A stretch of 64,000 bases of DNA from Synechococcus sp. HK05. Its GTDB lineage: Bacteria; Cyanobacteriota; Cyanobacteriia; PCC-6307; Cyanobiaceae. Below the pieces are notes generated by a model. The model was not told where the DNA came from and ran no database searches. It was given only the letters and a program-made list of their open reading frames with translations. A program made the position numbers and the translations under genes. The stretch is from assembly GCF_019104765.1 (NCBI RefSeq), contig NZ_JAHRXJ010000010.1, positions 62,001 through 126,000 of the forward strand, given 5' to 3'. Below, one piece after another: positions 1-64,000 of this stretch. Positions within the stretch are counted from its first letter, which is position 1; every line of letters begins with the position of its first letter.

Positions 1-2
1 CA

Positions 3-80
3 TTGCTGCTGATGGCGCTGGCGGTGCTGTTCCATCGCCTGCCGGGCCGCAGCACTCCCTACCCGCACCACTGGCTGTGA
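3..80 (+). CDS. HPP family membrane protein, C-terminal end only
   Basis: Only the last 25 codons lie in the window; the frame is open from the left edge and stops at 78-80. The tail holds a hydrophobic run (LLLMALAVLF), then a short Arg/Pro segment and an end rich in Tyr, Pro, His and Trp. This is how HPP-family integral membrane proteins (linked in cyanobacteria to nitrite transport) usually finish. The assignment rests on this tail alone and is tentative. Confidence 0.4.
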   Translation: MLLMALAVLFHRLPGRSTPYPHHWL

Positions 81-105
81 AACTGGCTCACCCGGCTCGG
101 CCCTG

Positions 106-321
106 ATGTCACTCGATCAACTGAAGGCCTTCCTGGCCCGCCTGCAAAAGGATGCAGCCTTGAAAAGCGAGGTGCTGGCGGCCGCCACGGCCGACGATGT
201 TGCGCAGATCGCCCTGAAGCTGGGCTTTGAGTTCTCCGGCGATGAACTGCTGCGCGCGTCTGGGAAAAAGTTCGATCGCGTGACCGTTCACAAGAACGAC
301 ATTCCGGGCGAATACAACTGA
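106..321 (+). CDS. Nif11-like leader/domain peptide
   Basis: A 71-residue protein beginning MSLDQLKAFLARL. It has the Nif11 pattern: an N-terminal helix ending in basic and Leu residues, a central Ala/Asp-rich stretch, then the GFEFSGDEL block typical of the family. Nif11 domains act as leader peptides of ribosomal natural products or as stand-alone proteins of unknown role, and they are abundant in picocyanobacteria. No double-Gly core peptide follows and no modifying enzyme is adjacent, so a stand-alone role is more likely. It starts 25 bases after the HPP-like gene. Confidence 0.75.
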   Translation: MSLDQLKAFLARLQKDAALKSEVLAAATADDVAQIALKLGFEFSGDELLRASGKKFDRVTVHKNDIPGEYN

Positions 322-370
322 ACAAGGGCGCAGGATGTAAGCCAATTTTCATCACAACGGCAGGGTTAGG

Positions 371-520
371 TTGCCAACCAGTGCAGCCAAGCCTGTGGAT
401 GACTTTCAACAAGCGCTGCTGATCTTTGTCATCGGCGCTGTGGTCACGGCCGCCACGGCCGGGATGATCCTCAAGGGACATCTCAGCTGGCAGGGCCGGG
501 ATCCCTGGGGGGAGGACTAA
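371..520 (+). CDS. Small single-helix membrane protein before the symporter
   Basis: A 49-codon frame with a TTG start; an in-frame stop lies just upstream. It reads as a short soluble start (MPTSAAKPVDDFQQ), one hydrophobic helix (ALLIFVIGAVVTAATAGMIL) and a charged tail ending PWGED. The stop is three bases before the symporter start, and the symporter's strong GGAGGA site lies inside its last codons, so the two are probably co-translated. Small helix proteins (DUF485, DUF4212) are known partners of other sodium:solute symporters; this one is not recognisably either. GTG at 395 is an alternative start. Confidence 0.5.
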   Translation: MPTSAAKPVDDFQQALLIFVIGAVVTAATAGMILKGHLSWQGRDPWGED

Positions 521-523
521 GCG

Positions 524-1954
524 ATGCCAATGCTGGCTACGACGCCCCTGCTCTCCCCCGGCATCGCCTGGGCGCTGGTGGTGATCTTCGCGGTGCTCTG
601 GATCGCCCTCGGCGTGTCGTGGGGACGGGGCGGCAAGGGCGATGCCGACGATTACATGCTGGCGGGCCGCAACATCGGCTTAGCCCTGAGTACAGCCACC
701 TTGATGGCCTCCTGGGTGACGGGCAACACCACCTTGCTCGCCCCGGAATTCGGCTACCGCAATGGCCTCTGGGGCATGTTCAGTTATGCCCTGGCCGGAC
801 TGGGCCTGATCCTGTTTGCGCCATTGGCGATCCGCATCAAACGGCTGATGCCCCATGGCCGCACCAGCGGTGACTTCATCCGCCTGCGTTACGGCCGTGC
901 GGCCTGGTGGGTGTTCATGCTGATCACAGCGGTTTACACCCTGGGATTCCTGATCACCCAAGCCATGGGCGCCGGCATCCTGCTGGAAGCGCTATCGGGC
1001 TTTGATTACAGGCTCGGCATGGTGGTGGTGATCGGGGTCTCAACCGTTTACACGCTTTACGGCGGCATGCGTGCGGTTGTGGGAACCGATTTCATTCAGT
1101 CGCTGCTGATCATGGCGCTGCTGGTGGTGGTGGCCGTGCTGGCCTTCCAACGCTTCCCACTGGAGCAGGTGCACAGCAGCCTGGCGGCCAGCCACCCGGA
1201 TCGGCTCAACCTGCTGTTGCCCGCCGGTTTGTTGATCGCCTGGAACTCAGCTCTCTTCTCGATGGGAGAGGTGTTTCACAACAACATCTGGTGGTCGCGG
1301 GTGTTCTCCAGCCGCAGCTCGGTGGTGTTCAACTCGTTCATCCTGGGCGGCCTGGCCTGGATGACCGTGCCCGTGGTGACCGGCTCCATCGGCCTGGTGG
1401 CCCTGGCTGACAACCTCGCACTGCCCCAGGTGAACATGGTGTTCCCGGTGATGGCCTCCCAGCTGCTGGGGGCCGGCGGCGCGGCACTGGTGTTTGTGGT
1501 GGTGTTCGCCTCGCTCACCTCCACGCTCGACTCCCTGCTCGCGTCCACAGCCGACCTGGTGGCTGAAGATGTGATCTTCAAGCTGCTCAATCCCCAGTTG
1601 AGCGATGCCCAGCTGCGCCAGGCCACCAAGCTCGTGGTGGTGGCGCTGGGCCTGATCACCCTGGCCCTCTCATGGCCGCGGCTGGATTCCCTGGCATCGG
1701 TGTTGTTCTTCACCGGCGCCCTGGTGGCCTCCACAATCTGGCCCGTGGCCTACGGCCTCTACTGGCCCCAAGCCAATCGGCAGGCCGCGATCGCCGCGAT
1801 GCTCACTGGAAGCGCTGCGGGCCTGATCGCTTACGTGCAGATCGCGCCCTACTGCGCGGCCCTGATCTCCGCCGCGGTGTCTGCCGTGGTGATGGCCGTT
1901 GGCACAGGCCTTCAGCCCGAACACTTCCAATGGCGCACCCTGCGGGGAGAGTGA
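524..1954 (+). CDS. Sodium:solute symporter (SSS family)
   Basis: A 476-residue polytopic protein with about 13 hydrophobic helices, the usual size for the family. The N-terminal DDYMLAGRNIG block and the SLTSTLDSLLASTADLVAED block (the sodium-2 site region) identify the family, which drives uptake of urea, amino acids, pantothenate and similar solutes with sodium. The start is the ATG at 524, set by GGAGGA eight bases upstream. It lies between two one-helix small proteins and upstream, after a 205-base gap, of the transcarbamoylase-amidotransferase-carbamoylase operon. The substrate may therefore be a ureide, amide or amino acid; that is inference. Confidence 0.85.
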   Translation: MPMLATTPLLSPGIAWALVVIFAVLWIALGVSWGRGGKGDADDYMLAGRNIGLALSTATLMASWVTGNTTLLAPEFGYRNGLWGMFSYALAGLGLILFAPLAIRIKRLMPHGRTSGDFIRLRYGRAAWWVFMLITAVYTLGFLITQAMGAGILLEALSGFDYRLGMVVVIGVSTVYTLYGGMRAVVGTDFIQSLLIMALLVVVAVLAFQRFPLEQVHSSLAASHPDRLNLLLPAGLLIAWNSALFSMGEVFHNNIWWSRVFSSRSSVVFNSFILGGLAWMTVPVVTGSIGLVALADNLALPQVNMVFPVMASQLLGAGGAALVFVVVFASLTSTLDSLLASTADLVAEDVIFKLLNPQLSDAQLRQATKLVVVALGLITLALSWPRLDSLASVLFFTGALVASTIWPVAYGLYWPQANRQAAIAAMLTGSAAGLIAYVQIAPYCAALISAAVSAVVMAVGTGLQPEHFQWRTLRGE

Positions 1955-1958
1955 TCCC

Positions 1959-2123
1959 ATGACCCCAACCCTGGCCTTGGCCCTCCTGGCCAACAGCACC
2001 TGGATCGCCAGCCTGAACCTGCTGCGGCTGGTGGTGTTCGGCAGCCTGGCCGGACTGGCCTTTGCGGTGGTGGCGCTGCTGGTGATCTGGTGGCGCGAGT
2101 GGCGCTCCAACAACGTGTGGTGA
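1959..2123 (+). CDS. Small single-helix membrane protein after the symporter
   Basis: A 54-residue protein whose ATG lies four bases after the symporter stop. It has a weakly hydrophobic start, one strong helix (residues about 24-45) and a basic-aromatic end (WWREWRSNNVW). The tight spacing indicates co-translation with the transporter. I do not recognise a family. Together with the 49-residue protein upstream it brackets the symporter, which suggests a stabilising or regulatory accessory role. Confidence 0.6.
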   Translation: MTPTLALALLANSTWIASLNLLRLVVFGSLAGLAFAVVALLVIWWREWRSNNVW

Positions 2124-2328
2124 ACCGTCCGTAAAAACATTCACATCTCCACCCGAGCTGCTCGTAAATCAATTCACGCTCTTTGTGCAGCAACGGCTAC
2201 CAAATAGGCTGTAGTTTGAAGATTCACTGGCGATCCGCAGCAAGCGGACTCTCCGTCGTGCAGGGTGTGACTAGTGCACTTTCACGACACGCAAGGTTTC
2301 AGCGGCCTTGTTGTCGTCTGAGGTATTC
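2124..2328 (+). promoter_or_regulatory. Upstream region of the transcarbamoylase operon with NtcA-like site
   Basis: A 205-base non-coding stretch before the transcarbamoylase gene. At 2164-2177 it contains GTA-N8-CAC, one base from the NtcA consensus GTA-N8-TAC, followed 27 bases later by TAGGCT (2205-2210), a TAN3T-type -10. NtcA normally lies 20-24 bases from the -10, so the match is imperfect. A nitrogen-regulated promoter would fit the operon content, but this is a weak site found by eye. GAGG lies seven bases before the ATG at 2329. Nothing else stands out. Confidence 0.3.
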
Positions 2329-3444
2329 ATGGCCCTTCTTTCGCCCGAAAAGCGTTCTGACACCGCTGCATCACTGCGGTTTCAACCGCTGGGCCCCGAC
2401 ATCTACGGCGCCACACAACCCCAGGCCCTGCTGAGCAGCATCCAGGAAGACGGCGAAGCCTTATTCGACCTGAGCGATCAGCACGTGGTGTCGATCCGCC
2501 CCTTCCGGGCCGAAACCCTGCTGCAGCTGTTCCGCCTGGCGGCCAAGTTTGAGAGCAATCCGAATCGATACATCACCCATAATTTGCCGCTCAAAGGAAA
2601 AATCCTGATCAACGCCTTCTATGAGCCGAGCACCCGCACACGCCTGTCGTTCGATAGCGCATGGCACCGCCTCGGTGGCGACTCGATCAACATCACCGAC
2701 CGCAGCAGCACAGGGATCGCCAAGGGGGAATCCCTGTCCGACGTCGCCCATATGTTCAACAACTACGGCGACTGCGTTGTGCTGCGCGATAACCACGCCG
2801 AAGCGGTCTACCAGATGACCGAATCACTCCGAATCCCCATCATCAACGCCGGCAACGGGATCGATCAACATCCCACCCAGGCGATGGCCGATCTCTTCAC
2901 CCTGTTCAAGTGGAGACCGCAGCTCGCCAGCACCACGGTTCCCCGCTCCGAGCGCGTGCGGATCGGCATTGTGGGCATCCCGAATCGGATGCGCACGGTG
3001 CGATCGCTGCTGCACATCCTCGCGAAGTTTCCGCAGATCGTGGAAACCATCACCATCATTTACGACCCCCACACCCACGCCTCCGATCAACTCTTTGATC
3101 CAGGCCAGCTCGAGGAGCTCCGGGAAGCAGGGCTCAACATTCAACTCAGCACCAACCTGCACCGCGAGATCCCTGAGCTCGATGTGATCTATATCAATGC
3201 CATTGCCTGGGTTGGCGATAGCTATGAGGTGCATGGCAGCAGCTTCCGCCTCACCCGCGATCTCCCCTACAAGCCCGACGCGATCGTGCTGCACCCCTTG
3301 GCACGCGGCCCGGAATTGAGCACCTGCATGGACGACACACCGCACAACTGGTATTTCAGCCAGGCCCGCGGCGCTGTGTTCCTGCGCATGGCCCTGCTCA
3401 CCTGCCTGGTGGACCGCACCGACCGCGTGATGGATGTGATCTGA
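2329..3444 (+). CDS. Transcarbamoylase of the ATCase family, acceptor unknown
   Basis: A 371-residue protein, longer than catalytic PyrB (about 310) by an N-terminal extension of about 50 residues. The carbamoyl-phosphate site is intact: STRTR at 101-105, Lys132 in AKGES, Arg153, His181 and Gln184 in HPTQ, Arg222, and HPLAR at 322-326. The C-terminal WYFSQA block is ATCase-like, not OTCase-like. The loop that in E. coli PyrB reads TRVQKER, with Arg229 and Gln231 binding aspartate, is here NAIAWVG (290-296). The amino acceptor is therefore probably not aspartate. GAGG seven bases before ATG 2329 favours this start over TTG 2308. Three bases separate it from the next gene. It could carbamoylate a substrate or run in reverse to yield carbamoyl phosphate. 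Confidence 0.8.
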   Translation: MALLSPEKRSDTAASLRFQPLGPDIYGATQPQALLSSIQEDGEALFDLSDQHVVSIRPFRAETLLQLFRLAAKFESNPNRYITHNLPLKGKILINAFYEPSTRTRLSFDSAWHRLGGDSINITDRSSTGIAKGESLSDVAHMFNNYGDCVVLRDNHAEAVYQMTESLRIPIINAGNGIDQHPTQAMADLFTLFKWRPQLASTTVPRSERVRIGIVGIPNRMRTVRSLLHILAKFPQIVETITIIYDPHTHASDQLFDPGQLEELREAGLNIQLSTNLHREIPELDVIYINAIAWVGDSYEVHGSSFRLTRDLPYKPDAIVLHPLARGPELSTCMDDTPHNWYFSQARGAVFLRMALLTCLVDRTDRVMDVI

Positions 3445-3447
3445 ACC

Positions 3448-5511
3448 ATGTGCGGCATCGGCGGAATCTTTCACAACAACTCCCGGCAGGCGATCGACCC
3501 GCAGCTGCTGGTGAACATGGCGGCGATCCAAGTGCATCGCGGCCCGGATGGTTTCGGCATCCGGCAGTTCGACGACGCTGGCGTGGGCTTCTGCCATGCC
3601 CGCCTCTCGATCATCGACCTAAATGAAAACCGGGCGCGCCAGCCCTTCAGCAGCAGCGATGAGCAGCTGCTGATGGCCCACAACGGCGAGTTTTACGACT
3701 TTCAGCGCATCCGCGCCGATCTCACTGCCCGCGGTGTGCGCTTCAGCAGCAAGAGCGATTCCGAAATCCTGCTGCGCCTGTATCAACAACAGGGGCTGGA
3801 GCGCACCCTGCCGCAACTGCGCGGTGAATTCGCCTTCTCCCTCTACGACCGCAGCGAGGACAGCCTCTATCTGGTGCGCGACCGCTTCGGCATCAAACCG
3901 CAGTACTGGTGCCTCACCCCCGAAGGCCTGGTGTTCGGGTCCGAGCTGAAGGTGCTGTTTGCCCATCCAGCGGTGGAGCGGCGCTTCACCTCCGAAGGCC
4001 TCTTCCACCAGCTGATGCAAACAATGGTGCCCGGCAGTACCGCCTTCGCCGGCATCCACCAGGTGAAGCCCGGCCATGTGCTGAAGGTGCAGCGGCGCGA
4101 TGGAGCCCTGCAGGTGTCGGAATGGTGTTACTGGGATCTCAACTTCCCGCGCGAGGGCGAACGCGACCGCAGCCTGGGGGAACAGCACCACATCGAAGCG
4201 ATCCGCGCCGCCCTGCTGGAAGCGGTGGAACTGCGGATGGTGGCCGATGTGCCCGTGGGTTGCTACCTCTCCGGCGGCATCGACAGCTGCTCCATCCTCG
4301 GCCTAGCGGCGGCGGTGAGCCAGAGCCCGGTGAAGGCCTTCACCATCGGCTTCGACGATGCCCGCTACGACGAAACGCCGATCGCCCGTGAGATGGCGGA
4401 GGCCACAGGGGCTGAACAGGATGTGCTGCGCCTCTCTGGCGAGCAGCTGTACGGCTGGATGGAACGGACCATCTGGCACACGGAGCGCACCATCTACAAC
4501 ACCCTGGCGGTGGCGAAGTTTCTGATGAGCCGCCACGTGAACGACGTTCATTACAAGGTGGTGATGACCGGGGAAGGCTCCGATGAGCTGTTCGGCGGCT
4601 ATCCCGCCTTCCGGCGCGACATGTATCTGCACGGCCTCGACGATCTGCCGGAGCAGGAGCGACGCGCCTGCCAAGAGCTGCTGGAGCAGTCGAACGCGTT
4701 GGTGCAGGGGGCGATGCTGGCTGCCAACCAGATCGACGATCCCGATCTCGATGCGGTGGTGGGCTTCACCCCCAGCTGCCTTCAACCCTGGCTGGCCTGC
4801 GCACCCCTGGTGCCGGCCCTGCTAGCGGAAGCCCATCGCACCGCCCTGGAGGGCTATGCCCCGGGCAAAGCGATCGCTGAGCAACTCAATCCCGAGCAGC
4901 TGGAAGGGCGTCACGCCCTGGATCGCGCCCAGTACGTGTGGATCAAAACCATGCTGGAGGGGCAGATCCTCACCTGGGGTGGCGATCGGGTCGACATGGC
5001 CCATTCGATGGAAGCGCGGCCGGCGTTCCTCGATCACCACCTCGCGGAGGTGGCGGTGCAGGTGCCACCGGAGCTGCGCATCAAGGGCAAAACCGAGAAA
5101 TATGTGCTGCGTGAAGCGATGGCCGGTTTGCTGCCGGAGGTGCTCTACAAGCGTGAGAAATTCGCCTTCATGGCACCGCCGGCCCATACCGAGCCCAAGA
5201 AGTGGCAGCAGATGAAGGAGCTGGCTAACGCCTATCTCAGCGATGCAGCGATTGCTGAGGCCGGCCTGCTGAGCGCGGAAGGCGTGAAGGCCCTCTTCGC
5301 CCGCCACGACGACCCGGCCACCAGCGATGCCGAACGGGTGCAAATGGATGCCGTGATCAACCACCTGCTGGGGGTGCAGATGCTGCATCGGATGTTCATC
5401 GCCGACGACATCCCCGCCAAAGCGCGCGCCATGGCCGATGAGCTGGGCTGGCATCCCGAAGTGTCGCCTTCACTACACGGCCATCGGCAGCAACAGGAGA
5501 TCCTCTGCTGA
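3448..5511 (+). CDS. Asparagine-synthetase-like glutamine amidotransferase
   Basis: A 687-residue two-domain enzyme. The N-terminal class II glutaminase begins MCGIGG with Cys2 as nucleophile, followed by HRGPDG, the AHNGEF loop and SKSDSE. The C-terminal ATP-pyrophosphatase domain has SGGIDS, which binds pyrophosphate, and GEGSDELFGGY. It uses glutamine and ATP to amidate a carboxylate; AsnB makes asparagine from aspartate. It begins three bases after the transcarbamoylase stop and runs into an M20 carbamoylase, so the physiological acceptor may be a carbamoylated or related amino acid. Biosynthetic use in a peptide-like product is also possible. Family is sure, substrate is not. Confidence 0.85.
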   Translation: MCGIGGIFHNNSRQAIDPQLLVNMAAIQVHRGPDGFGIRQFDDAGVGFCHARLSIIDLNENRARQPFSSSDEQLLMAHNGEFYDFQRIRADLTARGVRFSSKSDSEILLRLYQQQGLERTLPQLRGEFAFSLYDRSEDSLYLVRDRFGIKPQYWCLTPEGLVFGSELKVLFAHPAVERRFTSEGLFHQLMQTMVPGSTAFAGIHQVKPGHVLKVQRRDGALQVSEWCYWDLNFPREGERDRSLGEQHHIEAIRAALLEAVELRMVADVPVGCYLSGGIDSCSILGLAAAVSQSPVKAFTIGFDDARYDETPIAREMAEATGAEQDVLRLSGEQLYGWMERTIWHTERTIYNTLAVAKFLMSRHVNDVHYKVVMTGEGSDELFGGYPAFRRDMYLHGLDDLPEQERRACQELLEQSNALVQGAMLAANQIDDPDLDAVVGFTPSCLQPWLACAPLVPALLAEAHRTALEGYAPGKAIAEQLNPEQLEGRHALDRAQYVWIKTMLEGQILTWGGDRVDMAHSMEARPAFLDHHLAEVAVQVPPELRIKGKTEKYVLREAMAGLLPEVLYKREKFAFMAPPAHTEPKKWQQMKELANAYLSDAAIAEAGLLSAEGVKALFARHDDPATSDAERVQMDAVINHLLGVQMLHRMFIADDIPAKARAMADELGWHPEVSPSLHGHRQQQEILC

Positions 5512-5532
5512 GGTTGTGATCACCAGCAACGC

Positions 5533-6801
5533 TTGTCTGTCGCCACCCCGGTTGCTCCGCGTCTGCAAGCCAATGGCTTGAGGCTGCTGGCCGCCATCGA
5601 ATCGATGGCGGAGGTGGGCGCCCAGCCAGACGGCAGCGTGTGCCGGCGCGGGTTCAGCCCCGATGATCGCCGCGGCCGTGAACGGTTGGGCAGCTGGCTC
5701 CAGGAGGCTGGGCTCAGCGTGCGGGTGGATGCAGCCGGCAATCTGATCGCCCGCCGCGAAGGGCTCGAGCCCACGCTGCCGGCTCTGGTGACGGGCTCAC
5801 ACCTCGACACGGTGCCCACCGGCGGCCGCTACGACGGAGCGCTGGGGGTGATCGCCGGCCTGGAGGTGGTGCGCTGCCTGAACGACGCCAATCACCAGCT
5901 GCGCCACCCCTTGGAGCTGGTGGTGTTTGCCGACGAGGAATCCACGATGGTGGGCTGCAAAGGCATGTGCGGTGTGGCCAGTGCCGATCCGGCCGACTAC
6001 ACCACCAGCAACGGCGAATCGATCGAACGCAACCTGGCGCACCTGGGCGGCGACTGGGCCCATCTCAGCCAGGCCCGCCGCAGCGACCAGGCCATCGCCG
6101 CGTTTGTGGAGCTGCATGTGGAGCAGGGGGGCGTGCTTGAGCAGCGCCAACACAGCATCGGCGTGGTGGAAGGGGTGGTGGGGCAACGGCGCTTCACCAT
6201 CCGCGTGCACGGACAGGCGAACCACGCCGGCACCACGCCCATGGGCGAGCGCCAGGATGCCTTGGTGGCTGCTGCCCAGGTGGTGCTGGTGGTGCAGCAG
6301 CTGGCTGCAGCGCACCCGGGTGATCCCGTGGCCACCGTGGGGCGCCTGGATGTTTGGCCCAACGCCGCCAATGTTGTGCCCGGTGAGGTGGTGATGAGCG
6401 TCGACCTGCGCGACCTCAGCGGCGAGGTTCTCAGCCAGCTCGAACTGGAGCTGCGTGAACAGCTCACGCACATCGAGGCCCGCAGCGGCTGCAGCGTGTT
6501 GATCGAGCCCCAATTTGAGGTGAAGCCCACCCCGGCCGACCCCACCGTGATGGCCACCATTGCGCGCTGCGCGGCCGATCTGGGCTACAGCGCCAGCCCC
6601 TTACCCAGCCGGGCCAGCCACGATGCCCAGGAGATGGGGCGGCGCTGGCCGATGGGCATGATTTTCGTTCCCAGTCACCGGGGTCTCAGCCACTCCGCCG
6701 CGGAATTCACCAGCCTGGAGCAATGCGTGGCTGGCACAAACGTGCTGCTCGCAAGCCTGCTCGAGCTGGATCAGGAGCTCAATCCAGGCCCAACGCCATG
6801 A
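5533..6801 (+). CDS. M20 zinc amidohydrolase (N-carbamoyl amino acid hydrolase / allantoate amidohydrolase type)
   Basis: A 422-residue M20-family hydrolase of the AllC/HyuC/beta-ureidopropionase group. Metal-binding motifs are GSHLDT (His90, Asp92) with Asp101 in RYDGALG, the tandem Glu of FADEEST (135-136), His195 in ELHVEQGG, NHAGTTPMG and a late His in RASHDAQ. Such enzymes cleave a ureido group from N-carbamoyl amino acids or allantoate, releasing ammonia and CO2 or urea-type products. TTG at 5533 is the first possible start after the in-frame asnB-like stop at 5509; no strong ribosome site is visible, so a start further in is possible. Its ATGA overlap with the DUF1028 gene shows translational coupling. 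Confidence 0.85.
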   Translation: MSVATPVAPRLQANGLRLLAAIESMAEVGAQPDGSVCRRGFSPDDRRGRERLGSWLQEAGLSVRVDAAGNLIARREGLEPTLPALVTGSHLDTVPTGGRYDGALGVIAGLEVVRCLNDANHQLRHPLELVVFADEESTMVGCKGMCGVASADPADYTTSNGESIERNLAHLGGDWAHLSQARRSDQAIAAFVELHVEQGGVLEQRQHSIGVVEGVVGQRRFTIRVHGQANHAGTTPMGERQDALVAAAQVVLVVQQLAAAHPGDPVATVGRLDVWPNAANVVPGEVVMSVDLRDLSGEVLSQLELELREQLTHIEARSGCSVLIEPQFEVKPTPADPTVMATIARCAADLGYSASPLPSRASHDAQEMGRRWPMGMIFVPSHRGLSHSAAEFTSLEQCVAGTNVLLASLLELDQELNPGPTP

Positions 6802-7472
6802 CCTTTTCGATCCTGGCGCGGGATCCCAGCAACGGGCGCTTCGGCGTGGCCGTGGCCACCTGCCATCTCGCGGTGGGCTCCACGGTGCCCCACATCCGCT
6901 CCGGGGTTGGAGCCGTGGCTACCCAGGCCCACACCAATCCCTACCTGGGCATCTGCGGGCTCGAGCGGCTGGAGCAAAACCTGAGCGCCGACGCCGTGAA
7001 AGCCAGCCTTCTGCGCGACGACCCCCAGCGCGAGCGCCGGCAGTTTCATCTGATCGACGCCCGCGGTCACACCGCCGCCTGGACCGGCGCCGACTGCGGC
7101 CCTTGGGCTGGCCATCGCAGCCGCGATGGGGTGGCTGTTGCCGGCAATCTGCTGGAGGGGGAAGCCGTGCTGATCGCCATGGAAGAGGCGTTTCTCACCA
7201 GTAACCCCAGCTGGAAACTCGGCCGGCGCCTGATGCATGCGCTGCAGGCTGGTGAAGCGGCCGGTGGCGACCGTCGCTCCAGCCAGGCCACCTCAGCCGC
7301 GCTGCAGGTGAGCGGTGAAGCGGCCTTCCCCTTACTGGATCTCCGCATCGACTACCACGACTGCGCCGTGCTCGAGCTGGCCCAGCTCTACGAGCGCAGC
7401 CAACTGCTCTGGGCTCAGGCCTGGCGCGACGAGCTGGCCGAGCGACCGATGCTCAACCGAGAAGTGGCTTGA
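6798..7472 (+). CDS. DUF1028 family putative Ntn-hydrolase
   Basis: A 224-residue protein with the DUF1028 signature from its start: MTFSILARDP, FGVAVAT, GVGAVATQAHTNP, and later AVAGNLL and the GGDRRSSQ block. DUF1028 proteins have an Ntn-hydrolase-like fold and often sit with amino-acid or ureide degradation genes; their reaction is not established to my knowledge. The ATG at 6798 overlaps the preceding stop by four bases, which fixes the start and shows coupling. About 20 bases of its 3' end overlap the convergent gene at 7453-7845. Confidence 0.85.
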   Translation: MTFSILARDPSNGRFGVAVATCHLAVGSTVPHIRSGVGAVATQAHTNPYLGICGLERLEQNLSADAVKASLLRDDPQRERRQFHLIDARGHTAAWTGADCGPWAGHRSRDGVAVAGNLLEGEAVLIAMEEAFLTSNPSWKLGRRLMHALQAGEAAGGDRRSSQATSAALQVSGEAAFPLLDLRIDYHDCAVLELAQLYERSQLLWAQAWRDELAERPMLNREVA

Positions 7473-7845
7473 ACACCAGGGGCTGGCGCGGCTCCTGCTG
7501 CAAGCTCCAAAGACCACTACCCAGGCTCCGCAGCTCCTGGAGCAGCGCCGGCGTGTCACCGCTGTTGAGCCAACGGGCCTTCAGGGCCGGAAGCGCCTCC
7601 TGCAACGCTTCGATCGGCACCGCCACCACCAGCAAGCTGTGATCACCGCCGGCACGCTGCAGCGCCCCTTGATCGCTGCGCTGCCACACCCGCGTCAGCA
7701 ATTCGAGGGCCTGCATCCGGCCCACCTCTCCGGGATCGGCATCCCGCTCCAGCGGTTCCCGCAGCGATTTGCCCTGTAGGGGCATCGCCCGCTCGCCGTT
7801 CTGCTCCAGCAGCGCCAGCGCAATCAGATAGGGAGCGTCAGCCAT
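7453..7845 (-). CDS. Conserved-looking hypothetical protein
   Basis: A 130-residue soluble protein (MADAPYLIALALLEQNGE...) rich in Leu, Gln and Glu with no motif I recognise. ATG at 7845 is preferred over TTG at 7854. The start overlaps the thiD stop by eight bases, so it is the last gene of the minus-strand thiD operon. Its 3' end overlaps the convergent DUF1028 gene by 20 bases. The alternating hydrophobic pattern and codon use look coding, but no function can be given. Confidence 0.55.
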   Translation of the reverse strand: MADAPYLIALALLEQNGERAMPLQGKSLREPLERDADPGEVGRMQALELLTRVWQRSDQGALQRAGGDHSLLVVAVPIEALQEALPALKARWLNSGDTPALLQELRSLGSGLWSLQQEPRQPLVFKPLLG

Positions 7846-8641
7846 CGGAATCAAGCCACGGATGCCAGTGACACAGTGGACCCTGACCCGACCCGATGGC
7901 TAGCCCAAAGCGCAGACCCTGCTCCACAAAGCGCTTGGCCTGCTGCACGGCGTCCGGCAGCGGTACACCTCTGGCTTGAAACGCCGTGATCGCTGCACCG
8001 AGAGTGCAGCCACTGCCATGGCTATGGGGTGTATCCACCGGCGCGTGCCGCAACCACTGGCCGGAACCCTGGCGCTGAAGCAGGTAGTCGCAGCCACGCA
8101 GGTCGGCGAGGCCGCCCCCCTTGATCAGCACCGCCCCAGAACCGAGCTCCAACAAGGCAGCGGCTGCCCGTTCCACATCAACTGCGCTCTGCACCGGCAA
8201 CCCGCTCAGCAGCCGCGCCTCATGGATGTTGGGGGTGATCAACTCCGCCAGGGGCAGGAGCTCCCGCTGATAGGCCTCAATCGCATCGGCTTCCAGCAGC
8301 ACTGATCCCGCCCGCGACACCATCACCGGGTCAATCAGCCGCGGAATGGCCAGTGGGCGCAGCGCGGCGGCCGTGGCCTGGATCAGCGCTCGATTGAGCA
8401 GCATCCCGGTTTTCAGAGCCGCCACCGGCAGATCGCTCAACACAGCTTCGATCTGGGCGGTCAGGGCCTCGGGGGGTAGGCCATCCACGCGGTTCACACC
8501 ACAGGTGTTCTGCGCCGTCACACAGGTGATGGCCGAGCAGCCATGCACCTGCAGGGCCAAAAACGTTTTCAGATCGGCCTGGATGCCGGCACCGCCACCG
8601 GAATCACTGCCACCGATCGAGAGGGCGATCGCTGGAACCAT
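7838..8641 (-). CDS. thiD: Hydroxymethylpyrimidine / phosphomethylpyrimidine kinase
   Basis: A 267-residue ribokinase-fold enzyme that phosphorylates HMP to HMP-P and HMP-PP for thiamine synthesis. It carries the ThiD N-terminal signature (LSIGGSDSGGGAGIQADLK), the ITCVTAQNT block, KTGML, the DPVMVS segment and a C-terminal DTPHSHGSGCTL anion hole with the catalytic Asp region. Length matches the family. Its start overlaps the zinc-ribbon gene upstream by 38 bases, and its stop overlaps the next gene, so it belongs to a five-gene minus-strand run from 10064 to 7453. Confidence 0.95.
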   Translation of the reverse strand: MVPAIALSIGGSDSGGGAGIQADLKTFLALQVHGCSAITCVTAQNTCGVNRVDGLPPEALTAQIEAVLSDLPVAALKTGMLLNRALIQATAAALRPLAIPRLIDPVMVSRAGSVLLEADAIEAYQRELLPLAELITPNIHEARLLSGLPVQSAVDVERAAAALLELGSGAVLIKGGGLADLRGCDYLLQRQGSGQWLRHAPVDTPHSHGSGCTLGAAITAFQARGVPLPDAVQQAKRFVEQGLRFGLAIGSGQGPLCHWHPWLDSDG

Positions 8642-8873
8642 GGGGTCTGAAGGGAGAACGTGATCCTGGATCCAGAGCCGCCAGTGCTGCCGCAGCCACC
8701 AGCAAGCCCAGCAGCCACCAACGCCAGGAGCGCCTCCCAGGCCTGAGCGGCAGGAGGCCCTTACCGCCCTGCTTCACGCCCTGGAAAGGCGTGCCGCAGC
8801 GGCCGCACACCATGCGCCCGCCAAGGCTGCGATCGGCCCGGACGGACCAGCTGCCGCAACGCGGACAAGCCAT
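8604..8873 (-). CDS. Small zinc-ribbon membrane protein
   Basis: An 89-residue protein. Residues 3-6 (CPRC) and 23-26 (CGRC) form a two-knuckle zinc ribbon, followed by a basic linker and a hydrophobic helix at about 50-66 (WWLLGLLVAAAALAAL). The tail is polar. It would be a membrane-anchored metal-binding protein of unknown function. It overlaps the thiD start by 38 bases and follows the fibrillin-like gene by seven bases. Confidence 0.65.
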   Translation of the reverse strand: MACPRCGSWSVRADRSLGGRMVCGRCGTPFQGVKQGGKGLLPLRPGRRSWRWWLLGLLVAAAALAALDPGSRSPFRPHGSSDRPLDRWQ

Positions 8874-8880
8874 GGCGAGT

Positions 8881-9411
8881 TCAGGGTGCTGTTGTGGTCA
8901 TGTTGGCAACGGCAGCTGGGTGATCGGCGCGTTGCCACAGAGCCAGTCCGCCGCCGCGACCGCGGGCCGCCAACCAACCGGATGGATCGCGATGGATCAA
9001 GGCAAAAAAGGGCATGCGCTGCGGTGCGGGAGCCGGCAGATTGCGCTCCAGAAGGCGCCAGCCCCCGAGGCTGAGCTGCAGCCGCTCAAAGCTGAACAGC
9101 AGCAGGGGCCGTTTGCCCTCCAATCGGCCGCGACCGCGGAAGCGCAGCTCCACCGCCCCCAGATTCACGGCATTGCTCAGCAGCAGGCCCTCCCGGTCGG
9201 CACTGATCTCGAGGCGCGCGGAGAGCCCGCGCAACAGCCAACCACTGAAAGCGGAGGGGCGCTGTTGCCCCTTGGGCCACACCAGCTGCAACTGCCACAC
9301 ACCCAGAAGCGCCTCAGCCTCCACGCCACTGCCAGAACGGCGCGCCTGTTGCTCGAGCTGAAGTAGCTCCGTGGCGTTCACCTCGCGTGAGGCGGATGGG
9401 GATGGGCTCAT
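8881..9411 (-). CDS. Possible PAP/fibrillin-like lipid-associated protein
   Basis: A 176-residue protein with a Leu-rich start, an LLGVWQLQLVWP segment, a run of amphipathic beta strands, FSFERLQLSLGGW, and a C-terminal GRGGGLALWQR block. This order resembles the lipocalin-like PAP/fibrillin domain (GxW entry, FxFE strand, terminal GGLxVxxR), which in plastids and cyanobacteria associates with thylakoid lipid and carotenoid structures. The resemblance was judged by eye only. Its ATG overlaps the stop of the upstream methyltransferase by four bases. Confidence 0.5.
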   Translation of the reverse strand: MSPSPSASREVNATELLQLEQQARRSGSGVEAEALLGVWQLQLVWPKGQQRPSAFSGWLLRGLSARLEISADREGLLLSNAVNLGAVELRFRGRGRLEGKRPLLLFSFERLQLSLGGWRLLERNLPAPAPQRMPFFALIHRDPSGWLAARGRGGGLALWQRADHPAAVANMTTTAP

Positions 9412-10064
9412 TGCGGCTTGGTGGCAATCACAGAAAAGAACGGGTCGCCTTTGCCACCCACCAACCCCTTCCAGCCCATGGCGCGGGTTTCTTCGGCCAC
9501 GATCTCGGGCTTGGGCCAGCCCTGGGCCATCAACACCTCCGCCACATAGGTGAGGTGATCTCGATCGCTCCCATCAGCCCAGATCTGGGGGGCTTTGGTG
9601 AAAAACATCCGATTCGAAAACGACACGATCACCTGACCGCCGGGCCGTGTGATCCGCAACAGCTCGGCCGCGATCGCCTCTGGATATTGCAGGTATTGCC
9701 AACCCGCCACGATCAACACCGCATCCACGCTCTCGCTTTTGAGCGGGATCTCCTGATTGAGGTTGAGGTTCTGCAGCCAATGGCTATCAAGCCGCTTGTT
9801 GGCCGCGAGCTCCTTCTCATTGAGCCCATGGCCGATCACCCGCTCGTAGATCACGTCGTCCGGCAGGTGCGAAACCCAGCTCGACATCAGATCCAGCACC
9901 ACGGCCCGCGCGGGGATGCGCTCGCGATACAGCGCGGTGAGGCGGGCGCGGAAGGCCTCATCGAGATGCTGCACAAAGCGCGGCTCGGCGTAGAAGAGCT
10001 GGTCGTCGCTGCTGTCCCACTTGCGGCGCTGGGACTCGTTGAGCACCGGAACCGCCACGGCCAT
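9408..10064 (-). CDS. SAM-dependent class I methyltransferase
   Basis: A 218-residue methyltransferase. The AVVLDLMSSWVSHLP segment is an atypical motif I that lacks the usual GxGxG glycines. It is followed by an acidic segment, ESVDAVLIVAGWQYL at motif IV and LRITRPGGQVIVSF at motif VI. ATG at 10064 (MAVAVPVLNESQ) is chosen because the upstream extension is Ala/Val-rich and not conserved-looking. It is the first gene of the minus-strand run to thiD. The substrate is unknown. Confidence 0.7.
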   Translation of the reverse strand: MAVAVPVLNESQRRKWDSSDDQLFYAEPRFVQHLDEAFRARLTALYRERIPARAVVLDLMSSWVSHLPDDVIYERVIGHGLNEKELAANKRLDSHWLQNLNLNQEIPLKSESVDAVLIVAGWQYLQYPEAIAAELLRITRPGGQVIVSFSNRMFFTKAPQIWADGSDRDHLTYVAEVLMAQGWPKPEIVAEETRAMGWKGLVGGKGDPFFSVIATKPQ

Positions 10065-10144
10065 CCATCGTTGAGGTGCGACGCTAACGGCTGCCACGCG
10101 TGCATCGAGCGGGCACACTGCGCTCAGACCCTCGGCCACCCACC

Positions 10145-10564
10145 ATGAAGCGACGGATCCTGGCTCTTGCAGGGGCGACTGCCGCGCTACTGGGGCAGGC
10201 ACCAAGCCAGGCGGAGCAGCAGCAGGTCTGCAGTGAAGCGGGGAGCACCGTGGAGATGTCGATCTGCGTGCGGGCCGAGCTGGAGAAGAAAGACCGCGCC
10301 CTCAAGCAGGCGATGCAGGCGATCGCCAGCGAGGCCGCCGCCGTTCCCAGCGACCGGTTCCTGCCCCTCTGGGAAGACACGTTGACGGGCTTTTTCAAGA
10401 GCACAACCAATCCACAGACGCAGTTCGAGGACTTCCGCAAAGCCCGATCCCAGGCCTGCGTTTACATGAATTCGCTCACCTTCCAAGGCACCGGCTTCGG
10501 CATCTTCGTGACCAATTGCGAGATCAAGCTCACCAACGTGCTGCTGGAGAAACTTGGCAACTAG
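10145..10564 (+). CDS. Secreted DUF1311/LprI-like protein
   Basis: A 139-residue exported protein. A signal peptide (MKRRILALAGATAALL...SQA) precedes a mature part with four spaced Cys (VCSEAG, SICVRAE, QACVYMN, TNCEIKL) and FEDFRKARSQAC near the middle. This spacing fits the LprI/DUF1311 family, related to lysozyme inhibitors in other bacteria. ATG 10145 is favoured over the upstream open stretch because it starts the signal peptide. The FAD oxidoreductase gene begins within its last codons. Confidence 0.65.
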   Translation: MKRRILALAGATAALLGQAPSQAEQQQVCSEAGSTVEMSICVRAELEKKDRALKQAMQAIASEAAAVPSDRFLPLWEDTLTGFFKSTTNPQTQFEDFRKARSQACVYMNSLTFQGTGFGIFVTNCEIKLTNVLLEKLGN

Positions 10565-11756
10565 CGCTCCTGCGGTGGATCTCGCCGTGATCGGTGCCGG
10601 CGTTGCCGGCTGCTCCCTCGCGGCAGCGCTGCGCCAACGGGGCTGGGCGGGATCGCTGACGCTGCTGGAGATCGGCCGCGGCCCCGGCGGCCGCACGGCC
10701 ACCCGCCACTCGCGACGGGATCCGGGCTTGGCGCTCAACCACGGCGCGCCGCTGTTCAACATCACCGCCCAACCCGAACCACAGCTGCTGGCCCCCCTGC
10801 GCCGTGGCGGCTGGATCGCCCCCTTCAGCGGCGCGATGCACAGCCTCGATGGCACAGGGCAGCTGGGGGCGGCGCTGCCGGATCCGCTCAGCAGCGGCAC
10901 CCTCTGGCAGGGACAACCGCAGATGGATGACCTCTGCCGCGGCCTGCTCGCACAGGCGCAGCAACCCGCGCCCGTGCGACTGCACAGCAGCACGCTGGTG
11001 CGCGCCCTAGAGCCCCTGAGCGATGGCCAGGGCTGGCGGCTGCTGGGGCGCGAGGGGCAACCGCTATTGGAGTGCCGCTGGCTTGTGCTCAGCGGCACCC
11101 TGCTGGCGCACCCCCGTTGCCAGGCGGTATTCGGCTGGCCTGAGGTGCCGTTGCAGCAGGCCGCAGCCCAGCTGGGAGAACCGCAGCTGCTGGAAGCGGC
11201 ATCCGCCCTGGCTGCGATCGACGCCCAGGCCAGCAGCAACCTGCTGCTCAGCCTCAGCGAAACCGGTGCCGCGGCCTGGCGGCAACAACCCTGGCGCCTA
11301 CTGCAGTTCACGGCCGCAGCGCAGCAGCGCTGGGGCATCCGGCGGGTGTCGCTGCAGGCAATGGCAGGCGGGCGCTGGGGCGTGGTGGTGGAATCCAGCG
11401 CCGCCTTCGCGGAGCGGCACCTTCAGGTGTATGGCTCGCGCTCCTCCGCCGCCCAGCTGCTGGGGGCCGCACCAGCGCCGGAGGCCGAGGTTCGAGTGAT
11501 CGAAGCGCTGGATCAGGCCGTGCAGGAGGCTCTCGGCCTGAGCACCGCCGGCGCTGAACGCCAACTGATGCGCTGGGGGGCCGCCTTCCCCAAGGCGCCC
11601 GGCCTGCCCCCAGAGCTCAGCCTCTGCCCAGACAGCCGCATTGGTTTCTGCGGCGATGCCATCGGCGGCCTCGGCTTTGGCCGGGTGGAGGGTGCCCTGC
11701 GCAGCGCCGAAGCACTGGCTGAGCAGCTGCTGCCCCTACTGCAGGCCAGCGCCTAA
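10554..11756 (+). CDS. Renalase-like FAD/NAD(P)-binding oxidoreductase
   Basis: A 400-residue flavoprotein. The N-terminal Rossmann motif LAVIGAGVAGCSLAAAL and the following LEIGRGPGGRTATR block bind FAD. A NHGAPLFN segment and the C-terminal FCGDAIGGLGFGRVEGA block, which closes the FAD site, match renalase-type amine-oxidase-fold proteins of cyanobacteria. The reaction is unknown. TTG 10554 overlaps the upstream gene by 11 bases; GTG 10575 is an equally plausible start. Its 3' end overlaps the convergent carotenoid-type gene by four bases. Confidence 0.75.
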   Translation: MATSAPAVDLAVIGAGVAGCSLAAALRQRGWAGSLTLLEIGRGPGGRTATRHSRRDPGLALNHGAPLFNITAQPEPQLLAPLRRGGWIAPFSGAMHSLDGTGQLGAALPDPLSSGTLWQGQPQMDDLCRGLLAQAQQPAPVRLHSSTLVRALEPLSDGQGWRLLGREGQPLLECRWLVLSGTLLAHPRCQAVFGWPEVPLQQAAAQLGEPQLLEAASALAAIDAQASSNLLLSLSETGAAAWRQQPWRLLQFTAAAQQRWGIRRVSLQAMAGGRWGVVVESSAAFAERHLQVYGSRSSAAQLLGAAPAPEAEVRVIEALDQAVQEALGLSTAGAERQLMRWGAAFPKAPGLPPELSLCPDSRIGFCGDAIGGLGFGRVEGALRSAEALAEQLLPLLQASA

Positions 11757-13369
11757 AGCCTCAGCTCCCGAATCAACGCCTTCTGCTGGGCCGCTGGCAC
11801 AAAACTGTGGGCGGCCATGGCGCCGCTCACAGCCACCGGTGGCACGCCGATCCCCGGGAACACGCCGGCACCGCAGAGCTGTAGCCCCTCGATCGGCGTG
11901 CTGCCACCAGGGAAGGGCGACTGATCCGCGCCGATGGCCGGGCCATAGCTCCCCTGATGCACGCGTAGATAGCGGCGGTGCGTGTGGGGCGTGCCCTGCA
12001 GTTCGAGCACGATGCGTTCCGCCAGATCCGGCACCAGCTGGCTGAACACCTCGCGGAAGACGCCGCAGCGCTCCGCCTTAAGGGCCTCATAGGCCGCGCT
12101 GCCGGGCTCGAGATCCCGCCAGAGCTCCCAGGGTTCATTGGCCGGGCTGTAGGCATGCAGGAGCTGATGGCCCTCGGGCGCCAGCTGCGGATCAAGCCGT
12201 GAGGGCATCGAGAACACGAGCATGTTGCGCTCCGCACCGATGCCGCGCTCCCAGTCGCCCACCCACACGTGGTGGATCGGTAGCTCGTCAACCGCCTCGC
12301 CACCGCGCAACCCCACATGCCAGTGCAGGAAGCTGGCGCAGGCCGGCGTCGCGGCGGTTTGCCGGCGCCAGCGCCGCGGCACACCGTCTTCGGGCAGCAG
12401 GGCCAACGTGTCCCAGGGGCTGGCATTGCTCACCACCCCGAGCCGTGCATCCAGATGCTCGCCGTTCTCCAGCTCCACGCCAATCGCGCGGTTGCCATCC
12501 AGGCGGATCTGGCGCACTGGGGCCTTGCAGCGCAGCTCACCGCCGTGACGCCGCAGACCGCGCACCAGTGCTTCGGCCACCGCGGCGCTGCCGCCGAGGG
12601 GGTAGTCGAGGCTGGCGTTCGGCTCAAACCATTCGCCAAACAGGGTGGCCATGGCGGCGGCGCTGGTCTGATCCATCGGCAAGCCGGAGATCAGAAAACA
12701 GAGCATCTCCACCCAATGGAGCAGGAAGGGATCGCGCAGATGCCGCCGCGCCATCGGCCCAAAAGCCCCACCCAGAGCGGCCAGCCGCGGCGCCTGGCGC
12801 AGCAGCGTGGCCGAACCACGCGCACCCAGCACCCCTGCCATACCCAAGCCAGGCCGCATCGCCAGCAGCGGCAGCGATCCAGCGGCGCGGCAGTAGGGCT
12901 CCAGCCAGGCCATGAACGCCCGCCACTCAGCAACCGCAGCCGCCCCCCTCAGCTGGCGCACCGCCTCCAGGAACGGCTCGGCTCCCACGCCGATGCGCAG
13001 CTGCCCCTCCGGCAGCAACAGGCCCCACTCCTCGTAGCGCACCACCGGCACCGATTCCCCCACGGCCCGCAGCACCTGGGCCAAGGGGTTGGCGGAGGGC
13101 CAGCGGCCCAGGCCGCTCCACAGCGAGGGGCCCGATTCGAACTGAAAGCCACGCCGCTCAAAGCCATGGGCTGCCCCACCGGGGCGATCGTGGGCCTCGA
13201 GCACCAGCACCTCGAGGCCATGGCGCGCGGCCAAGGCGCCGCAGCAGAGGCCCCCAAGGCCGCTGCCCACAACGATCAGATCCGGAGTCTGCTGAGGGTT
13301 CAGGGCCGCTCGTTCGCGCTGCCCTTCAGTGTGCAGCCCGGCGCCAGAGGCCGAGCCATTCGTTGTCAC
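11753..13369 (-). CDS. Phytoene-desaturase/CRTISO-like FAD oxidoreductase
   Basis: A 538-residue enzyme of the phytoene dehydrogenase/carotenoid isomerase superfamily. The N-terminal IVVGSGLGGLCCGALAA and EAHDRPGGAAHGF bind FAD. The middle has the family's YPLGGSAAVAEALVRGL. The C-terminus has QLCGAGVFPGIGVPPVAVSG, typical of CRTISO and retinol-saturase-like proteins. It may act on a carotenoid or other polyene in the membrane; the substrate is not decidable. The start is uncertain: GTG 13369 lies inside the overlapping methyltransferase gene, and the frame is open further upstream. It is the last gene of the ArsR-led minus-strand run. Confidence 0.75.
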   Translation of the reverse strand: MTTNGSASGAGLHTEGQRERAALNPQQTPDLIVVGSGLGGLCCGALAARHGLEVLVLEAHDRPGGAAHGFERRGFQFESGPSLWSGLGRWPSANPLAQVLRAVGESVPVVRYEEWGLLLPEGQLRIGVGAEPFLEAVRQLRGAAAVAEWRAFMAWLEPYCRAAGSLPLLAMRPGLGMAGVLGARGSATLLRQAPRLAALGGAFGPMARRHLRDPFLLHWVEMLCFLISGLPMDQTSAAAMATLFGEWFEPNASLDYPLGGSAAVAEALVRGLRRHGGELRCKAPVRQIRLDGNRAIGVELENGEHLDARLGVVSNASPWDTLALLPEDGVPRRWRRQTAATPACASFLHWHVGLRGGEAVDELPIHHVWVGDWERGIGAERNMLVFSMPSRLDPQLAPEGHQLLHAYSPANEPWELWRDLEPGSAAYEALKAERCGVFREVFSQLVPDLAERIVLELQGTPHTHRRYLRVHQGSYGPAIGADQSPFPGGSTPIEGLQLCGAGVFPGIGVPPVAVSGAMAAHSFVPAAQQKALIRELRL

Positions 13370-13976
13370 GCGGTTGATTGTCGGGGCCTGGGGCGGAATT
13401 GGTGGCGGGCTGCCAGAGCTCCTGACTGAAACCAGCCGCTGTGAAGTCGGCCACCAGCTGATCGGCATCGCTGCCATACGGCGGCCCGCCCGGGCGGCCA
13501 TGGCACCAGAACAGCCCGAGCAGCCAGCCCTGGGGCCTGATCAGCCGCGCCACGCTCTTGCGATAGGCAGGCCGCAAGCCTGGATCAATGGCGCAATAAC
13601 AGGTGTGCTCCAGCACCCCATCGCAGCTGCCTGGGCCTAATCCCGCCGCCGCCAACGCGGCCTCATCCATCAGATCGGCCTGAAGCCATCGCAGGCGAGC
13701 GGGCACTTCACCATGCAAACGGCGCGCCTCCGCGATCGCCTCGGCGCTGAAATCCAACCCCACCACGACAAAGCCCAGGGCAGCCAGAAACGCAGCTTCA
13801 TGGCCGCGGCCGCAGCCCGGCACCAGCACCTGAGCGGGCGGCTTCGGCGCCTGGGCGTGTTCCGCGAGAAAGGTCTGCAGTGGGGGCGCCGGAGCACCCA
13901 GCTCCCAGCGATCGCTGCCCTCGCGGTAGCGCTGATCCCACCAGGAACCGGTATCGGGAGCAGGGGAGTGGGTCAT
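13326..13976 (-). CDS. TPMT-family S-methyltransferase
   Basis: A 216-residue protein with the thiopurine-methyltransferase-type layout: WWDQRY near the start, VLVPGCGRGHEAAFLAALG as motif I, VVGLDFSAEAI, and the characteristic LEHTCYCAIDP and RKSVARLIRPQG blocks. Bacterial members methylate thiol, selenium or tellurium compounds, or halides and bisulfide in plants. It starts nine bases after the channel gene stop and overlaps the CRTISO-like gene, so it sits in the middle of the ArsR operon. Confidence 0.8.
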   Translation of the reverse strand: MTHSPAPDTGSWWDQRYREGSDRWELGAPAPPLQTFLAEHAQAPKPPAQVLVPGCGRGHEAAFLAALGFVVVGLDFSAEAIAEARRLHGEVPARLRWLQADLMDEAALAAAGLGPGSCDGVLEHTCYCAIDPGLRPAYRKSVARLIRPQGWLLGLFWCHGRPGGPPYGSDADQLVADFTAAGFSQELWQPATNSAPGPDNQPRDNEWLGLWRRAAH

Positions 13977-13985
13977 GGCAACAAC

Positions 13986-14888
13986 TCAATCAGCAGGGCA
14001 GAGGCGGGTGCGATCAAACAGCGACCAATCGATGCCAGGTTCGCCGTTGATGTTGTGCAGCATGTCGACAAAGCAGCAGCCGAAGGCGATGCGCTCCGCT
14101 GGCCAGCTGGTGCGGGCATGCACCGGCCGCTCCAAGGTTTCATCGATCCCCGAGAACGACACCACCAGCTCTGCATTGAGCTCCCGCAACTGATCCGGAC
14201 CCATCCCATGCAGCGGACTGCTGGCATCGATGCGGTGCATGGCCGTCCAGATCAACAAAAAGGCAATGCCCTGATCGCGCTCGAGGGCCAATGGCTTGAG
14301 ACGGCGCATGCGATGGCCCTCAGCGCTCACCTCATCCACCGAGAGAAACAGCCGCAACCGTGCCTCCAGCAACCCATTGCGGCGTTCATTGGCCAAACGA
14401 AACGCCAACGTGGGCGAGCCGTTGTAGGTGTGAACCACCGCCAGATGGGAGAAGCGAATCCGCGCTGTGCTACGTGAAAAGCGCGCGAAGGCCAAACCGG
14501 TGGTGAGGGCAATGAACAACAACCCACTCAGGGATTCCGCCGTGACCACGAGATGGGCGTAAAGGCTCACCGGGTGGAGCACGCCGTAGCCGATGGAGCC
14601 GAGGGTTTGCACACTGAAGAAAAAGGCCTCAGCGAAGCTGACGGTCTCACCGGTGACGCCACCGATCCCGGCTGGATCCAGCACATACAACCCCGCAAAC
14701 AGCAGGTTGATCGCGAGGTAAACCAGGGCCACTAAGGCCAAAAAGGCCGGCCATGACATGGCCAGCGCCAGGAGATAAGGCTCACGCCAGTGCCGCAGCC
14801 AGCCACCGCGACGATCCTCAGAGACCAAGAGACCGGATCGTCGACGCAGCCGCTGAACCGTTCGATCAGGTGGGGGTGGTTTCTTCAC
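13986..14888 (-). CDS. Inward-rectifier-type potassium channel (KirBac-like)
   Basis: A 300-residue protein with a GTG start. Two transmembrane helices (about 44-70 and 107-132) flank a pore loop with the selectivity filter QTLGSIGYG. The C-terminal half is the beta-rich cytoplasmic Kir domain (FSHLAVV, GSPTLAFRLANER, LSVDEV, HARTSW). This order identifies the prokaryotic Kir family, which carries potassium across the inner membrane. It begins ten bases after the pentapeptide-repeat gene and is likely co-transcribed with the ArsR regulator. Confidence 0.9.
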   Translation of the reverse strand: MKKPPPPDRTVQRLRRRSGLLVSEDRRGGWLRHWREPYLLALAMSWPAFLALVALVYLAINLLFAGLYVLDPAGIGGVTGETVSFAEAFFFSVQTLGSIGYGVLHPVSLYAHLVVTAESLSGLLFIALTTGLAFARFSRSTARIRFSHLAVVHTYNGSPTLAFRLANERRNGLLEARLRLFLSVDEVSAEGHRMRRLKPLALERDQGIAFLLIWTAMHRIDASSPLHGMGPDQLRELNAELVVSFSGIDETLERPVHARTSWPAERIAFGCCFVDMLHNINGEPGIDWSLFDRTRLCPAD

Positions 14889-14898
14889 AGCTAGGCGC

Positions 14899-15525
14899 TC
14901 AGTCGATCAATGCCCCCTCCAGCTGGGCATCCTGCAATTGGGTATCGCGCAGATCGCAATCACGCAGATCGGCTCCGCGCAGATCACAACCGCGCAGATT
15001 GGCCCCATAGAGGCAACTGCCCTTCAAGACGGCCGCGTGCAGGTTGGCCCCCTGAAGAAACGCAAAACTGAGATCAGCTCCGGAAAAATCGGCATAGCCG
15101 AGATCGGTGAGTTGATCCAAGCCAGAACGGAAGTCGGCTTCCACGAGCCGGGCATTGCACCAGCGGCTCTTCGCCGCCACCACGCCGCGCAGACAACAGC
15201 GATGCATCAGCGCATGGCTGAAATTGGCCCCCTGCAGCCGTGATCCCGACAGATCCGCTTCATGCCAACACGACGACGGCGCATCCAGCTCCGAGAGATC
15301 AGCGCCCCAGATCAAGGCCTGCTGAAAGCAACAGCGATGGGCCTGCGCTCCTCGCAAGGTGGCGTGGCCGAAGCGCGCTTCCTTGAAGCAGCTGCCATCG
15401 AGATTGCAGCCGGACAGGTCGAGGTCGAGGCCATCGATCTCGCCAAGCCTCAGAGAGCGCAGGTCTTTCTCTCCAGCGGCCAACGCCGCACGCAGCCGTG
15501 CCAGATCACTGGGCTGAGATCCCAT
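14899..15525 (-). CDS. Pentapeptide-repeat protein
   Basis: A 208-residue protein largely made of A(D/N)LXX pentapeptide repeats, clearest from residue 40 to the end (GADLSEL, EADLSGS, GANLRGCDLRGADLRDCDL). Such repeats fold into a right-handed quadrilateral beta helix; roles are mostly unknown in cyanobacteria. ATG 15525 shares its last base with the ArsR stop (TGATG arrangement), which fixes the start and indicates coupling. The repeats are rich in Cys, with more than ten residues. Confidence 0.85.
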   Translation of the reverse strand: MGSQPSDLARLRAALAAGEKDLRSLRLGEIDGLDLDLSGCNLDGSCFKEARFGHATLRGAQAHRCCFQQALIWGADLSELDAPSSCWHEADLSGSRLQGANFSHALMHRCCLRGVVAAKSRWCNARLVEADFRSGLDQLTDLGYADFSGADLSFAFLQGANLHAAVLKGSCLYGANLRGCDLRGADLRDCDLRDTQLQDAQLEGALID

Positions 15526-15830
15526 CAGAGGATCGCAGCCAATGCATCCAATTGCTGACGGCGGGAGGCGAGCAACAGCTTCTCGGCCTGGGCCAGCAAC
15601 TTGAACACGGCCTTGTCGTTCACCTCGTAGAACACGAGCGACCCCTCCGGCCGGCGCTGCACCACACCGGCAATGGTGAGCAGCTTGAGGTGCTTCGACA
15701 CCAAAGCCTGACTGAGCCCAGTCTTCTCCACCACAGCCGTGACATTGAGCGGGCCACCTCGCAGAGCCTCGAGCACCGCCAGGCGGTTGGGCTCCGAAAA
15801 CACCTTGAAGTATTCGGCTAGGTGCTCCAT
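15525..15830 (-). CDS. ArsR-family transcriptional regulator (cysteine-free)
   Basis: A 101-residue winged-helix regulator: FSEPNRLAVLEALRGGPLNV, the recognition-helix region TGLSQALVSKHLKLL, and the wing AGVVQRRPEGSLVFYEV. It contains no Cys, so it cannot be a classical thiol-ligated metal or persulfide sensor; a different ligand or inter-subunit His/Asp site is needed. ATG 15830 is chosen because it starts the usual N-terminal helix. It heads a minus-strand run (pentapeptide, Kir channel, methyltransferase, CRTISO-like) and is divergent from the hemerythrin-AcsF operon, which it may also control. Confidence 0.85.
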   Translation of the reverse strand: MEHLAEYFKVFSEPNRLAVLEALRGGPLNVTAVVEKTGLSQALVSKHLKLLTIAGVVQRRPEGSLVFYEVNDKAVFKLLAQAEKLLLASRRQQLDALAAIL

Positions 15831-15903
15831 AGCCCCACGGGTCACGCAGGAGCAAGATAGCGCGCTCCAGCGCTCCAGCGATCTCACTGTTGCGGCATCT
15901 GCA

Positions 15904-15923
15904 GGATCACGATGCCGTTATAT
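15904..15923 (+). promoter_or_regulatory. Putative promoter of the hemerythrin-AcsF operon
   Basis: GGATCACGA (15904-15912), five bases, then TTATAT (15918-15923) as -10, about 32 bases before the hemerythrin ATG. The -35 position is poor (GCATCT), as expected for an activated promoter. The same arrangement, GGATCACGA-N5-TTATA, occurs before the Rieske gene at 26546-26565. Found by eye. Confidence 0.45.
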
Positions 15924-15926
15924 GCT

Positions 15927-15942
15927 GAAGCCGCTTTGCTTC
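15927..15942. repeat. Inverted repeat in the ArsR/hemerythrin intergenic region
   Basis: GAAGC-N6-GCTTC just downstream of the proposed -10 and 14 bases before the hemerythrin ATG. Position and dyad symmetry would suit a repressor such as the divergent ArsR protein. A 5-base arm can occur by chance, so this is only a candidate operator. Confidence 0.3.
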
Positions 15943-15955
15943 GGAGGCCTGCTCC

Positions 15956-16408
15956 ATGGCTGTGCTCCTCGCTGAACCCGTCCGCGCCAAGCCCAGGCCG
16001 TGGCCGCGGCACTGGGTCGACCAAGAGCCGTTACTCGAGCGCCAGCACGACGGGCTCGAGGCCTACCTGGCTGAACTGCTCTGGCTCCATGGCCCCATGC
16101 AACCGGCATGGACGGCGGCAGAAGCGTTGGCCATGGAACGTGGTTGCCGGCGGCTGCTCTGGGACTTGCGCCTCCACCTGCGCCTGGAGGAACGCTGGCT
16201 CTCAGCACAGGGCTGCCTCTGCCCCGGGCACCGCGGCGTGCATCGGCAAGCCATCGACGACGCCAAAGACGCTCTGCTCAAGACCTCCGGCGATCGCCAG
16301 GCACGCCTGGCCTGGCTGCTCGCACTGCAGAGCTGGTTCACCAACCACCGCCACGGCCCCGATGCCACGGCCTATGGCATCGCCCGCTCCAACGCTTCTG
16401 CCCGCTGA
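15956..16408 (+). CDS. Hemerythrin-like oxygen-binding protein
   Basis: A 150-residue protein with the full seven-residue diiron ligand set of hemerythrin in the correct order: His31, His74 and Glu78 (HxxxE), His92 and His96 (HxxxH), His131 and Asp136 (HxxxxD). Hemerythrins bind O2 reversibly at a diiron site. It begins the five-gene operon hemerythrin-acsF-desaturase-glycosyltransferase-oxygenase, and its stop overlaps the acsF start (TGATG). Sensing, storing or supplying O2 to the following oxygen-dependent diiron enzymes is a reasonable inference. The N-terminal 25 residues are extra to the four-helix core. Confidence 0.85.
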   Translation: MAVLLAEPVRAKPRPWPRHWVDQEPLLERQHDGLEAYLAELLWLHGPMQPAWTAAEALAMERGCRRLLWDLRLHLRLEERWLSAQGCLCPGHRGVHRQAIDDAKDALLKTSGDRQARLAWLLALQSWFTNHRHGPDATAYGIARSNASAR

Positions 16409-17442
16409 TGACAACCACCTCTCGCCCGCTTAGCGCTCCCCAGCCCTCGGCGGCCCCCCACCTGAGCGAAGACCTGCTCACGCCGCGGTTCTACACCACC
16501 GAAATCGCCAAGGCGGCGCGCACAGACCTCGAGGCGGAGCGCCCCGCCTTCGAGGCGATGCTGGGCGAAATGGAGGCCGACTACAACCGCGACCACTTCG
16601 ATCGCAAGGCTCCCCTGGATCGCCTGCGCGACCTCGCCCCCGAGCAAAAAGAGGCGTATGAAAGCTATCTGGTGCGCTCCTGCGTATCGGAATTTTCGGG
16701 ATTCCTGCTCTTCAAAGAACTCTCACGCCAGCTGAAGCTGGCCAAACGGCCCGAGCTCAGCCGCCTGTTCAACTTGATGGCGCGCGATGAAGCTCGCCAC
16801 GCGGGCTTTCTGAATCGAGCCTTGGTGGCCGAGGGGATTGTGATTGATTTGCCGTCCCTCAGTGGCAAACGGCCCGTCACCTGGTTCCCGCTGAATTGGG
16901 TGCTCTATTCGGTGTATCTCTCCGAGAAGATCGGCTACTGGCGCTACATCCTGATCGATCGCCATCTCAAAGCCAATCCTGAGAATGCGTTCGCACCCCT
17001 GTTCGACTTCTTCGAGCCCTGGTGTCAGGACGAAAACCGCCACGGCGACATCTTCAACATGCTGATCCGCTGCTGGCCTGGCCTCAACAGCGGGCTGCGC
17101 GGCCGGCTGCTCAGCCGCTTCTTCCTCTGGAGCGTGTTTCTCACCCACAGCCTCACGGTGTGTGAGCGGGGCAACTTCTACCGCCTGCTCGGCATGGATC
17201 CCGATCGCTTCGATGAGGAGGTGATGCGCCAGACCAACCGCACCGCGCGCCGCGCCTTCCCGGTGGTGTTTGCGCTCACACCCGCCTATTTCGAGCTGCG
17301 CGATCAGTTGGTGGACACCTTCCGCCGGATCAAGGCGGCCCAGGGGCAACCCCTGCGCCAGCTTGGCCTCAAGGCGCGGTTTGGCTCGCTGCTGCTGCGC
17401 CAGTTCCTCCAGCCGATGCAGCGCTCTGAGGTGGCTGCATGA
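16408..17442 (+). CDS. acsF: Mg-protoporphyrin IX monomethyl ester oxidative cyclase (AcsF isoform)
   Basis: A 344-residue diiron enzyme that forms the isocyclic ring of chlorophyll using O2. Carboxylate/His motifs are DEARH (Glu128, His131) and DENRH (Glu209, His212), with upstream Glu residues near 54-56 and 95; FYTTE near residue 30 is typical. Length matches the family. Its place behind hemerythrin and near heme oxygenase and HemN parallels the Synechocystis low-oxygen chlAII-ho2-hemN operon, so this is probably the low-oxygen isoform (ChlAII-type); whether a second acsF exists elsewhere cannot be seen. It overlaps both neighbours by 1-4 bases. Confidence 0.93.
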   Translation: MTTTSRPLSAPQPSAAPHLSEDLLTPRFYTTEIAKAARTDLEAERPAFEAMLGEMEADYNRDHFDRKAPLDRLRDLAPEQKEAYESYLVRSCVSEFSGFLLFKELSRQLKLAKRPELSRLFNLMARDEARHAGFLNRALVAEGIVIDLPSLSGKRPVTWFPLNWVLYSVYLSEKIGYWRYILIDRHLKANPENAFAPLFDFFEPWCQDENRHGDIFNMLIRCWPGLNSGLRGRLLSRFFLWSVFLTHSLTVCERGNFYRLLGMDPDRFDEEVMRQTNRTARRAFPVVFALTPAYFELRDQLVDTFRRIKAAQGQPLRQLGLKARFGSLLLRQFLQPMQRSEVAA

Positions 17443-18329
17443 GCACCCTTCGGACCATCCCGCCATTGAAGGAGGGCATCCGCGTGAGCCCCCGCCGTCA
17501 GCGGCGCCGCTGGGGCACCACCGTGTTCATGGTGGTGATTCACGCCCTCGCCCTGGTGGCGTTGTTACCCCGCTTCTGGAGCTGGGAGGCCATCGGCACG
17601 CTGCTGCTGCTCTACTGGCTCACCGCCTGTGTGGGGGTCACGCTCGGCTACCACCGCCTGTTGGCCCATGGCGCCTTCACGGTGCCCCGCTGGCTGGAGG
17701 CGCTGATCACCACCTGCGGCACCCTCAGCTGCCAACACGGCCCGATCGACTGGGTGGGTCTACACCGCCACCACCATCTCCACTCCGACGATCCGGCTGA
17801 TCACCACAACAGCCATCTGGGCTTCTGGTGGAGCCATTTCGGCTGGATGCTGCGGGATGTGCCGGCCCAGCGGTACGTGCACCAGCTCACCCCCGACATG
17901 CAGGAGGTGCCCTACTACCGCTGGTTGAATCGCAACTTCCTGCTGCTGCAGCTGCCCCTGGCGGCGCTGCTCTATGCCATTGGCCAGGGCACGGGAGTGG
18001 GCGGCTGGGCCCTGGTGCTCTGGGGGATTCCACTGCGGCTCGTGCTCGTGTACCACGTCACCTGGCTGGTGAATTCAGCCACCCATCGCTGGGGCTATGT
18101 GAGCCATGCCAGCGGTGATGGCTCCCGCAACAACTGGTGGGTGGCGCTGCTCACCTTCGGCGAGGGCTGGCATAACAACCACCACGCCTACCCCAGCAGC
18201 GCTCGCATGGGGTTCCGCTGGTGGGAGCTCGACCTCACCTGGCAGCACATCCGCCTACTGCATCGTCTCGGCCTGGCGCGCCGCATCCGCCTGGCCCCAC
18301 TTTTACTGAAAACCGATGCAACCATCTGA
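17439..18329 (+). CDS. Fatty-acid desaturase (delta-9 DesC type)
   Basis: A 296-residue membrane desaturase. Three histidine boxes are present: HRLLAH (about 71-76), HRHHHLH (about 109-115) and the GWHNNHHAY box near 243-251, with hydrophobic segments between. Such enzymes put a cis double bond into acyl chains of membrane lipids using O2 and reduced ferredoxin. Its ATG overlaps the acsF stop by four bases. A desaturase in a low-oxygen operon suggests an isoform kept active when O2 is scarce. Confidence 0.9.
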   Translation: MSTLRTIPPLKEGIRVSPRRQRRRWGTTVFMVVIHALALVALLPRFWSWEAIGTLLLLYWLTACVGVTLGYHRLLAHGAFTVPRWLEALITTCGTLSCQHGPIDWVGLHRHHHLHSDDPADHHNSHLGFWWSHFGWMLRDVPAQRYVHQLTPDMQEVPYYRWLNRNFLLLQLPLAALLYAIGQGTGVGGWALVLWGIPLRLVLVYHVTWLVNSATHRWGYVSHASGDGSRNNWWVALLTFGEGWHNNHHAYPSSARMGFRWWELDLTWQHIRLLHRLGLARRIRLAPLLLKTDATI

Positions 18330-19002
18330 TCCGATCAAAGTCTTCATCGGTTTCGACTCGAGAGAGGACGTCGCAGTCAATGTTCTGACAGATTCAATCC
18401 AGGCTCGCTCCAGTAAGCCAGTACAGATTGGGCAGGTCAGGCTGACACAGCTTGAGAGTGTCTACGACCGATCTACACATCCACTCCAGAGCACAGAATT
18501 CTCCTTCAGCAGGTTCCTTGTGCCATGGATGTGCAGCTATCAGGGTTGGGCCATTTTTATGGACGCAGACATACTCTGCCAGGGGGATATCACTGAGCTA
18601 TGGGAGCTACGCGATGAGCGCTATGCAGTACAGGTTGTTCAGCACAACCATAACTGCGCATCTGGACTGAAGTTCCAAGGCATGCCCCAGAGCCCCTACC
18701 AACGCAAGAATTGGTCATCAGTCATGCTGTTCAACTGCGCAAGATGCAAAGCGCTTTCTCCTCACTACGTAAACACGGCTAGCGGGCTAGAACTTCATCA
18801 GTTTGGGTGGACCAAAACCGAAGAAATTGGTGCTCTGCCACCGCAATGGAATGTCCTAGTCGGCGTTCAGGAGGTCCCAGATGATGCGCGACTGCTCCAC
18901 TACACACTCGGCGGGCCCTGGTTCGAAGACTGCCGATCAATGCCCAAGTCAGACCTTTGGGAAAAAGCTCGGCAAGAGCTCAATCACCCTTTAGAGATTT
19001 GA
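18316..19002 (+). CDS. Glycosyltransferase-like protein (GT8 type), AT-richer insert
   Basis: A 228-residue protein with KVFIGFDSRED at the start, FSRFLVPWMC, and IFMDADI, a DxD metal/nucleotide-sugar motif, followed by SSVMLFNC and LLHYTLGGPWF. This order resembles GT8-like glycosyltransferases. GC content is about 49% over its first 110 bases by hand count, against roughly 65% around it, and codon use differs (many AGA, ATA, TCA). It overlaps the desaturase end by 14 bases and lies four bases before the oxygenase gene. It looks acquired into an existing operon. Acceptor and product are unknown. Confidence 0.7.
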   Translation: MQPSDPIKVFIGFDSREDVAVNVLTDSIQARSSKPVQIGQVRLTQLESVYDRSTHPLQSTEFSFSRFLVPWMCSYQGWAIFMDADILCQGDITELWELRDERYAVQVVQHNHNCASGLKFQGMPQSPYQRKNWSSVMLFNCARCKALSPHYVNTASGLELHQFGWTKTEEIGALPPQWNVLVGVQEVPDDARLLHYTLGGPWFEDCRSMPKSDLWEKARQELNHPLEI

Positions 19003-19005
19003 ATC

Positions 19006-19707
19006 ATGGTCTTCAATAAACCATCCACGCCGCAGCTCGACATCACCTCGGCCGCCTACCGCCATGCCTACAGCCGCATCAACGGCATGGTGGTGGTGGG
19101 AGAGGGTCTGGCCGATCGCCACTTCCGGTTGCTCTCACGCGCGATCCCCGAAGATCAGCAGGAGCTGGAGAGGCTGGCGGCCATGGAGGGTCGCCACGCC
19201 AGCGATTTCGTGGGCTGCGGCCGCCATCTGGGGGTGCAACCGGATGTGAGGCTGGCCCGGCAGCTCTTTGCGCCCCTGCACGCCCTGTTTCTCGAACGCG
19301 ACCGCGCAGGGGATCTCGCCGGCTGCCTGGTGATCCAGGGGCTGGTGGTGGAGTGCTTCGCCGTGGCGGCCTACCGCCACTATCTCCCCGTGGCCGATGC
19401 CTATGCCGCCCCGATCACCGCGGCTGTGATCGCGGACGAGGGCGAGCACCTCGGCTATGCCGAGCGCTGGCTGCGGGAGCGTTTTGCCTCCGTGGAAACG
19501 TCGGCTGCCGCGATCGCGAAGCGGGCTCTACCGATCACGCTCAGCATCCTGCAGAGCCTCGCCGCAGACCTTCAGGCGATCGGCATGGATCCGATCGAGC
19601 TGCTGGCCAGCTTCAGCGAGCTCTTCCAGCAGGCACTGGAAACGATTGGTTTCGAGCCGCCTGCGGCCCGCCGGATTCTGGCCGGGGCCGCGGCGGCCAT
19701 GGTCTGA
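19006..19707 (+). CDS. Aldehyde-deformylating oxygenase paralog (cyanobacterial alkane synthase type)
   Basis: A 233-residue ferritin-like diiron protein. It aligns along its whole length with ADO, which converts fatty aldehydes to alkanes and formate with O2. All six iron ligands are present: Glu33, Glu61, His64, Glu116, Glu145, His148, each one residue on from the PCC 7942 numbering. Landmarks AYSRIN, ECFAVAAY and PVADAY are kept. The sequence is otherwise clearly divergent, and no acyl-ACP reductase, the usual neighbour, is here. It closes the low-oxygen operon. It may act on a different aldehyde. Confidence 0.8.
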   Translation: MVFNKPSTPQLDITSAAYRHAYSRINGMVVVGEGLADRHFRLLSRAIPEDQQELERLAAMEGRHASDFVGCGRHLGVQPDVRLARQLFAPLHALFLERDRAGDLAGCLVIQGLVVECFAVAAYRHYLPVADAYAAPITAAVIADEGEHLGYAERWLRERFASVETSAAAIAKRALPITLSILQSLAADLQAIGMDPIELLASFSELFQQALETIGFEPPAARRILAGAAAAMV

Positions 19708-19718
19708 GCGACGCTCAG
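19704..19718. terminator. Palindrome holding both convergent stop codons
   Basis: CTGAGCG-A-CGCTCAG lies at the junction between the oxygenase gene (stop TGA 19705-19707) and the convergent gene (stop at 19715-19717). Both stop codons are inside the arms. There is no T run, so it is at best a weak bidirectional terminator. Confidence 0.3.
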
Positions 19719-20083
19719 CCCACCGGGGCCAACGGCGCCGGAGCGGGAAGCTCCAGCGCCTCATCCATCAGCCAGGCGCTGCTCAGGCTGATGGGCTGCA
19801 ACTGCCCCCCGAAGCGCAACTGCAGCCACTGCGCTGCATGCGGTTCACGGATCGCCAAAGCCTCGGTGCCATCCGCGCTGAGCTGCAGACCGCAGTGCCG
19901 GAGCTCGGCCAGGCGCTCCGGCGACAGATACCAGAGGCCGCCGCTGCCATCCCCGAGATGGCGGCGGCGTTCCTGCATCAATTCGCGCAGCTGACCATCA
20001 CCGCTGAGCTGGCGGCTGGGGGCCAGCAACAACTGCACATCAAGCTGCGACTGGAACGGCTGAGAGGCGAAGGGGTGGGCCAT
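19715..20083 (-). CDS. Hypothetical protein divergent from heme oxygenase
   Basis: A 122-residue protein from ATG 20083 (MAHPFASQPFQSQL...). It is soluble, with several Leu/Gln-rich helices and one Cys (ELRHCGLQL); no family recognised. It is convergent with the oxygenase gene and divergent from heme oxygenase; a palindrome at 20092-20108 lies only nine bases before its start. Being wedged inside the low-oxygen island, it may belong to the same response. Confidence 0.5.
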   Translation of the reverse strand: MAHPFASQPFQSQLDVQLLLAPSRQLSGDGQLRELMQERRRHLGDGSGGLWYLSPERLAELRHCGLQLSADGTEALAIREPHAAQWLQLRFGGQLQPISLSSAWLMDEALELPAPAPLAPVG

Positions 20084-20091
20084 CGGCACGG

Positions 20092-20108
20092 TTGCAACGA
20101 AATCGCAA
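20092..20108. promoter_or_regulatory. Palindrome TTGCAA-N5-TCGCAA, candidate Crp/Fnr operator
   Basis: TTGCAA (20092-20097), CGAAA, TCGCAA (20103-20108); the dyad extends outward to GGTTGC/GCAACC. It differs by one base from the perfect TTGCGA-N5-TCGCAA palindrome before the Crp/Fnr gene at 33801-33817. It lies about 48 bases upstream of the presumed heme-oxygenase transcription start and nine bases upstream of the divergent gene's ATG. Confidence 0.45.
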
Positions 20109-20125
20109 CCAGAGAACTGCGAGAC

Positions 20126-20141
20126 AACAGTAGCGTTATAG
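20126..20141 (+). promoter_or_regulatory. Putative heme oxygenase promoter
   Basis: AACAGTAGCG (20126-20135) directly followed by TTATAG (20136-20141) as -10, about 40 bases before the heme oxygenase ATG. The psbA promoter has AACGGTAGTG followed three bases later by the same TTATAG. The -35 is poor. The shared block may be an activator site or part of an extended -10. Confidence 0.4.
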
Positions 20142-20180
20142 CGTTGCCTTAGTTCGCGCCGCGGTGCCGCGGTTGCATCC

Positions 20181-20873
20181 ATGCTCAATTCCACAGCTCA
20201 GCTGCCTTCGATCTCCGACCACGCCGGCCCCGTCGATGCCCAGCTGCGCAAGGGCTTCGGCCCGCGCGTGCGCAAGCTCCATGCCCGCATCGGCAAGGCC
20301 CATCACCAGGCGGAAGGCATGGCGTTCTCCCGGGCTCTCCTCAACGGGCAAGCCTCGCCCCGCCAGTTGGCCGCCTTGATGCGGGCCCTGGCACCGGCCT
20401 ATGCCCTACTTGAGCAGGCGGGACCGGAGCTGGCTTCTGCCCTGGGTGCCCGCTCGATTCCCTGGACAGCGCTGGAGCGCACCACCGCTCTGCAACAGGA
20501 TCTAGCCGCGCTCTCCAGCGTGGAGGCCACGCCCCCATCAGCGGCCGCTGCGATCTGGTTAGAGCAGCTGCGGCTGCTGGCCCGCCAGGCTCCCCATCGC
20601 TTCATGGCCCATGTGTATGTGCGCTACGGCGGGGACCTCTCCGGCGGCCAGCAGCTGGGGGAGCAGGCCAACGCCATCCTGCGCAGCCACGAGCTGCCGG
20701 CCCTGAACTTCTGGGCCTTTGGCGAGGATCGCTCCAGCCTCAAGCATCAGCTTCACGACGGCTTCGAGGCGATGGAGCTGTCCCCAGAAGACGAGGAGGA
20801 GCTCCTGGAAGAAGCCGTTCTGGCCTTCCACACCACCCAGCGCTTGCTGGCTGAGCTGGCTGCCCTGGCCTGA
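20181..20873 (+). CDS. Heme oxygenase (biliverdin-forming)
   Basis: A 230-residue heme oxygenase that opens heme to biliverdin IX-alpha, the precursor of phycobilins, using O2 and ferredoxin. The proximal ligand is His41 in GKAHHQAE. The distal-helix block RYGGDLSGGQQLGEQA is present, as is the C-terminal acidic helix. Length matches cyanobacterial HO1/HO2. Pairing with hemN 42 bases downstream and with the acsF isoform upstream points to the low-oxygen HO2-type isoform. ATG 20181 is the only sensible start. Confidence 0.9.
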   Translation: MLNSTAQLPSISDHAGPVDAQLRKGFGPRVRKLHARIGKAHHQAEGMAFSRALLNGQASPRQLAALMRALAPAYALLEQAGPELASALGARSIPWTALERTTALQQDLAALSSVEATPPSAAAAIWLEQLRLLARQAPHRFMAHVYVRYGGDLSGGQQLGEQANAILRSHELPALNFWAFGEDRSSLKHQLHDGFEAMELSPEDEEELLEEAVLAFHTTQRLLAELAALA

Positions 20874-20915
20874 GCCGACTGCGCCATTTGTTTCCCCACT
20901 CCCCTCACGTCTGCC

Positions 20916-22277
20916 ATGCCTGCTGCCGCCGCCACCACCCTCAGCCCGATCGAGCTCCTGCTCAAATACGACAAGCCGGTGCCGCGCTACACCAGCTACC
21001 CCACCGCAGCCGCCTTCACCCCGGCGGTGGGGGAGGCAGAGCTGCGGGCACAGTTGGCTCAGCCCGCCACGGCGCCCCTGTCGCTGTATGTGCATGTGCC
21101 CTTTTGCCGCCATGCCTGCTGGTATTGCGGCTGCAACCGAATCACCACGCAGCTGGGCTCAAAGGTGGTGGAGCCGTATCTGGCGGCCTTGGCGAAGGAA
21201 TTGGAGCTGATCAGCGCCGCGATGCCACAGCGGCGACGCCTGGCGCAGCTGCACTGGGGCGGGGGGACTCCCAACTATCTCAATGCCAACGAAACGCGGC
21301 AGCTCTGGCAACTGATCGAGCGCCATTTCGATCTGGAGCCGGATCTTGAGGCCTCGATTGAGGTGAACCCCGAATTCCTCAGCCGTGATGCGGCCCTACA
21401 GCTCCGGGCCCTGGGCTTCAACCGCATCAGCTTCGGCATTCAGGATGCCGACCCCGAGGTGCAGAAGGCGGTGAATCGGGTGGTGCCGGCCGAGCAGCTG
21501 CAGCGGGTGATGGGTTGGCTACGGGAGGCAGAGTTCGCGAGCGTGAACGTGGATCTGATCTGCGGCCTCCCCCTGCAGACGCCCGAACGCTTCCGCACAA
21601 CCCTTGACCTGGTGCAGGAGCTACGCCCCGATCGCATCTCGCTCTTCTCGTTTGCTTACCTGCCGGAGCAACTACCGCTGCAGCGCAAGATCGCGGCTGA
21701 TGCTCTACCGAGCCAGCGAGAGCGGATCGTGATGCTCGAAGACGCGCAACGCCTGCTCTGCTCCGGCGGCTACGAGGCCATCGGCATGGATCACTACGCC
21801 CTGGCTGGTGACAGCTTGGCGGTCGCAGCCAGGAACGGCCGCTTGCATCGCAATTTCCAGGGCTACACCACCGGTGGCGAACTCGACCTGCTGGGGGTCG
21901 GCCCAACGGCGATCAGTCAATTTCCCAACCTGTTCGCGCAGAACGAGCGCGATCTCAAGGCCTACAGCACTGCCCTGGAGCAAGGACAACTTCCGGTGGA
22001 GCGAGGCCTGGTGGTGCGCGATCCAGAGGTGCTGGAGCGCCGTGAGCTGATTCGCCAGGTGATGTGTGAATTCAACGTTGAGCTCGACCTTGAGCGCTAT
22101 GCCCTGGAGTGGCAACAGCTGCAGGAGTTAGCCAGCGATGGGCTGGTGCACCTGAGTGAACACGGCAGCCGCGGCCAGGCCATGGTGACCACCGAGGGCC
22201 GCTGGCTGATCCGCACGATTGCGGCGGTGTTGGATCCCGCGCAGCGGCACCGGGCCTCGGGCTCAAGGCTGGTGTGA
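20916..22277 (+). CDS. hemN: Oxygen-independent coproporphyrinogen III oxidase
   Basis: A 453-residue radical SAM enzyme that decarboxylates coproporphyrinogen III without O2, replacing HemF when oxygen is low. The start PRYTSYPTA is family-typical. The [4Fe-4S]/SAM motif is CRHACWYCGC, followed by the HWGGGTPNYL glycine motif, EVNPEFL, GIQDADPEVQ and the C-terminal HemN domain with GVGPTAIS. It is 42 bases downstream of heme oxygenase, likely one operon. Its end overlaps the convergent DUF3122 gene by 15 bases. Confidence 0.95.
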   Translation: MPAAAATTLSPIELLLKYDKPVPRYTSYPTAAAFTPAVGEAELRAQLAQPATAPLSLYVHVPFCRHACWYCGCNRITTQLGSKVVEPYLAALAKELELISAAMPQRRRLAQLHWGGGTPNYLNANETRQLWQLIERHFDLEPDLEASIEVNPEFLSRDAALQLRALGFNRISFGIQDADPEVQKAVNRVVPAEQLQRVMGWLREAEFASVNVDLICGLPLQTPERFRTTLDLVQELRPDRISLFSFAYLPEQLPLQRKIAADALPSQRERIVMLEDAQRLLCSGGYEAIGMDHYALAGDSLAVAARNGRLHRNFQGYTTGGELDLLGVGPTAISQFPNLFAQNERDLKAYSTALEQGQLPVERGLVVRDPEVLERRELIRQVMCEFNVELDLERYALEWQQLQELASDGLVHLSEHGSRGQAMVTTEGRWLIRTIAAVLDPAQRHRASGSRLV

Positions 22278-22745
22278 TGGCACTGGGGGCAGGCTGCTGA
22301 GGGCAGCCACCTGGTCGGGGCCGAGCAGAAGCTCTGCCTCCCCATCCGCCAAAACCAGCTTGAGATGCAGGGGCAACACCGCACTCGGGCGAGGCTGCAG
22401 GCCCTCCAGATCGAACTGAGCCGACTGGAGCGGCCATGCCGACTCACCCGGCGCCACGAGCTCGGCACTGCGGTTGTCGAGCTGCCAGAGGTGGCCAAGG
22501 CCGTCATCGAGCCGCAAGGGCTCATGGTGATCCAGGGCCGCTGCAGGTGTGCGGGCCGTGAGCCGCAGCCGCCAGCCCGGGGCGTAAGCGGGATCAGGCT
22601 GCGGGAACACCACCAGCCCCCAAGGCTCACCATCGCCATCGCGCAGATCCCAGCGCTGGATCTCCGCCGCCCCGGCGCCGGCCGGAAGGAGTACGAAAAC
22701 CAAGGCCAGCAGGAGGCCCCAAAAAATTTGAGCAGAACTACGCAT
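22263..22745 (-). CDS. Exported DUF3122-like protein
   Basis: A 160-residue protein with a clear signal peptide (MRSSAQIFWGLLLALVFVLLPAGAGA) and a beta-rich mature part with WDLRDGDGEPWGLVVF, DDGLGHLWQLD and PLHLKLVLADG. This pattern matches the cyanobacterial DUF3122 group of exported proteins; function unknown. It is convergent with hemN and divergent from psbA, sharing the 94-base intergenic region. Confidence 0.65.
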   Translation of the reverse strand: MRSSAQIFWGLLLALVFVLLPAGAGAAEIQRWDLRDGDGEPWGLVVFPQPDPAYAPGWRLRLTARTPAAALDHHEPLRLDDGLGHLWQLDNRSAELVAPGESAWPLQSAQFDLEGLQPRPSAVLPLHLKLVLADGEAELLLGPDQVAALSSLPPVPSHQP

Positions 22746-22770
22746 GACCGCACCTCGCGCCTAGGGGCTC

Positions 22771-22791
22771 ATAACGGTAGTGTAGTTATAG
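22771..22791 (+). promoter_or_regulatory. Putative psbA promoter with dyad
   Basis: ATAAC (22771-22775), nine bases, GTTAT (22785-22789) form a dyad; TTATAG (22786-22791) is the -10, 48 bases before the psbA ATG. AACGGTAGTG (22773-22782) closely matches AACAGTAGCG at the heme oxygenase promoter. No good -35 is present, so a protein binding the dyad may control transcription. Confidence 0.4.
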
Positions 22792-22839
22792 GAAGAAGGG
22801 GTGTCCGCCCCGGCTTCCGGTCCTGCACTCTCTGCAACC

Positions 22840-23919
22840 ATGGCCACAACCTCCTTAGCCCCGGCGCGGCAGTCGCGCTGGCTGGCCTTCAGGGACTGGG
22901 TCACCAGCACCGAAAACAGGCTCTACGTGGGCTGGTTCGGCACGCTGATGATCCCCACCCTGCTCACCGCGGCGATCTGTTTCGTGATCGCCTTCATCGC
23001 CGCACCCCCCGTCGACATCGACGGCGTGCGCGAGCCCGTGTCGGGCGGCCTGCTCTACGGCAACAACATCATCACGGCCGCGGTGGTGCCCAGCTCCAAC
23101 GCCATCGGCCTGCACTTCTATCCGATCTGGGAAGCCACCAGCCTGGATGAATGGCTCTACAACGGCGGGCCCTACCAGCTCATCATCTTTCACTTCCTGA
23201 TCGGCATCTTCTGCTGGATGGGCCGCGAGTGGGAACTCAGCTATCGCCTGGGGATGCGTCCCTGGATTGCTGTGGCTTACAGCGCCCCGGTGGCCGCCGC
23301 CACCGCTGTGCTGCTGGTGTATGCCATCGGCCAGGGTTCCTTCTCGGATGCCCTGCCACTCGGGATCTCCGGCACCTTCAACTTCATGCTTGTGCTCCAG
23401 GCTGAGCACAACGTGCTGATGCATCCCTTCCACATGCTTGGTGTGGCTGGCGTGTTCGGCGGCTCGCTCTTCTCCGCCATGCACGGTTCACTGGTCACCA
23501 GCTCCCTGGTGCGCGAAACCACGGAGCAGGAATCACAGAACAGGGGCTACAAGTTCGGCCAGGAGGAGGAGACCTACAACATCGTGGCCGCCCACGGCTA
23601 TTTCGGTCGCCTGATCTTCCAATACGCCAGCTTCAACAACAGCCGCAGCCTGCACTTCTTCCTGGCGGCTTGGCCGGTGGTGGGGATCTGGTTTGCGGCG
23701 TTGGCTGTGGTGAGCTTCTCGTTCAACCTCAACGGCCTCAACTTCAACCACTCCGTGCTCGACAACCAAGGGCGGGTGATTGAAACCTGGGCCGACATCC
23801 TCAACAAAGCCGGGCTCGGCATCGAGGCCATGCACGAGCGCAATGTGCATAACTTCCCGCTCGATCTGGCCGCAGCCAGCGTTGAGCCCGTGGCTCTCAG
23901 CGCACCCGCGATCGGTTAG
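22840..23919 (+). CDS. psbA: Photosystem II D1 protein, D1-prime (low-oxygen) type
   Basis: A 359-residue D1 protein with five transmembrane helices of the photosystem II core. TyrZ (Tyr161), all Mn4Ca ligands (Asp170, Glu189, His332, Glu333, His337, Asp342, Ala344) and His198, His215 and His272 are kept. It carries the three substitutions that mark D1-prime forms, Ala80, Leu158 and Ala286 in place of Gly, Phe and Thr. It also has Glu130, Ala162 next to TyrZ and Leu186. In Synechocystis the D1-prime gene psbA1 is induced at low oxygen, which fits this island. ATG 22840 gives the canonical length; the 39-base upstream extension is not D1. Confidence 0.97.
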
Positions 23920-23958
23920 TGGGGCTTTGAACCCCGCCCAGCTGATTGAGGGCACCAG

Positions 23959-23985
23959 GGGCCTGGCTGCGGCCAGGCCCTTTTT
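23959..23985 (+). terminator. Rho-independent terminator of psbA
   Basis: A 9-base perfect stem, GGGCCTGGC (23959-23967) and GCCAGGCCC (23972-23980), with a 4-base loop, followed by TTTTT (23981-23985), 40 bases after the psbA stop. This is the clearest terminator in the window. Confidence 0.9.
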
Positions 23986-24006
23986 CGTTCCACTGCTTCT
24001 TCCGCC

Positions 24007-24450
24007 ATGCCACAAGCGATGAGCTTCGTGCACCCCCTGTTGATGTGGGTTCTCCTGGGTTTGATGCTTTATTCGGGCTACATGGGTTTTCAGGCCAGCC
24101 GAATTCGCGGCGCCGACGCCGAAACGCGCAAGCAACTGATCCCGAAACAGTTCGGCCGCCGCCATGCCGCTCTGGGCCGCTGGATCGTGATCCTCACGCT
24201 GTTGGGCAGCGCCGGCGGCATGGCTGTCACCTACGCCAACAACGGCAAGCTGATTATCGGCCCCCATCTGCTGTTGGGCCTGGCCGTGCTGGCACTGGTC
24301 ATCGCCACCGCTGCCCTGGGACCAGCGCTGCAGAAAGGCCAGGACTGGGCTCGTGGTGCACATCTGAGCCTCAATGGCTTGATTGTGTTGCTGTTTGGTT
24401 GGCAGGCCATTACGGGCGTTGCCATCGTGAACAAGTTGCTGAGTGCCTGA
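24007..24450 (+). CDS. DUF4079 membrane protein (cytochrome b561-like)
   Basis: A 147-residue protein with four hydrophobic helices and His in or near several of them (FVHPLLMW, GRRHAALGRW, IGPHLLLGL, GAHLSLNG). The arrangement is that of cyanobacterial DUF4079 proteins, thought to bind heme b like cytochrome b561. It begins 22 bases after the psbA terminator and is followed at once by a c-type heme protein, suggesting a membrane electron-transfer pair. Confidence 0.75.
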   Translation: MPQAMSFVHPLLMWVLLGLMLYSGYMGFQASRIRGADAETRKQLIPKQFGRRHAALGRWIVILTLLGSAGGMAVTYANNGKLIIGPHLLLGLAVLALVIATAALGPALQKGQDWARGAHLSLNGLIVLLFGWQAITGVAIVNKLLSA

Positions 24451-24451
24451 G

Positions 24452-25102
24452 ATGAAAGCCCTTCAACTCACGTCGCGCGCGCATCGCCTGTTCCTCAAGG
24501 TTCTGGGCTCGCTGATCGCGCTGCTGCTTCTGGCCTCGCATCCCCTCTCGGCCATGGCCGCCGGCGGCGAAGCCCCTGTGGATCCGGCGGTGCTGGCCAG
24601 GGCGGTGGATCAGATGGAGCAGCTCGATCGGATGCGCATCTCACTGGCCTCAACGCTGGAGAGCAGCACGGAGGAGCCCACCATGGACACCATGCGCGAG
24701 GTCTGCATGCCCGTGGGCAAGCGCGCCATGGCCATCGGCCAGGAGAACGGCTGGACCGTGCGGCAGGTGGCCAGCAAATACCGCAACCCTGACCACGCCC
24801 CCGCCGGTGCGCAGGAAACCGAGGTGATTGATCTGTTGGCCAAGCACCCCGAGATCAACGGACTCTGGGAGCCGGCCACCGCTGAGCAGGGAGCCGGCGT
24901 GAACTACTACCGCCGCATCGATGTGCAGGCCAGCTGCCTGGCCTGTCATGGCAGCAAGGACAGCCGTCCAGCCTTCATCAAAGACAAGTACGGCGACAGC
25001 GATCGCGCCTTCAACTTCAAGCCCGGTGATCTGCGCGGCATGTACGCCGTTCACATCCCCGAGGTGCAGGCCGCCCTGGCGGCACAGAGTCCCGCCGGCT
25101 GA
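24452..25102 (+). CDS. DUF3365 (Tll0287-like) c-type heme protein
   Basis: A 216-residue protein with a hydrophobic signal or anchor (about 13-36) and a CLACH heme c attachment motif (Cys162, Cys165, His166) in a DUF3365/Tll0287-like fold (MREVCMPVGK, RNPDHAPAGAQE, FKPGDLRGMYAV). Exported, probably lumenal or periplasmic; the family is linked to redox sensing. The start codon follows the DUF4079 stop by one base, so the two are co-translated. ATG is preferred over GTG 24443. Confidence 0.8.
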   Translation: MKALQLTSRAHRLFLKVLGSLIALLLLASHPLSAMAAGGEAPVDPAVLARAVDQMEQLDRMRISLASTLESSTEEPTMDTMREVCMPVGKRAMAIGQENGWTVRQVASKYRNPDHAPAGAQETEVIDLLAKHPEINGLWEPATAEQGAGVNYYRRIDVQASCLACHGSKDSRPAFIKDKYGDSDRAFNFKPGDLRGMYAVHIPEVQAALAAQSPAG

Positions 25103-25201
25103 GCGTGTGCCGATGAGCGCATCGCCTGCGCTCACCCTGGTGGGTTTGCTTGTGGTGGTGCGAACGATCCTCAGCGCGGATGGGCCGGCCAGGGCGCAAG
25201 C

Positions 25202-26008
25202 TCACCGATAACCATCCGATCCCGCGAGATCCAAGCTGAACACCTTGATCAGATCCTGAACCTCCCGGGCAGCGAAAACATGCAGGAAGTGGCCGCTGTT
25301 CGGGATGATCTGAATCACGGCATCCGGTCTGGCCTGGCGCAATGCCGCAACCGGTAGTCGTCCCGGATCGCCGGCCAGCGCCAACAGCGGGCAGCGGAGC
25401 TGCTCCAGCGCTGCAGCGGTTGGCCATTGCACGTAGCCGCCGAGGGTCGCGGCGGCCTCCACCACCGGGGAGTGCGCCATGCGCCGCTCGATCAGCGCTC
25501 GGGCGGCTCCCTGTTCTCTGGGATGAAAGAAGTGATCGGTGCGGTTGGGCTGATCCAGGATCCAGGCAGCCTGCGCAGGCAGGCGTCCCTCACGGACGGC
25601 ACGGGCGACCCAGTTGCCCATCCGCTGCAGGGCCTCCACCCGGCGCTGTGGTGGCATCGGCACACTGGAATCCAGCAACACCAGGCCTTGGGCTGCGATA
25701 GCGGGATCAGCCGCCAACAGGCAGGCGAGGGCGCCGCCCATGGAGTGACCGATCAGAAGCGAGCCCGCAAAGCCGGCCTGCAGGATGGCGTGGCGCACGT
25801 GCTGATGAATCTGGTTGGCCACCTGCGCCATGGCCACGTCCATCGCCGGGCCGTGCTCCTGAGGCCAGGCCTCAAGCTCCATCGAGCCCGGGGCCGGCAT
25901 CCAGCTGGGTGCCAACAGCGGGCCTGACAAAGCGGGCTTCAGGTGCTCCGCCTCGTCGCCATGACCGCACCAGCCATGCAAGAAGACGGCGGGCAGCGCT
26001 GCCCTCAT
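25202..26008 (-). CDS. Alpha/beta hydrolase
   Basis: A 268-residue alpha/beta-fold hydrolase: FLHGWCGHG oxyanion region, nucleophile elbow IGHSMGGALA, a late Asp in LLALAGDPG and the catalytic His in NSGHFLHVF. The substrate is unknown. ATG 26008 overlaps the stop of the ferritin-like gene by four bases, so the two form an operon divergent from the Rieske gene. The 99 bases between the DUF3365 gene and this one hold only a possible 32-codon frame. Confidence 0.75.
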   Translation of the reverse strand: MRAALPAVFLHGWCGHGDEAEHLKPALSGPLLAPSWMPAPGSMELEAWPQEHGPAMDVAMAQVANQIHQHVRHAILQAGFAGSLLIGHSMGGALACLLAADPAIAAQGLVLLDSSVPMPPQRRVEALQRMGNWVARAVREGRLPAQAAWILDQPNRTDHFFHPREQGAARALIERRMAHSPVVEAAATLGGYVQWPTAAALEQLRCPLLALAGDPGRLPVAALRQARPDAVIQIIPNSGHFLHVFAAREVQDLIKVFSLDLAGSDGYR

Positions 26009-26532
26009 GGCGTCCACAGCCAATCTTGATGAGACCGGGCTACGCAACGACGAGGGGGTGCGGAGGCTGGTCGGGATGGCCCATCCGGGCAACCTCCGCC
26101 CTGCGTGTTAAGGCACTGTCCGCAGCGCTCGTAGGCCGGCAGGTAGCGCGCTTCGCTGGCCTCGATCTGGTCACGCAAGGCAGCCTGCAGCTCCTCGTCC
26201 TGCACAAGCGACACCAGCTGGCGAACGCGCCGCAAACGCGAACGCTCCTGCTCACTGGCCTGGTTACAGGCCTCCGCTAATGAGTCCGACGCCTGGATCG
26301 GCTCGCCCCTGGGGACGGGAGGCACGGGCAGACCGCACCGGACAAACAAACGCCAAAAGCCATGAACCCGCCTCCGCTCTCCAGCGCGGATCCGGGTGAA
26401 GGGACGCACCTCGCCGTGCTCGCGAATCAGCTGGTCACAACTGGCCCAGCTCTGATGAGCCAGGTCAAGAGCTGCCTGGAGAGCCTCGACCTCCCGAGGC
26501 GAAAGAGCGCTCACACGCACCACCACGATCAA
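26005..26532 (-). CDS. Ferritin-like (DUF2202-like) protein with degenerate metal site
   Basis: A 175-residue protein with paired helices resembling DUF2202 ferritin-like domains: a long helix (about 10-40), [20 protein letters not shown] where the family usually has E-x2-H, and [15 protein letters not shown] where another E-x2-H-type site is expected. Both His are replaced (Arg and Tyr), so canonical diiron binding is doubtful. The Cys-rich end (CGQC, GGGC) may bind metal instead. TTG 26532 opens the frame, but several GTG codons follow, so the start is uncertain. It is divergent from the Rieske gene with 44 bases between. Confidence 0.5.
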
Positions 26533-26545
26533 CCCTCCTATGCTT

Positions 26546-26565
26546 GGATCACGAAATCATTATAC
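26546..26565 (+). promoter_or_regulatory. Putative promoter of the Rieske gene
   Basis: GGATCACGA (26546-26554), AATCA, TTATAC (26560-26565), 11 bases before the Rieske ATG, which leaves a very short leader. The nine-base block and its five-base spacing to TTATA are the same as at the hemerythrin operon (15904-15923). Confidence 0.45.
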
Positions 26566-26576
26566 GAGGACCTTCC

Positions 26577-27134
26577 ATGTCCGATGTCGGTTCCTTCGGT
26601 CACGCCGGGACGGGTGATGCTCCGGATCTCTCGCGCCGTCAGTTGCTCAACCTGCTCACCTTCGGAGCCGTGAGCGGCGTGGCCGTCGGCGCGCTCTATC
26701 CCGTGGCCCGCTTTTTCACTCCTCCCAAACCCCAGGCGGGCCTAGGTGGCGTTCTGGCGCGCGATGAACTGGGCAACCCAATCAATGCCAGCGGCTGGCT
26801 GAGTGCGCATCCACAGGGTGATCGCAGCCTGGTGCAGGGTCTCAAGGGCGACCCCACCTACCTGATCGTCACCGGCGATGAGGCAATCGGCAGCTATGGC
26901 ATCAATGCCATCTGCACCCACCTGGGCTGCGTCGTGCCCTGGTATGCAGCGGCGGGCAAGTTCATCTGCCCCTGCCATGGCAGTCAATACGACGATGCCG
27001 GCAAGGTGGTGCGCGGACCGGCACCGCTCTCACTGGAGCTGGCCCATGTGGAGGTGGTCGACGACCAGGTAGCCCTCACCCCCTGGACCGAGACCGACTT
27101 CCGCGACGGTTCCCAGCCCTGGTGGGCGCGCTAA
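26577..27134 (+). CDS. petC: Rieske iron-sulfur protein (second PetC type)
   Basis: A 185-residue Rieske protein of the cytochrome b6f type. An N-terminal twin-Arg anchor ([12 protein letters not shown], then a hydrophobic helix to about 45) is followed by the [2Fe-2S] motifs CTHLGC (Cys113, His115, Cys118) and CPCHGSQYD (Cys131, Cys133, His134). It passes electrons from plastoquinol to plastocyanin or cytochrome c6. petA is not beside it, as would be expected for the main petC, so this is probably an accessory copy (PetC2-like). Its promoter resembles that of the hemerythrin-acsF operon. Confidence 0.9.
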
Positions 27135-27385
27135 TCAGCGCTGCGCACACCCAGTGAACGGCGATAGCGCTGATTGCACGCCAACCAGTAACCCGGCTCA
27201 CTCCCCAGCACGCGATGCAACACCGCATCGAGCCGGGGGGTGATGCCACGCCGGTTGCTGATCACCCGATTGATGGTGGTCATGCTCACGCCGCAGAGCA
27301 GCGCGAGCTTCGCCTGACTCCAGCCTCTGCGCTCGAGCTCAGCCCGGAGCAGCTCACCGGGCGAGGGGACACGTTCCGAGGTCAA
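27131..27385 (-). CDS. HigA-type XRE antitoxin-like regulator, orphan
   Basis: An 84-residue helix-turn-helix protein with the HigA/VapI layout: [40 protein letters not shown] and [13 protein letters not shown]. Such proteins neutralise HigB toxins and repress their own operon. No toxin-sized frame is adjacent, so this is an orphan or a stand-alone regulator. Its 3' end overlaps the Rieske stop by four bases. Confidence 0.75.
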
Positions 27386-27461
27386 GGGCCTGGGGCCAGC
27401 AGCGCTGATCCTTTCATAACACTTCCATGATCAGCGGACACCGACATACAACACCAGTGGA

Positions 27462-27623
27462 TCAAGAGGCTGCCCCTTCGATCGGCACCGGGCCGAACAG
27501 GCGATCCGAGAACTTCACATACCAGGCTGCGGCCTGCACCTGCACGATGCAAGCCAGGGCGATCACCAGCGCGATCTCCGAACCTTGGGGCCCGAACGCC
27601 GCCACCACCAGCGAGGTCGACAC
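27462..27623 (-). pseudogene. Possible remnant of a membrane transporter
   Basis: A 53-codon frame from GTG 27623 reads as one good hydrophobic helix (IALVIALACIVQVQAAAW) followed by YVKFSDRLFGPVP. It resembles a piece of a major-facilitator-type protein, with the short DR-FG loop between helices, but is far too short. It lies in the 283-base gap between the antitoxin-like gene and pdxH, which otherwise shows no gene. It may equally be a genuine small protein; evidence is weak. Confidence 0.25.
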
Positions 27624-27668
27624 GGACTGTTGCTATCACAATAGTGTTGTGCGCAATCGCTGACGGCC

Positions 27669-28352
27669 GTGTCTTCCTCGCCCGCCGACAAGACCACCGA
27701 CCCGGCCCACCTACGCAGGAGCTACGGGCTCGCGGGCCTGCACCGCCGAGATCTCCCCAGCGACCCTACGGAGCTGTTCCAGCGCTGGTTCAACGAAGCC
27801 CTGGCTGCAGACATCCTGGAGCCCAACGCCATGGTTCTGAGCTGCTGCGCTGGCGATCAGCCCAGCAGCCGCACGGTGCTACTCAAGGCGTTTGACGCCC
27901 GCGGACTGGTGTTCTTCACCAACACCCGCAGCCGCAAGGCGCTCGAGATCGCCGCCAACGCCCGGGTGAGCCTGCTGCTTCCCTGGTATGCCCTCGAACG
28001 CCAACTGAGCATCGAAGGAACAGCCACACCGATCAGCGCCACCGAGGCCTTCGCCTACTTCCGCTCAAGGCCGCGGGGCTCCCAGATCGGAGCCTGGGTG
28101 TCGCAACAGAGCAGGGTGATCAGCTCCCGCGCCCTGCTGGATGCGCAGTGGCAGGCCATGCAGGAGCGCTTCCGCCAGGGAGAGATCCCCCTGCCGCCGA
28201 CCTGGGGCGGCTATCGGGTGGAGCCCACACGCTTTGAGTTCTGGCAGGGACGGCCCAACCGCCTGCACGATCGCTTCTGTTATCAACGCGATCCCAGCTG
28301 CGACCACACCAGCCCGCATCCCAACTGGCGGCTCGAGCGACTCGCACCCTAA
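27669..28352 (+). CDS. pdxH: Pyridoxamine/pyridoxine 5'-phosphate oxidase
   Basis: A 227-residue FMN enzyme that oxidises PNP or PMP to pyridoxal 5'-phosphate with O2. Family landmarks: YGLAGL at the start, PSSRTVLLKAFDARGLVFFTNT, the LLLPWYALERQLSIEG strand, SRPRGSQIGAWVSQQS and the C-terminal PNRLHDRFCY followed by WRLERLAP. GTG 27669 starts it; length is as expected. The upstream 40 bases contain TATCACAATAGTG, a partial dyad. Confidence 0.92.
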   Translation: MSSSPADKTTDPAHLRRSYGLAGLHRRDLPSDPTELFQRWFNEALAADILEPNAMVLSCCAGDQPSSRTVLLKAFDARGLVFFTNTRSRKALEIAANARVSLLLPWYALERQLSIEGTATPISATEAFAYFRSRPRGSQIGAWVSQQSRVISSRALLDAQWQAMQERFRQGEIPLPPTWGGYRVEPTRFEFWQGRPNRLHDRFCYQRDPSCDHTSPHPNWRLERLAP

Positions 28353-28469
28353 CGACCAACCACCATCCATAGCGCCACACCAGATCGCAGCACAGCAGAT
28401 CTGGCGGAACAGGTTTATCTTGCGATCAACTCAGGGATTCAGCACACCCTCAAACGCAAAAGCATCAGC

Positions 28470-28841
28470 ATGCGTGAACTCCTCCAGACGGTGCGATCAG
28501 GGCTGCGACAACGCCTCCAAGCAGGCCTCGATGCACCACCCGAGCCAGCTCCGTTCGTTTATGTAACCGCCATTCGCTCGGATGCCGGCCTGACTCGCTC
28601 ACTAGCGGGGATCACACTAATTTCGCGGGCGATGGGCTTCGATCGCGAGGCTGAAACCCTCTTCTCCAGCGACGCCTGCAGCGCCACCTATCACGCTCAA
28701 CACAACAGCAAGCCCGTCGCTCTTGCCGTTGAGGTCTGCCCGCCGCGCCAGACCGTGTCGATCGCCGTGACCGGACACGACGATGGCGACACCTATGCCC
28801 TGTTTCTGGAGGCGGACACACGCCTATTTGGAGCCTGCTGA
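28470..28841 (+). CDS. Hypothetical protein
   Basis: A 123-residue soluble protein (MRELLQTVRSGLRQRLQAGLDAPPE...) with an amphipathic start, a VYVTAIRSD strand, DACSATYHAQ and a C-terminal FLEADTRLFGAC. Three Cys are present. No family is recognised. A 117-base non-coding stretch precedes it; that leader contains no clear motif apart from a TTGCGA half-site near 28425. Codon use is typical of the region, so it is probably real. Confidence 0.5.
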   Translation: MRELLQTVRSGLRQRLQAGLDAPPEPAPFVYVTAIRSDAGLTRSLAGITLISRAMGFDREAETLFSSDACSATYHAQHNSKPVALAVEVCPPRQTVSIAVTGHDDGDTYALFLEADTRLFGAC

Positions 28842-28859
28842 GCGGAGCTCCTGATGGCT

Positions 28860-29198
28860 TCAGGCCGCCTTGAACTGCTGCAGCTGCGCTTCCAGCCGCT
28901 GCTTCAGGCGCCCTTGCACCAGCGCACACAGCTCATCCACGAGATCGCCCTCCGCCTGCCAAATCGTGCGGGCCCCATCGCGCTCGCAACGCACCAAGCC
29001 AGCCCGTTGCAACTGACCCAGCTGCCGGCTGATGTGCGACTGAGAAAAGCCGGTGGCCTCGATCAGGGAGGCCACATCGATCGGCCCCTGCTTGAGATAG
29101 CAGAGCAGCTGCAACCTGGCCGGCTCGCTCAGGATCCGGAAGAACTGGCTGTACTCCTCAAGCAGCTGAGGAGACGGCATGGACCCCGCGGCAGCCAT
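28860..29198 (-). CDS. ArsR-family regulator, SqrR/BigR-like persulfide sensor candidate
   Basis: A 112-residue winged-helix repressor: RILSEPARLQLLCYLKQG, the recognition-helix region TGFSQSHISRQLGQL, then the wing AGLVRCERDGARTIW. Cys33, in the LLCYL helix, and Cys91, in the C-terminal helix, match the two-cysteine arrangement of SqrR/BigR/YgaV repressors, which form a disulfide or polysulfide bridge in the presence of reactive sulfur. Cys71 is extra. Sites resembling its operator occur before its own gene and before the persulfide dioxygenase. ATG 29180 is an alternative start. Confidence 0.75.
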   Translation of the reverse strand: MAAAGSMPSPQLLEEYSQFFRILSEPARLQLLCYLKQGPIDVASLIEATGFSQSHISRQLGQLQRAGLVRCERDGARTIWQAEGDLVDELCALVQGRLKQRLEAQLQQFKAA

Positions 29199-29218
29199 GA
29201 CGATCACCTATGACGATA
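29197..29218. promoter_or_regulatory. Candidate ArsR operator (ATGACGAT repeats)
   Basis: ATGACGAT occurs twice (29197-29204 and 29210-29217), 13 bases apart, at the divergent start of the ArsR and methyltransferase genes. The second copy lies within TATGACGATA (29209-29218), the exact reverse complement of TATCGTCATA at 29881-29890 before the persulfide dioxygenase gene. Confidence 0.5.
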
Positions 29219-29226
29219 GAAGCATT

Positions 29227-29844
29227 ATGCCCACATCAACGCCGATGGATCCACGCCGGTTCTGGGACAGCCGCTACGCCGAAGCGGACTGGGCCTATGG
29301 CTGCGAGCCCAACGACTTCCTCCGCGAGCAGGCACAGCAGCTGCAGGCCGGCGAGGCCCTTTGCCTGGCGGAGGGCCAGGGCCGCAATGCCGTGTATCTG
29401 GCAAGCCTCGGGCACCGCGTCACCGCGCAAGATCTCAGCCCAGTGGGCCTGGAGCGGGCCGAACAACTGGCGCATCAGCGCGGCGTCACGATCGAATGCC
29501 TCTGCTGCGACCTCAACGACCTCCAGCTCGAAGCCGAAAGCACCGACCTGGTGGTGGCGATCTGGATGCACCTGCCTGCCGACGTGCACGCCAAGGCGCT
29601 GCGCGCCCTACGCCCCGGCGGACACCTAATCCTGGAGGCCTACACCCCACGCCAGTTACCCCTCGGCACCGGCGGCCCACCAACCGCGGAGCTGCTGATC
29701 GAACCCGATCAAGTGCGCACTGAATGGCAGGGCCTCGACTGGCTGGTGCTGCGGGAACAGGAACGCTGGATCGAAGAGGGGCCCTATCACCGCGGCCAAA
29801 GCGCCGTGGTGCAGGCGGTTGGCCGCAAGCCACGGCGCAGCTGA
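29227..29844 (+). CDS. SAM-dependent methyltransferase (TehB-like)
   Basis: A 206-residue class I methyltransferase: FWDSRYAEADWAYG at the start, ALCLAEGQGRNAVYLASLGHRV as motif I, DLSPVGLERAEQLA, LVVAIWMHL at motif IV and LRPGGHLILEAYTPRQ. The pattern is close to TehB-type tellurite/thiol methyltransferases and cyanobacterial relatives. It is divergent from the ArsR gene and just upstream of the persulfide dioxygenase, so it may methylate a sulfur compound. ATG 29227 is favoured over upstream in-frame starts, which lie in the ArsR gene. Confidence 0.75.
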   Translation: MPTSTPMDPRRFWDSRYAEADWAYGCEPNDFLREQAQQLQAGEALCLAEGQGRNAVYLASLGHRVTAQDLSPVGLERAEQLAHQRGVTIECLCCDLNDLQLEAESTDLVVAIWMHLPADVHAKALRALRPGGHLILEAYTPRQLPLGTGGPPTAELLIEPDQVRTEWQGLDWLVLREQERWIEEGPYHRGQSAVVQAVGRKPRRS

Positions 29845-29880
29845 GCACAACCACCGATTGCAGCAATGGGGCTATGCGTG

Positions 29881-29901
29881 TATCGTCATACCAGTGTTTG
29901 A
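29881..29901 (+). promoter_or_regulatory. Candidate ArsR operator before persulfide dioxygenase
   Basis: TATCGTCATA (29881-29890) is followed by CCAGTGTT and TGACG (to 29903), giving a dyad CGTCA-N10-TGACG. It is 11-31 bases before the dioxygenase ATG. The ten-base block is the exact inverse of the one at the ArsR gene (29209-29218). Confidence 0.45.
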
Positions 29902-29911
29902 CGGTTCGCCC

Positions 29912-31039
29912 ATGTCTGCAACCACCGCTGCCGCCCCGCTCGTCTCTCTCGCCGCGGCGGCTGGCGGCAGCACCCTGCTGTTCCGCCAGCTGTTTGATGC
30001 CGCCACCGGCACCTTCACCTATCTCCTGGCCGACGTGCCCAGCCGCCAAGGCGTGCTGATCGACTCAGTGTTCGAGCAGCACAGCCGCGATCTCTCCCTG
30101 ATCCATGAACTGGGCATCGAGCTGGTGGCCTCGATCGACACCCACGCCCACGCTGACCATGTGACCGGCAGCTGGTTAATGCATGAAGCCACCGGCTGTG
30201 CGATCGGCCTGGCCGCCGCCGCCCGCGCCGAAAACGTGACGCAGCCCCTCCATCACGGTGACCGGGTGAGCTTCGGCAACCGCTACGTGGAGGTACGCAG
30301 CACCCCCGGCCACACCGATGGCTGCATCAGCTTCGTGCTCGACGACCAGTCGATGGCCTTCACCGGCGATGCCCTCTTGGTGCGGGGCTGCGGCCGCTGC
30401 GACTTCCAGCAGGGCAATGCCCACACCCTCTGGACCTCGATCACCGAGCAGATCTTCTCGCTGCCCGATGCCTGCCTGCTCTACCCCGGGCACGACTACA
30501 CCGGCCGCGGCGTGTCGTCGGTGGTGGAGGAAAAGGCCTTCAATGCCCGCCTCGGCGGTGCCGCCACCGAACGCGACTTCGTGGGCCACATGCAGCACAT
30601 GAAGCTCCCCCACCCCCACAAGATCGCTGAGGCCCTGCCGGGCAACATGCGCTCCGGCAAACCCCGGCAGGCCGAAGCCCGCAGCGCCTGGGCTCCGGTG
30701 CAGCGCAGCTATGCCGGCCTGCCCGAACTGGCACCGGCCTGGGTGGCGGCCCACCTGCCGGAGCTCACGATCCTGGATGTGCGCTCACCCGAAGAGCTGC
30801 AGGGCCCGGATGGCCACATCAGCGGCAGCCTCAACATCCCACTGCCGGAGCTGGAGCAGCGCCGCCAGGAGATTCCTGCCGGCAAGCCGGTGGTGGTGGT
30901 GTGCCATTCCGGCAGCCGCTCAGCCCTCGCCACCCAGCAACTGCTCAAGGAGGGCATCACCACCATCGCCAATCTGCGCGGCGGCCTGAGCCGTTGGAGC
31001 GATGAGGGCTATCCGCTGGCTGGTGCCGCCGCCCTCTGA
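29912..31039 (+). CDS. Persulfide dioxygenase (ETHE1-like) fused to rhodanese
   Basis: A 375-residue fusion. Residues 20-250 are a metallo-beta-lactamase-fold persulfide dioxygenase with HAHADH at 78-83, His134 in TPGHTDG, Asp153 in FTGDALL and His194 in YPGHDYTG; like ETHE1 it would oxidise glutathione persulfide to sulfite with one iron. Residues 280-375 are a rhodanese domain with catalytic Cys331 in VVCHSGSRS, which would move the sulfane sulfur. The fusion resembles CstB-type enzymes. It is followed by a second rhodanese, TauE and an OsmC-like protein, forming a sulfide/persulfide detoxification operon. Confidence 0.9.
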   Translation: MSATTAAAPLVSLAAAAGGSTLLFRQLFDAATGTFTYLLADVPSRQGVLIDSVFEQHSRDLSLIHELGIELVASIDTHAHADHVTGSWLMHEATGCAIGLAAAARAENVTQPLHHGDRVSFGNRYVEVRSTPGHTDGCISFVLDDQSMAFTGDALLVRGCGRCDFQQGNAHTLWTSITEQIFSLPDACLLYPGHDYTGRGVSSVVEEKAFNARLGGAATERDFVGHMQHMKLPHPHKIAEALPGNMRSGKPRQAEARSAWAPVQRSYAGLPELAPAWVAAHLPELTILDVRSPEELQGPDGHISGSLNIPLPELEQRRQEIPAGKPVVVVCHSGSRSALATQQLLKEGITTIANLRGGLSRWSDEGYPLAGAAAL

Positions 31040-31084
31040 TCCCCCACCCCAACCCTCCTAACCACTCCTGATCCCAGCCATCCG

Positions 31085-31600
31085 ATGAGCACCAGCATTT
31101 CCGCCCAAAACCTCGCCGATCAACTGGCCAGCAAGCAGATCACCGTGATCGATGTGCGCGAGCCGATGGAATACGCCAGCGGCCACATCGCCGGCAGCCT
31201 CAACGTGCCCCTCGGCCGCCTGCATCAGGCCGACCTGCCCCAGGGCCCCCTGGTGCTGGTGTGCCAGAGCGGCAACCGCAGCGCCCAGGGCCTCAACCGC
31301 CTGCTCGACCGCGGCCATCCCCATTCCGTTGTGGATCTCGCTGGTGGTATCCCCAACTGGCAGCAGGCCGGCTACCCGGTGCGCAAGCTCAAGAACGCTC
31401 CGTTGCCGCTGATGCGTCAGGTGCAGATCGCCGCTGGATCCCTGATCCTGCTGGGGCTGATTCTCAGCAACACCGTGGCCCCCGGCTGGATCGCCCTCAC
31501 CTGGTTTGTGGGCGCGGGCCTCACCTTCGCCGGGGTGAGTGGCTTCTGCGGCATGGCCCGGCTGCTCGCCGTGATGCCCTGGAACAAGGTGTCGATCTGA
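31085..31600 (+). CDS. Rhodanese with DUF2892 membrane tail
   Basis: A 171-residue protein. The N-terminal rhodanese domain (VIDVREPMEYASGHIAGSLN) has active Cys60 in VLVCQSGNRS. Two hydrophobic helices (about 113-135 and 138-160) with GFCGMARLL form the DUF2892-like tail that anchors the domain in the membrane. It transfers sulfane sulfur or delivers it across the membrane. It lies 45 bases after the fusion enzyme, and its stop overlaps the TauE start (TGATG). Confidence 0.88.
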   Translation: MSTSISAQNLADQLASKQITVIDVREPMEYASGHIAGSLNVPLGRLHQADLPQGPLVLVCQSGNRSAQGLNRLLDRGHPHSVVDLAGGIPNWQQAGYPVRKLKNAPLPLMRQVQIAAGSLILLGLILSNTVAPGWIALTWFVGAGLTFAGVSGFCGMARLLAVMPWNKVSI

Positions 31601-32433
31601 TGGCCCTCAGCGCTCTGCTGCTGCTCGGCCTTGGCGGAGGCCTGATCGGCTTTCTGCTCTCCGTGCTCGGGGCCGGCGGCTCGATCCTGCTGTTGCCACT
31701 CCTGGTGAGCGGCGCCGCCCTGCCCACCCGGGAAGCCGTTCCCCTCTCGCTGCTGGTGGTGATGCTGCTGGCCCTGGCCAACCTGGGGCCCTATGTGCGC
31801 CGCGGCCAGTTCGCCCTCAAGCCGGCCTTGATCCTGGGGGTTCCGGCACTGGCGGGCAGCTGGCTGGGGGGCAGCTGGGTGAAGGCCGGGCTGATTCCTG
31901 AGCCGGTGCAGCTGGGGGTGTTCAGCGCGGCGGCGCTGGTGGCCTCCTGGCTGCTCACCCGCGGCTCCAGTGGCAGCACCGGCGCACGGCCTCGCCCAGC
32001 GCTGCTAGCCATTCAGGGGATTCTGGTGGGGCTGCTCACCGGCATTGCCGGTGTGGGCGGCGGCTTTGCAATCGTGCCCGCCCTGGTGCTGCTGGCGGGG
32101 CTGCCGATGCAACTGGCCAGCGGCACCAGCCTGCTGCTGATCGCCGTGAATGCCCTGGTGGCCCTCGGTGCCCTCGGCCACTGGCCAGCCCAGAGCCTGC
32201 CGTTGATGCTGCCCCTGCTCGCCGGCGGCGCCCTGGGTGCTGTGGTGGGGCAACGGCTGGCGCCCCATCTCAGCGATCGCCACCTGCGCCAGGGCTTTTC
32301 GATCCTGCTGATCGGCTCGGCGCTCCTGAGCGGTGTGGAGGCCTGGAAACGTCAGCCGGAAGCGCTGCGCGATGAACAGGCGCGCAGGCAGGCCCCGGCG
32401 CTGCTGAGCAGCTCCCATTCACACCAGATCTGA
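31600..32433 (+). CDS. TauE/SafE-family sulfite exporter
   Basis: A 277-residue membrane protein with about eight helices and the two-fold repeat of TauE/SafE: GGLIGFLLSVLGAGGSILLLPLL near the start and ILVGLLTGIAGVGGGFAIVPALVLL in the second half. In sulfide operons such proteins export sulfite or thiosulfate produced by the dioxygenase and rhodanese. The start is fixed by the TGATG overlap with the rhodanese gene. The tail after residue 250 is a polar, His-rich extension. Confidence 0.88.
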   Translation: MALSALLLLGLGGGLIGFLLSVLGAGGSILLLPLLVSGAALPTREAVPLSLLVVMLLALANLGPYVRRGQFALKPALILGVPALAGSWLGGSWVKAGLIPEPVQLGVFSAAALVASWLLTRGSSGSTGARPRPALLAIQGILVGLLTGIAGVGGGFAIVPALVLLAGLPMQLASGTSLLLIAVNALVALGALGHWPAQSLPLMLPLLAGGALGAVVGQRLAPHLSDRHLRQGFSILLIGSALLSGVEAWKRQPEALRDEQARRQAPALLSSSHSHQI

Positions 32434-32456
32434 TCGCTCGCCCGTACCCACGCACC

Positions 32457-32903
32457 ATGACCAACCGCACTTTTCGCTTCCGGCTGCGCAGCAGCCATCG
32501 CGCGCCCGAACGCGCCACCCAAGATCTGGTGGTGGAGTTCCTGAGCGATTCGGGCCTCTGGGAACCGCAGCAGCTCAGCTTTTCGATGCCCGGCTTCCGG
32601 ATCTATCTGATCTCGCTACTGCTCTGCCAGCACTTCTATCTGGTGGCCAATGCCCGCGAGAAGGCCATCCCGCTGCAAGAGGTGCAGGCTGATTTCAACG
32701 TCACCACCAGCAGCGAATGGATCATCGCCAGCGTGGAAGGAGCGTTCCGAATCCGGCTGGATCCAGGGGCAGACCCGGCCGAACAGCCCCTAGCCAGCGC
32801 TGAGGTGATGGCCTTCATGGAAGAACGGATGAAGCTCTGCCCGATCTCCAAAAACCTGCCGGAATCGGTGAGCAAAACGATCAACGTCACCAGCGTGGCT
32901 TAG
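32457..32903 (+). CDS. OsmC-like protein
   Basis: A 148-residue protein. A hydrophobic helix with the first Cys (LISLLLCQHFYLVANAREK) and a second Cys in MKLCPISKNLPE match the two catalytic cysteines of OsmC/Ohr thiol peroxidases, and the terminal VSKTINVTSV strand fits. The N-terminal 40 residues differ from classic OsmC, so the resemblance is partial. Its place 23 bases after TauE supports a role in thiol, persulfide or peroxide handling. Confidence 0.6.
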   Translation: MTNRTFRFRLRSSHRAPERATQDLVVEFLSDSGLWEPQQLSFSMPGFRIYLISLLLCQHFYLVANAREKAIPLQEVQADFNVTTSSEWIIASVEGAFRIRLDPGADPAEQPLASAEVMAFMEERMKLCPISKNLPESVSKTINVTSVA

Positions 32904-32941
32904 GGCATCGAGAATCGGGTTGATCCGCTGCTGATCAGCCC

Positions 32942-33184
32942 ATGCCTGAAACCACCACGCAGCCCATCGAGCATTGCCCGCGCTTCCCTGAGCACTGCTC
33001 ACTCGAGTGCATGGAGCGCATGCGAGCGGAGTTTGGCAGCTACGCCCTCAGTGAGCCCCCCTTCGAAGACTGGTGCCCGATGGCGAAGGCGCTGCGGCGA
33101 CAGGAGGAGGAGCGGCGGCGCTTTGAGGGCCAGCAACTGAAGGCCTTGCACCACCGGGAATTCCCTGACGACCCACTGGACTAG
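32942..33184 (+). CDS. Small cysteine-containing hypothetical protein
   Basis: An 80-residue protein with four Cys (EHCPRFPEHCSLECM and DWCPMAK) followed by a highly charged helix (RRQEEERRRFEGQQ). The Cys spacing could bind zinc or an Fe-S cluster; no family recognised. It is 38 bases after the OsmC-like gene. Its TAG stop shares the four bases CTAG with the stop of the convergent Crp/Fnr gene. Confidence 0.55.
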   Translation: MPETTTQPIEHCPRFPEHCSLECMERMRAEFGSYALSEPPFEDWCPMAKALRRQEEERRRFEGQQLKALHHREFPDDPLD

Positions 33185-33777
33185 GCCGCCGCCAGCGGAG
33201 CCGATTCCACCAGGGCCGGAGCCAGGCGCAGGCAGCTCTCGCCGGCAGGAACCTCAATCAACTGAGCCTGACGAATCTTGGAGATCATCCGGGTGGTGGT
33301 GACCCGGGTGGCACCGATCAACTCGCCGATGCGATCGTGGGTGAGGCGGAACGGCAGATCGCACCAATCGCCGCAGCGGCGCCCCATGCGCCGCACCAGC
33401 AGGCTCAACAGCGCGTGCAGACGCTGCTCAGCATTACCCAAATGGCGAATGCGCAGCAGCTGCAGCGTCCATTCATTCACGGGATCAAAGCCACTGCTCA
33501 GGGCCGGTTCGGCCTCGGTGCTGAAAAGCAGAGGCGTGAGGGCCTCCACGCACACGCCTTCGCTGCAGAGGCGATCGGTGCGCAGCTGATCGCCGGGCTG
33601 CAGGAAGGCAAGGGTCATGCCCTCGGTTTCCTCGCAAGGGCAATACACCCGAGCCATCCCCTCGAGCACCTCGATACAGCTGCCCTCAGGGCGCAGGCTG
33701 GGATCGAGCAAAACGGTCTGCCCCACCGGCATCCGCACGGCGTTGACAGGGGTATCGGGGAGAAAACGGAAACTCAT
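33181..33777 (-). CDS. Crp/Fnr-family regulator rich in cysteine
   Basis: A 198-residue regulator. A short cNMP-type beta domain (about 10-90) and a dimer helix precede the helix-turn-helix (LTHDRIGELIGATRVTTTRMISKI, about 145-168). Eight Cys are present: 34, 46, 48, 71, 76, 135, 139, 182; the CPC and CSEGVC pairs sit in the sensory domain where cAMP contacts would be, so a thiol, Fe-S or redox signal is plausible. A perfect palindrome between -10 and start suggests autoregulation. It is convergent with the sulfur operon and downstream of futA. ATG 33777 is chosen by the MSFRFLPD start. Confidence 0.85.
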   Translation of the reverse strand: MSFRFLPDTPVNAVRMPVGQTVLLDPSLRPEGSCIEVLEGMARVYCPCEETEGMTLAFLQPGDQLRTDRLCSEGVCVEALTPLLFSTEAEPALSSGFDPVNEWTLQLLRIRHLGNAEQRLHALLSLLVRRMGRRCGDWCDLPFRLTHDRIGELIGATRVTTTRMISKIRQAQLIEVPAGESCLRLAPALVESAPLAAA

Positions 33778-33800
33778 GGACCCAGCGACGGCAGGGCTAA

Positions 33801-33817
33801 TTGCGAATGCGTCGCAA
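33801..33817. promoter_or_regulatory. Perfect palindrome TTGCGA-N5-TCGCAA at the Crp/Fnr gene
   Basis: TTGCGA (33801-33806), ATGCG, TCGCAA (33812-33817); arms extend to seven bases (ATTGCGA/TCGCAAT). It covers the presumed transcription start of the Crp/Fnr gene, which is where an autorepressor would bind. A one-mismatch copy lies at 20092-20108. Confidence 0.6.
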
Positions 33818-33844
33818 TGTAGAGAAGCGCTGCGCTTTTTGCAA
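33816..33844 (-). promoter_or_regulatory. Sigma-70-type promoter of the Crp/Fnr gene
   Basis: On the minus strand: -35 TTGCAA (33844-33839), a 17-base spacer, -10 TACATT (33821-33816). Overlapping the -35 is GTTATTGAGAATCGC (33859-33845), which resembles half of a Fur box. The promoter reads toward the Crp/Fnr start at 33777. Confidence 0.6.
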
Positions 33845-33901
33845 GCGATTCTCAATAACAACTAGCTGCTGCGAATCGGCGGGGCGGTGCCTTGGAGGCA
33901 C

Positions 33902-33932
33902 AAAAAAGCCGCCTCGGGCAAGCCCGGGCGGC
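33902..33932 (-). terminator. Rho-independent terminator of the iron-binding protein gene
   Basis: On the minus strand, a GC-rich stem GCCGCC-CGGGC / GCCCG-A-GGCGGC (33932-33908) with a TT loop and one bulge is followed by TTTTTT (33907-33902), 33 bases after the futA stop. Confidence 0.85.
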
Positions 33933-33965
33933 GAGGGTGGTGCACTGGAGCTGGACGCTGATGCC

Positions 33966-35042
33966 TTAGCGCCAGCCGTTGCGTGCCATCAGCTGCACGG
34001 CAGCTTTGTTTTTGGCACCCATCTGTTCGGCCGAAACGCCATCCCCTTTGAAGGTGCCAAAGCGCTTGAGGATCGCGTTGTTGCCGTAGCCCTTCAACGG
34101 ATATTCGTTGTTGGCCTCGGCGTAGCCACGGCCGCCGCTGGGGGAGGCCAGAAACTCAATCAGCTTCTGCGCTGCGGCTGGGTTTTTGGAGGTTTTCACC
34201 ACCCCGGCCCCACTGATGTTCACGTGGGCGGGATCGGGGAACACCACCTTGAGCCGGCTGGCGAGGGCTTTGTCGGCGGCACCGCCCTCGCCCGAGAGCA
34301 TCCGCGCCACGTAGTAGGTGTTCACCAGGCCAACGCCGCACTGGCCGTTGCCAATGGCGCGAATCAACGGGGTATCGGAGGTGAAGTAGGGCTTGGTCAC
34401 ATTGCTGGTCATCCCCTTCACCCACTTGGCGGCTGCGGAGTCGCCGCGCAGGATCATTTGATCCGCCACCAACGACTGGTTGTAAACGCTCTTGCTATCG
34501 CGCAGGCAAAGCTTGCCCTTGAGGGCGGGATTGGCCAGATCCGCGTAGGTGCGAATCGAGGCTGGATTCACCAGCTTGGGATTCACAGCGGCCACACGCA
34601 CGCGGCGCGTGAGACCAAACCAGCGCCCTTTGCTATCGCGCAGGTTCACCGGCACATCCCGCTGCAACGTGGTGGACCGGATCGGCCGGAAAAGTCCCAG
34701 ATCGGTGGCCTTATCGAGACGGGCCGCATCCACCAGCACCAACACATCGGCCGGGCTGTTCTGACCTTCAGCGCGCACGCGCTCAATCAGGGCGTCGTCC
34801 TTGGCCTCCAGCAGCTTCACTTTGATGCCCGTGCGCGCGGTGAATTGCTGATAAAGCGCCTTATCGGTGTTGTAGTGACGGCCGGAATACACACCGATCT
34901 CCTGGCTCTGGGCCTTGGCCAGTTCCACGCCGATGGCCGTGATGACGGCACCGGCAGCGGTCACACCGAGCAACGCCAGGGCACCCAGGCGCTCGGGCCG
35001 CGTTAACGATCGAAGCGAAGGGATGTTCAAGGGGGAATGCAT
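33966..35042 (-). CDS. futA: Iron(III) ABC transporter substrate-binding protein (FutA/IdiA type)
   Basis: A 358-residue periplasmic binding protein with an N-terminal hydrophobic signal or anchor (about 18-40). The mature part starts QEIGVYSGRHYNTDKALYQQF; the Tyr-rich segments (YNTDKALY, KSVYNQSL, NTYYVARM) supply the phenolate ligands that bind ferric iron in FutA. Length matches the family. It is divergent from the permease gene at 35168 and carries its own terminator. Confidence 0.92.
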   Translation of the reverse strand: MHSPLNIPSLRSLTRPERLGALALLGVTAAGAVITAIGVELAKAQSQEIGVYSGRHYNTDKALYQQFTARTGIKVKLLEAKDDALIERVRAEGQNSPADVLVLVDAARLDKATDLGLFRPIRSTTLQRDVPVNLRDSKGRWFGLTRRVRVAAVNPKLVNPASIRTYADLANPALKGKLCLRDSKSVYNQSLVADQMILRGDSAAAKWVKGMTSNVTKPYFTSDTPLIRAIGNGQCGVGLVNTYYVARMLSGEGGAADKALASRLKVVFPDPAHVNISGAGVVKTSKNPAAAQKLIEFLASPSGGRGYAEANNEYPLKGYGNNAILKRFGTFKGDGVSAEQMGAKNKAAVQLMARNGWR

Positions 35043-35111
35043 CAACCTGACCGGCACTATGGCCAGCCCCGCCCCCCAGAAGCAGGGCAACGATCATTGC
35101 CCACGCGGGGG

Positions 35112-35127
35112 TGTGACATTGGTTACA
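35112..35127. promoter_or_regulatory. CRP-like site between iron transport genes
   Basis: TGTGA-N6-TTACA, one base from the CRP consensus TGTGA-N6-TCACA, 41 bases before the permease ATG and 70 bases before the futA start. No Fur box is evident in this 125-base region. A single match found by eye. Confidence 0.3.
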
Positions 35128-35167
35128 TCGATTCGTGCAAAGAGCTGGCCCCGTAGGCTTTTTGCCC

Positions 35168-36727
35168 ATGGTTCCCCTTACCGCCCAGGCATCGTCCCCA
35201 GCTCCGCAGCAGGGTCCGCAGCGCCGCTGGCTGGCGGCGAGTGTGCTGCTGCTCTCCACTCTCGCCCTCGCGCCGGTGGTGGGGCTGGGCTGGTTTGCCT
35301 TCGGCGGGGGATCGGGTGAGGCCGCTCGCTTTGACCTCGGCATCGGCGGCACGGAGCAGATGCTCAACACGCTGCTGCTCGTTGTTTTGGTGGGATTGCT
35401 CACCGCCGTGCTGGGCACAGCCACCGGCTGGCTCACAGCCCGATGCGCCTTCCCCGGGCGGCGCTGGCTGCGCATTGCGCAACTGCTCCCCCTCGCCACG
35501 CCGAGCTATCTGCTGGCTGCCACCTGGATTGATCTCGGCAGTCGCTACGGGCTGCGGGTGCATGGCGTTGTGCCCACCTTGGTGGTGATGGTGCTGAGCA
35601 CCTACAGCTACGTCTTTCTGCTATCCACGGAGAGTTTTTCCGTGAGCGGCCGCCGTCAGCTGGAGGCCTGCCGCAGCCTTGGCGTCGGCCCCTGGGGCAG
35701 CTTCCGGCGTGTCGCCCTGCCGATGGCTCTGCCCGCCATCGGCGCCGGCGTGGCCCTCGGGGGGATGGAGGTGGTGAATGAACTGGGAGCCGTGCAGCTC
35801 CTCGGGGTGCCAACCCTCTCCACCGGCATCCTGATGCGCTGGCAACAAGACGGGGATCCCCAAGGGGCCGTAGCCCTTGCCTTGATGGCCCTCGTGCTCG
35901 TGGCGCTGCTGGTGGGCGCAGAACGCAGCCTGCGCCAGCGCAGCCGTTGCTGGAACCTGGGCAACGATGGCGATGCCGATCCCCAATGGCATCTGAAGGG
36001 TCAACGCCGTTGGCTGAGCCAGCTGGTGTGTGGGGTACCGCCGCTGATCACGCTCGGCCTTCCCCTGATCTGGGCGGGGCTCAGTGCGGATCAAATTCGA
36101 GGGGAAGACAGCAGTGAACTGCTCGCCCTCGGGAGCCGCAGCTTTGGGCTGGCTCTGTTGGCGGCCGCCCTCACCCTGGCGGGTGGATTGCTGCTGGCGA
36201 TCGCCAAGCGCTGGATTCCCAATGCCGTTCTTCAGCGGCTCACCTTTGTCTCTGGGCTCGGCTATGCCATCCCCGGCACCGTGCTGGCCCTGGCCTTGAT
36301 GCTGCTGGGTGGGCCACTGGCGCTGGCGCCCTTACTCCTGTTGGTGTGGGGGTATGGCGATCGCTTTCTGGCGGTGTCGAAGGGAGGGCTTGATGCCGCC
36401 CTCGAGCGCATTCCCCCCAGCGTGGACGAAGCGGCTACCTCGCTTGGCAACAGCTGGCTGGGGGTGTTGCGGCGGGTGCATCTCCCCCTGCTGCGCGGCC
36501 CGCTGCTGGTGGGGGGGCTGCTGGTGTTTGTGGACACAGTGAAAGAGCTGCCGCTCACCTTCGCCCTGCGCCCCTTCGACTTCGACACCCTGGCGGTGCG
36601 GGTCTACCAGTACGCCAGCGATGAGCGGGTGGGCGCAGCCTTGGTGCCAGCACTTCTGATTCTGGCCCTCGGCATCGTGGCCGCCATGGCATTGATCCCC
36701 AGCCTGGAGCGCCTCGAGCGGCGCTAA
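35168..36727 (+). CDS. futB: Iron(III) ABC transporter permease (FutB type)
   Basis: A 519-residue inner-membrane permease with about twelve helices in two homologous halves, each carrying an EAA-type loop that contacts the ATPase: QLEACRSLGVGPWGSFRRVALP in the first and VDEAATSLGNSWLGVLRRVHLP in the second. This duplicated layout is typical of ferric-iron permeases. ATG 35168 is preferred over upstream in-frame starts. It is divergent from the binding-protein gene; the ATPase gene is not in the window. Confidence 0.88.
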   Translation: MVPLTAQASSPAPQQGPQRRWLAASVLLLSTLALAPVVGLGWFAFGGGSGEAARFDLGIGGTEQMLNTLLLVVLVGLLTAVLGTATGWLTARCAFPGRRWLRIAQLLPLATPSYLLAATWIDLGSRYGLRVHGVVPTLVVMVLSTYSYVFLLSTESFSVSGRRQLEACRSLGVGPWGSFRRVALPMALPAIGAGVALGGMEVVNELGAVQLLGVPTLSTGILMRWQQDGDPQGAVALALMALVLVALLVGAERSLRQRSRCWNLGNDGDADPQWHLKGQRRWLSQLVCGVPPLITLGLPLIWAGLSADQIRGEDSSELLALGSRSFGLALLAAALTLAGGLLLAIAKRWIPNAVLQRLTFVSGLGYAIPGTVLALALMLLGGPLALAPLLLLVWGYGDRFLAVSKGGLDAALERIPPSVDEAATSLGNSWLGVLRRVHLPLLRGPLLVGGLLVFVDTVKELPLTFALRPFDFDTLAVRVYQYASDERVGAALVPALLILALGIVAAMALIPSLERLERR

Positions 36728-36751
36728 ACACCGCCCGCTACGCCGCGCCGC

Positions 36752-37429
36752 TCAGCCCCGCCACCACTGCTCCACCACCGCCGGAGTGCCATACCAGCAC
36801 GGCCCAAAGGCGCCGCCATGGGCCACCCCCTGCAGGGTGATGGCCTCAGCGCTATCCAGCAACGCCGACTGCACCGGCACCAATCCATCGCCCTCGAGAT
36901 CGATGCGACCGGCGATCGCCTGATACGAACGCGGCCCCATCCGCGCGCTCAAGCCAGAGCCCTCTCCAGGTGCCAGGGCTCCGGCCACAGCGATGTAGTG
37001 CACGCGATCGGCAAAGCGGGCGCCGGGATAGCGGCGATCCACCATGGCCCGAAGCGGTGTGGCGCGAACCGCGGTGTGCGGGCTGCCCAGGGTGTAGAGC
37101 CGATCGGCCCAGCGCGTGCCGTTGTAGGTACGGCCCGCGAAGGGATCATTCGCGAGAAACAAGCGCAGCATCACCCCACCGGAGCTATGGCCGATCAAGG
37201 TGACGCGGCCCGTGGGTGAGCGGGCCGCCAGGGCCTCGGCTCGCTCCGCCACGCGATCCAACAACCGCCGCCAGCCCCAGGCCCACGACGTGAGCAACCA
37301 ATCGAAACGGGTGGCCTTCACCAGCTCAACCTCCTGCTGCGTGTGCTGCTGCAACCAGCTGCACATCGGCTGGTAAGCCTCCTCGGTGATCAGAAATCCA
37401 CCCAGGATCAGCACAGGTTGATTGGGCAC
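36752..37429 (-). CDS. Lipase/esterase-like alpha/beta hydrolase
   Basis: A 225-residue hydrolase: PVLILGGFLI oxyanion strand, nucleophile elbow TLIGHSSGGVMLRL, GDGLVPVQSALL with the Asp and AHGGAFG with the His. This is the cyanobacterial/plant triacylglycerol-lipase-like group of unknown substrate. GTG 37429 starts it. It is convergent with the permease gene, 24 bases apart. Confidence 0.75.
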   Translation of the reverse strand: MPNQPVLILGGFLITEEAYQPMCSWLQQHTQQEVELVKATRFDWLLTSWAWGWRRLLDRVAERAEALAARSPTGRVTLIGHSSGGVMLRLFLANDPFAGRTYNGTRWADRLYTLGSPHTAVRATPLRAMVDRRYPGARFADRVHYIAVAGALAPGEGSGLSARMGPRSYQAIAGRIDLEGDGLVPVQSALLDSAEAITLQGVAHGGAFGPCWYGTPAVVEQWWRG

Positions 37430-37781
37430 GTGTGGCGCTCTCGTTGGTCAGGGTCTATGGTGAAGCAGTGAATCGAGCGGCGAGTACCAACGCCCCGTCT
37501 CCCTTCACGCCCGATCCGCTCTCCCTGAGAGGGAGTTGAACGTCAACCGTCATTTCGGTTGTCATCGAGGCAAAGCGACAGATAAATCCCTGCAAACAAC
37601 AATGGCAACACACATCCCTACACCCAAACAACACAACACCACAAACCGTCGACCCAAGCCCCAGAAGCCGCAGCCCATCCCGCATCAACCCACCTGGGAG
37701 GAGCTGCTGGGTCGGCGCTGAGGCTGCAGTCCTGCACATCCCGCCATCCATCGCTTGAATGGCAGCTGGTTGATGTGTCTC
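37430..37781. other. Gene-poor AT-richer stretch with small hairpins
   Basis: No well-supported gene. CTCCC/GGGAG (37521-37535) and CAACCG/CGGTTG (37544-37561) form two short hairpins. A 39-codon proline-rich frame at 37602-37721 (MATHIPTPKQHN...ELLGRR) has no ribosome site. The CA-rich composition between 37560 and 37660 differs from the neighbours. A small RNA is possible but not shown. Confidence 0.35.
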
Positions 37782-38159
37782 ATGGATCCTCACTGGCTGA
37801 AACTGCGCTGGCCAATCACCGTGCTCGCCCTGGGCACCATGCTGATCGGGCTGTTGATGCGGACCAGCCAGCACCCCATTCAATTGCGCCTGGTGCTGAG
37901 CTTTGCCGAACCACTCAACTTGGCCGGCCAGGTGCAAGGCGTGCTGAGCATGCCGGATGGCGTGAAGATCGAACCGGCGAGCAGTGTGCGGGTGCGCGTG
38001 ACTGAGCAGGCACCGATTGACCTCAGCGTGAAAAACACAACACCTGTCGAGGTGAACGTGAGCAATCCAAAACCGATTGAAATCAAAATGAGCGAAGACC
38101 AACCCATGGAAGTTGACGTGAAGCCCAAGGCACCGGTGAACGTGAAGATCGGCCTGTAA
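37782..38159 (+). CDS. Membrane-anchored protein with five 10-residue repeats
   Basis: A 125-residue protein. An N-terminal helix (about 9-27) anchors it, with the rest probably outside the cytoplasm. The last 50 residues are five tandem decapeptides of form xxP(I/V/M)(D/E/N)(V/I/L)x(V/I/M)xx: QAPIDLSVKN, TTPVEVNVSN, PKPIEIKMSE, DQPMEVDVKP, KAPVNVKIGL. Alternating hydrophobic residues suggest a beta-strand stack. No known family is recognised. ATG 37773 is an alternative start. Confidence 0.6.
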   Translation: MDPHWLKLRWPITVLALGTMLIGLLMRTSQHPIQLRLVLSFAEPLNLAGQVQGVLSMPDGVKIEPASSVRVRVTEQAPIDLSVKNTTPVEVNVSNPKPIEIKMSEDQPMEVDVKPKAPVNVKIGL

Positions 38160-38204
38160 TCCAGGCCAACTCTCGTTAGCGTGCGGCCAGCGCTATAAGC
38201 ACTG

Positions 38205-39527
38205 ATGGCTCCGGAGCGGTTCTTCCTCGAGCTCACCCCACCGTCTGAACTGCTCCGGGATGCACCCCACGTGGTGATCGTGGGCGCAGGATTCGCGGGC
38301 CTCAAGGCAGCTCAGACCTTCGCGGGCAAGACCATTCGGGTCACCCTGATCGACAAGCGGAACTTCAACCTGTTCCAGCCGATGCTGTATCAGGTGGCCT
38401 CAGGCTTGGTCTCGCAGACCGATGTGGCCTCACCCCTGCGGATCATGATCGGCAAGGCCCCCAACGTGCAGATCCTGATGGGGGAGGTGGTCGACATCGA
38501 TGCCGAGGCCAAGGAGGTGGTGTTCAACGACCGGCGGCTTCGTTACGACCATCTGATTGTGGCCACAGGCGCCACCAGCAGCTTCTTCGGTCACGACGAA
38601 TGGGCGCAATTCGCCACGCCGATGAAATCGCTGGAAGACGCCTACGGCATTCGCAAACGCGTGCTGGGCGCCCTCGAGGAGGCTGAGCAAACCCCCGATC
38701 TCGACAGGCGCCGCCTGTTGCAATCGGTGGTGGTGGTGGGTGGAGGCCCCACCGGCTGCGAACTGGCGGCCTCGCTCAATGATCTGATGCGTCACACCCT
38801 GGAGCGCGATTTCAAACAGATCGAGCCAGGCCACTGCAAGGTCACCCTGGTGGACCCTGGTGATCGGGTGCTCCGGGCCATGGACCCTCAGCTCTCCAAA
38901 GCAGCCGGCGATCACCTCAGCCGCTGCGGCGTGGAGTTGTTGCTGGGCGGACGGGTCAAGGCGATCGAAGAAAGCAAGTTGGTGGTGACCACAGCCCAGG
39001 GGGAGGTCACGCTCGAGGCCAGCACGATTTGCTGGACCGCTGGGGTGGCGGCATCTCCCCTGGGCAAGTTGCTCGCCGATCGCACCGGCTGCAGCACCGA
39101 TCGCGGCGGCCGTATTCCTGTTCAACCCGACTTCTCAATTCCTGGACACCCTGAGATTCGAGTCGTCGGCGATCTATGCAGCTACAGCCACACCAAAGAC
39201 GGCAAACCGCTGCCTGGCATGGCCGGGCCCGCTGTTCAGATGGGCGTGTGGGTGGCCAAAGACATCCTGGCCCAGCAGCAGAACCAACGCCATTCAGCGT
39301 TTGCCTTCACCGATTTCGGCACCATGGCGATTGTGGGATCGCTGTTTGCGGTGGCCGACCTACGCGGCGTGAAAGTGAGCGGCGTGTTCGGATGGCTGCT
39401 GTGGGGTTTGGCTCACCTGGCGTTCATGCCGGATCGTGAAAACAGGGTGACCCTGCTCACCAAGTGGCTCTGGCTGATCTTCACCCGCGAGCGCTCGGCT
39501 CTTGTGATCACCGAAGCGCCATCCTGA
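38205..39527 (+). CDS. Type 2 NAD(P)H dehydrogenase (NDH-2)
   Basis: A 440-residue membrane-associated flavoprotein that passes electrons from NAD(P)H to quinone without pumping protons. FAD motif VVIVGAGFAGLKAAQTF, the LFQPMLYQVASG quinone-site segment, NAD motif VVVVGGGPTGCELAASL, the second FAD motif IRVVGDLCSY and the C-terminal amphipathic/hydrophobic anchor (GVFGWLLWGLAHLAFM) are in order. The Glu at the end of the second Rossmann strand is replaced by Asp (LVDPGDR), so NADH remains the likelier donor. A TATAAG -10 (38194-38199) sits six bases before the ATG, giving a very short leader. Confidence 0.93.
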   Translation: MAPERFFLELTPPSELLRDAPHVVIVGAGFAGLKAAQTFAGKTIRVTLIDKRNFNLFQPMLYQVASGLVSQTDVASPLRIMIGKAPNVQILMGEVVDIDAEAKEVVFNDRRLRYDHLIVATGATSSFFGHDEWAQFATPMKSLEDAYGIRKRVLGALEEAEQTPDLDRRRLLQSVVVVGGGPTGCELAASLNDLMRHTLERDFKQIEPGHCKVTLVDPGDRVLRAMDPQLSKAAGDHLSRCGVELLLGGRVKAIEESKLVVTTAQGEVTLEASTICWTAGVAASPLGKLLADRTGCSTDRGGRIPVQPDFSIPGHPEIRVVGDLCSYSHTKDGKPLPGMAGPAVQMGVWVAKDILAQQQNQRHSAFAFTDFGTMAIVGSLFAVADLRGVKVSGVFGWLLWGLAHLAFMPDRENRVTLLTKWLWLIFTRERSALVITEAPS

Positions 39528-39543
39528 GGCAAACGCCTCAGGA
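39522..39543. terminator. Bidirectional hairpin holding both convergent stop codons
   Basis: TCCTGAGGC-AAAC-GCCTCAGGA, a perfect 9-base stem. The NDH-2 stop (39525-39527) and the ClC stop (39538-39540 on the complement) are inside opposite arms. No long T run, but a stable stem placed symmetrically for both genes. Confidence 0.6.
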
Positions 39544-40833
39544 CATCGGCTCATCGGCGATGTCTTTCAAGGCGTGATAGACGGGCTTCTCCACCAGGCA
39601 ACGGCTCACATAGGCCGCCACCACGGCGGACAGCAGCAACCCGGGCAGCAACTGCTGATCACCGGCCATCCGCACGCCAAACAACACCGCCATCACCGGC
39701 AGCTGCGTGGCCCCGGCCAGGCCGGCCACCATGCCGAGGGTGAGTCCCAGCTGGGGGGCTGCAGCCAGATCACCCAGGCTGTGACCTAGCACCGCACCAA
39801 AGGCAAAGGAGGGATCGATCAGGCCACCGGGAATGCCGGTGCCGAGCGCCAGCACCGGGCCCACCACCCGCAGCACCAGGGTGAAGAGATCGCCGAACAC
39901 CCCTGGCAGCAGGGTGGTTGTCGGGCTGGAGCCATTGATCATGGCTGTCATCAACAGCTCGCCATCGCAGCCGGCGGCACCACCACTCACCAACAGAAAC
40001 ACCGTGGTCAGCCCGCCCACCGCGAGCCCCAGCGGCAGGGGCCGTTGGATCGCAAGCTGCCGCCACCGGCGTGTGGTGCGCAGGAGCAGGCGGGCGAACA
40101 GGGCGCCCAAACCGCCGGCCAGCACGCCCAGGGGGATGGCCCACAAGAGCTGATGCAGCTCGCCCGTCGCCACCCCCACCATCCCCAGAGCAAATTCAGG
40201 TTGACCCACCAAGCTGCTGAAGGCTGCCGCCAGGGCACCCACCACCAAAGCCGGCCAGATCAGCGCCGTGGAGAAGGTGCCCATGAACTCCTCGGCCACA
40301 AACACCACACCGAGCAGCGGTGTGTTGAAGCCGCCGGCCAGTCCGGCACCACCGGCCACCGCCAGCAGATCGGCATGACGAATGTCGCCCAGCCAGCGGG
40401 GAAACAACCGCCGAAACCAAAGCGCAGCAGAAGCGCCCACCTGCACCACAGGGCCCTCACGGCCCAGGGGCATCAAACTGATGGTGGCCAAGCCCCATAA
40501 CAACAGCCGTTGCAGGCTGGGCACGATTCCCAACAGCCCAGCTGCCTGCTCGGGATGCTCGATGCTCGTCATCGCCTGGGGGATACCGGAGCCACGGCCC
40601 CGCTGAAACAGAGAGCTCTGCAGCAGCAACAGCAAGGGCACCACCACCAGCGGGGCGCAGGCGAGGGCAAGGCTCAGCGGTTGCCAGGCTTGGCCGCTGA
40701 AGGCCGGCAGCAGGCCCAGCAGCTGATCGCCCCAGCGATCGAGCAGGTTGAACGGCCAGCACACCAGGCCCACCATCAAACCCAGGAGCCCCAGTTGCCC
40801 GAGCCGCTGGAGCAAGTGGCGTATCGAAATCAT
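39538..40833 (-). CDS. ClC-family chloride channel/antiporter
   Basis: A 431-residue membrane protein with the three ClC signatures: GRGSGIPQ (chloride-site loop), GREGPVVQ with the gating Glu, and GTGIPGGLIDPSFAFG. The later Tyr that lines the site in antiporters lies in the VVAAYVSR region. It exchanges chloride or other anions with protons. ATG 40833 overlaps the stop of the ion-channel-like gene by four bases, so the two proteins are co-translated. Confidence 0.92.
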   Translation of the reverse strand: MISIRHLLQRLGQLGLLGLMVGLVCWPFNLLDRWGDQLLGLLPAFSGQAWQPLSLALACAPLVVVPLLLLLQSSLFQRGRGSGIPQAMTSIEHPEQAAGLLGIVPSLQRLLLWGLATISLMPLGREGPVVQVGASAALWFRRLFPRWLGDIRHADLLAVAGGAGLAGGFNTPLLGVVFVAEEFMGTFSTALIWPALVVGALAAAFSSLVGQPEFALGMVGVATGELHQLLWAIPLGVLAGGLGALFARLLLRTTRRWRQLAIQRPLPLGLAVGGLTTVFLLVSGGAAGCDGELLMTAMINGSSPTTTLLPGVFGDLFTLVLRVVGPVLALGTGIPGGLIDPSFAFGAVLGHSLGDLAAAPQLGLTLGMVAGLAGATQLPVMAVLFGVRMAGDQQLLPGLLLSAVVAAYVSRCLVEKPVYHALKDIADEPMS

Positions 40834-41543
40834 GTGAGCCGTTTTTGCACGCGTCCCAGGATCAGCGCAATCAAGATGGCAACGTAGAGCTGACCCGCGA
40901 TGGTGATCACGTTCGACACCACCTGAACGGTCACATTGCTTGGGGTGAGCACGTCGGTGCCGACGGTGGTGAGCAGACCGAAGGAGGCCGCCATCAAGGC
41001 CGGGGCCACCGCCACGCTCACGTCACCACCAGCACCAATCGCGGGCAGGGCAGAGGCCACAAAGGCCGACGGTTGCATCACCCAGGCGGCGGTAAGCAAC
41101 ACGCCACCAGCAATGCCAACCGTGAGGTAGCCGGATGCGGCGCCCAACACCACCGACATGGTGACGAAGGGCTCCCGCATCAACGACTTCACCTTGCGCA
41201 CCACCGCCACCAACAGAAACATCACCCACACCACCACGTGGGGAAGGGTGAGCACCCGCCCGAGATCTGGGATCCAGAGCAGCGAGAGGTGCCAGATGAT
41301 CTCCAGGGCAATCGCGGTGGAACCCAGGGCATACATCACCGGGCGGGTGCCCTTAAGCGAGCTGAAACGGCTCACAAACACCATGAACACCAGCGCCTGA
41401 CCGATCAGCAACAGCGAAAGCAGCGGCCAGTACACCTGGGCCAGCGGCAACATCAGCAACAGCACCAACTCGTAGACGAGCGTGATCCGATAACCGAGAT
41501 GGCGGCGGCGGATGCGCTGCAGCTGCTCGCGGGTGATCTTCAA
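40830..41543 (-). CDS. Two-helix-pore ion channel protein with unusual filter
   Basis: A 237-residue membrane protein with about six hydrophobic segments. The last two flank a pore loop SFGLLTTVGTDVLTP, as in Ion_trans_2 potassium channels where the loop is TTVGYGDITP; the signature Tyr-Gly is replaced by Thr-Asp. The following helix (GQLYVAILIALILG) is typical of cyanobacterial members. Potassium selectivity is therefore doubtful. TTG 41543 is set as start by GAGG a few bases upstream, just past the dehydrogenase stop. It is coupled to the ClC gene downstream. Confidence 0.7.
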   Translation of the reverse strand: MKITREQLQRIRRRHLGYRITLVYELVLLLMLPLAQVYWPLLSLLLIGQALVFMVFVSRFSSLKGTRPVMYALGSTAIALEIIWHLSLLWIPDLGRVLTLPHVVVWVMFLLVAVVRKVKSLMREPFVTMSVVLGAASGYLTVGIAGGVLLTAAWVMQPSAFVASALPAIGAGGDVSVAVAPALMAASFGLLTTVGTDVLTPSNVTVQVVSNVITIAGQLYVAILIALILGRVQKRLT

Positions 41544-41550
41544 CAGAACC

Positions 41551-42357
41551 TCACAGGCCCGGGCTGCTCTGCATGATGCCGCCATCGGCAAAGATGCTGG
41601 TGGCGGTGATGTAGCTGGCCGCGTCGCTGGCCAGGAACGCCACCACCTTGGCGATCTCATCCGGCTGAGCCATGCGGCCCATCGGGATGGCGGCATTGAG
41701 CTTGGCCAGCAGCTCTGGGTTGTTCATCGTGGAGTCGTTGATCGGCGTCGCCACCGCGCCGGGGCCCACGTTCACGATCGACACACCCTTGGAGGCCAAC
41801 TCCACACCAGCGGTGCGGGTGAGCATGCGCACACCGCCTTTGGCAACGCAATAGGGGGTGTTGTTGGGCATCGGCCAGTCTTCGTGCACCGAGGAGATGT
41901 TGATGATGCGCCCGCCGCTGCCCTGGGCGATCATCTGCTTGGCGGCGTACTGCGTGGCGAAGAACACACCGCGCAGGTTCACATTCAGCACCTTGTCGAA
42001 ATCTTCGGGGGTGGTGTCGAGGATCGAGGTGCGGGTTTCGATGCCAGCGTTGTTCACCATCACATCGAGGCGGCCGTAGCGATTCACCGCCTCCTGCACC
42101 AGCCGCTGCAGATCATCCAGTTTCGACACATCGGCTTGCACACCAAAGCAGCTGCCACCCAGTTGACCGATCTCCTGTTCGATCGCCTCGGTGGCTTCCG
42201 GGTGCGAGCGATAGTCGATCACCACGCGGGCGCCAAGGCGAGCCACCACCTCAACGATCGATTTACCAATCCCGCTGTTGCCCCCCGTGACGATGATCAC
42301 CTTGCCTTTGAGCAGGTTGGAGAGGGTCTCGAGGGCGTAGGGATTCGTTGTGGTCAT
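41551..42357 (-). CDS. SDR oxidoreductase, glucose 1-dehydrogenase-like
   Basis: A 268-residue short-chain dehydrogenase. NAD(P) motif VIIVTGGNSGIGKSI, NNAGIE, the catalytic Ser in INISSVHEDWP, Tyr-x3-Lys in TPYCVAKGG and the NVGPGAVATPIN segment are present. The SSVHE motif is typical of glucose 1-dehydrogenases, which oxidise glucose to gluconolactone. The oppositely oriented gluconolactonase-like gene nearby supports a sugar substrate. It heads an operon with the channel and ClC genes. Confidence 0.88.
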   Translation of the reverse strand: MTTTNPYALETLSNLLKGKVIIVTGGNSGIGKSIVEVVARLGARVVIDYRSHPEATEAIEQEIGQLGGSCFGVQADVSKLDDLQRLVQEAVNRYGRLDVMVNNAGIETRTSILDTTPEDFDKVLNVNLRGVFFATQYAAKQMIAQGSGGRIINISSVHEDWPMPNNTPYCVAKGGVRMLTRTAGVELASKGVSIVNVGPGAVATPINDSTMNNPELLAKLNAAIPMGRMAQPDEIAKVVAFLASDAASYITATSIFADGGIMQSSPGL

Positions 42358-42524
42358 GACGATGGCAGCCGCCTGCGGCGCGGAACTGGGTGGACGCTAG
42401 GGGGAATGAGCCATCCTGCCTGCGATCTGCAACACCCGATGAATGATCAGGCGCTCACATGACAAAGCAGTGACATTCCCGGCAGGTTCCCTACGGTGAA
42501 GTGATCAGTCTGAGCGACGTATCG

Positions 42525-42929
42525 ATGTCCGCCGGTGTGATCCGCAGAGCTATTCACAGCGACCGCTTTCCCAAGCCTGTGGCCTCCTACAGCCAGGGCT
42601 TCCAGATGGGCAAGATGCTGTTCATCACCGGGCAGCTGCCGGTGGATCCCACCACCAATCTCAAGGTGGGCGATGGCGACATCACCCTGGAATCGCGGCA
42701 GGTGATGCGGAATATGCAGGCGGTGCTCGAGGAAGCCGGGTTCGGATTCGAGCACCTGGTGAGCGCCACGGTGTACCTCACCGACATCAACAAGCTCGAC
42801 ACCTTCGACGCCGTGTGGCAGGAGTATTTCCCCGACCCCATGGCCTACCCCTCTCGCGCCGTGGTGGAGGTATCGGCTCTGGTGCTGGGCATCCAGCTCG
42901 AAATCTCCGCCATCGCCATCAAAGACTGA
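42525..42929 (+). CDS. RidA/YjgF-family enamine/imine deaminase
   Basis: A 134-residue trimeric-fold protein that hydrolyses reactive 2-aminoacrylate-type enamines. Landmarks are AIHSDRFPKPVASYSQG, LFITGQLPVDP, VYLTDIN and YPSRAVVEVSAL with the substrate-binding Arg. ATG 42525 is favoured; GTG 42501 is an upstream alternative. It begins a plus-strand operon with the cupin and gluconolactonase-like genes, divergent from the dehydrogenase gene across 167 non-coding bases. Confidence 0.9.
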   Translation: MSAGVIRRAIHSDRFPKPVASYSQGFQMGKMLFITGQLPVDPTTNLKVGDGDITLESRQVMRNMQAVLEEAGFGFEHLVSATVYLTDINKLDTFDAVWQEYFPDPMAYPSRAVVEVSALVLGIQLEISAIAIKD

Positions 42930-42940
42930 GCCCACCAGCC

Positions 42941-43402
42941 ATGAGCGATCCCTTCAGCCTGGCTCCCCAACCGGAGACCTATTGGCATCTCTGGACCGGC
43001 ACCGATGGCATCAGCCGCCAACAGCAGTGCACGATCAACCAGTTCCAGCTCGGGCAGCTGGGACCCGGAGATTCCCCTCAGTTCTCAAGGCCCCTGTTTG
43101 ATCAGGGCAATGCCTTCGTCACCTACCTGCCGGTGGGGTGGACGGCCGACTGGCACGAAAACCATGTGCCCAAGTGGATCTATGTGCTGCGGGGCGCCTG
43201 GTCAGTGCAGAGCATGGATGGGCAGATCGCGATCATGCGCGCCGGCGAGTACTCCTTCGGCGGTGATCAGGGCTGCATCGCCACCCCGGAAGGGCACAAG
43301 GGGCATCTCTCCGCCCAGGTGGGCGATGAGCCCTGCGTGCAGCTGATCATCCAGCGCAACGACGCTGCCTGGCGGCAAGCCCCGCCGGGCTTCTTCCAAT
43401 GA
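42941..43402 (+). CDS. Cupin-domain protein
   Basis: A 153-residue single cupin: GWTADWHENHVPKWIYVLRGAW gives the first His-x-x-x-His-type metal motif, followed by MRAGEYSFGGDQGCIATPEGHKGHLS for the second. It probably binds a metal and may act as an isomerase or sugar-binding protein. It starts 11 bases after ridA and overlaps the gluconolactonase-like gene by four bases. Confidence 0.75.
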   Translation: MSDPFSLAPQPETYWHLWTGTDGISRQQQCTINQFQLGQLGPGDSPQFSRPLFDQGNAFVTYLPVGWTADWHENHVPKWIYVLRGAWSVQSMDGQIAIMRAGEYSFGGDQGCIATPEGHKGHLSAQVGDEPCVQLIIQRNDAAWRQAPPGFFQ

Positions 43403-44319
43403 ACCATCCCTCCAGCTGCACCGAGAGCTACGACCCGCGCTTCGAAGCCTTGGTGTTGTTCAACGCTGAGCTCGAACAGCTGGCCGAGGGCTTCCGCTGG
43501 CTTGAGGGACCCGTGTGGTTTGGCGATCAGCGCTGTCTGTTCTTCAGCGACATCCCGGGTAATCGCACCCTGCGCTGGAGCGAACAGCACGGCGTCAGCA
43601 CCTTTCTGGAGCCTTCGGAATTCGCCAACGGCCAAACGCGCGATCGCCAAGGCCGACTGATCCAATGCCATCACCGCAGCCGTTGCCTCACGCGCCTGGA
43701 GCACAACGGCAGCATCACCACGCTGGTGTCGCAGGCCCATGGCCGTCGCCTCAACGCTCCCAACGATGTGGTGGTGAAGAGCGATGGCTCGATCTGGTTC
43801 AGCGATCCGCTCTATGGCCTGCTGAACGACTACGAGGGCGGCCGCCAGCACTCAGAACAGCCCCCGGCCCTCTACCGCCTGGATCCCAGCAGCGGCGAGA
43901 TCCAGGCCGTCGCCACCGATTTCGACGGACCCAACGGCCTGGCCTTCTCCCCGGATGAACAGCTGTTGTATGTGGCCGAATCCGGTGCCCCCGGCGTGCC
44001 TGAGCCCCGGCAGTACATCCGCCGCTTCCAGGTGAACGGCGATGGCCGCAGCCTCAGCGGCGGTGAGATCTTCCACAAGATCAACCCGGGCTGGGCCGAT
44101 GGCTTCCGCGTGGATGAGCACGGCAACCTCTGGTGCGGGGCTGCCGATGGCGTGCACGTGATCGCACCCGATGGCGCCTTGATCGGCAAGGTGCTCGTGC
44201 CGAAGCGCGTGTCGAACGTTTGCTTCGGCGATCGCTACGGCAGCCGCCTGTTCATGTGCGCCTCCACCGCGATCTACAGCCTGTTCACCGCCACCCGCGG
44301 CGCCACCTGGCCGCAGTGA
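43399..44319 (+). CDS. SMP-30/gluconolactonase-like hydrolase
   Basis: A 306-residue six-bladed propeller. Landmarks are WLEGPVWFGDQRCLFFSDI with the metal-binding Glu, RLNAPNDVVVKSDGSIWFSDPLYG, FDGPNGLAFSPDEQLLYVAES and GWADGFRVDEHGNLWCG with Asn and Asp metal ligands. It opens sugar lactones such as gluconolactone. Together with the SDR dehydrogenase it could complete glucose oxidation to gluconate. The four-base overlap with the cupin gene indicates coupling. Confidence 0.9.
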   Translation: MNHPSSCTESYDPRFEALVLFNAELEQLAEGFRWLEGPVWFGDQRCLFFSDIPGNRTLRWSEQHGVSTFLEPSEFANGQTRDRQGRLIQCHHRSRCLTRLEHNGSITTLVSQAHGRRLNAPNDVVVKSDGSIWFSDPLYGLLNDYEGGRQHSEQPPALYRLDPSSGEIQAVATDFDGPNGLAFSPDEQLLYVAESGAPGVPEPRQYIRRFQVNGDGRSLSGGEIFHKINPGWADGFRVDEHGNLWCGAADGVHVIAPDGALIGKVLVPKRVSNVCFGDRYGSRLFMCASTAIYSLFTATRGATWPQ

Positions 44320-44345
44320 AGGTCCAACCCAATCCAACCCAACCC

Positions 44346-44603
44346 ATGGCCAACCCACAGCTCGAAACGTTCCTCAAGCAGGTGAAAGGCGATCCAGCCC
44401 TGCTGGAGCGTTTCAGCGCCTGCCCCAACCTCAATGCCATTGCAGCCCTGGGCGCTGAGCAGGGCTTCAGCTTCAGCGGCGTGGATCTGGTGAAGCACCA
44501 GGCCGAAGCCACGCTGCGGCTCAGCGAAAGCGATCTCGAAGCAGCCGCCGCCGGGGTGGAGCTGGAGGGGCACCTCTGGCTGATGAAGATCGTGTGGGGC
44601 TGA
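44346..44603 (+). CDS. Nif11-like peptide
   Basis: An 85-residue protein of Nif11 type (LETFLKQVKGDPALLERFSACPNLNAIAALGAEQGFSFSGVDL). As with the copy at 106-321, no double-Gly core or modification enzyme follows. It starts 26 bases after the gluconolactonase-like gene, past a small CCAACCCAA direct repeat, and seven bases before the GlcG-like gene, so it belongs to the sugar-oxidation operon. Role unknown. Confidence 0.75.
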   Translation: MANPQLETFLKQVKGDPALLERFSACPNLNAIAALGAEQGFSFSGVDLVKHQAEATLRLSESDLEAAAAGVELEGHLWLMKIVWG

Positions 44604-44610
44604 GCCAACG

Positions 44611-45039
44611 ATGCGCACCGTTGCCACGCTCGAACTCGCCGACTGCCGCCATATCGCCGCCGCCGCGGAGGCGATGGCCGCGCAACACCTGGCCACAGTG
44701 AGCCTGGCCATCTGTGATGCCGGGGGCCATCCCCTGCTGGTGGTGCGGCTCGATGGGGCAAGCCCCTCCAGCACCGCCGTGGCCATGGCCAAAGCGCGGA
44801 TGGCCGCGCTAAACGGCAAAGCCACCGCCGATCAGGAGGCCGCCATCAACGGCGAGCGGCCGGCCCTGCTGCAACTGGCCGCAGTGTTCAAAGAGTCGGC
44901 AGTAGCGATGGGCGGCGGCCTGCCGCTGTTGCACAACGGCACCTGCATCGGAGCCGTGGGTGTGTCGGGGATGACACCCGATCTCGATGGCGCCATTGCC
45001 GCCGCTGCAGCGACCGCCCTGCAAACCCTTGGCTGCTGA
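44611..45039 (+). CDS. GlcG/HbpS-family heme-binding protein
   Basis: A 142-residue protein with the GlcG/HbpS fold pattern: SLAICDAGGHPLLVVRLDGASPSS near the start, the Lys/Ala-rich middle helix and GGGLPLLHNGTCIGAVGVSG at the end. Members bind heme or cobalamin, or accompany sugar-acid and diol oxidation. It starts seven bases after the Nif11 gene. Confidence 0.85.
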   Translation: MRTVATLELADCRHIAAAAEAMAAQHLATVSLAICDAGGHPLLVVRLDGASPSSTAVAMAKARMAALNGKATADQEAAINGERPALLQLAAVFKESAVAMGGGLPLLHNGTCIGAVGVSGMTPDLDGAIAAAAATALQTLGC

Positions 45040-45058
45040 GCACCTCGCCGAGCGATCC

Positions 45059-46036
45059 ATGCGCACGCCCCACATCCGCAGCCTTGGCTTCACCTGCCGC
45101 AATGCCGAGGCCCTGGCCAGCTTCTACACAAGCCATCTGGGTTGCCTCCGCCAGGAGTGCCTGGAGCTCGAGGCCGGCGACTACGCCGAACTGATCGGAC
45201 TCCCGGGCAGCCGCCTCAAACTGCTGCGGTTGCGGCTCGGCGACGAGCAGCTGGAACTCTTGGAAGTGCTGGAGCTGGGGCCGAACCTGCGAGCCGGCCG
45301 CTCCATTCCCGCCGAGTCCCGCAGCAACGACCTCTGGTTCCAGCACATCTGCATCGTGGTGGCCGACATAGCCGCCGCCGCCGGGCCGGTGCAGAAGCTC
45401 ATCCAGCAAGGCCAGCTGCAGCGAATCTCCAGCTCCCCGCAAACCCTACCCAGCTGGAACCAGGCGGCCGCCGGGATCCAGGCGTTCAAATTTCACGATC
45501 CTGAAGGCCATTGCCTGGAGCTGCTGCAGTTTCCGCAAGACAAGGGCGAACCGCGCTGGCACCGAACCGCGGCGGGATCACCGTTTCTCGGCATCGACCA
45601 CAGCGCCATTGCCAATGCCGACACGCCACGCAGCTGCAGGTTCTACGACGAGCTGCTGGGATTGCGGCTCGGCGGCGATGGCGTGAACAGCGGCATCGAA
45701 CAAGACCATCTCGATGGCCTGAGCGAAACCGAAGTGCGGATCACAGGGCACCGCTGCCCAGAAGGCCCCGGCATCGAATGCCTCAACTACCTGCAACCGG
45801 CGGGCGGGCGGCCCCTGCCGGCCGACCAGAACAGCGCCGACCGAGCCCATTGGCAGATCCGCCTTCAAGTGAGGGATCTCGAGGCCATCGCCTCTCAGTT
45901 GGAGAGCTATGGCGGCAGCTGGGTGAGCCCCGGCATCGTGGATCTCTCCGCTGAGCAGGCCACGGCCCTCGGCTTCAACCGAGCCCTGCAGATCCGCGAC
46001 CCCGATGGCCATCAACTGCAAATCGTGAGCAGCTGA
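45059..46036 (+). CDS. Two-domain VOC (glyoxalase/dioxygenase-like) protein
   Basis: A 325-residue protein with two vicinal-oxygen-chelate domains. The first runs from SLGFTCRNAEALASFYTSHLG to HDPEGHCLELLQF, the second from GIDHSAIANADTPRSCRFYDELLG to IRDPDGHQLQIV. Metal-type His and Glu recur at the expected strands (QHICIV, CLELLQF; IDHSAI). This layout is used by glyoxalases, extradiol dioxygenases and epimerases. ATG 45059 is chosen at the first beta strand. The substrate is unknown. Confidence 0.8.
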   Translation: MRTPHIRSLGFTCRNAEALASFYTSHLGCLRQECLELEAGDYAELIGLPGSRLKLLRLRLGDEQLELLEVLELGPNLRAGRSIPAESRSNDLWFQHICIVVADIAAAAGPVQKLIQQGQLQRISSSPQTLPSWNQAAAGIQAFKFHDPEGHCLELLQFPQDKGEPRWHRTAAGSPFLGIDHSAIANADTPRSCRFYDELLGLRLGGDGVNSGIEQDHLDGLSETEVRITGHRCPEGPGIECLNYLQPAGGRPLPADQNSADRAHWQIRLQVRDLEAIASQLESYGGSWVSPGIVDLSAEQATALGFNRALQIRDPDGHQLQIVSS

Positions 46037-46096
46037 TCACAGCATTGCTGCGCTTCTGCACCACCCCTCTACCTTTCAGCCAACCCTCTCAAACCC

Positions 46097-46597
46097 ATGG
46101 ACATCACCGTTGTGGAGTTGCTGGTGCCGGCGGCACCGTCCCCCTTCGCCCAGGCGGCATTGCTACTGCTGCGGGTGTTCATGGGCATCTGCTTCATCCG
46201 ACACGGGTGGCCGAAGCTGCGCAACCTGCAGACCTGGGCTCAGATGCTGAAAACCCCCGCCTGGCTGTGCTTCCTCTCGGCCGGATCGATGTGGGCGGGC
46301 GGCATCGCCCTCATCGTGGGCTTCCTCACCCCACTGGCCTCCTTCGCCATCCTGGTGTCGATGGCCTACGCGATGGTGCTGGAAATCAAGGGTGGTTTCC
46401 CCTTTATCGCCGCCGACCCCTATCTGATCCCTGAAGGCGACTACGCCGGCCCGATGGGCGTGGGTGAGCCGCCCAGCTGGGAGAAAGCCGCCATGTATGT
46501 GGTGATGTGCCTGGTGCTGATCTGCTGCGGCGGCGGCATGCTCTCGCTCGACACCCTGTTGCTCGAGGATCTCCTGCGAATCTGGCTCGGGGTCTGA
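46097..46597 (+). CDS. DoxX-family membrane protein
   Basis: A 166-residue protein with four hydrophobic helices and the DoxX start LLLLRVFMGICFIRHGWPKL. DoxX is a subunit of thiosulfate:quinone oxidoreductase in archaea; bacterial relatives pair with redox enzymes of unclear function. It ends the plus-strand operon and faces the GMC gene across a stable hairpin. Confidence 0.85.
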   Translation: MDITVVELLVPAAPSPFAQAALLLLRVFMGICFIRHGWPKLRNLQTWAQMLKTPAWLCFLSAGSMWAGGIALIVGFLTPLASFAILVSMAYAMVLEIKGGFPFIAADPYLIPEGDYAGPMGVGEPPSWEKAAMYVVMCLVLICCGGGMLSLDTLLLEDLLRIWLGV

Positions 46598-46610
46598 CAG
46601 CTTCGCGGCC

Positions 46611-46630
46611 GGGCCCGCGTCAGCGGGCCC
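46611..46630. terminator. Hairpin between DoxX and GMC genes
   Basis: GGGCCCGC (46611-46618), loop GTCA, GCGGGCCC (46623-46630): a perfect 8-base stem. The GMC stop (46620-46622) lies in the loop region. No T run on either side. Confidence 0.55.
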
Positions 46631-48218
46631 CCATGCGCTCCTTGAGGTGATGGCCCACGCGGATCGCATTGGCGATCGCGGTGAGCGAGGGATTCACCGC
46701 ACCGATGCTGGGGAAGAAGCTCGTATCCACCACGTAGAGGTTGTCGAGCTCGTGGGCCTTGCAGTTCACATCGAGCACAGAGGTCGCGGGATCGGTGCCG
46801 AAACGGCAGGTGCCGGCCTGGTGCCCCACAGCGGCAATGCCCATCGGATTTTTGATGTAGATCTGGCGCTCGATCAGGTGCTTCTTCAGATAGAGCTTGT
46901 CGAGCATCCCCTGCAGGCGGCCCCAGAGCCGATCCGCTGAGGTTTGGTTATTCACCGTGTAGTTGAGGTGAATGTGGCCCGCCGAATCAATCGTCACGCG
47001 ATTGTTGGGGTCGGGGAGATCCTCCGTGGTGATCCAGAAATCAAGGGCATGGGCCGCAATTTCATCCATGCTCCAGTTGGGCATCAGGAAGGTTTCCAGC
47101 GGCGCGTAGCCCTTCATGATCGCCCCGCGGGTCTTACCCGTCATCTGGATGTTGCCCATGGGGTAGTCGTAATCGGTATCGCCGAAATACCAGTCGTTGA
47201 TCGAAATCGTTTTCTGGAAGATGGTGGGATTAGGCTCATGGGAGAGAGCCACCGCCGCCTTGCTGTTGTGGAACATGTAGTTGCGGCCCACCTGATCAGA
47301 GCCATTGGCCAGGCCACGGGGGTGCTTGTCGTTGGCCGACATCAACAGCAGACGGGCCGTATTGGCCGCGCCGCAGCTCACCACCACCAGATCCGCTGAA
47401 TAGCGCAGCTCCTCGCCATCGCGCACCAGCTCAACACCCGTCACCGTGGTGCCGGCTGCATCAGTCACCAACCGCTTCACCTCAGCGCGAGTGAGCAACG
47501 ACACGTTGGCACTGGCAGCCAGGGCAGGGCGGACGCCGCACACTTCGGCATCCCCTTTGGCATGCACCAGACAGGGGAAACCATCACAGTTGTTGCAGCG
47601 CCGGCAACGGCTATAAGGCATGTTGCTCTCATCGAGCATCACGCCGCTGGGGGCATGAAACGGATGCAGACCGGCACTGCGTAGATCATCCGCCAACTTC
47701 TGAATCCGCGGCTCGTGTGAGATCGGCGGATGGGGGTAGGGCACAGAACTGGGGGGATCCGTGGGATCTTCACCGCGCAGGCCATGCACGTGATACGTGG
47801 CCTCAGCCTGCTGATACCAGGGCTCGAAATCGCTGTAACGCAGGGGCCAGGCTGGTGAGATGCCGTCGTGATGCTCCAGCTCCTCAAAGTCGCGCTGGCG
47901 GAGGCGGAAATGATGGGCGCCATACATCTTGGTGGCACCGCCCACGAAGTAATGCGTTCCCGGCTGGAACGGGTTGCCCTTGCCGTCGTACCAGATGTCT
48001 TTGCTGAGATAGCGGCCCTTCTGGAACACCTCATCGGCATCCCAGTTCTGCGGCTCCTGCGGCAGCCAGTCGCCACGCTCGAGAATCAGGATCCGCAGCC
48101 CAGTGGGAGCCAACACCCGCGCCAACGTGCCACCGCCGGCACCACTGCCGACGATGATCAGATCAAAGTGGCTCGTCTCCGGCTTCTGCAGCTGTCCGAG
48201 CGACTGGAGTAAATCCAC
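46620..48218 (-). CDS. GMC-family FAD oxidoreductase (first)
   Basis: A 532-residue GMC flavoprotein. FAD motif LIIVGSGAGGGTLARVLA, the VGGATKMYGAHHFR substrate loop, a cysteine-rich segment SRCRRCNNCDGFPC at about 203-216, and the C-terminal AGTCRFGTDP and DTSFFPSIGAVNPSLTAIANA blocks with catalytic His/Asn. Relatives oxidise alcohols, sugars or sterols. There is no signal peptide. The Cys cluster could hold an Fe-S centre. It lies 57 bases after the GH63-like gene and is probably the last member of the oxidase operon. Confidence 0.9.
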   Translation of the reverse strand: MDLLQSLGQLQKPETSHFDLIIVGSGAGGGTLARVLAPTGLRILILERGDWLPQEPQNWDADEVFQKGRYLSKDIWYDGKGNPFQPGTHYFVGGATKMYGAHHFRLRQRDFEELEHHDGISPAWPLRYSDFEPWYQQAEATYHVHGLRGEDPTDPPSSVPYPHPPISHEPRIQKLADDLRSAGLHPFHAPSGVMLDESNMPYSRCRRCNNCDGFPCLVHAKGDAEVCGVRPALAASANVSLLTRAEVKRLVTDAAGTTVTGVELVRDGEELRYSADLVVVSCGAANTARLLLMSANDKHPRGLANGSDQVGRNYMFHNSKAAVALSHEPNPTIFQKTISINDWYFGDTDYDYPMGNIQMTGKTRGAIMKGYAPLETFLMPNWSMDEIAAHALDFWITTEDLPDPNNRVTIDSAGHIHLNYTVNNQTSADRLWGRLQGMLDKLYLKKHLIERQIYIKNPMGIAAVGHQAGTCRFGTDPATSVLDVNCKAHELDNLYVVDTSFFPSIGAVNPSLTAIANAIRVGHHLKERMGAR

Positions 48219-48275
48219 GGAACCATGATCACTACCCGCAAATTAGAAGCGGGATCTGACTCTGTCTCCGCATTG

Positions 48276-50966
48276 TCACGAGCCTGTGGCGGAGCTGGGG
48301 TAGCGGCTGAGTTGGTTGATCATCTTGCACACCATGGCGGTCCAGCCTGTCTGGTGACTGGCACCGACACCACTGCCGTTGTCGCCATGGAAATACTCGT
48401 TAAACAGAATCAGATCCCGCCAATGCGGATCGTTCTGGAAGAGATCCACAGCACCATTGAACGGACGACGACCATCAGAGCCGCGCCGAAACAAATCCAC
48501 CAAGCGATGTTCCAACTGCAGAGAAGCATCCCAAAGACTAATCCAGTTACCTGAACGCGTCGGAAACTCCACCTTGAAGGAATCACCGTAATAATGACCA
48601 AACTTCTGCAGGGCCTCAATCAACAGGAAGTTGATCGGCATCCACACAGGCCCGCGCCAGTTGGAGTTGCCGCCAAACATCGGAACCGGGCTATCAGCCG
48701 GGCTGTAGCCGAGGGTCTGGGAGTCACTGCCCTCGGTGAAGGTGTAAGGGTGCTCTTCATACACCTTGGAGAGGGCGCGGATGCCATAGGGCGAGAGAAA
48801 CTCATCCTCATCAAAGAGCCGCTCACAGATGCGGCGCAGACGCTGCTCGGGCACAAGGGCAAACAGCAAACGGTCGTTGCGCCACTCGGTGAAGTTGTCA
48901 ACAAACCATTGGGGCCGGGCCCGCTCGTGCAACAACCACTTCATGCTGCTGGCCACATCCAGAACCGGCAGCCGCTTCACGGTGTCCACATCAAAACTGG
49001 TCACCGCAAGCAGAGGAACCAGCCCTGATACCGATCGGGTGCGCAGGAACGTGCTGCTGCCATCCGGACGCTTGATCACGTCGTAGTAGAAGCCGTCCTC
49101 CTCATCCCAGTTCACATAGCCCCGACTACCCGGCGTATTGAGGGTGAGAGCCAGGGAGAGGTAGTCGTAGACAAAGCGCTCACACATATCGGCATATTCC
49201 GGCTCCTCGCGGCTGAGCTCAACACTGATATTGAGCAGATTGAGGCTAAGCGAAGCCATCCAGGCCGTGCCATCACACTGCTCGATGCGGCTGCCATCGG
49301 CGAGGGGATAGCGGCGATCAAAAACAGCGATGTTATCGAGGCCGAGAAAACCACCTTCAAACACATTGTCGCCGGAACGATCGTTGCGGTTAGCCCACCA
49401 GCCGTATTCAAGAATCAACTTGCGCAACGCCGCGCGAAGAAAGCCAAGATCAGGCTCTTCGGTGCTCTTGCGATCGATCTGGAAGACCCGCATCGCGGCC
49501 CAGGCGCCGATCGGGGGATTGGGATCGGAGAGCGCCCACTCGTAAGCCGGGGTCTGAGCATTGGGAGCCGTGTAGTGCGGCGAGCGCAGCAACATGCACT
49601 GCTGCTTGGCGGTGGCGGGATCGAACACGGTGAAGGCCACCGCATGGAACATCAGATCCCACTGGCAGAAGTAGGGGTATTCCCATGCATCGGGCATGGA
49701 GATCACGTCGTGAGCATGCAGCCGCTGCCACGAGGCATTTTGGGTGTGCCAGCGCTGTGGCGATGGCTGGGCAGAGGTGGGATCACCATCAAGCCAGCGC
49801 TGCACACTCCAGCCGTAATACTTCTTGCACCAGAGCAAACCAGCAGCCGCGCTGCTGTGGATGAGGCGATCTTCCTCGCTGAGATGGGGAACTCGGCTCT
49901 CAAAGAACTCTCGCCATTCCTGTTCACGCATGCGGAACAGCAGATCCACCTCGCTGCTCACAGCCGGCGCATCCGCAGAACTGACCGGTCCGCTGAGACG
50001 CAGATCCACCTGCCATTCCTCTCCGGGTTGCAGCGTGCGCTGCAGATGCCGGGCCACCTTGGTGCCGCGTTGGGAAGGATTGATGGCCTCCTGATCGCCG
50101 TTGATCAGAAAGCGGTGAAATCCATCCTTCTGGAACGGACGGGCGTTGGGCTTCTGGTAGAGCCGCTGTGTATTGGTCTCGTTATCGGTGAACAGCCAGG
50201 TGCCCTGGTTCTGACAACTCAGCCGATAGGTGCCAACCCCGCCCCCGACGGTGGCCTGAACGGCATCCCCCTCGAGCTGCATCGGATGCTCGTGTTCATC
50301 CGGATAACCCCAGCTCCAGGTGTTGCGCAACCAAAGGGTGGGCAGCAGGGTGAGGGGTGCTGGATCCGGACCGCGGTTGATGGCTCGGATCCGAATCGCA
50401 ATATCGTCTGGCCCCGCCTTGGCGTATTCGATGAACACATCGAAATAGCGGCTCTCATCAAAAATGCCGGTATCCACCAGCTCGTATTCGGGCTGATCGC
50501 GACCGCGACGGCGATTTTCCTCGAGGAGTTGCTCGTAGGGGAAACGCTGCTGCGGATATTTGTAGAGCCCACGCATGAAGCTGTGGGTGGGAGTATTAGC
50601 GATATGAAAGTAGTAATCTTTGATGTCTTCGCCGTGGTTACCTTCTTCATTGGCAAGGCCAAAGGGGCGTTCCTTGAGGATTGGATCCACTCCGTTCCAG
50701 AGCGCCACGGAGAAACAGAGGCGGCATTGGCTATCACAGATGCCCAGCAGGCCGTCTTCCCCCCAGCGATACACCCGTGAGCGGGCGTGATCATGGGGGA
50801 AGGAATTCCAGGCGTTGCCATCAGCGGAATAGTCCTCGCGAACGGTTCCCCACTGCCGCTCCGGCAAATAGCTGCCCCAAAGATCCCAGCGCACACCCTC
50901 CCGGTCGCGCTCGGCCATCCGCCGCAGTTCAGATCCTTCGGGCGATGCCCCGCTCAGAGAGGTCAT
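48276..50966 (-). CDS. GH63-like glycoside hydrolase
   Basis: An 896-residue enzyme with an N-terminal beta domain and a C-terminal (alpha/alpha)6 barrel. PDAWEYPYFCQWDLMFHAVAF, SDPNPPIGAWA, RSGDNVFEGGFLGLDN and the terminal FHGDNGSGVGASHQTGWTA are characteristic of GH63 (processing-glucosidase-like) proteins. Bacterial members hydrolyse glucosyl- or mannosylglycerate or related alpha-glucosides. ATG 50966 overlaps the stop of the upstream GMC gene by four bases, tying it to the flavoenzyme. The product could be the sugar the GMC enzyme oxidises; that is inference. Confidence 0.85.
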   Translation of the reverse strand: MTSLSGASPEGSELRRMAERDREGVRWDLWGSYLPERQWGTVREDYSADGNAWNSFPHDHARSRVYRWGEDGLLGICDSQCRLCFSVALWNGVDPILKERPFGLANEEGNHGEDIKDYYFHIANTPTHSFMRGLYKYPQQRFPYEQLLEENRRRGRDQPEYELVDTGIFDESRYFDVFIEYAKAGPDDIAIRIRAINRGPDPAPLTLLPTLWLRNTWSWGYPDEHEHPMQLEGDAVQATVGGGVGTYRLSCQNQGTWLFTDNETNTQRLYQKPNARPFQKDGFHRFLINGDQEAINPSQRGTKVARHLQRTLQPGEEWQVDLRLSGPVSSADAPAVSSEVDLLFRMREQEWREFFESRVPHLSEEDRLIHSSAAAGLLWCKKYYGWSVQRWLDGDPTSAQPSPQRWHTQNASWQRLHAHDVISMPDAWEYPYFCQWDLMFHAVAFTVFDPATAKQQCMLLRSPHYTAPNAQTPAYEWALSDPNPPIGAWAAMRVFQIDRKSTEEPDLGFLRAALRKLILEYGWWANRNDRSGDNVFEGGFLGLDNIAVFDRRYPLADGSRIEQCDGTAWMASLSLNLLNISVELSREEPEYADMCERFVYDYLSLALTLNTPGSRGYVNWDEEDGFYYDVIKRPDGSSTFLRTRSVSGLVPLLAVTSFDVDTVKRLPVLDVASSMKWLLHERARPQWFVDNFTEWRNDRLLFALVPEQRLRRICERLFDEDEFLSPYGIRALSKVYEEHPYTFTEGSDSQTLGYSPADSPVPMFGGNSNWRGPVWMPINFLLIEALQKFGHYYGDSFKVEFPTRSGNWISLWDASLQLEHRLVDLFRRGSDGRRPFNGAVDLFQNDPHWRDLILFNEYFHGDNGSGVGASHQTGWTAMVCKMINQLSRYPSSATGS

Positions 50967-52477
50967 AGGGCTTGCAAAACCTGGTCACCAACGCGCAGGG
51001 CGTTGGCGATCACCGTGAGACCAATGCCGATCCCAGGGCAGCTGGGAAAGACACTGGCATCAGCGATGTAGAGGTTGGTGAGCTCATGGCTCCGGCCCTG
51101 AAGATCCACAACCGATGTGGCGGGATTGGAGCCCATCCGGCAAGTGCCGCAAACGCTGCCCATCACTGTGAGCGGGGCCTCACCGCGGGGATGGGTAGGC
51201 GCTGGCTTCACCACATGGCATTCGGGATCGGCTTCCACCTGCTTGAGGGTGTCAATCCAGCGATACACCAGGCGGTCGTGGGCTTCGCGATTGTTGGGCA
51301 GGTAGTTGATCTGCAGCTGCTGTCCCCGCAGCGTGATGCGGTTATGCGGATCTGGCAGCACGGCACTCATCGCCCACCACGACACCGAACGAGCCGCCAA
51401 CTGCTCCAGCCCGAAATTCGGCAGAAGCTTGGTGACCAGCGACAGCACCGGCGGTGATTCCGCAAATAACGCGTCCTGCAAGACGCCACCGCCACTGGCG
51501 ATCGAGCCGAGCGGGAAACTCACATTTTTGTCGCCCCAGTAGTAGTCGGTGATGCCCAGGCTGCGGCCGTAGCGACCCGAATTGGGCTCCGCCGCCAACT
51601 GAATCACCGAGGTGAGCTGCGGCTTCATCAGGTTGCGACCAACCTGGTCGGAACCATTGGAGAGACCACGGCTGTGGTGCTCGGTGGCCGAGCGCAACAG
51701 GATTTCAGCGGTGTTGATGGCACCGGCAGCCAGCACCACCACATGCGATCGGAACAGCCAGGTGGTTCCCTCAATTTCGGCCTCCACGCCACGCACTTCG
51801 GTGCCGGTGGGATTCACATGCAGACGGCGCACCCTGGCTCGATCGCGGATCTGAACCGTGGAGCGTTTGCTGGCGGGATCGATCCCAAACAGCTCGCTAT
51901 CGCCGCTGGGGTCCTGGGCTGATTCCGACCAGGTGAGCGGCAAGTGATAAGGATGGGTGCCCTGGCGCTCGAGCGAGAGTTTGAGCTCCTGCATCAAAGG
52001 CTCAATGGGCTTGGGCTGGTGGGCATAGCCCTGGTGTCGATGCGGCTCTGAAGGATCGACGCCCGACTCACCATGCACGCGGAACAGCTGCTCGGCCTGG
52101 TCGTAATAGGGCTCCAGATCTCCGTAGCGCAGGCCCCAATCTGGAGCGGATGCCTCCTGATAAGCGAGACCGGTGAACTCCTTCTCGCGCATCCGCTCGA
52201 GCACACCACCCCAGATCTTGGTGTTGCCGCCAAGGGCATACACCGTCTGGGGGAAGAAGGGATCGCCATCGGGGCCGAACCACTGCTCGCCCGGGTGGTA
52301 GCGATCTTTGCGGAACAGATCCACATCGGCCACGTTTTGGTCAGCCAGCGCCAGCCGCGAGCCACGCTCCAACAGCAGCACAGATTTCCCTGTTGCGGAC
52401 AACCGATCAGCCAGGGTGCCACCGGCGGCCCCAGAGCCGATCACGATGACGTCGTAATGAAGGTCGTCGATGATCAT
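50963..52477 (-). CDS. GMC-family FAD oxidoreductase (second)
   Basis: A 504-residue GMC flavoprotein: VIVIGSGAAGGTLADRLS with LLLERGSRL for FAD, ALGGNTKIWGGVLERMR, and the C-terminal CGTCRMGSNPATSVVD and ADASVFPSCPGIGIGLTVIANA. It lacks the CxxC-rich segment of the first copy. It has no signal peptide. It begins three bases after the cytochrome oxidase subunit III stop and overlaps the GH63-like gene, so a sugar or alcohol dehydrogenase is built directly into the oxidase operon; electrons could reach the quinone pool and then the oxidase. Confidence 0.9.
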   Translation of the reverse strand: MIIDDLHYDVIVIGSGAAGGTLADRLSATGKSVLLLERGSRLALADQNVADVDLFRKDRYHPGEQWFGPDGDPFFPQTVYALGGNTKIWGGVLERMREKEFTGLAYQEASAPDWGLRYGDLEPYYDQAEQLFRVHGESGVDPSEPHRHQGYAHQPKPIEPLMQELKLSLERQGTHPYHLPLTWSESAQDPSGDSELFGIDPASKRSTVQIRDRARVRRLHVNPTGTEVRGVEAEIEGTTWLFRSHVVVLAAGAINTAEILLRSATEHHSRGLSNGSDQVGRNLMKPQLTSVIQLAAEPNSGRYGRSLGITDYYWGDKNVSFPLGSIASGGGVLQDALFAESPPVLSLVTKLLPNFGLEQLAARSVSWWAMSAVLPDPHNRITLRGQQLQINYLPNNREAHDRLVYRWIDTLKQVEADPECHVVKPAPTHPRGEAPLTVMGSVCGTCRMGSNPATSVVDLQGRSHELTNLYIADASVFPSCPGIGIGLTVIANALRVGDQVLQAL

Positions 52478-52480
52478 GGT

Positions 52481-53086
52481 TCAGGTGGTGCGTTGCCACA
52501 CGTAGATAAGGATGTAGAGGATGATCCAAATCACATCCACGAAGTGCCAGAACAAACTCACCGCCGTTACACCCATCTCCCCTTTGGCGTAGTTGTTCGG
52601 CAGGAAGGAGCGATAGAGCATCAAGCCCATCAGCAGAATGCCTGTGATCACGTGCAGGCCGTGGAAGCCGGTCAGCAGATAGAAGGTGCCACCGAACACA
52701 CCGCTGCTCAGAGCAAACGGTAGATTCGACCATTCCACATATTGCCCATACACGAAGTAGGTGCCCATGGCCATGGTGAGCAGCCATAGGCCACGGAAGC
52801 CCCAGAGGTTTTCCTTGTGGAGATAGCGCTCTGCGAAATAAGCCACGAAGCTGGAGCTCACCAGCACCACCGTGTTGATCAGGGGAAGACGCGTTTCCAG
52901 GCCCTCCACCCCCTGGGGCAACCACTCCGGAGCCGTGATCTTCAGCAGCGCGAAGCCACTGAAGAAGGCCAGGAAGATGATGCTCTCAGAGCAGAGAAAA
53001 ATGACAAAGCCGGTGAGGTTATGGCCATCATGCTTGATGTGGCCGGGCCGATGATTCAGCGGTAGATCAGGATTGGTGGTAGTCAT
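52481..53086 (-). CDS. ctaE: Cytochrome/quinol oxidase subunit III
   Basis: A 201-residue, five-helix subunit III: HNLTGFVIFLCSESIIFLAFF, NTVVLVSSSFVAYFAERYL, GTFYLLTGFHGLHVITG and FWHFVDVIWIILYILIY contain the usual Glu and His. It stabilises the oxidase core. Three bases separate it from ctaD upstream and from the GMC gene downstream. Confidence 0.95.
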   Translation of the reverse strand: MTTTNPDLPLNHRPGHIKHDGHNLTGFVIFLCSESIIFLAFFSGFALLKITAPEWLPQGVEGLETRLPLINTVVLVSSSFVAYFAERYLHKENLWGFRGLWLLTMAMGTYFVYGQYVEWSNLPFALSSGVFGGTFYLLTGFHGLHVITGILLMGLMLYRSFLPNNYAKGEMGVTAVSLFWHFVDVIWIILYILIYVWQRTT

Positions 53087-53089
53087 CGA

Positions 53090-54778
53090 TCAGGCCTCCA
53101 GCGCGCGGCGTACGTAATACTCCTCGTCTTCCACCAGCGGCTGGCCGAGGCCATAGCCGTAGGGACCACTGATCACGGTGGGAACATCATCCTCAAAGTT
53201 TTCAGCGGGTGGCGGAGAAGGGAGCAGCCACTCCAGGCCGATGGCATTCCAGGGATTGGGAGGAGCCTTCGCTCCGCGCGCCCAGGAGCTCACGATATTG
53301 AGGATGAACGGAATTGCCGCCACACCCACCATGAAGGCGCCGATGCTGGCAATCACATTCCAGATTGCGAATTCCGGGTCGTAGGACGCCACCCGGCGCG
53401 GCATGCCATAGAGCCCGGCCCAGTGCAAAGGCAGCCAGTTGAGTGTGGCACCGATGAAGGTAAGCAGGAAATGCACCTTGCCCAGGCCCTCGTAATACAT
53501 CCGCCCGGTGAACTTCGGGAACCAGTGATAGATGCCGGCGAAGATCCCGAAACCGATCGTGTTGAAGATCACATAGTGGAAGTGGGCCACCACGAAATAG
53601 GTGTTGCCCACATGAATATCCACCGGCGCGGTGCCGAGCATGATGCCGGTGATGCCACCCAGGATGAAATTCACCAGCCCGCCCAGCACAAACAGCATCG
53701 GCGTTGTGAGCCGGATTTTGCCGCCCCAGAGGGTACCCAGCCAGGCAAACACCTTCACGCCAGTGGGAACCGCAATCAACATCGTGGTCACGATGAAGAT
53801 GTTGCGCATCCATTGGGGGGTGCCCGAATAGAACATGTGGTGCACCCACACGATCAACCCCAGGAAGGTGATCACAAAGGAGGCCAGGGCCACAAATTTG
53901 TAGCCGAACAGCGGCTTACGGGAATAAACGGTGATCAGTTCGGAGAAGATTCCGAACACCGGCAGCACCATCACGTACACCGCCGGGTGGGAGTAGAACC
54001 AAAAGAAGTGCTGGTAGAGCACCGGATCACCACCACCTTCAGGGCGGAAAAAGCTGGTGCCAAAGCTCAAGTCGAACAGCAGCATGATGGCGCCGCCCGT
54101 GAGCGCCGGCAGGCCCACCAGCTGCAGTGTTTGTGCGGCCCAGGCGGTCCAGACAAACACCGGCATGCGGAAAAAGCCCATGCCGGGAGCCCGCATCCGG
54201 ATGATCGTGGTTACGAAATTGATCGCACCCATGATCGAGGACACCCCCGAGAGCGCCACGGCCAGGATCCAGAGGAACTGACCGTTGATGAAATGCCCCA
54301 GGGGGTTCTGGATACTCACCGGCGGGTACGACCACCAGCCGGATGAAGCCGGCCCTCCCGGCACAAAGAAACTGGCCATCAACACCACACCAAACACCGG
54401 CACCAACCAGAACGCCGCAGCGTTCACCTTCGGGAAGGCCATGTCGGGGGCGCCGATCATCGTGGGAATCAACAGGTTGTTGAAGCCGTTGAGAATCGGA
54501 AACAGAAACAGGAACAGCATCACTGTTCCATGCATGGTGTAAAGGCCGTTGTACACCGTGGGATCCACGAGATCAGCCGGCGGAGTGATCAACTCCCCGC
54601 GCATCACCATGGCCAGCAAACCGCCAACCAGCAGAAAGAAGAGCGCTAGCGCGATGTATTGAATGCCAATCACCTTGGCATCCGTATTGAACGTGAAAAA
54701 CCTCTTCCAGTTGTCCGGAGCTCCCGGCACGGGGTGGAGCGCCTTGAGCACCCGAGGGTCGTAGTTGGTACTGGTCAT
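53090..54778 (-). CDS. ctaD: Heme-copper oxidase subunit I
   Basis: A 562-residue, twelve-helix catalytic subunit. Low-spin heme His in TMHGTVMLF; CuB ligands in SHPAVY, where His is bonded to Tyr, and in VWVHHMF; heme-pair His in VVAHFHYVIF. SHPAVY in place of GHPEVY shows an A2-type proton channel without the usual Glu, common in cyanobacteria. It reduces O2 to water at the heme-copper centre. It lies six bases after ctaC. Because subunit II lacks CuA, the donor is likely quinol rather than cytochrome c or plastocyanin. Confidence 0.97.
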   Translation of the reverse strand: MTSTNYDPRVLKALHPVPGAPDNWKRFFTFNTDAKVIGIQYIALALFFLLVGGLLAMVMRGELITPPADLVDPTVYNGLYTMHGTVMLFLFLFPILNGFNNLLIPTMIGAPDMAFPKVNAAAFWLVPVFGVVLMASFFVPGGPASSGWWSYPPVSIQNPLGHFINGQFLWILAVALSGVSSIMGAINFVTTIIRMRAPGMGFFRMPVFVWTAWAAQTLQLVGLPALTGGAIMLLFDLSFGTSFFRPEGGGDPVLYQHFFWFYSHPAVYVMVLPVFGIFSELITVYSRKPLFGYKFVALASFVITFLGLIVWVHHMFYSGTPQWMRNIFIVTTMLIAVPTGVKVFAWLGTLWGGKIRLTTPMLFVLGGLVNFILGGITGIMLGTAPVDIHVGNTYFVVAHFHYVIFNTIGFGIFAGIYHWFPKFTGRMYYEGLGKVHFLLTFIGATLNWLPLHWAGLYGMPRRVASYDPEFAIWNVIASIGAFMVGVAAIPFILNIVSSWARGAKAPPNPWNAIGLEWLLPSPPPAENFEDDVPTVISGPYGYGLGQPLVEDEEYYVRRALEA

Positions 54779-54784
54779 CGTGAA

Positions 54785-55732
54785 TCAGGCCTCGTGGGGA
54801 GCATCAGGGGTGCCGGGGTCGTTGACCATGGGAGGAGGAGCAGGCTTCACCGTTGCCCAGCCCTTGTCGCCCTTCGCGAGGCGATCGGCATACAAACCGC
54901 TGGCCTGGCTGAGACCAGGCACCAGCGGTTTGCGGGAGGCCTGCTCGAGCCAGGCCTGGAAAGCATCAGCCGACTCCACCACCACATCGGTTTGGTTCTG
55001 GGAGAAATAAGCGCCACTGAAATGGGAATCCCGCAGGCGATAGCGGCCCTCCCGCGTGGGGGTGATGCTGTAGGAGATCACGCTGCCGGGGATGATGTCT
55101 TGCTTCAGACGAAATGCCGGCACATAGAAGCCATGGATCACGTCCTCGCTGCTGAGCTGGAAATTAGCCCGCTGATCGATCGGCAGATGCAGCTCTGAAC
55201 TGCGCACCCCGTTGGGATACACAAACTCCCAATTCCACTGGCGTGCCAACACTTGAATCGGCCCATAGCTCTGGCGAACATCCGGCCGCTCCACCGTGGT
55301 GGGACTGCTGCCGGATTCCAGGTCGTACTTGGCCTTGGGCCCAAGAGCCGCGAGAGTTTCGCTCACGTGAATGGCCTGATAGGCCAGCACCATCACGATC
55401 ACGAAGGGAATCAAGGTCCAGGTGATCTCCAGCTTCGTGTTGCCTTCAATCGGCAAACCATCCGTCTCGTCGTATTTGTCGGCGCGGTTGAACAGCACGG
55501 CCCAGAGAATGAAGCCGGTGCAACCCAGGAAGATGAAGGCGCCGATGCCCACTTCCACCTGAAACAACCCATCCACATAGGGAGCCGCGGTGGATGCCGG
55601 CACCGGCAACCAGCCCAGTGAAGCGCGGGCGATCTGGAGACTGGCGAGGGCATCGAGCACCACCGACACCAACACCACCACGATCAAGCGCAGAGGCAGC
55701 CCGCCTGAGGGCTTGGGAGCAGCTGAGGTCAT
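54785..55732 (-). CDS. ctaC: Oxidase subunit II without CuA ligands (ARTO type)
   Basis: A 315-residue subunit II with two N-terminal helices (about 15-38 and 60-82 after a short linker) and a C-terminal cupredoxin domain. His200 in DVIHGFYVPAF is kept, but the CuA loop, normally C-x3-C-x3-H-x2-M, reads Asp235, Ser239, Phe243 and Asn246, so all four later ligands are lost. Such subunits belong to the cyanobacterial alternative respiratory terminal oxidase, believed to take electrons from quinol. The frame is intact. ATG 55732 overlaps the DUF2231 gene stop by four bases. Confidence 0.93.
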   Translation of the reverse strand: MTSAAPKPSGGLPLRLIVVVLVSVVLDALASLQIARASLGWLPVPASTAAPYVDGLFQVEVGIGAFIFLGCTGFILWAVLFNRADKYDETDGLPIEGNTKLEITWTLIPFVIVMVLAYQAIHVSETLAALGPKAKYDLESGSSPTTVERPDVRQSYGPIQVLARQWNWEFVYPNGVRSSELHLPIDQRANFQLSSEDVIHGFYVPAFRLKQDIIPGSVISYSITPTREGRYRLRDSHFSGAYFSQNQTDVVVESADAFQAWLEQASRKPLVPGLSQASGLYADRLAKGDKGWATVKPAPPPMVNDPGTPDAPHEA

Positions 55733-56349
55733 GGCAGAGCCTCCTTGAGATCAGCACCCGCAGCCAACAATTGATCAGCTGTGATGTGCACACCGAATTC
55801 GCTGGCCAGCCAGGCGCCAAGGCTGCCGTGAATGCCCATCAGCAGCAGGATCAATACCCCGCAGCCCAGATAGATCCAACTCACCTGCCGGCCCAGATCC
55901 TTGCGCCAAACAAAGCGCTGATACCCCCGCCAGATGGTCATCGCCACGATGATCAGCAGCAGGGCAACACCGCCCACGGCGTGCCAGAGCATCGTGGTGA
56001 TCGCCCCCTGACCGAGCACAGTTTTCACACCGGGCAGGGGGACAGCCAGCAGCATCTCGTAGAAGCCTGCTGCCACCGTGAAGAAGGTGATGATGCTGCA
56101 GGCCAGCACGTTGTACCAACCCACATCGTGGAAGCCGGTGCGGGTCACGGGCAGCGCCAGAAAGCGAAACACGCGCTTCTCAAGGGGATAGAAAGCCCCA
56201 GCAAAATCAAAAGCAATCCCGATGGAAAACAACCCAATCGTGAGATGCACGAGGTTGGGATGAATCGGGATGCTGTAGGGAAGATCGTTCGCTCCGAGCG
56301 AATCGACGATCTCGTTGATCGGGGAGCTGATCGCAGCGAACAGCGTCAT
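55729..56349 (-). CDS. DUF2231 membrane protein (second)
   Basis: A 206-residue protein with four hydrophobic helices. IPIHPNLVHLTIGLFSIGIAFD has the HP-x3-H pattern of DUF2231, and LWHAVGGVALL carries another His. DUF2231 proteins accompany oxidases and heme proteins and may bind heme or quinone. It overlaps both the preceding DUF2231 gene and ctaC by four bases, so it is part of the oxidase operon. Confidence 0.85.
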   Translation of the reverse strand: MTLFAAISSPINEIVDSLGANDLPYSIPIHPNLVHLTIGLFSIGIAFDFAGAFYPLEKRVFRFLALPVTRTGFHDVGWYNVLACSIITFFTVAAGFYEMLLAVPLPGVKTVLGQGAITTMLWHAVGGVALLLIIVAMTIWRGYQRFVWRKDLGRQVSWIYLGCGVLILLLMGIHGSLGAWLASEFGVHITADQLLAAGADLKEALP

Positions 56350-56846
56350 GAGATCACTCCGCTGCGAATCGCATCCACCACGGGAACCGTGTGCAGGCCG
56401 TACACCCACACCAACTTGTCGCCCAAATACACCTGGGTGAACACCAAGGCCGCTAACAGGCCATCCACCACCAGAAAACCGCCGGGCAGCACGGTGGGGT
56501 CCTTCTGCCGCACCACGTAGCGCCAGCCGGTGAGCACCGCCAACACCCCCGCCAGCGACCATCCGATGGTGCTGTGGATGTTGAGGATGTCGCGGGAGGC
56601 GCCGTAGGGGTTGGCCAGGCCGGCCTCCACCTGGCCAAAAATGATCGCCACAAAGATCGCCACGGTGGCGACCAGCAGATTCCAGAAGCTCACCTCAAAC
56701 AGGTTCTGGCGCCGCGTCAACACGCCGATCAGGTCGAAGACGACGCTGATCAAGGCCATGGCAATCACAAAGTGAACGACGATCGGGTGGATGACGTCGA
56801 GCCAGGGGAGGTTTTTGTCGTTGAGCGGCGGCAGCAGCTCAAGCAT
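56346..56846 (-). CDS. DUF2231 membrane protein (first)
   Basis: A 166-residue protein with four helices and the DUF2231 start DVIHPIVVHFVIAMALISVVFDL; a further His lies in NIHSTIGWSLAG. It is the first gene of the minus-strand oxidase operon and is coupled to the second DUF2231 gene through an ATGA overlap. ATG 56846 is chosen; longer readings run into the tRNA. Confidence 0.85.
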   Translation of the reverse strand: MLELLPPLNDKNLPWLDVIHPIVVHFVIAMALISVVFDLIGVLTRRQNLFEVSFWNLLVATVAIFVAIIFGQVEAGLANPYGASRDILNIHSTIGWSLAGVLAVLTGWRYVVRQKDPTVLPGGFLVVDGLLAALVFTQVYLGDKLVWVYGLHTVPVVDAIRSGVIS

Positions 56847-56974
56847 GGGGTTGGGCAGCACGCACTGAGCCCAGGTTGGCCAGCCCACCCGGAAGCCGCA
56901 CGCAGCTGTGATGATTTGCCAACTGCGCCACAAACGCTCGCCTGACGAGGCGTCTGAAGCGATGTCTGAAGGAG

Positions 56975-57058
56975 TGGGAGCAGGGGGACTTGAACCCCCA
57001 CAACGTTGCCGTCTGCGGATTTTAAGTCCGCTGCGTCTACCAATTCCGCCATGCTCCC
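56975..57058 (-). tRNA. trnL: tRNA-Leu(UAA)
   Basis: An 84-base tRNA on the minus strand. Acceptor stem GGGAGCA/TGCTCCC, D stem GCG/CGC, anticodon stem GCGGA/TCCGC with loop CTTAAAA (anticodon UAA), a variable arm with ACG/CGT, T stem GGGGG/CCCCC with TTCAAGT, discriminator A. CCA is not encoded. The group I intron found in this tRNA in many cyanobacteria is absent, as in picocyanobacteria. A small hairpin, CGCCT-GACG-AGGCG (56939-56952), follows it. Confidence 0.97.
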
Positions 57059-57125
57059 CGGCGCTGGATGGGAACCCCGCATCCAGGCGCACATCCTAGA
57101 TTTGGTTAGCAACCGCCTTGCTGCC

Positions 57126-57377
57126 GTGCCCCTGCCTGGGTTCCTCAGCTCTCTCACGAGCGAATCACTGCTGGTGATCGGCGCCTATCTCGCCCTCGGT
57201 GGTGCCTATCTCCTGGTGGTACCCGCCGCCTTGATGGCTTGGATGGCCAAGCGCTGGACCGTGATGGGCAAGCTGGAGCGCACCGCTGTGTACGGGCTGG
57301 TGTTTCTGTTTTTCCCAGGGCTGATTGCCCTGGCACCGTTTGTGAACCTGCGCCTTCAGGGCCAAGGGCAGGTTTGA
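57126..57377 (+). CDS. ndhL: NDH-1 complex subunit NdhL
   Basis: An 83-residue protein from GTG 57126 with two helices (about 13-35 and 50-68), a basic loop [14 protein letters not shown] between them and a polar end. This is the NdhL subunit of the cyanobacterial NDH-1 complex in cyclic electron flow and CO2 uptake. The order ndhL, DUF3007, trpA is conserved in cyanobacteria and supports the call. Its stop overlaps the next ATG (TGATG). Confidence 0.85.
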
Positions 57378-57724
57378 TGGGAGCCGGCATCACCCGCGGC
57401 AAGGCTCTGCTGGCTGGGCTGGTTGTCTTTGCGTTGGGGGGCCTGGGCTACTGGGGCTTTGAAGCCGCTGGCCTTGAAGGCTTTTCGGCTGGCATCGCCG
57501 CCCAGGGCGTATTGGTGGCGGTGGTGCTGGTGTGGACCGGCTCTTACTTGTTCCGGGTGGTGACCGGAAACATGACTTATATGGAGCAGCGGCGCCGTTA
57601 CCGCTCCGCCTACGAAGCCGCCACCGACGACGAGCTGCAGAAGCGCTTTGAATCCTTGCCCCCCGAGGAACAGGAGAAGCTGTTGCGTGAGCTGGGCCAA
57701 CTCGACGACACGGCCGAGCCTTAG
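57377..57724 (+). CDS. DUF3007 membrane protein
   Basis: A 115-residue protein with two helices (about 8-25 and 38-58), then [40 protein letters not shown], the charged tail typical of cyanobacterial DUF3007. Function is unknown; it is nearly always found between ndhL and trpA. Start fixed by the overlap with ndhL. Confidence 0.88.
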
Positions 57725-57771
57725 CGCTCCGCACACGACCCCATAGGCTCACGGGCAGATCCTGCGCTGCC

Positions 57772-58584
57772 GTGACCACCACCACCCCGATCCAGCAGCG
57801 GTTCGACCAGCTTCAACAGCAGGGCCGCTGCGCCCTGATGCCCTTCCTGATGGCGGGTGATCCGGATCTGGCGGCCACGCGTGCAGCACTGCTGGCTCTG
57901 GAGCAAGCGGGCGCAGACATGATCGAACTGGGGATTCCCTACAGCGATCCTCTGGCGGACGGCCCGGTAATTCAGGCAGCCGCCAGCCGGGCGCTGGGAT
58001 CCGCCACCACGCCGGGCCGGGTGCTGGAGATGCTCACCAGCCTCAAGGGGGAGCTGCAGATTCCGGTGATCCTGTTCACCTACAGCAACCCCCTGCTCAA
58101 CCGCGGCATGGAGGCCTTCTGCCGCGATGCGGCTGCCGCCGGTGCCGCCGGCCTGGTGGTGCCGGACCTCCCCCTTGAAGAAGCGGAAAAGCTCTCCGCC
58201 ATCGCCGCAGCCCAAGGGCTCGATCTGGTGCTGCTCGTTGCCCCCACCACACCGGCTGAGCGCATGGGCCGCATCGCCGCCGCCAGCCGCGGGTTCACCT
58301 ATCTGGTGAGCGTGACGGGGGTGACCGGCGTGCGCACCAACCTGGAAAGCCGCGTGGGCGGCCTGGTGCAACAGCTCAAAGCGATGGGTCCCACCCCTGT
58401 GGCCGTGGGCTTTGGAATTTCGGGCCCAGAGCAGGCACGCCAGGTGCGCGACTGGGGCGCCGATGGCGCGATTGTGGGCAGTGCGCTGGTGAAGGTGATG
58501 GCACAAGCTCACAGCCAGCAGCAGGATGTGGCAGCGGCGGCGGGTGCCTTCTGCAGCAGCCTGCGCTCCGCCCTGGATCACTGA
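57772..58584 (+). CDS. trpA: Tryptophan synthase alpha subunit
   Basis: A 270-residue TIM-barrel enzyme that cleaves indole-3-glycerol phosphate to indole and G3P. Catalytic Glu and Asp lie in [28 protein letters not shown] is the phosphate/loop-6 region and VAVGFGIS near the end closes the site. GTG 57772 starts it, and the length is typical. It follows DUF3007 by 47 bases. Confidence 0.97.
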
Positions 58585-58601
58585 TCGGCAGCGTCCCTCC
58601 T

Positions 58602-58621
58602 GACGGCTTGCAAGAGCCGTC
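58602..58621 (+). terminator. Possible terminator after trpA
   Basis: GACGGCT (58602-58608), six-base loop, AGCCGTC (58615-58621): a perfect 7-base stem starting 18 bases after the trpA stop. No T run follows, so strength is doubtful. Confidence 0.45.
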
Positions 58622-58656
58622 AGAATCAGGCGATCGATCACACCCGAGCTGCCGCG

Positions 58657-58971
58657 ATGGCCCCCCGAACTCTGCTCACCACCGGTCTGCTGCTGGGCGG
58701 CCTGTCCCTGGCACCGGCGGCAGCCCATGCCGGCTGGAGCGAGTACAAGTCAGCGATCTCCGAGGTGGATGCCTGCAACCAGGCCCAGTACCTGATGCCC
58801 GAGAAAGCCGTGGTGCAGGAGTTCCGCTATTGGGTGAACAGCGGCAAGAGCGGCAACACCTTCACCTGCAAGGTGCGCTGGAGCGACAAGGCCAGTGCCA
58901 AGCCCACCGATCGCCCGATCCTCTTCCCCTCTCGCATCCGTCAGCCGATCTTCGCTGCGGGCTGGCTGTAG
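58657..58971 (+). CDS. Small exported hypothetical protein
   Basis: A 104-residue protein with a signal peptide (MAPRTLLTTGLLLGGLSLAPAAAHA) and a short mature part with two Cys (DACNQAQY, TFTCKVRW) that could form a disulfide. No known domain. Similar small secreted proteins are common in picocyanobacteria. The gene stands alone between trpA and the YciI-like gene. Confidence 0.65.
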   Translation: MAPRTLLTTGLLLGGLSLAPAAAHAGWSEYKSAISEVDACNQAQYLMPEKAVVQEFRYWVNSGKSGNTFTCKVRWSDKASAKPTDRPILFPSRIRQPIFAAGWL

Positions 58972-58998
58972 GTTGCGCCCCTGCCACCTGTTGATGCC

Positions 58999-59265
58999 AT
59001 GCGTTTCGTGCTGTGGGGCACCTATTGCGACAACGCCCTCGAGAAGCGCACGCCCTACCGCGATGAGCATCTCGCCGGTTTGCAACAGCAGAAAGAAGCC
59101 GGTGTGCTGATCACCCTCGGCCCCACCGAGGGCAGCACCCATGTGTTCGGCATTTATGAGGCCGAGAGCCAAGACCAAGTGGAAGCGCTGCTCCACAACG
59201 ACATCTACTGGCGCAACGGCATCTGGACCGAGCTGAAGGTGTACCCCTGGATCCAGGCCTTCTGA
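58999..59265 (+). CDS. YciI-like protein
   Basis: An 88-residue ferredoxin-like-fold protein: FVLWGTYCDNALEKRTPYRDEHLAGLQQQKEAGVLITLGPTEG, with the His and Asp of the YciI family, and HNDIYWRNGIWTELKVYPW at the end. Enzymatic role unknown. It faces the cytochrome c gene, two bases apart. Confidence 0.88.
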   Translation: MRFVLWGTYCDNALEKRTPYRDEHLAGLQQQKEAGVLITLGPTEGSTHVFGIYEAESQDQVEALLHNDIYWRNGIWTELKVYPWIQAF

Positions 59266-59267
59266 GC

Positions 59268-59615
59268 TCAGGCCTTCGGCCAGCCGGCCAAGGCCTGCTG
59301 CCACACCCAGGCGGCCACCTCGGCGGTGCCCTCCTCGCCGAGCACCGAGCCGTAGCCACTCATCTGACCCACCCCCGCCGCCGTAATCGCCGCAATGGCG
59401 GCCTCAGAAGCGCGGTTTTCCCGCTCCAGCGCCGCGAGTTTGAGGGTTTTGCCGCGGCGAATGATGTTGCCGCCATTCACATGACAACCGGCGCAGTGCT
59501 GCTCAAACAGCTGAGCCCCATCAGCCAGAGCGATCCCGGGCCAGAGCAGCAAAGCCGCCATCACGGCCAACAACGCTGCAGCCAACCGGCGCCAACGGGG
59601 GATCAGATCAGCCAC
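59268..59615 (-). CDS. Class I cytochrome c (c6-like), exported
   Basis: A 115-residue protein. A signal peptide (RWRRLAAALLAVMAALLLW...ALA) precedes a mature domain with the heme c motif CAGCH in GAQLFEQHCAGCHVNGGNIIRRGKTL. QMSGYGSVLGEEGTAEVAAWVW supplies the distal Met and the last helix. It resembles cytochrome c6 and its low-potential variants, an electron carrier in the lumen or periplasm. GTG 59615 is used; TTG 59636 is possible. Confidence 0.85.
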   Translation of the reverse strand: MADLIPRWRRLAAALLAVMAALLLWPGIALADGAQLFEQHCAGCHVNGGNIIRRGKTLKLAALERENRASEAAIAAITAAGVGQMSGYGSVLGEEGTAEVAAWVWQQALAGWPKA

Positions 59616-59691
59616 CTGGGGCTCGGCAAGGGTCAAACCAGTCTGCAGACCCAGTGGGCACGCTGAAATGGGTGCGCCTGCCGCTGCGTTG

Positions 59692-60900
59692 ATGCTCACC
59701 GTTCTGCACAGTGCCGACTGGCAGATCGGCAAGCCCTATGCCCGCGTGCACGACCCCGACAAACGGGCCCGCCTGCGCCAGGCCCGGATCGAAGCCATCG
59801 GGCGCATCGGTGCATGGCTGGATCAGGAGCAACTGCCAGAGCAACCGGCCTTCCTGATGGTGGCCGGCGATCTCTTTGATTCCCCAACCCCCAGCAGCAG
59901 CGACATCACAGCGGTGTGCCAGGCCATTGGCAAGCTGGCGATCCCGGTGCTGGTGATTCCCGGCAACCATGACCATGGGGCGCCAGGCAGTGTGTGGCAT
60001 AGCCCCTTTTTCCAAAGCGAACAGCAGCGCCGCGCCCCCAACCTGCAGGTGCTGCTGGAGCGCAAGCCCGTACTGATCGGAGGCGCGGTGGTGCTGCCAT
60101 GCCCGCTGTTACGCCGCAGCGACAGCAGCGATCCCACCGACTGGGTGCGGCAGCTCGATTGGAAGCAGCTGCCAACAGATCACCCCCGCATCCTGCTGGC
60201 CCATGGCTCAGTGCATGGCTTCGCGGCCGCTGATCTGGATGCTGATGACGACAACCCCAGCAGCGCCAACAATCGGCTGGAGCTCGATGCAGCCCTGCTG
60301 GATCAACTCGATTACGTGGCTCTTGGGGACTGGCATGGCCTTAAGCAGGTGAACAGCCGCACCTGGTACAGCGGCACACCGGAACCGGATCGCTTTCCCC
60401 GCACCGACGACTACCAAGGCGGGCAGGTGCTGAAGGTGCAGCTGCAGCGGGGCGGGGCGCCCGTGGTGGCAACCATCCCCACCGCTGCCCTCGACTGGCG
60501 ACAGCTGAACGTTCAGCTCAACACAGCCGGCGACCTCGAACGGCTGGAGCGCCAGCTGGAGCCGTTGCTCCAAGCGGAACCAGGCCAGCAGTTGTTGTTG
60601 CTGGAGCAGTGCGGCAGCCTCAGCCTCCAAGCGCACCAACGCTATGAGCAGCTGCTCGAACGGCTGGAGGCGCAGCTGCTGCGGCTCAAGCGCCGCGGCC
60701 GCATTGAGCAGCAACCCGCACCCGAAGAACTAGAGCTGTTGCGACAACGGGCCGAGGATCCATTGATCGCCCGCGTGGCCGCAGAACTGCAGGCGGAACT
60801 CGAGCAAGCTGCAGCGGCCAACGCTGCTGAGCAGCGCCAGGTGTTGCAACTGGCGCTGGCTGAGCTGCAGCGCGCAACAGGAGCGGCCGAATGCGCCTGA
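59692..60900 (+). CDS. SbcD/YhaO-like nuclease subunit
   Basis: A 402-residue Mre11-type metallophosphoesterase. Motifs in order: LHSADWQIGKP, VAGDLFDSP, IPGNHDHG, LLAHGSVHG and DYVALGDWHG, giving the two-metal site. It would cleave DNA ends in repair, partnered by the ATPase gene that overlaps its last codons. Glu/Gln-rich coiled coil covers the last third. ATG 59668 is an alternative start. Confidence 0.88.
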   Translation: MLTVLHSADWQIGKPYARVHDPDKRARLRQARIEAIGRIGAWLDQEQLPEQPAFLMVAGDLFDSPTPSSSDITAVCQAIGKLAIPVLVIPGNHDHGAPGSVWHSPFFQSEQQRRAPNLQVLLERKPVLIGGAVVLPCPLLRRSDSSDPTDWVRQLDWKQLPTDHPRILLAHGSVHGFAAADLDADDDNPSSANNRLELDAALLDQLDYVALGDWHGLKQVNSRTWYSGTPEPDRFPRTDDYQGGQVLKVQLQRGGAPVVATIPTAALDWRQLNVQLNTAGDLERLERQLEPLLQAEPGQQLLLLEQCGSLSLQAHQRYEQLLERLEAQLLRLKRRGRIEQQPAPEELELLRQRAEDPLIARVAAELQAELEQAAAANAAEQRQVLQLALAELQRATGAAECA

Positions 60901-63623
60901 TCGCCTGCTCGCTGCAAAACGTGCGGCGCCATCGGGCCTTGGAGCTGGAGTTTGGCCGCCAGCTCACCTTGATCGCTGGCGCCAACGAGAGCGGCAAAAG
61001 CACCCTGGTGGAGGCCTTGCACAAGGCACTCTTCCTGCGGGCCACCGCCACCGGGCGCGGCGTGGAGGAGCTGCGCTCACGCCTGCATGCCGGCTTGCCG
61101 GAGGTGGAGATTCGCTTTGAAGCCGAAGCGGAAACCTGGCGGTTGCGCAAACGCTTTGCCGGCGCCAGTGGCACCTGCCAGCTGAGCAACGGCAGCGGGC
61201 TCGCCCTGAGCGGTGCAGAGGCGGAAGAGCAGCTGGCGCGGCTGCTGGGCTTTGAGGCCCCGGTGGAAGGGCGACGCATTGCCCAGCTTCCGGAACGCTG
61301 GGCGCACCTCTGGGTGCGCCAGGGCGAAGCAGGGCTCAACCCCTTCGGCGGCAACCAAGACCGCTACGACCACCAGCGGCTGGTGGAGCAGTTGCAGCTG
61401 CAGGGCAGCCAGAACCCTCTGGAATCGGGGCTGGATCGGCAGGTGATGGAGCAGATCCAGCAACAGGTGGCGGCGCTGTACACCGCCACGGGCAAGGTGA
61501 AGGCCGGATCGCCCCTGGCCGAAGCGCAGCGCCGCAGCCAGGAGGCCGCCGCCGCCCTGGCCCTGGCGCAGCAGCAGGTGAGCGATCTGGAAGCGGCCAT
61601 GGAGCAGTGGCGCAGCATCAACGAACGCCTGGAGACGATCGAGCGCCAACAGCGACCGGCGCTGCAGCGGGAGCTGCAGCTGCAGCAACAAACTCAGCTG
61701 CTGCAGGCGCAACTAGATCCACTGCTGCAGCAGGAGAAAGAGCGCCAGCAACTGCTGTTGCAACAGCAGCAGGAGCACACGGAACTGCAACAGCTGCAGC
61801 AACAGCTCCAAAGCGAGCAGGCGCTGCAGGAGCAAGGCGACACCCTGCGGCAACAGCTGCAAACCCAAGCCCAACAGGCGCAACTGGCGGTGCAGGAGAT
61901 AGCGCAGCGCCAGGAGCTGCTGCAGCGGTTGCTCGATCGGCACCAACTCAACGACGAAGCCCGGCAACTGCGCGAGCACCAACAGCAGCTCCAAGGGCTG
62001 CAAGACCAGGCCGAAACCCTCAAGCAACAACTCGCGGCACTTCCGGAGATCACGGCGGAGCAGGTGCGCCAGCTCCGCCAGGCTGAACAGGCCTTGGCCC
62101 AGGCAACGGCCCGCTGCGACGCGATGGCCGCTGGATTGGAGGTGGTGGCGGCCGACCAACCGATCCGCCTCAACGGCGAAGCGCTCACCCGCGGTGAGCG
62201 GCGCCGCCTTGAAAGCGCTGCGCAACTCGAGGTGGGCGCGGGTGTGCGCATTCAGATCAGCCCCGGCGGCGGCCAGGCGCTGCCGCAGGCACTGGAGCAA
62301 CAGCAGCACTGCCGCCAGCAGCTGGAGCAGCTGCAGCTGCAGCTCCGGCTCAGCAACAGCGACCAGGCAGAAACGCTCGAACGGCAGCGCCAAGGGTTGG
62401 AGCGTGAACTCGCCAACCTGCGCCAGGCCGCCAAAGCGATTCCCTGGTCCGGCCTGCAACAACGGCTCGATCAACTCGCGCCGCGGCGCCAACAACTCAA
62501 CAACAGCCTGGCGGGCCAAGGCCCCCTGCTCGAGGCCCTGGCCGAAGAGCTCGGGGTGAGCGAAGTCGGGGATCTCGATCCCACCCAGCTGCGCAACATC
62601 CAGGAGGCCCAACGCCAGCAGAACAGCGAGCACAGCCGCACTCTCGAGCGCTTTCAGCAGCAGCTGCGCAGCCTCGAGCAGAGCCAACGCAGCCGCCAAA
62701 CCCAGCTGGAGCAGCGGCGCCAACGCAGCGGCCAGCTGGAGGGCTCACTGCAGGTGCTGGGGGAGCGCCTCCGGCAACTGAACAGCACCCAGCCCGTGAG
62801 CGCCGATCTCCAGGCCCAACAGCAGCAGCTGCAGGCCCTGCACCACGAACTCAGCCAACTGCACGCAGCACGGGGCAGGGGGGGCCAAGGCCAGGCGCCC
62901 GAGGATGCGGCGGCACAACTCGAAGCGCTCGATCTGGAGAAAGACCGGCTGCTGAGCCAGCGCGGCCAGACGCAACAGCGCACCCTGAGCCTGGGCGCCA
63001 GCAACCCCCTGGCCGAACTGGAGCAGCGGCAGGTGGCCTGGGAGGAAGCGGAGGCCGAACGCCATGCCCTCGAGCAGCGGGGCCAAGCCCTACGCCTGTT
63101 GCTGGATCGCTTTCACAGCGCCCAGAGCAACCTGGCCAACCGCTACAGCGATCCGCTGCGCGCCGCGATTGCGCCCTACCTGGCGGCGCTGGCCGATGCA
63201 CCCCAGCAACCGCTCCTCGGCTTCGATCCGCAGCAGGGCTTCCACAACCTGCAACTGCGCCAAGGCGACGAAGCCTTCGCCTTTGAACGCCTCAGTGGCG
63301 GCATGCGGGAACAACTGGCAGCCACGGTGCGGCTGGCCATGGCCGAAGTGCTGAAGCCCGCCTACGCCGATGTATTGCCGTTGGTGTTCGATGATGCCTT
63401 TACCAATAGCGACCGGGAACGGCAGCTGGGCCTGCACAAAATGCTCGAGCGCGGGATGGAGCACGGGATCCAGATCGTGTTGCTCACCTGCCACCCGAGC
63501 GACTACACAGCGCTGTTGGGAGCAGACCAAAACCAGGCACAGACCATGCGAAAAGACCACCCCCCCGAACTGGTCGAGGGGATGGCTGGAGGAAGCAATC
63601 GGGTGATGGTGAGCCTGGACTAA
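60891..63623 (+). CDS. SbcC/YhaN-like SMC-type ATPase without zinc hook
   Basis: A 910-residue Rad50-like ATPase. Walker A GANESGKST near residue 33, signature RLSGGMREQLAATV and Walker B LPLVFDDAFTNSD near the end flank a very long Gln/Leu coiled coil. There is no CxxC zinc hook; instead a small globular insert at about 413-465 (IRLNGEALTRGER, GAGVRIQISPGGG) sits at the turn, as in YhaN-type ATPases. It pairs with the nuclease gene it overlaps by ten bases. The coiled-coil DNA is strongly CAG/CTG-rich. Confidence 0.85.
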   Translation: MRLIACSLQNVRRHRALELEFGRQLTLIAGANESGKSTLVEALHKALFLRATATGRGVEELRSRLHAGLPEVEIRFEAEAETWRLRKRFAGASGTCQLSNGSGLALSGAEAEEQLARLLGFEAPVEGRRIAQLPERWAHLWVRQGEAGLNPFGGNQDRYDHQRLVEQLQLQGSQNPLESGLDRQVMEQIQQQVAALYTATGKVKAGSPLAEAQRRSQEAAAALALAQQQVSDLEAAMEQWRSINERLETIERQQRPALQRELQLQQQTQLLQAQLDPLLQQEKERQQLLLQQQQEHTELQQLQQQLQSEQALQEQGDTLRQQLQTQAQQAQLAVQEIAQRQELLQRLLDRHQLNDEARQLREHQQQLQGLQDQAETLKQQLAALPEITAEQVRQLRQAEQALAQATARCDAMAAGLEVVAADQPIRLNGEALTRGERRRLESAAQLEVGAGVRIQISPGGGQALPQALEQQQHCRQQLEQLQLQLRLSNSDQAETLERQRQGLERELANLRQAAKAIPWSGLQQRLDQLAPRRQQLNNSLAGQGPLLEALAEELGVSEVGDLDPTQLRNIQEAQRQQNSEHSRTLERFQQQLRSLEQSQRSRQTQLEQRRQRSGQLEGSLQVLGERLRQLNSTQPVSADLQAQQQQLQALHHELSQLHAARGRGGQGQAPEDAAAQLEALDLEKDRLLSQRGQTQQRTLSLGASNPLAELEQRQVAWEEAEAERHALEQRGQALRLLLDRFHSAQSNLANRYSDPLRAAIAPYLAALADAPQQPLLGFDPQQGFHNLQLRQGDEAFAFERLSGGMREQLAATVRLAMAEVLKPAYADVLPLVFDDAFTNSDRERQLGLHKMLERGMEHGIQIVLLTCHPSDYTALLGADQNQAQTMRKDHPPELVEGMAGGSNRVMVSLD

Positions 63624-63641
63624 GGCAGCAGGCTCAGGGGA

Positions 63642-64000
63642 TCACTCTTCGTCTTCGTCGGTGCCGCCAACGGGGATCAAACGAATCTGCTTGCGGCCGA
63701 GCTTGATTTCAAACTCATCGCCGGGCTGCAGGTCGAGCATGGCGGTGTAAGCCTTACCAATCAACAGGTTGCCGTTGCCCTGCACGGTGGCCACATAGCT
63801 GAGCTTGCGACCGCCTTTGCCCACCTTGCTGGCACCGCCCAGCTCCACACCCTTGGCTTCAAGCAGGGCTTCATAGAAAGCGGTGAAGTTCAGGCGCTCA
63901 CCACCGTCTTTCTTGGTGGACACATACCCACAGGAGCGAACGATCTCCGATTTACCCACATCACCGAGCTCCTTCACCTTAGCCAGCAGATCAGATCCAG
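63642..64000 (-). CDS. cyAbrB-type regulator, 5' end beyond window
   Basis: At least 119 residues; the frame is open to the right edge (GSDLLAKVKELGD...), so only the first few codons are missing. KSEIVRSCGYVSTKKDGGERLNFTAFYEALLEAKG and the C-terminal SpoVT/AbrB-like half with FEIKLGRKQIRLIPVGG identify the cyanobacterial AbrB family, which binds DNA broadly and affects nitrogen and carbon metabolism genes. The tail is acidic (DEDEE). It converges with the ATPase gene. Confidence 0.93.
   Translation of the reverse strand, partial: GSDLLAKVKELGDVGKSEIVRSCGYVSTKKDGGERLNFTAFYEALLEAKGVELGGASKVGKGGRKLSYVATVQGNGNLLIGKAYTAMLDLQPGDEFEIKLGRKQIRLIPVGGTDEDEE

Follow-up and report, generated by a model that had tools for sequence, protein, structure and literature searches.

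The gene block at positions 15525-27134 of a 64,000-nt window from Synechococcus sp. HK05 (the window being the whole stretch of DNA analysed) is real, and homology and synteny lend good support to reading it as a low-oxygen island. Judged from sequence, the cluster is of a known low-oxygen kind; what is new is a candidate regulator and a candidate cyclase subunit. Comparison across dozens of relatives points to control of the island genes, via a common DNA site, by an ArsR-family protein that had no assigned role before, and we consider it probable that picocyanobacteria have in this block their own version of the low-oxygen tetrapyrrole and photosystem II programme, run as the regulon of this protein, ArsR1. 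The genes, with the searches that identify them, are:

15525..15887, minus strand: ArsR1, cysteine-poor ArsR-family regulator (PF01022, E 1.2e-9, 38.3 bits, over cut-off)
15956..16408, plus strand: hemerythrin-like, a weak call (PF01814, 20.3 bits, cut-off 25.3)
16408..17442, plus strand: AcsF2 (TIGR02029, 346 bits, over cut-off)
17439..18329, plus strand: fatty-acid desaturase, DesC/DesF-like (PF00487)
18316..19002, plus strand: GT8-family glycosyltransferase-like (PF01501; 52% GC)
19006..19707, plus strand: ADO2, divergent aldehyde-deformylating oxygenase paralog (PF11266, 197 bits)
19715..20083, minus strand: Ycf54-like protein, previously unannotated (family profile and fold match)
20181..20873, plus strand: HO2, divergent heme oxygenase (PF01126, 98.8 bits)
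20916..22277, plus strand: HemN, oxygen-independent coproporphyrinogen III oxidase (TIGR00538, 472 bits, cut-off 325)
22263-22745, minus strand: DUF3122 protein
22840..23919, plus strand: PsbA2, D1' isoform of photosystem II D1 (TIGR01151; A80/L158/A286)
24007..24450, plus strand: DUF4079 protein (PF13301, E 1.2e-42)
24443..25102, plus strand: Tll0287-like heme protein with a CxxCH motif (PF11845; best PDB match 5b82, Tll0287, E 2.8e-57)
25202-about 26029, minus strand: alpha/beta hydrolase
26005..26532, minus strand: uncharacterised protein, divergent to petC2
26577..27134, plus strand: PetC2, second Rieske protein of cytochrome b6f (PF25471 and PF00355)
27669-28352: PdxH, just outside the island
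28860-29207, ArsR2, and 29819-31039, MBL-rhodanese: with TauE, a module adjoining the island

An earlier note on this DNA had placed an AcsF isoform, a heme oxygenase, HemN and a D1' psbA together and likened them to the low-oxygen genes of Synechocystis; profile searches locate all four in the block, and the match to the Synechocystis/PCC 7002 gene set holds by homology and synteny. Its ADO paralog (over the Pfam cut-off), DUF4079 and DUF3365 proteins (the latter Tll0287-like) and second Rieske protein were recovered as well, and the regulator beside the cluster is ArsR-type, in keeping with its remark that no MarR-type ChlR was seen there. The proposed hemerythrin stays under its cut-off. 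The desaturase gene is present but is no expansion of the known cluster, because desF already belongs to the PCC 7002 cluster in the relevant part of PMC4500134. The ferritin-like label given to the 26005-26532 product found no support: there was no Pfam match at 1e-3, and its relative in Oscillatoria PCC 10802 (28% identical) only grazes DUF2202, under the cut-off. The GT8, Ycf54-like, DUF3122 and alpha/beta hydrolase genes had been left out of that note.

The island clusters a second AcsF, HO2 and a true HemN, with aerobic counterparts elsewhere in the genome. The block is not the only source of acsF, psbA and petC, a possibility that had been raised against the low-oxygen reading: the other AcsF is 46% identical to AcsF2, the canonical D1 80% identical to D1', and the canonical PetC (C9:204007) 71% identical to PetC2. 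The other heme oxygenase (contig C11) scores 291 bits with PF01126 versus 98.8 for HO2, the other ADO (contig C2) 397 bits with PF11266 versus 197 for ADO2, and an aerobic HemF is encoded. ADO2 passes the Pfam cut-off but stays below the NCBIfam equivalog cut-off (198.7 versus 222.65). All 26 PsbA2 orthologs examined, the window's included, carry A80, L158 and A286, the outcome of the G80A, F158L and T286A changes that we take to be the signature of the micro-oxic D1.

The search of picocyanobacterial genomes that had been suggested found AcsF2 of the island type in 42 of the 151 family genomes drawn, and on this sequence evidence the island is not confined to strain HK05. Comparison of relatives' loci showed that the arrangement of ArsR and acsF2 followed by HO2-hemN recurs across the family more than chance would allow. 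Linkage is conserved, with optional members in part of the 40 loci: the hemerythrin-like gene in 18 (about 0.8 kb before acsF2, same strand), the desaturase in 13, GT8 in 19 and ADO2 in 21. The arsR gene had been described as sitting at the edge; the gene is there, but its position is no accident of the edge; it is divergent to acsF2 in 34/40 loci.

The two genes also co-occur. An ArsR1 ortholog (at least 78% identity) was found in 40/42 genomes with AcsF2 versus 2/36 without it (Fisher P 2.5e-17, a value that ignores relatedness); the two AcsF2 genomes in which it was not found are represented by assemblies 80% and 88% complete. Five genera include both kinds of genome among those searched, and arsR1 and acsF2 agree in four (g1, g45, g47 and g51), with both exceptions falling in the fifth, g29. 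ArsR1 is an ArsR winged helix-turn-helix protein of about 100 residues, with ArsR, SmtB, NmtR and NolR as PDB relatives. Its conserved homology starts at Met 15830, upstream of which the cysteines are not conserved, and 47 of 50 distinct ArsR1 sequences have no Cys at all; oxygen sensing as in ChlR is therefore not expected. The same count speaks against metal- or thiol-sensing by a conserved Cys site of the SmtB, RexT or SqrR/BigR types. On the sequence comparisons, ArsR1 is the best candidate regulator of the island.

The arsR/acsF2, heme oxygenase-hemN and psbA genes are all preceded by a common, statistically significant DNA motif, an imperfect palindrome of 18 bp with the core AACG-NTAN-CGTT. 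The candidate sites in the window are:

15903..15924, plus strand: arsR1/hr-acsF2 divergent promoter region, TATCACG-type (29.1 bits, in the training set; exact match)
20121..20142, minus strand: between the Ycf54-like gene and HO2 (exact pattern match)
22768..22789, plus strand: before psbA (D1') (13.6 bits with the HO2-only matrix, threshold 7.7; one mismatch)
26545..26566, minus strand: between 26005-26532 and petC2 (15.2 bits with the acsF2-trained matrix, outside the training set)
27632..27653, plus strand: before pdxH, weak and operator-like (the two matrices give 9.0 and 13.6 bits; one mismatch)

The 2.53-Mb genome holds only two exact pattern matches, both inside the island. With up to one mismatch, 5 of 44 matches fall in the island versus 0.21 expected (one of the five helped shape the pattern); the reversed pattern gave 16 matches in the HK05 genome versus 44, and in genomes without AcsF2 the loose pattern occurs at about the background rate. 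Across relatives, promoters were scored as passing above a 99% shuffle threshold, with matrices trained either on arsR1/acsF2 sites or on 28 HO2 sites. The arsR1/acsF2-trained matrix passes in 21/34 HO2 promoters, HO2-type sites being present in other loci too, and the HO2-trained matrix passes in 24/25 psbA2 (D1') promoters, the former doing so in only 3/25. The HO2-trained matrix passed in none of the canonical petC (0/28), hemN (0/33), GT8 (0/19), ADO2 (0/21) and Des (0/12) promoters, and in 3/12 for pdxH. Note that the acsF2-trained matrix also passes in 2/33 hemN, 1/19 GT8 and 8/28 canonical petC promoters, the last tracing to another palindrome, CAACATGCTGTTG. With the acsF2-trained matrix, sites of at least 15 bits are expected 0.08 times per 64 kb; the HO2-trained matrix gives the petC2 site only 6.2 bits, above the petC2-side threshold (5.3) and just below the 26005-side one (6.3). 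Among the off-island exact matches examined in 11 genomes, six lie before HO2-hemN at least 12 kb from acsF2 (G023, G062, G090, G124, G142 and G102), one before arsR1 (G083) and one about 100 bp upstream of a 67% relative of the 26005-26532 protein (G030); the two matches in G134, like those in G072 and G018, had no adjacent island gene.

We infer from these patterns that an ArsR1 dimer most likely binds the palindrome before arsR1/acsF2, HO2-hemN and D1' psbA, with petC2 possibly also under its operator, and that it most likely keeps these genes repressed in oxic cells. When oxygen is scarce, ArsR1 would release the DNA, the signal being unlikely to arrive through a cysteine-bound cluster or thiols. 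Derepression would then give AcsF2 a Ycf54-like partner of its own in forming ring E, replace HemF with HemN and HO1 with HO2, and provide D1' and the second Rieske protein.

The operator could be real but read by another regulator, with ArsR1 a passenger kept by linkage that controls only itself. The motif does stay at hr/acsF2 in five (L045, L046, L055, L058 and L071) of the six loci, out of 40, where arsR1 is not adjacent, and the arsR1 promoters of G037 and G077 have no site, that of G054 having a weak one. However, an arsR1 ortholog lies elsewhere in all six such genomes except G128, the divergent gap beside arsR1 holds the motif as a palindrome, and within four genera the gains and losses of arsR1 coincide with those of acsF2; we regard a passenger role as unlikely. 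Control by a ChlR-type MarR activator encoded elsewhere, as in Synechocystis and PCC 7002, draws on the identity of the target sets, since the same genes are ChlR targets in PCC 6803 and PCC 7002 in the portions of PMC4500134 and PMC13421787 concerned. The published ChlR motif, TTMCC-N3/4-GGWAA, was absent from the acsF2 (0/34), HO2 (0/34) and psbA2 (0/25) promoter regions, an absence that weighs little because only 1/24 acsF2 upstream regions of other cyanobacteria carry it. A PF01047 profile search of the genome gave one match (29.2 bits, cut-off 24.6), in an ORF that lies beside a ferredoxin-thioredoxin-reductase-like gene and reads as SufR rather than ChlR. We hold such an activator to be very improbable.

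The main cue could also be sulfide rather than low oxygen, with D1' perhaps protecting PSII from it. The ArsR2/MBL-rhodanese/TauE module adjoins the island, TauE, MBL-rhodanese, ArsR2 and psbA2 are adjacent in G037 (L107), and part of PMC4500134 brings up a function of D1' in relation to sulfide. AcsF2, HO2 and HemN are nevertheless adaptations to oxygen supply, and the HO2-trained matrix passes in 0/9 MBL-rhodanese, 0/7 TauE and 1/11 ArsR2 promoters, which leaves sulfide an improbable main cue. Constitutive expression of the paralogs, or a use in some other stress such as high light or iron limitation, their co-location being history only, seems distinctly improbable: no low-oxygen role is known for several optional members (GT8, ADO2), but the core trio and D1' match the genes that other cyanobacteria induce at low oxygen, as the relevant sections of PMC4500134 have it, and the three promoter classes have one motif in common.

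The candidate cyclase subunit is the 19715-20083 product (the longer ORF, to 20194, extends too far). Fold and profile comparisons suggest that it is a divergent Ycf54, and it may be an auxiliary subunit dedicated to AcsF2. Against PDB sequences, all five matches of the family profile (E up to 10) are Ycf54, the best at E 5.9e-7; with hits up to E 1 counted, PF10674 matches 11/25 members, the best at 2.8e-4, the window protein itself giving no match. Its AlphaFold2 model (pLDDT 89.1) superposes on five Ycf54 entries with Z 8.3-9.3 over 89-94 residues (rmsd 2.9-3.2), the next Z being 5.6; the first eight Foldseek rows are Ycf54, yet the best E is only 6.6e-3. Seven residues, A9, F13, E22, E26, D39, F40 and R82, are given as Ycf54 hallmarks in the part of PMC5317394 that treats them. 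With positions mapped by hand from the profile alignment, the equivalents of A9, E22, E26 and R82 are invariant in 25/25 Ycf54-like proteins, F13 and D39 are not kept, and F40 is relaxed to L/F/I/M (F in 8/25). The protein shares the fold of Ycf54 (PF10674), the auxiliary subunit of the AcsF cyclase, but differs in these three positions, in escaping Pfam and in being encoded beside acsF2.

In an unrooted quick tree of 80 AcsF rows, Cyanobiaceae AcsF2 and Prochlorococcus fall in a clade of their own with SH-aLRT 100 and a long branch, and ChlAII of other cyanobacteria lies on the ChlAI side, not joined by them. The sole cyclase of low-light Prochlorococcus belongs to this clade, within which the tree does not settle branch order, and a Ycf54 of the same type is kept beside its gene. 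In MIT9313-like genomes arsR1 is retained and the single cyclase gene still has a site in front of it; ArsR1 is therefore no strict off-switch there. Tentatively, the whole may be joined in one account that is possible rather than probable: picocyanobacteria would have replaced ChlR with a Cys-free ArsR that reads oxygen scarcity indirectly (through a tetrapyrrole intermediate from the stalled aerobic cyclase or the adjacent hemerythrin, as examples), one operator would tie chlorophyll, bilin and PSII isoforms, and low-light Prochlorococcus would have dropped the aerobic cyclase, keeping the micro-oxic AcsF2 copy and its private Ycf54 as only cyclase, a relic of a low-oxygen past. Shared descent would suggest why the only ring-E cyclase of this major phototroph of the oceans is an AcsF2-type enzyme.

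The chlAII-ho2-hemN(-desF) cluster of Synechocystis 6803 and Synechococcus 7002 has the same core enzymes and desaturase, and in PCC 7002 its regulator is likewise encoded divergently (PMC4500134, in the part describing the cluster). In Synechocystis D1' is a co-expressed partner (same source), whereas here psbA is inside the block. ChlR of 6803/7002 is a MarR protein with an Fe-S cluster, the island regulator a cysteine-poor ArsR with a different candidate operator; beyond the cluster as portrayed in those parts of the literature, the island adds Ycf54-like, ADO2, GT8, hemerythrin-like, Tll0287-like and PetC2 genes. The redox repressor RexT of Anabaena 7120, reported to be metal-free, resembles ArsR1 in being a cyanobacterial ArsR-family protein with a palindromic operator (a candidate one for ArsR1), but senses by vicinal C40-C41 and binds ATTCG-N15-CGAAT (PMC13421787, pertinent parts). 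In Oscillatoria sp. PCC 10802 (L192), AcsF2, HO2, HemN, Des, PetC2, a D1'-type psbA (A80/L158/A286), MBL-rhodanese and TauE lie within 21 kb, HO2-hemN being divergent from acsF2, unlike in the island; arsR1 and Ycf54-like were looked for at this locus and neither matched. According to section 5 of a 2015 review (PMC4500134), strains that have such enzymes and lack ChlR "have probably developed another mechanism". The present analysis names a testable gene and DNA site for such control, and adds a likely cyclase subunit overlooked by annotation. Furthermore, arsR1, the operator and D1' may together serve as a genomic marker for picocyanobacteria from oxygen-poor or sulfidic waters; by record titles, carriers include a Black Sea isolate and SynAce01, the latter presumably from Ace Lake.

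The island, which extends from the gene of the ArsR-family regulator ArsR1 (15525) to petC2 (27134), lies in a window (C10:62001-126000) of 64% GC from a picocyanobacterial genome of 2.53 Mb (14 contigs, 99.97% complete). Profile searches bore out the genes that the earlier note had listed, except that its ferritin-like protein (26005-26532) was not supported; a glycosyltransferase and a Ycf54-like gene had been overlooked. The gene order is as follows.

Gene order of the island and of a second module in the window; (-), minus strand
Island, left part: ArsR1 (15525-15887, -), hemerythrin-like, acsF2, desaturase, GT8 (18316-19002), ADO2, Ycf54-like (-)
Island, middle: HO2, hemN, DUF3122 (-), D1' psbA, DUF4079, Tll0287-like
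Island, right part: hydrolase (-), uncharacterised protein (-), petC2 (ends at 27134)
28860-32433, sulfide/persulfide-type module: ArsR2 (-, several cysteines), methyltransferase, MBL-fold/rhodanese fusion, TauE

The island copies are not the sole ones, since another AcsF, heme oxygenase, ADO, PetC and D1 are each encoded elsewhere in the genome, which also encodes HemF, the aerobic counterpart of HemN. The proposed identity of the psbA gene as D1' was confirmed by A80, L158 and A286, present in all 26 orthologs compared, the window copy included. Position 186 of D1' is Leu in 26 of 26 picocyanobacterial sequences and Phe in the five canonical D1s compared and in the D1' of Oscillatoria. Two equal-scoring psbA/psbD-family fragments (G000:C1:214789-214995 and G000:C8:11968-12174; L003 and L004) lie at most 16 bases from contig ends, so further near-identical copies probably collapsed in assembly. 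The GT8-like gene has 52% GC amid 64-65% GC, yet it is present in 19 of 40 loci.

We drew 151 genomes of the family and counted, among the matches listed, 42 as carrying AcsF2 at 69% identity or more. Loci were obtained for 40 of the 42, and the 40 loci counted comprise the window and 39 fetched stretches. Named carriers are strains or bins of Cyanobium, Vulcanococcus and Synechococcus. ArsR1 was divergent to acsF2 in 34 of the 40 loci. Because the fetched stretches span only about 6-20 kb, gene counts per locus are lower bounds: HO2 was present in at least 31 and HemN in at least 30, followed by ADO2 (at least 21), the Ycf54-like gene (at least 20), GT8 (at least 19), the hemerythrin-like gene (at least 18), the desaturase (at least 13), psbA2 (at least 5) and petC2 (at least 2). 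These counts establish arsR1/acsF2 together with HO2-hemN as the fixed core and all other members as optional, the window being a rich case and not a unique one. A full-length D1' ortholog (at least 86% identity) was found in 26 of the 42 genomes with AcsF2 and in none of the four same-genus genomes without AcsF2 that were searched.

In the window the tetrapyrrole module and the ArsR2/MBL-rhodanese/TauE module adjoin, and in some relatives (e.g., G037, locus L107) D1' psbA is likewise found beside ArsR2, MBL-rhodanese and TauE. The MBL-fold/rhodanese fusion scores below the Blh cut-off. Oscillatoria sp. PCC 10802 (L192) resembles the window in holding AcsF2, HO2, HemN, a desaturase and PetC2 within 21 kb, along with a D1' psbA, MBL-rhodanese and TauE; its gene order differs, and it represents a parallel island.

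ArsR1 and AcsF2 mostly occur in the same genomes. The search for ArsR1 and the genome-wide scan for its candidate operator covered 78 of the 151 genomes, namely the 42 with AcsF2 and 36 selected genomes that lack it, most of them complete. Orthologs of ArsR1 (at least 78% identity) occurred in 40 of the 42 genomes with AcsF2 versus 2 of the 36 without. The two exceptions, G029 and G071, belong to one genus (g29), and in both the gene is divergent to the sole AcsF; G071 also keeps a 12.5-bit site. Presence and absence of the two genes agree throughout in four other mixed genera (g1, g45, g47 and g51), and a degenerate arsR1 remnant in G064 (L118), a genome of the window's genus without AcsF2, is a sign of island loss. 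Among 50 distinct ArsR1 sequences 38 positions are invariant and 47 sequences contain no cysteine, so that ArsR1, unlike ChlR, should hold no cysteine-ligated Fe-S cluster. Repression is the norm in the ArsR family. In 9 of 11 genomes in which a 62-67%-type AcsF is the only one, ArsR1 is absent and acsF is kept; lack of the regulator in genomes with a presumably essential sole acsF is easier to explain if ArsR1 represses, and we infer that it is probably a repressor rather than an activator. Outside the Cyanobiaceae, 3 of 24 loci (L187, L189 and L194) have an ArsR homolog close to acsF2; these proteins share 44-51% identity with ArsR1 and carry C-terminal cysteines. Our search of the open-licence PMC literature, a scope that excludes most subscription papers, found no paper on ArsR control of acsF, heme oxygenase or hemN.

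The candidate operator is an 18-bp imperfect palindrome with the core AACG-NTAN-CGTT. In the gap between arsR1 and acsF2, TATCACGATGTCGTTATG was found with at most four mismatches in 25 of 34 loci. A first matrix was built from these 25 sites, the pass mark being the 99% shuffle threshold, and 21 of 34 HO2 promoters passed with it. A second matrix was built from 28 HO2 sites, leaving out the six of 34 promoters that scored below 3 (L037, L038, L060, L063, L067 and L072); in L037, L038 and L067 HO2 lies closely downstream of acsF2. With this second matrix 24 of 25 D1' promoters passed (0.2 expected), the psbA2 promoter of L242 being cut by a contig end. Among the controls none passed for canonical petC (0/28), hemN (0/33), GT8 (0/19), ADO2 (0/21), desaturase (0/12), MBL-rhodanese (0/9), TauE (0/7) and the 26005 side (0/1), and some did for ArsR2 (1/11), pdxH (3/12) and petC2 (1/2). 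The first matrix passed only 3 of 25 D1' promoters, and also hemN (2/33), GT8 (1/19), pdxH (2/12) and canonical petC (8/28). The sequences behind all these counts are related, so they are not independent trials and relatedness inflates the counts, though the loci vary in gene arrangement and spacing. In five canonical psbA loci the best scores were 5.1 (first matrix) and -0.9 (second). The gene of PdxH (27632-28352 region), a pyridoxamine phosphate oxidase and an O2-using enzyme, is accompanied by a weak operator-like site both in the window and in G134; in several loci it is close to ArsR1.

Canonical petC was rejected as a target, since its eight first-matrix passes trace to a different palindrome, CAACATGCTGTTG, and the second matrix passed none. 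That palindrome is conserved before canonical petC in many of the 28 Cyanobiaceae (among L209-L233) and is a candidate operator of another regulator. A coding origin of the HO2 site was suggested by a long Ycf54-like reading frame that overlaps it. In the alignment of the family, conservation sets in only further along the frame, and the site also occurs where no Ycf54-like match lies upstream of HO2 (e.g., L054, L058 and L073, and further L105, L110 and L114), and the coding explanation was therefore dropped. The ChlR motif, considered as the operator instead, was found in 0 of 93 Cyanobiaceae promoter regions, with a weak outgroup control (only 1/24).

Genome-wide, the host has two exact matches to the operator pattern, both inside the island. 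When up to one mismatch is allowed there are 44 matches, of which 5 fall in the island region, 0.5% of the genome (0.21 expected). Two cautions apply: the acsF2 site had itself contributed to the pattern, and 16 matches are obtained with the pattern reversed. Some of the off-island exact matches of the scan were fetched, from 11 genomes. Six of those fetched are located about 55-100 bp upstream of an HO2-hemN pair at least 12 kb from acsF2, one precedes an unlinked arsR1 and one a relative of 26005-26532; no island gene is close to the two matches in G134 or to those in G072 and G018. The hr/acsF2 site is retained in five loci where arsR1 is no neighbour, and arsR1 is encoded elsewhere in all of their genomes except the incomplete G128. 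The arsR1 of G023 adjoins a broken acsF2 copy and has the site, as has that of G083; the arsR1 of G054 has a weak site, and those of G037 and G077 have none.

A profile of 25 Ycf54-like family members matched five PDB sequences, all Ycf54 (best E 5.9e-7), and the predicted model of the protein (pLDDT 89) resembled five Ycf54 entries at Z 8.3-9.3 (next best 5.6). As mapped by hand from the profile alignment, the equivalents of A9, E22, E26 and R82 are invariant and those of F13 and D39 are not. R82 of Ycf54 is reported to be required for contact with AcsF (PMC13297055, PMC5317394). The simplest reading is that the Ycf54-like protein is a candidate dedicated partner of AcsF2. Searched with a single query, 24 loci from other cyanobacteria (L180-L203) yielded no such gene.

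The sole AcsF of Prochlorococcus is 61-67% identical to AcsF2. In a tree of 80 of 102 prepared AcsF sequences, built by a quick method without bootstrap, it forms one clade with Cyanobiaceae AcsF2 (SH-aLRT 100; Prochlorococcus-type group 99). The best quick tree places 21 island AcsF2 sequences (without the second copy of G002) on one side of a branch whose support is only 24.9, which leaves the Prochlorococcus AcsF either sister to or nested in island AcsF2. G002 carries both kinds of AcsF in one island under ArsR1, and the second of its copies clusters with Prochlorococcus (SH-aLRT 99). All 24 of the Prochlorococcus loci fetched have the Ycf54-like gene just downstream of acsF; ArsR1 is kept in one (L170), several stretches beginning close upstream of acsF. 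Synteny together with the clade suggests that the Prochlorococcus locus descended from an arsR1/acsF-ycf54-like locus. According to a table published in 2015 (PMC4500134), several low-light strains have ChlAII as their only cyclase, and high-light strains have ChlAI; the present comparison adds the link of the low-light sole cyclase to the island. An AcsF1-type gene is present in a genome of genus g17. In the tree Cyanobiaceae AcsF2 stays apart from the ChlAII of other cyanobacteria, although in sequence it is closer to them (49-59%) than to its own AcsF1 (46%).
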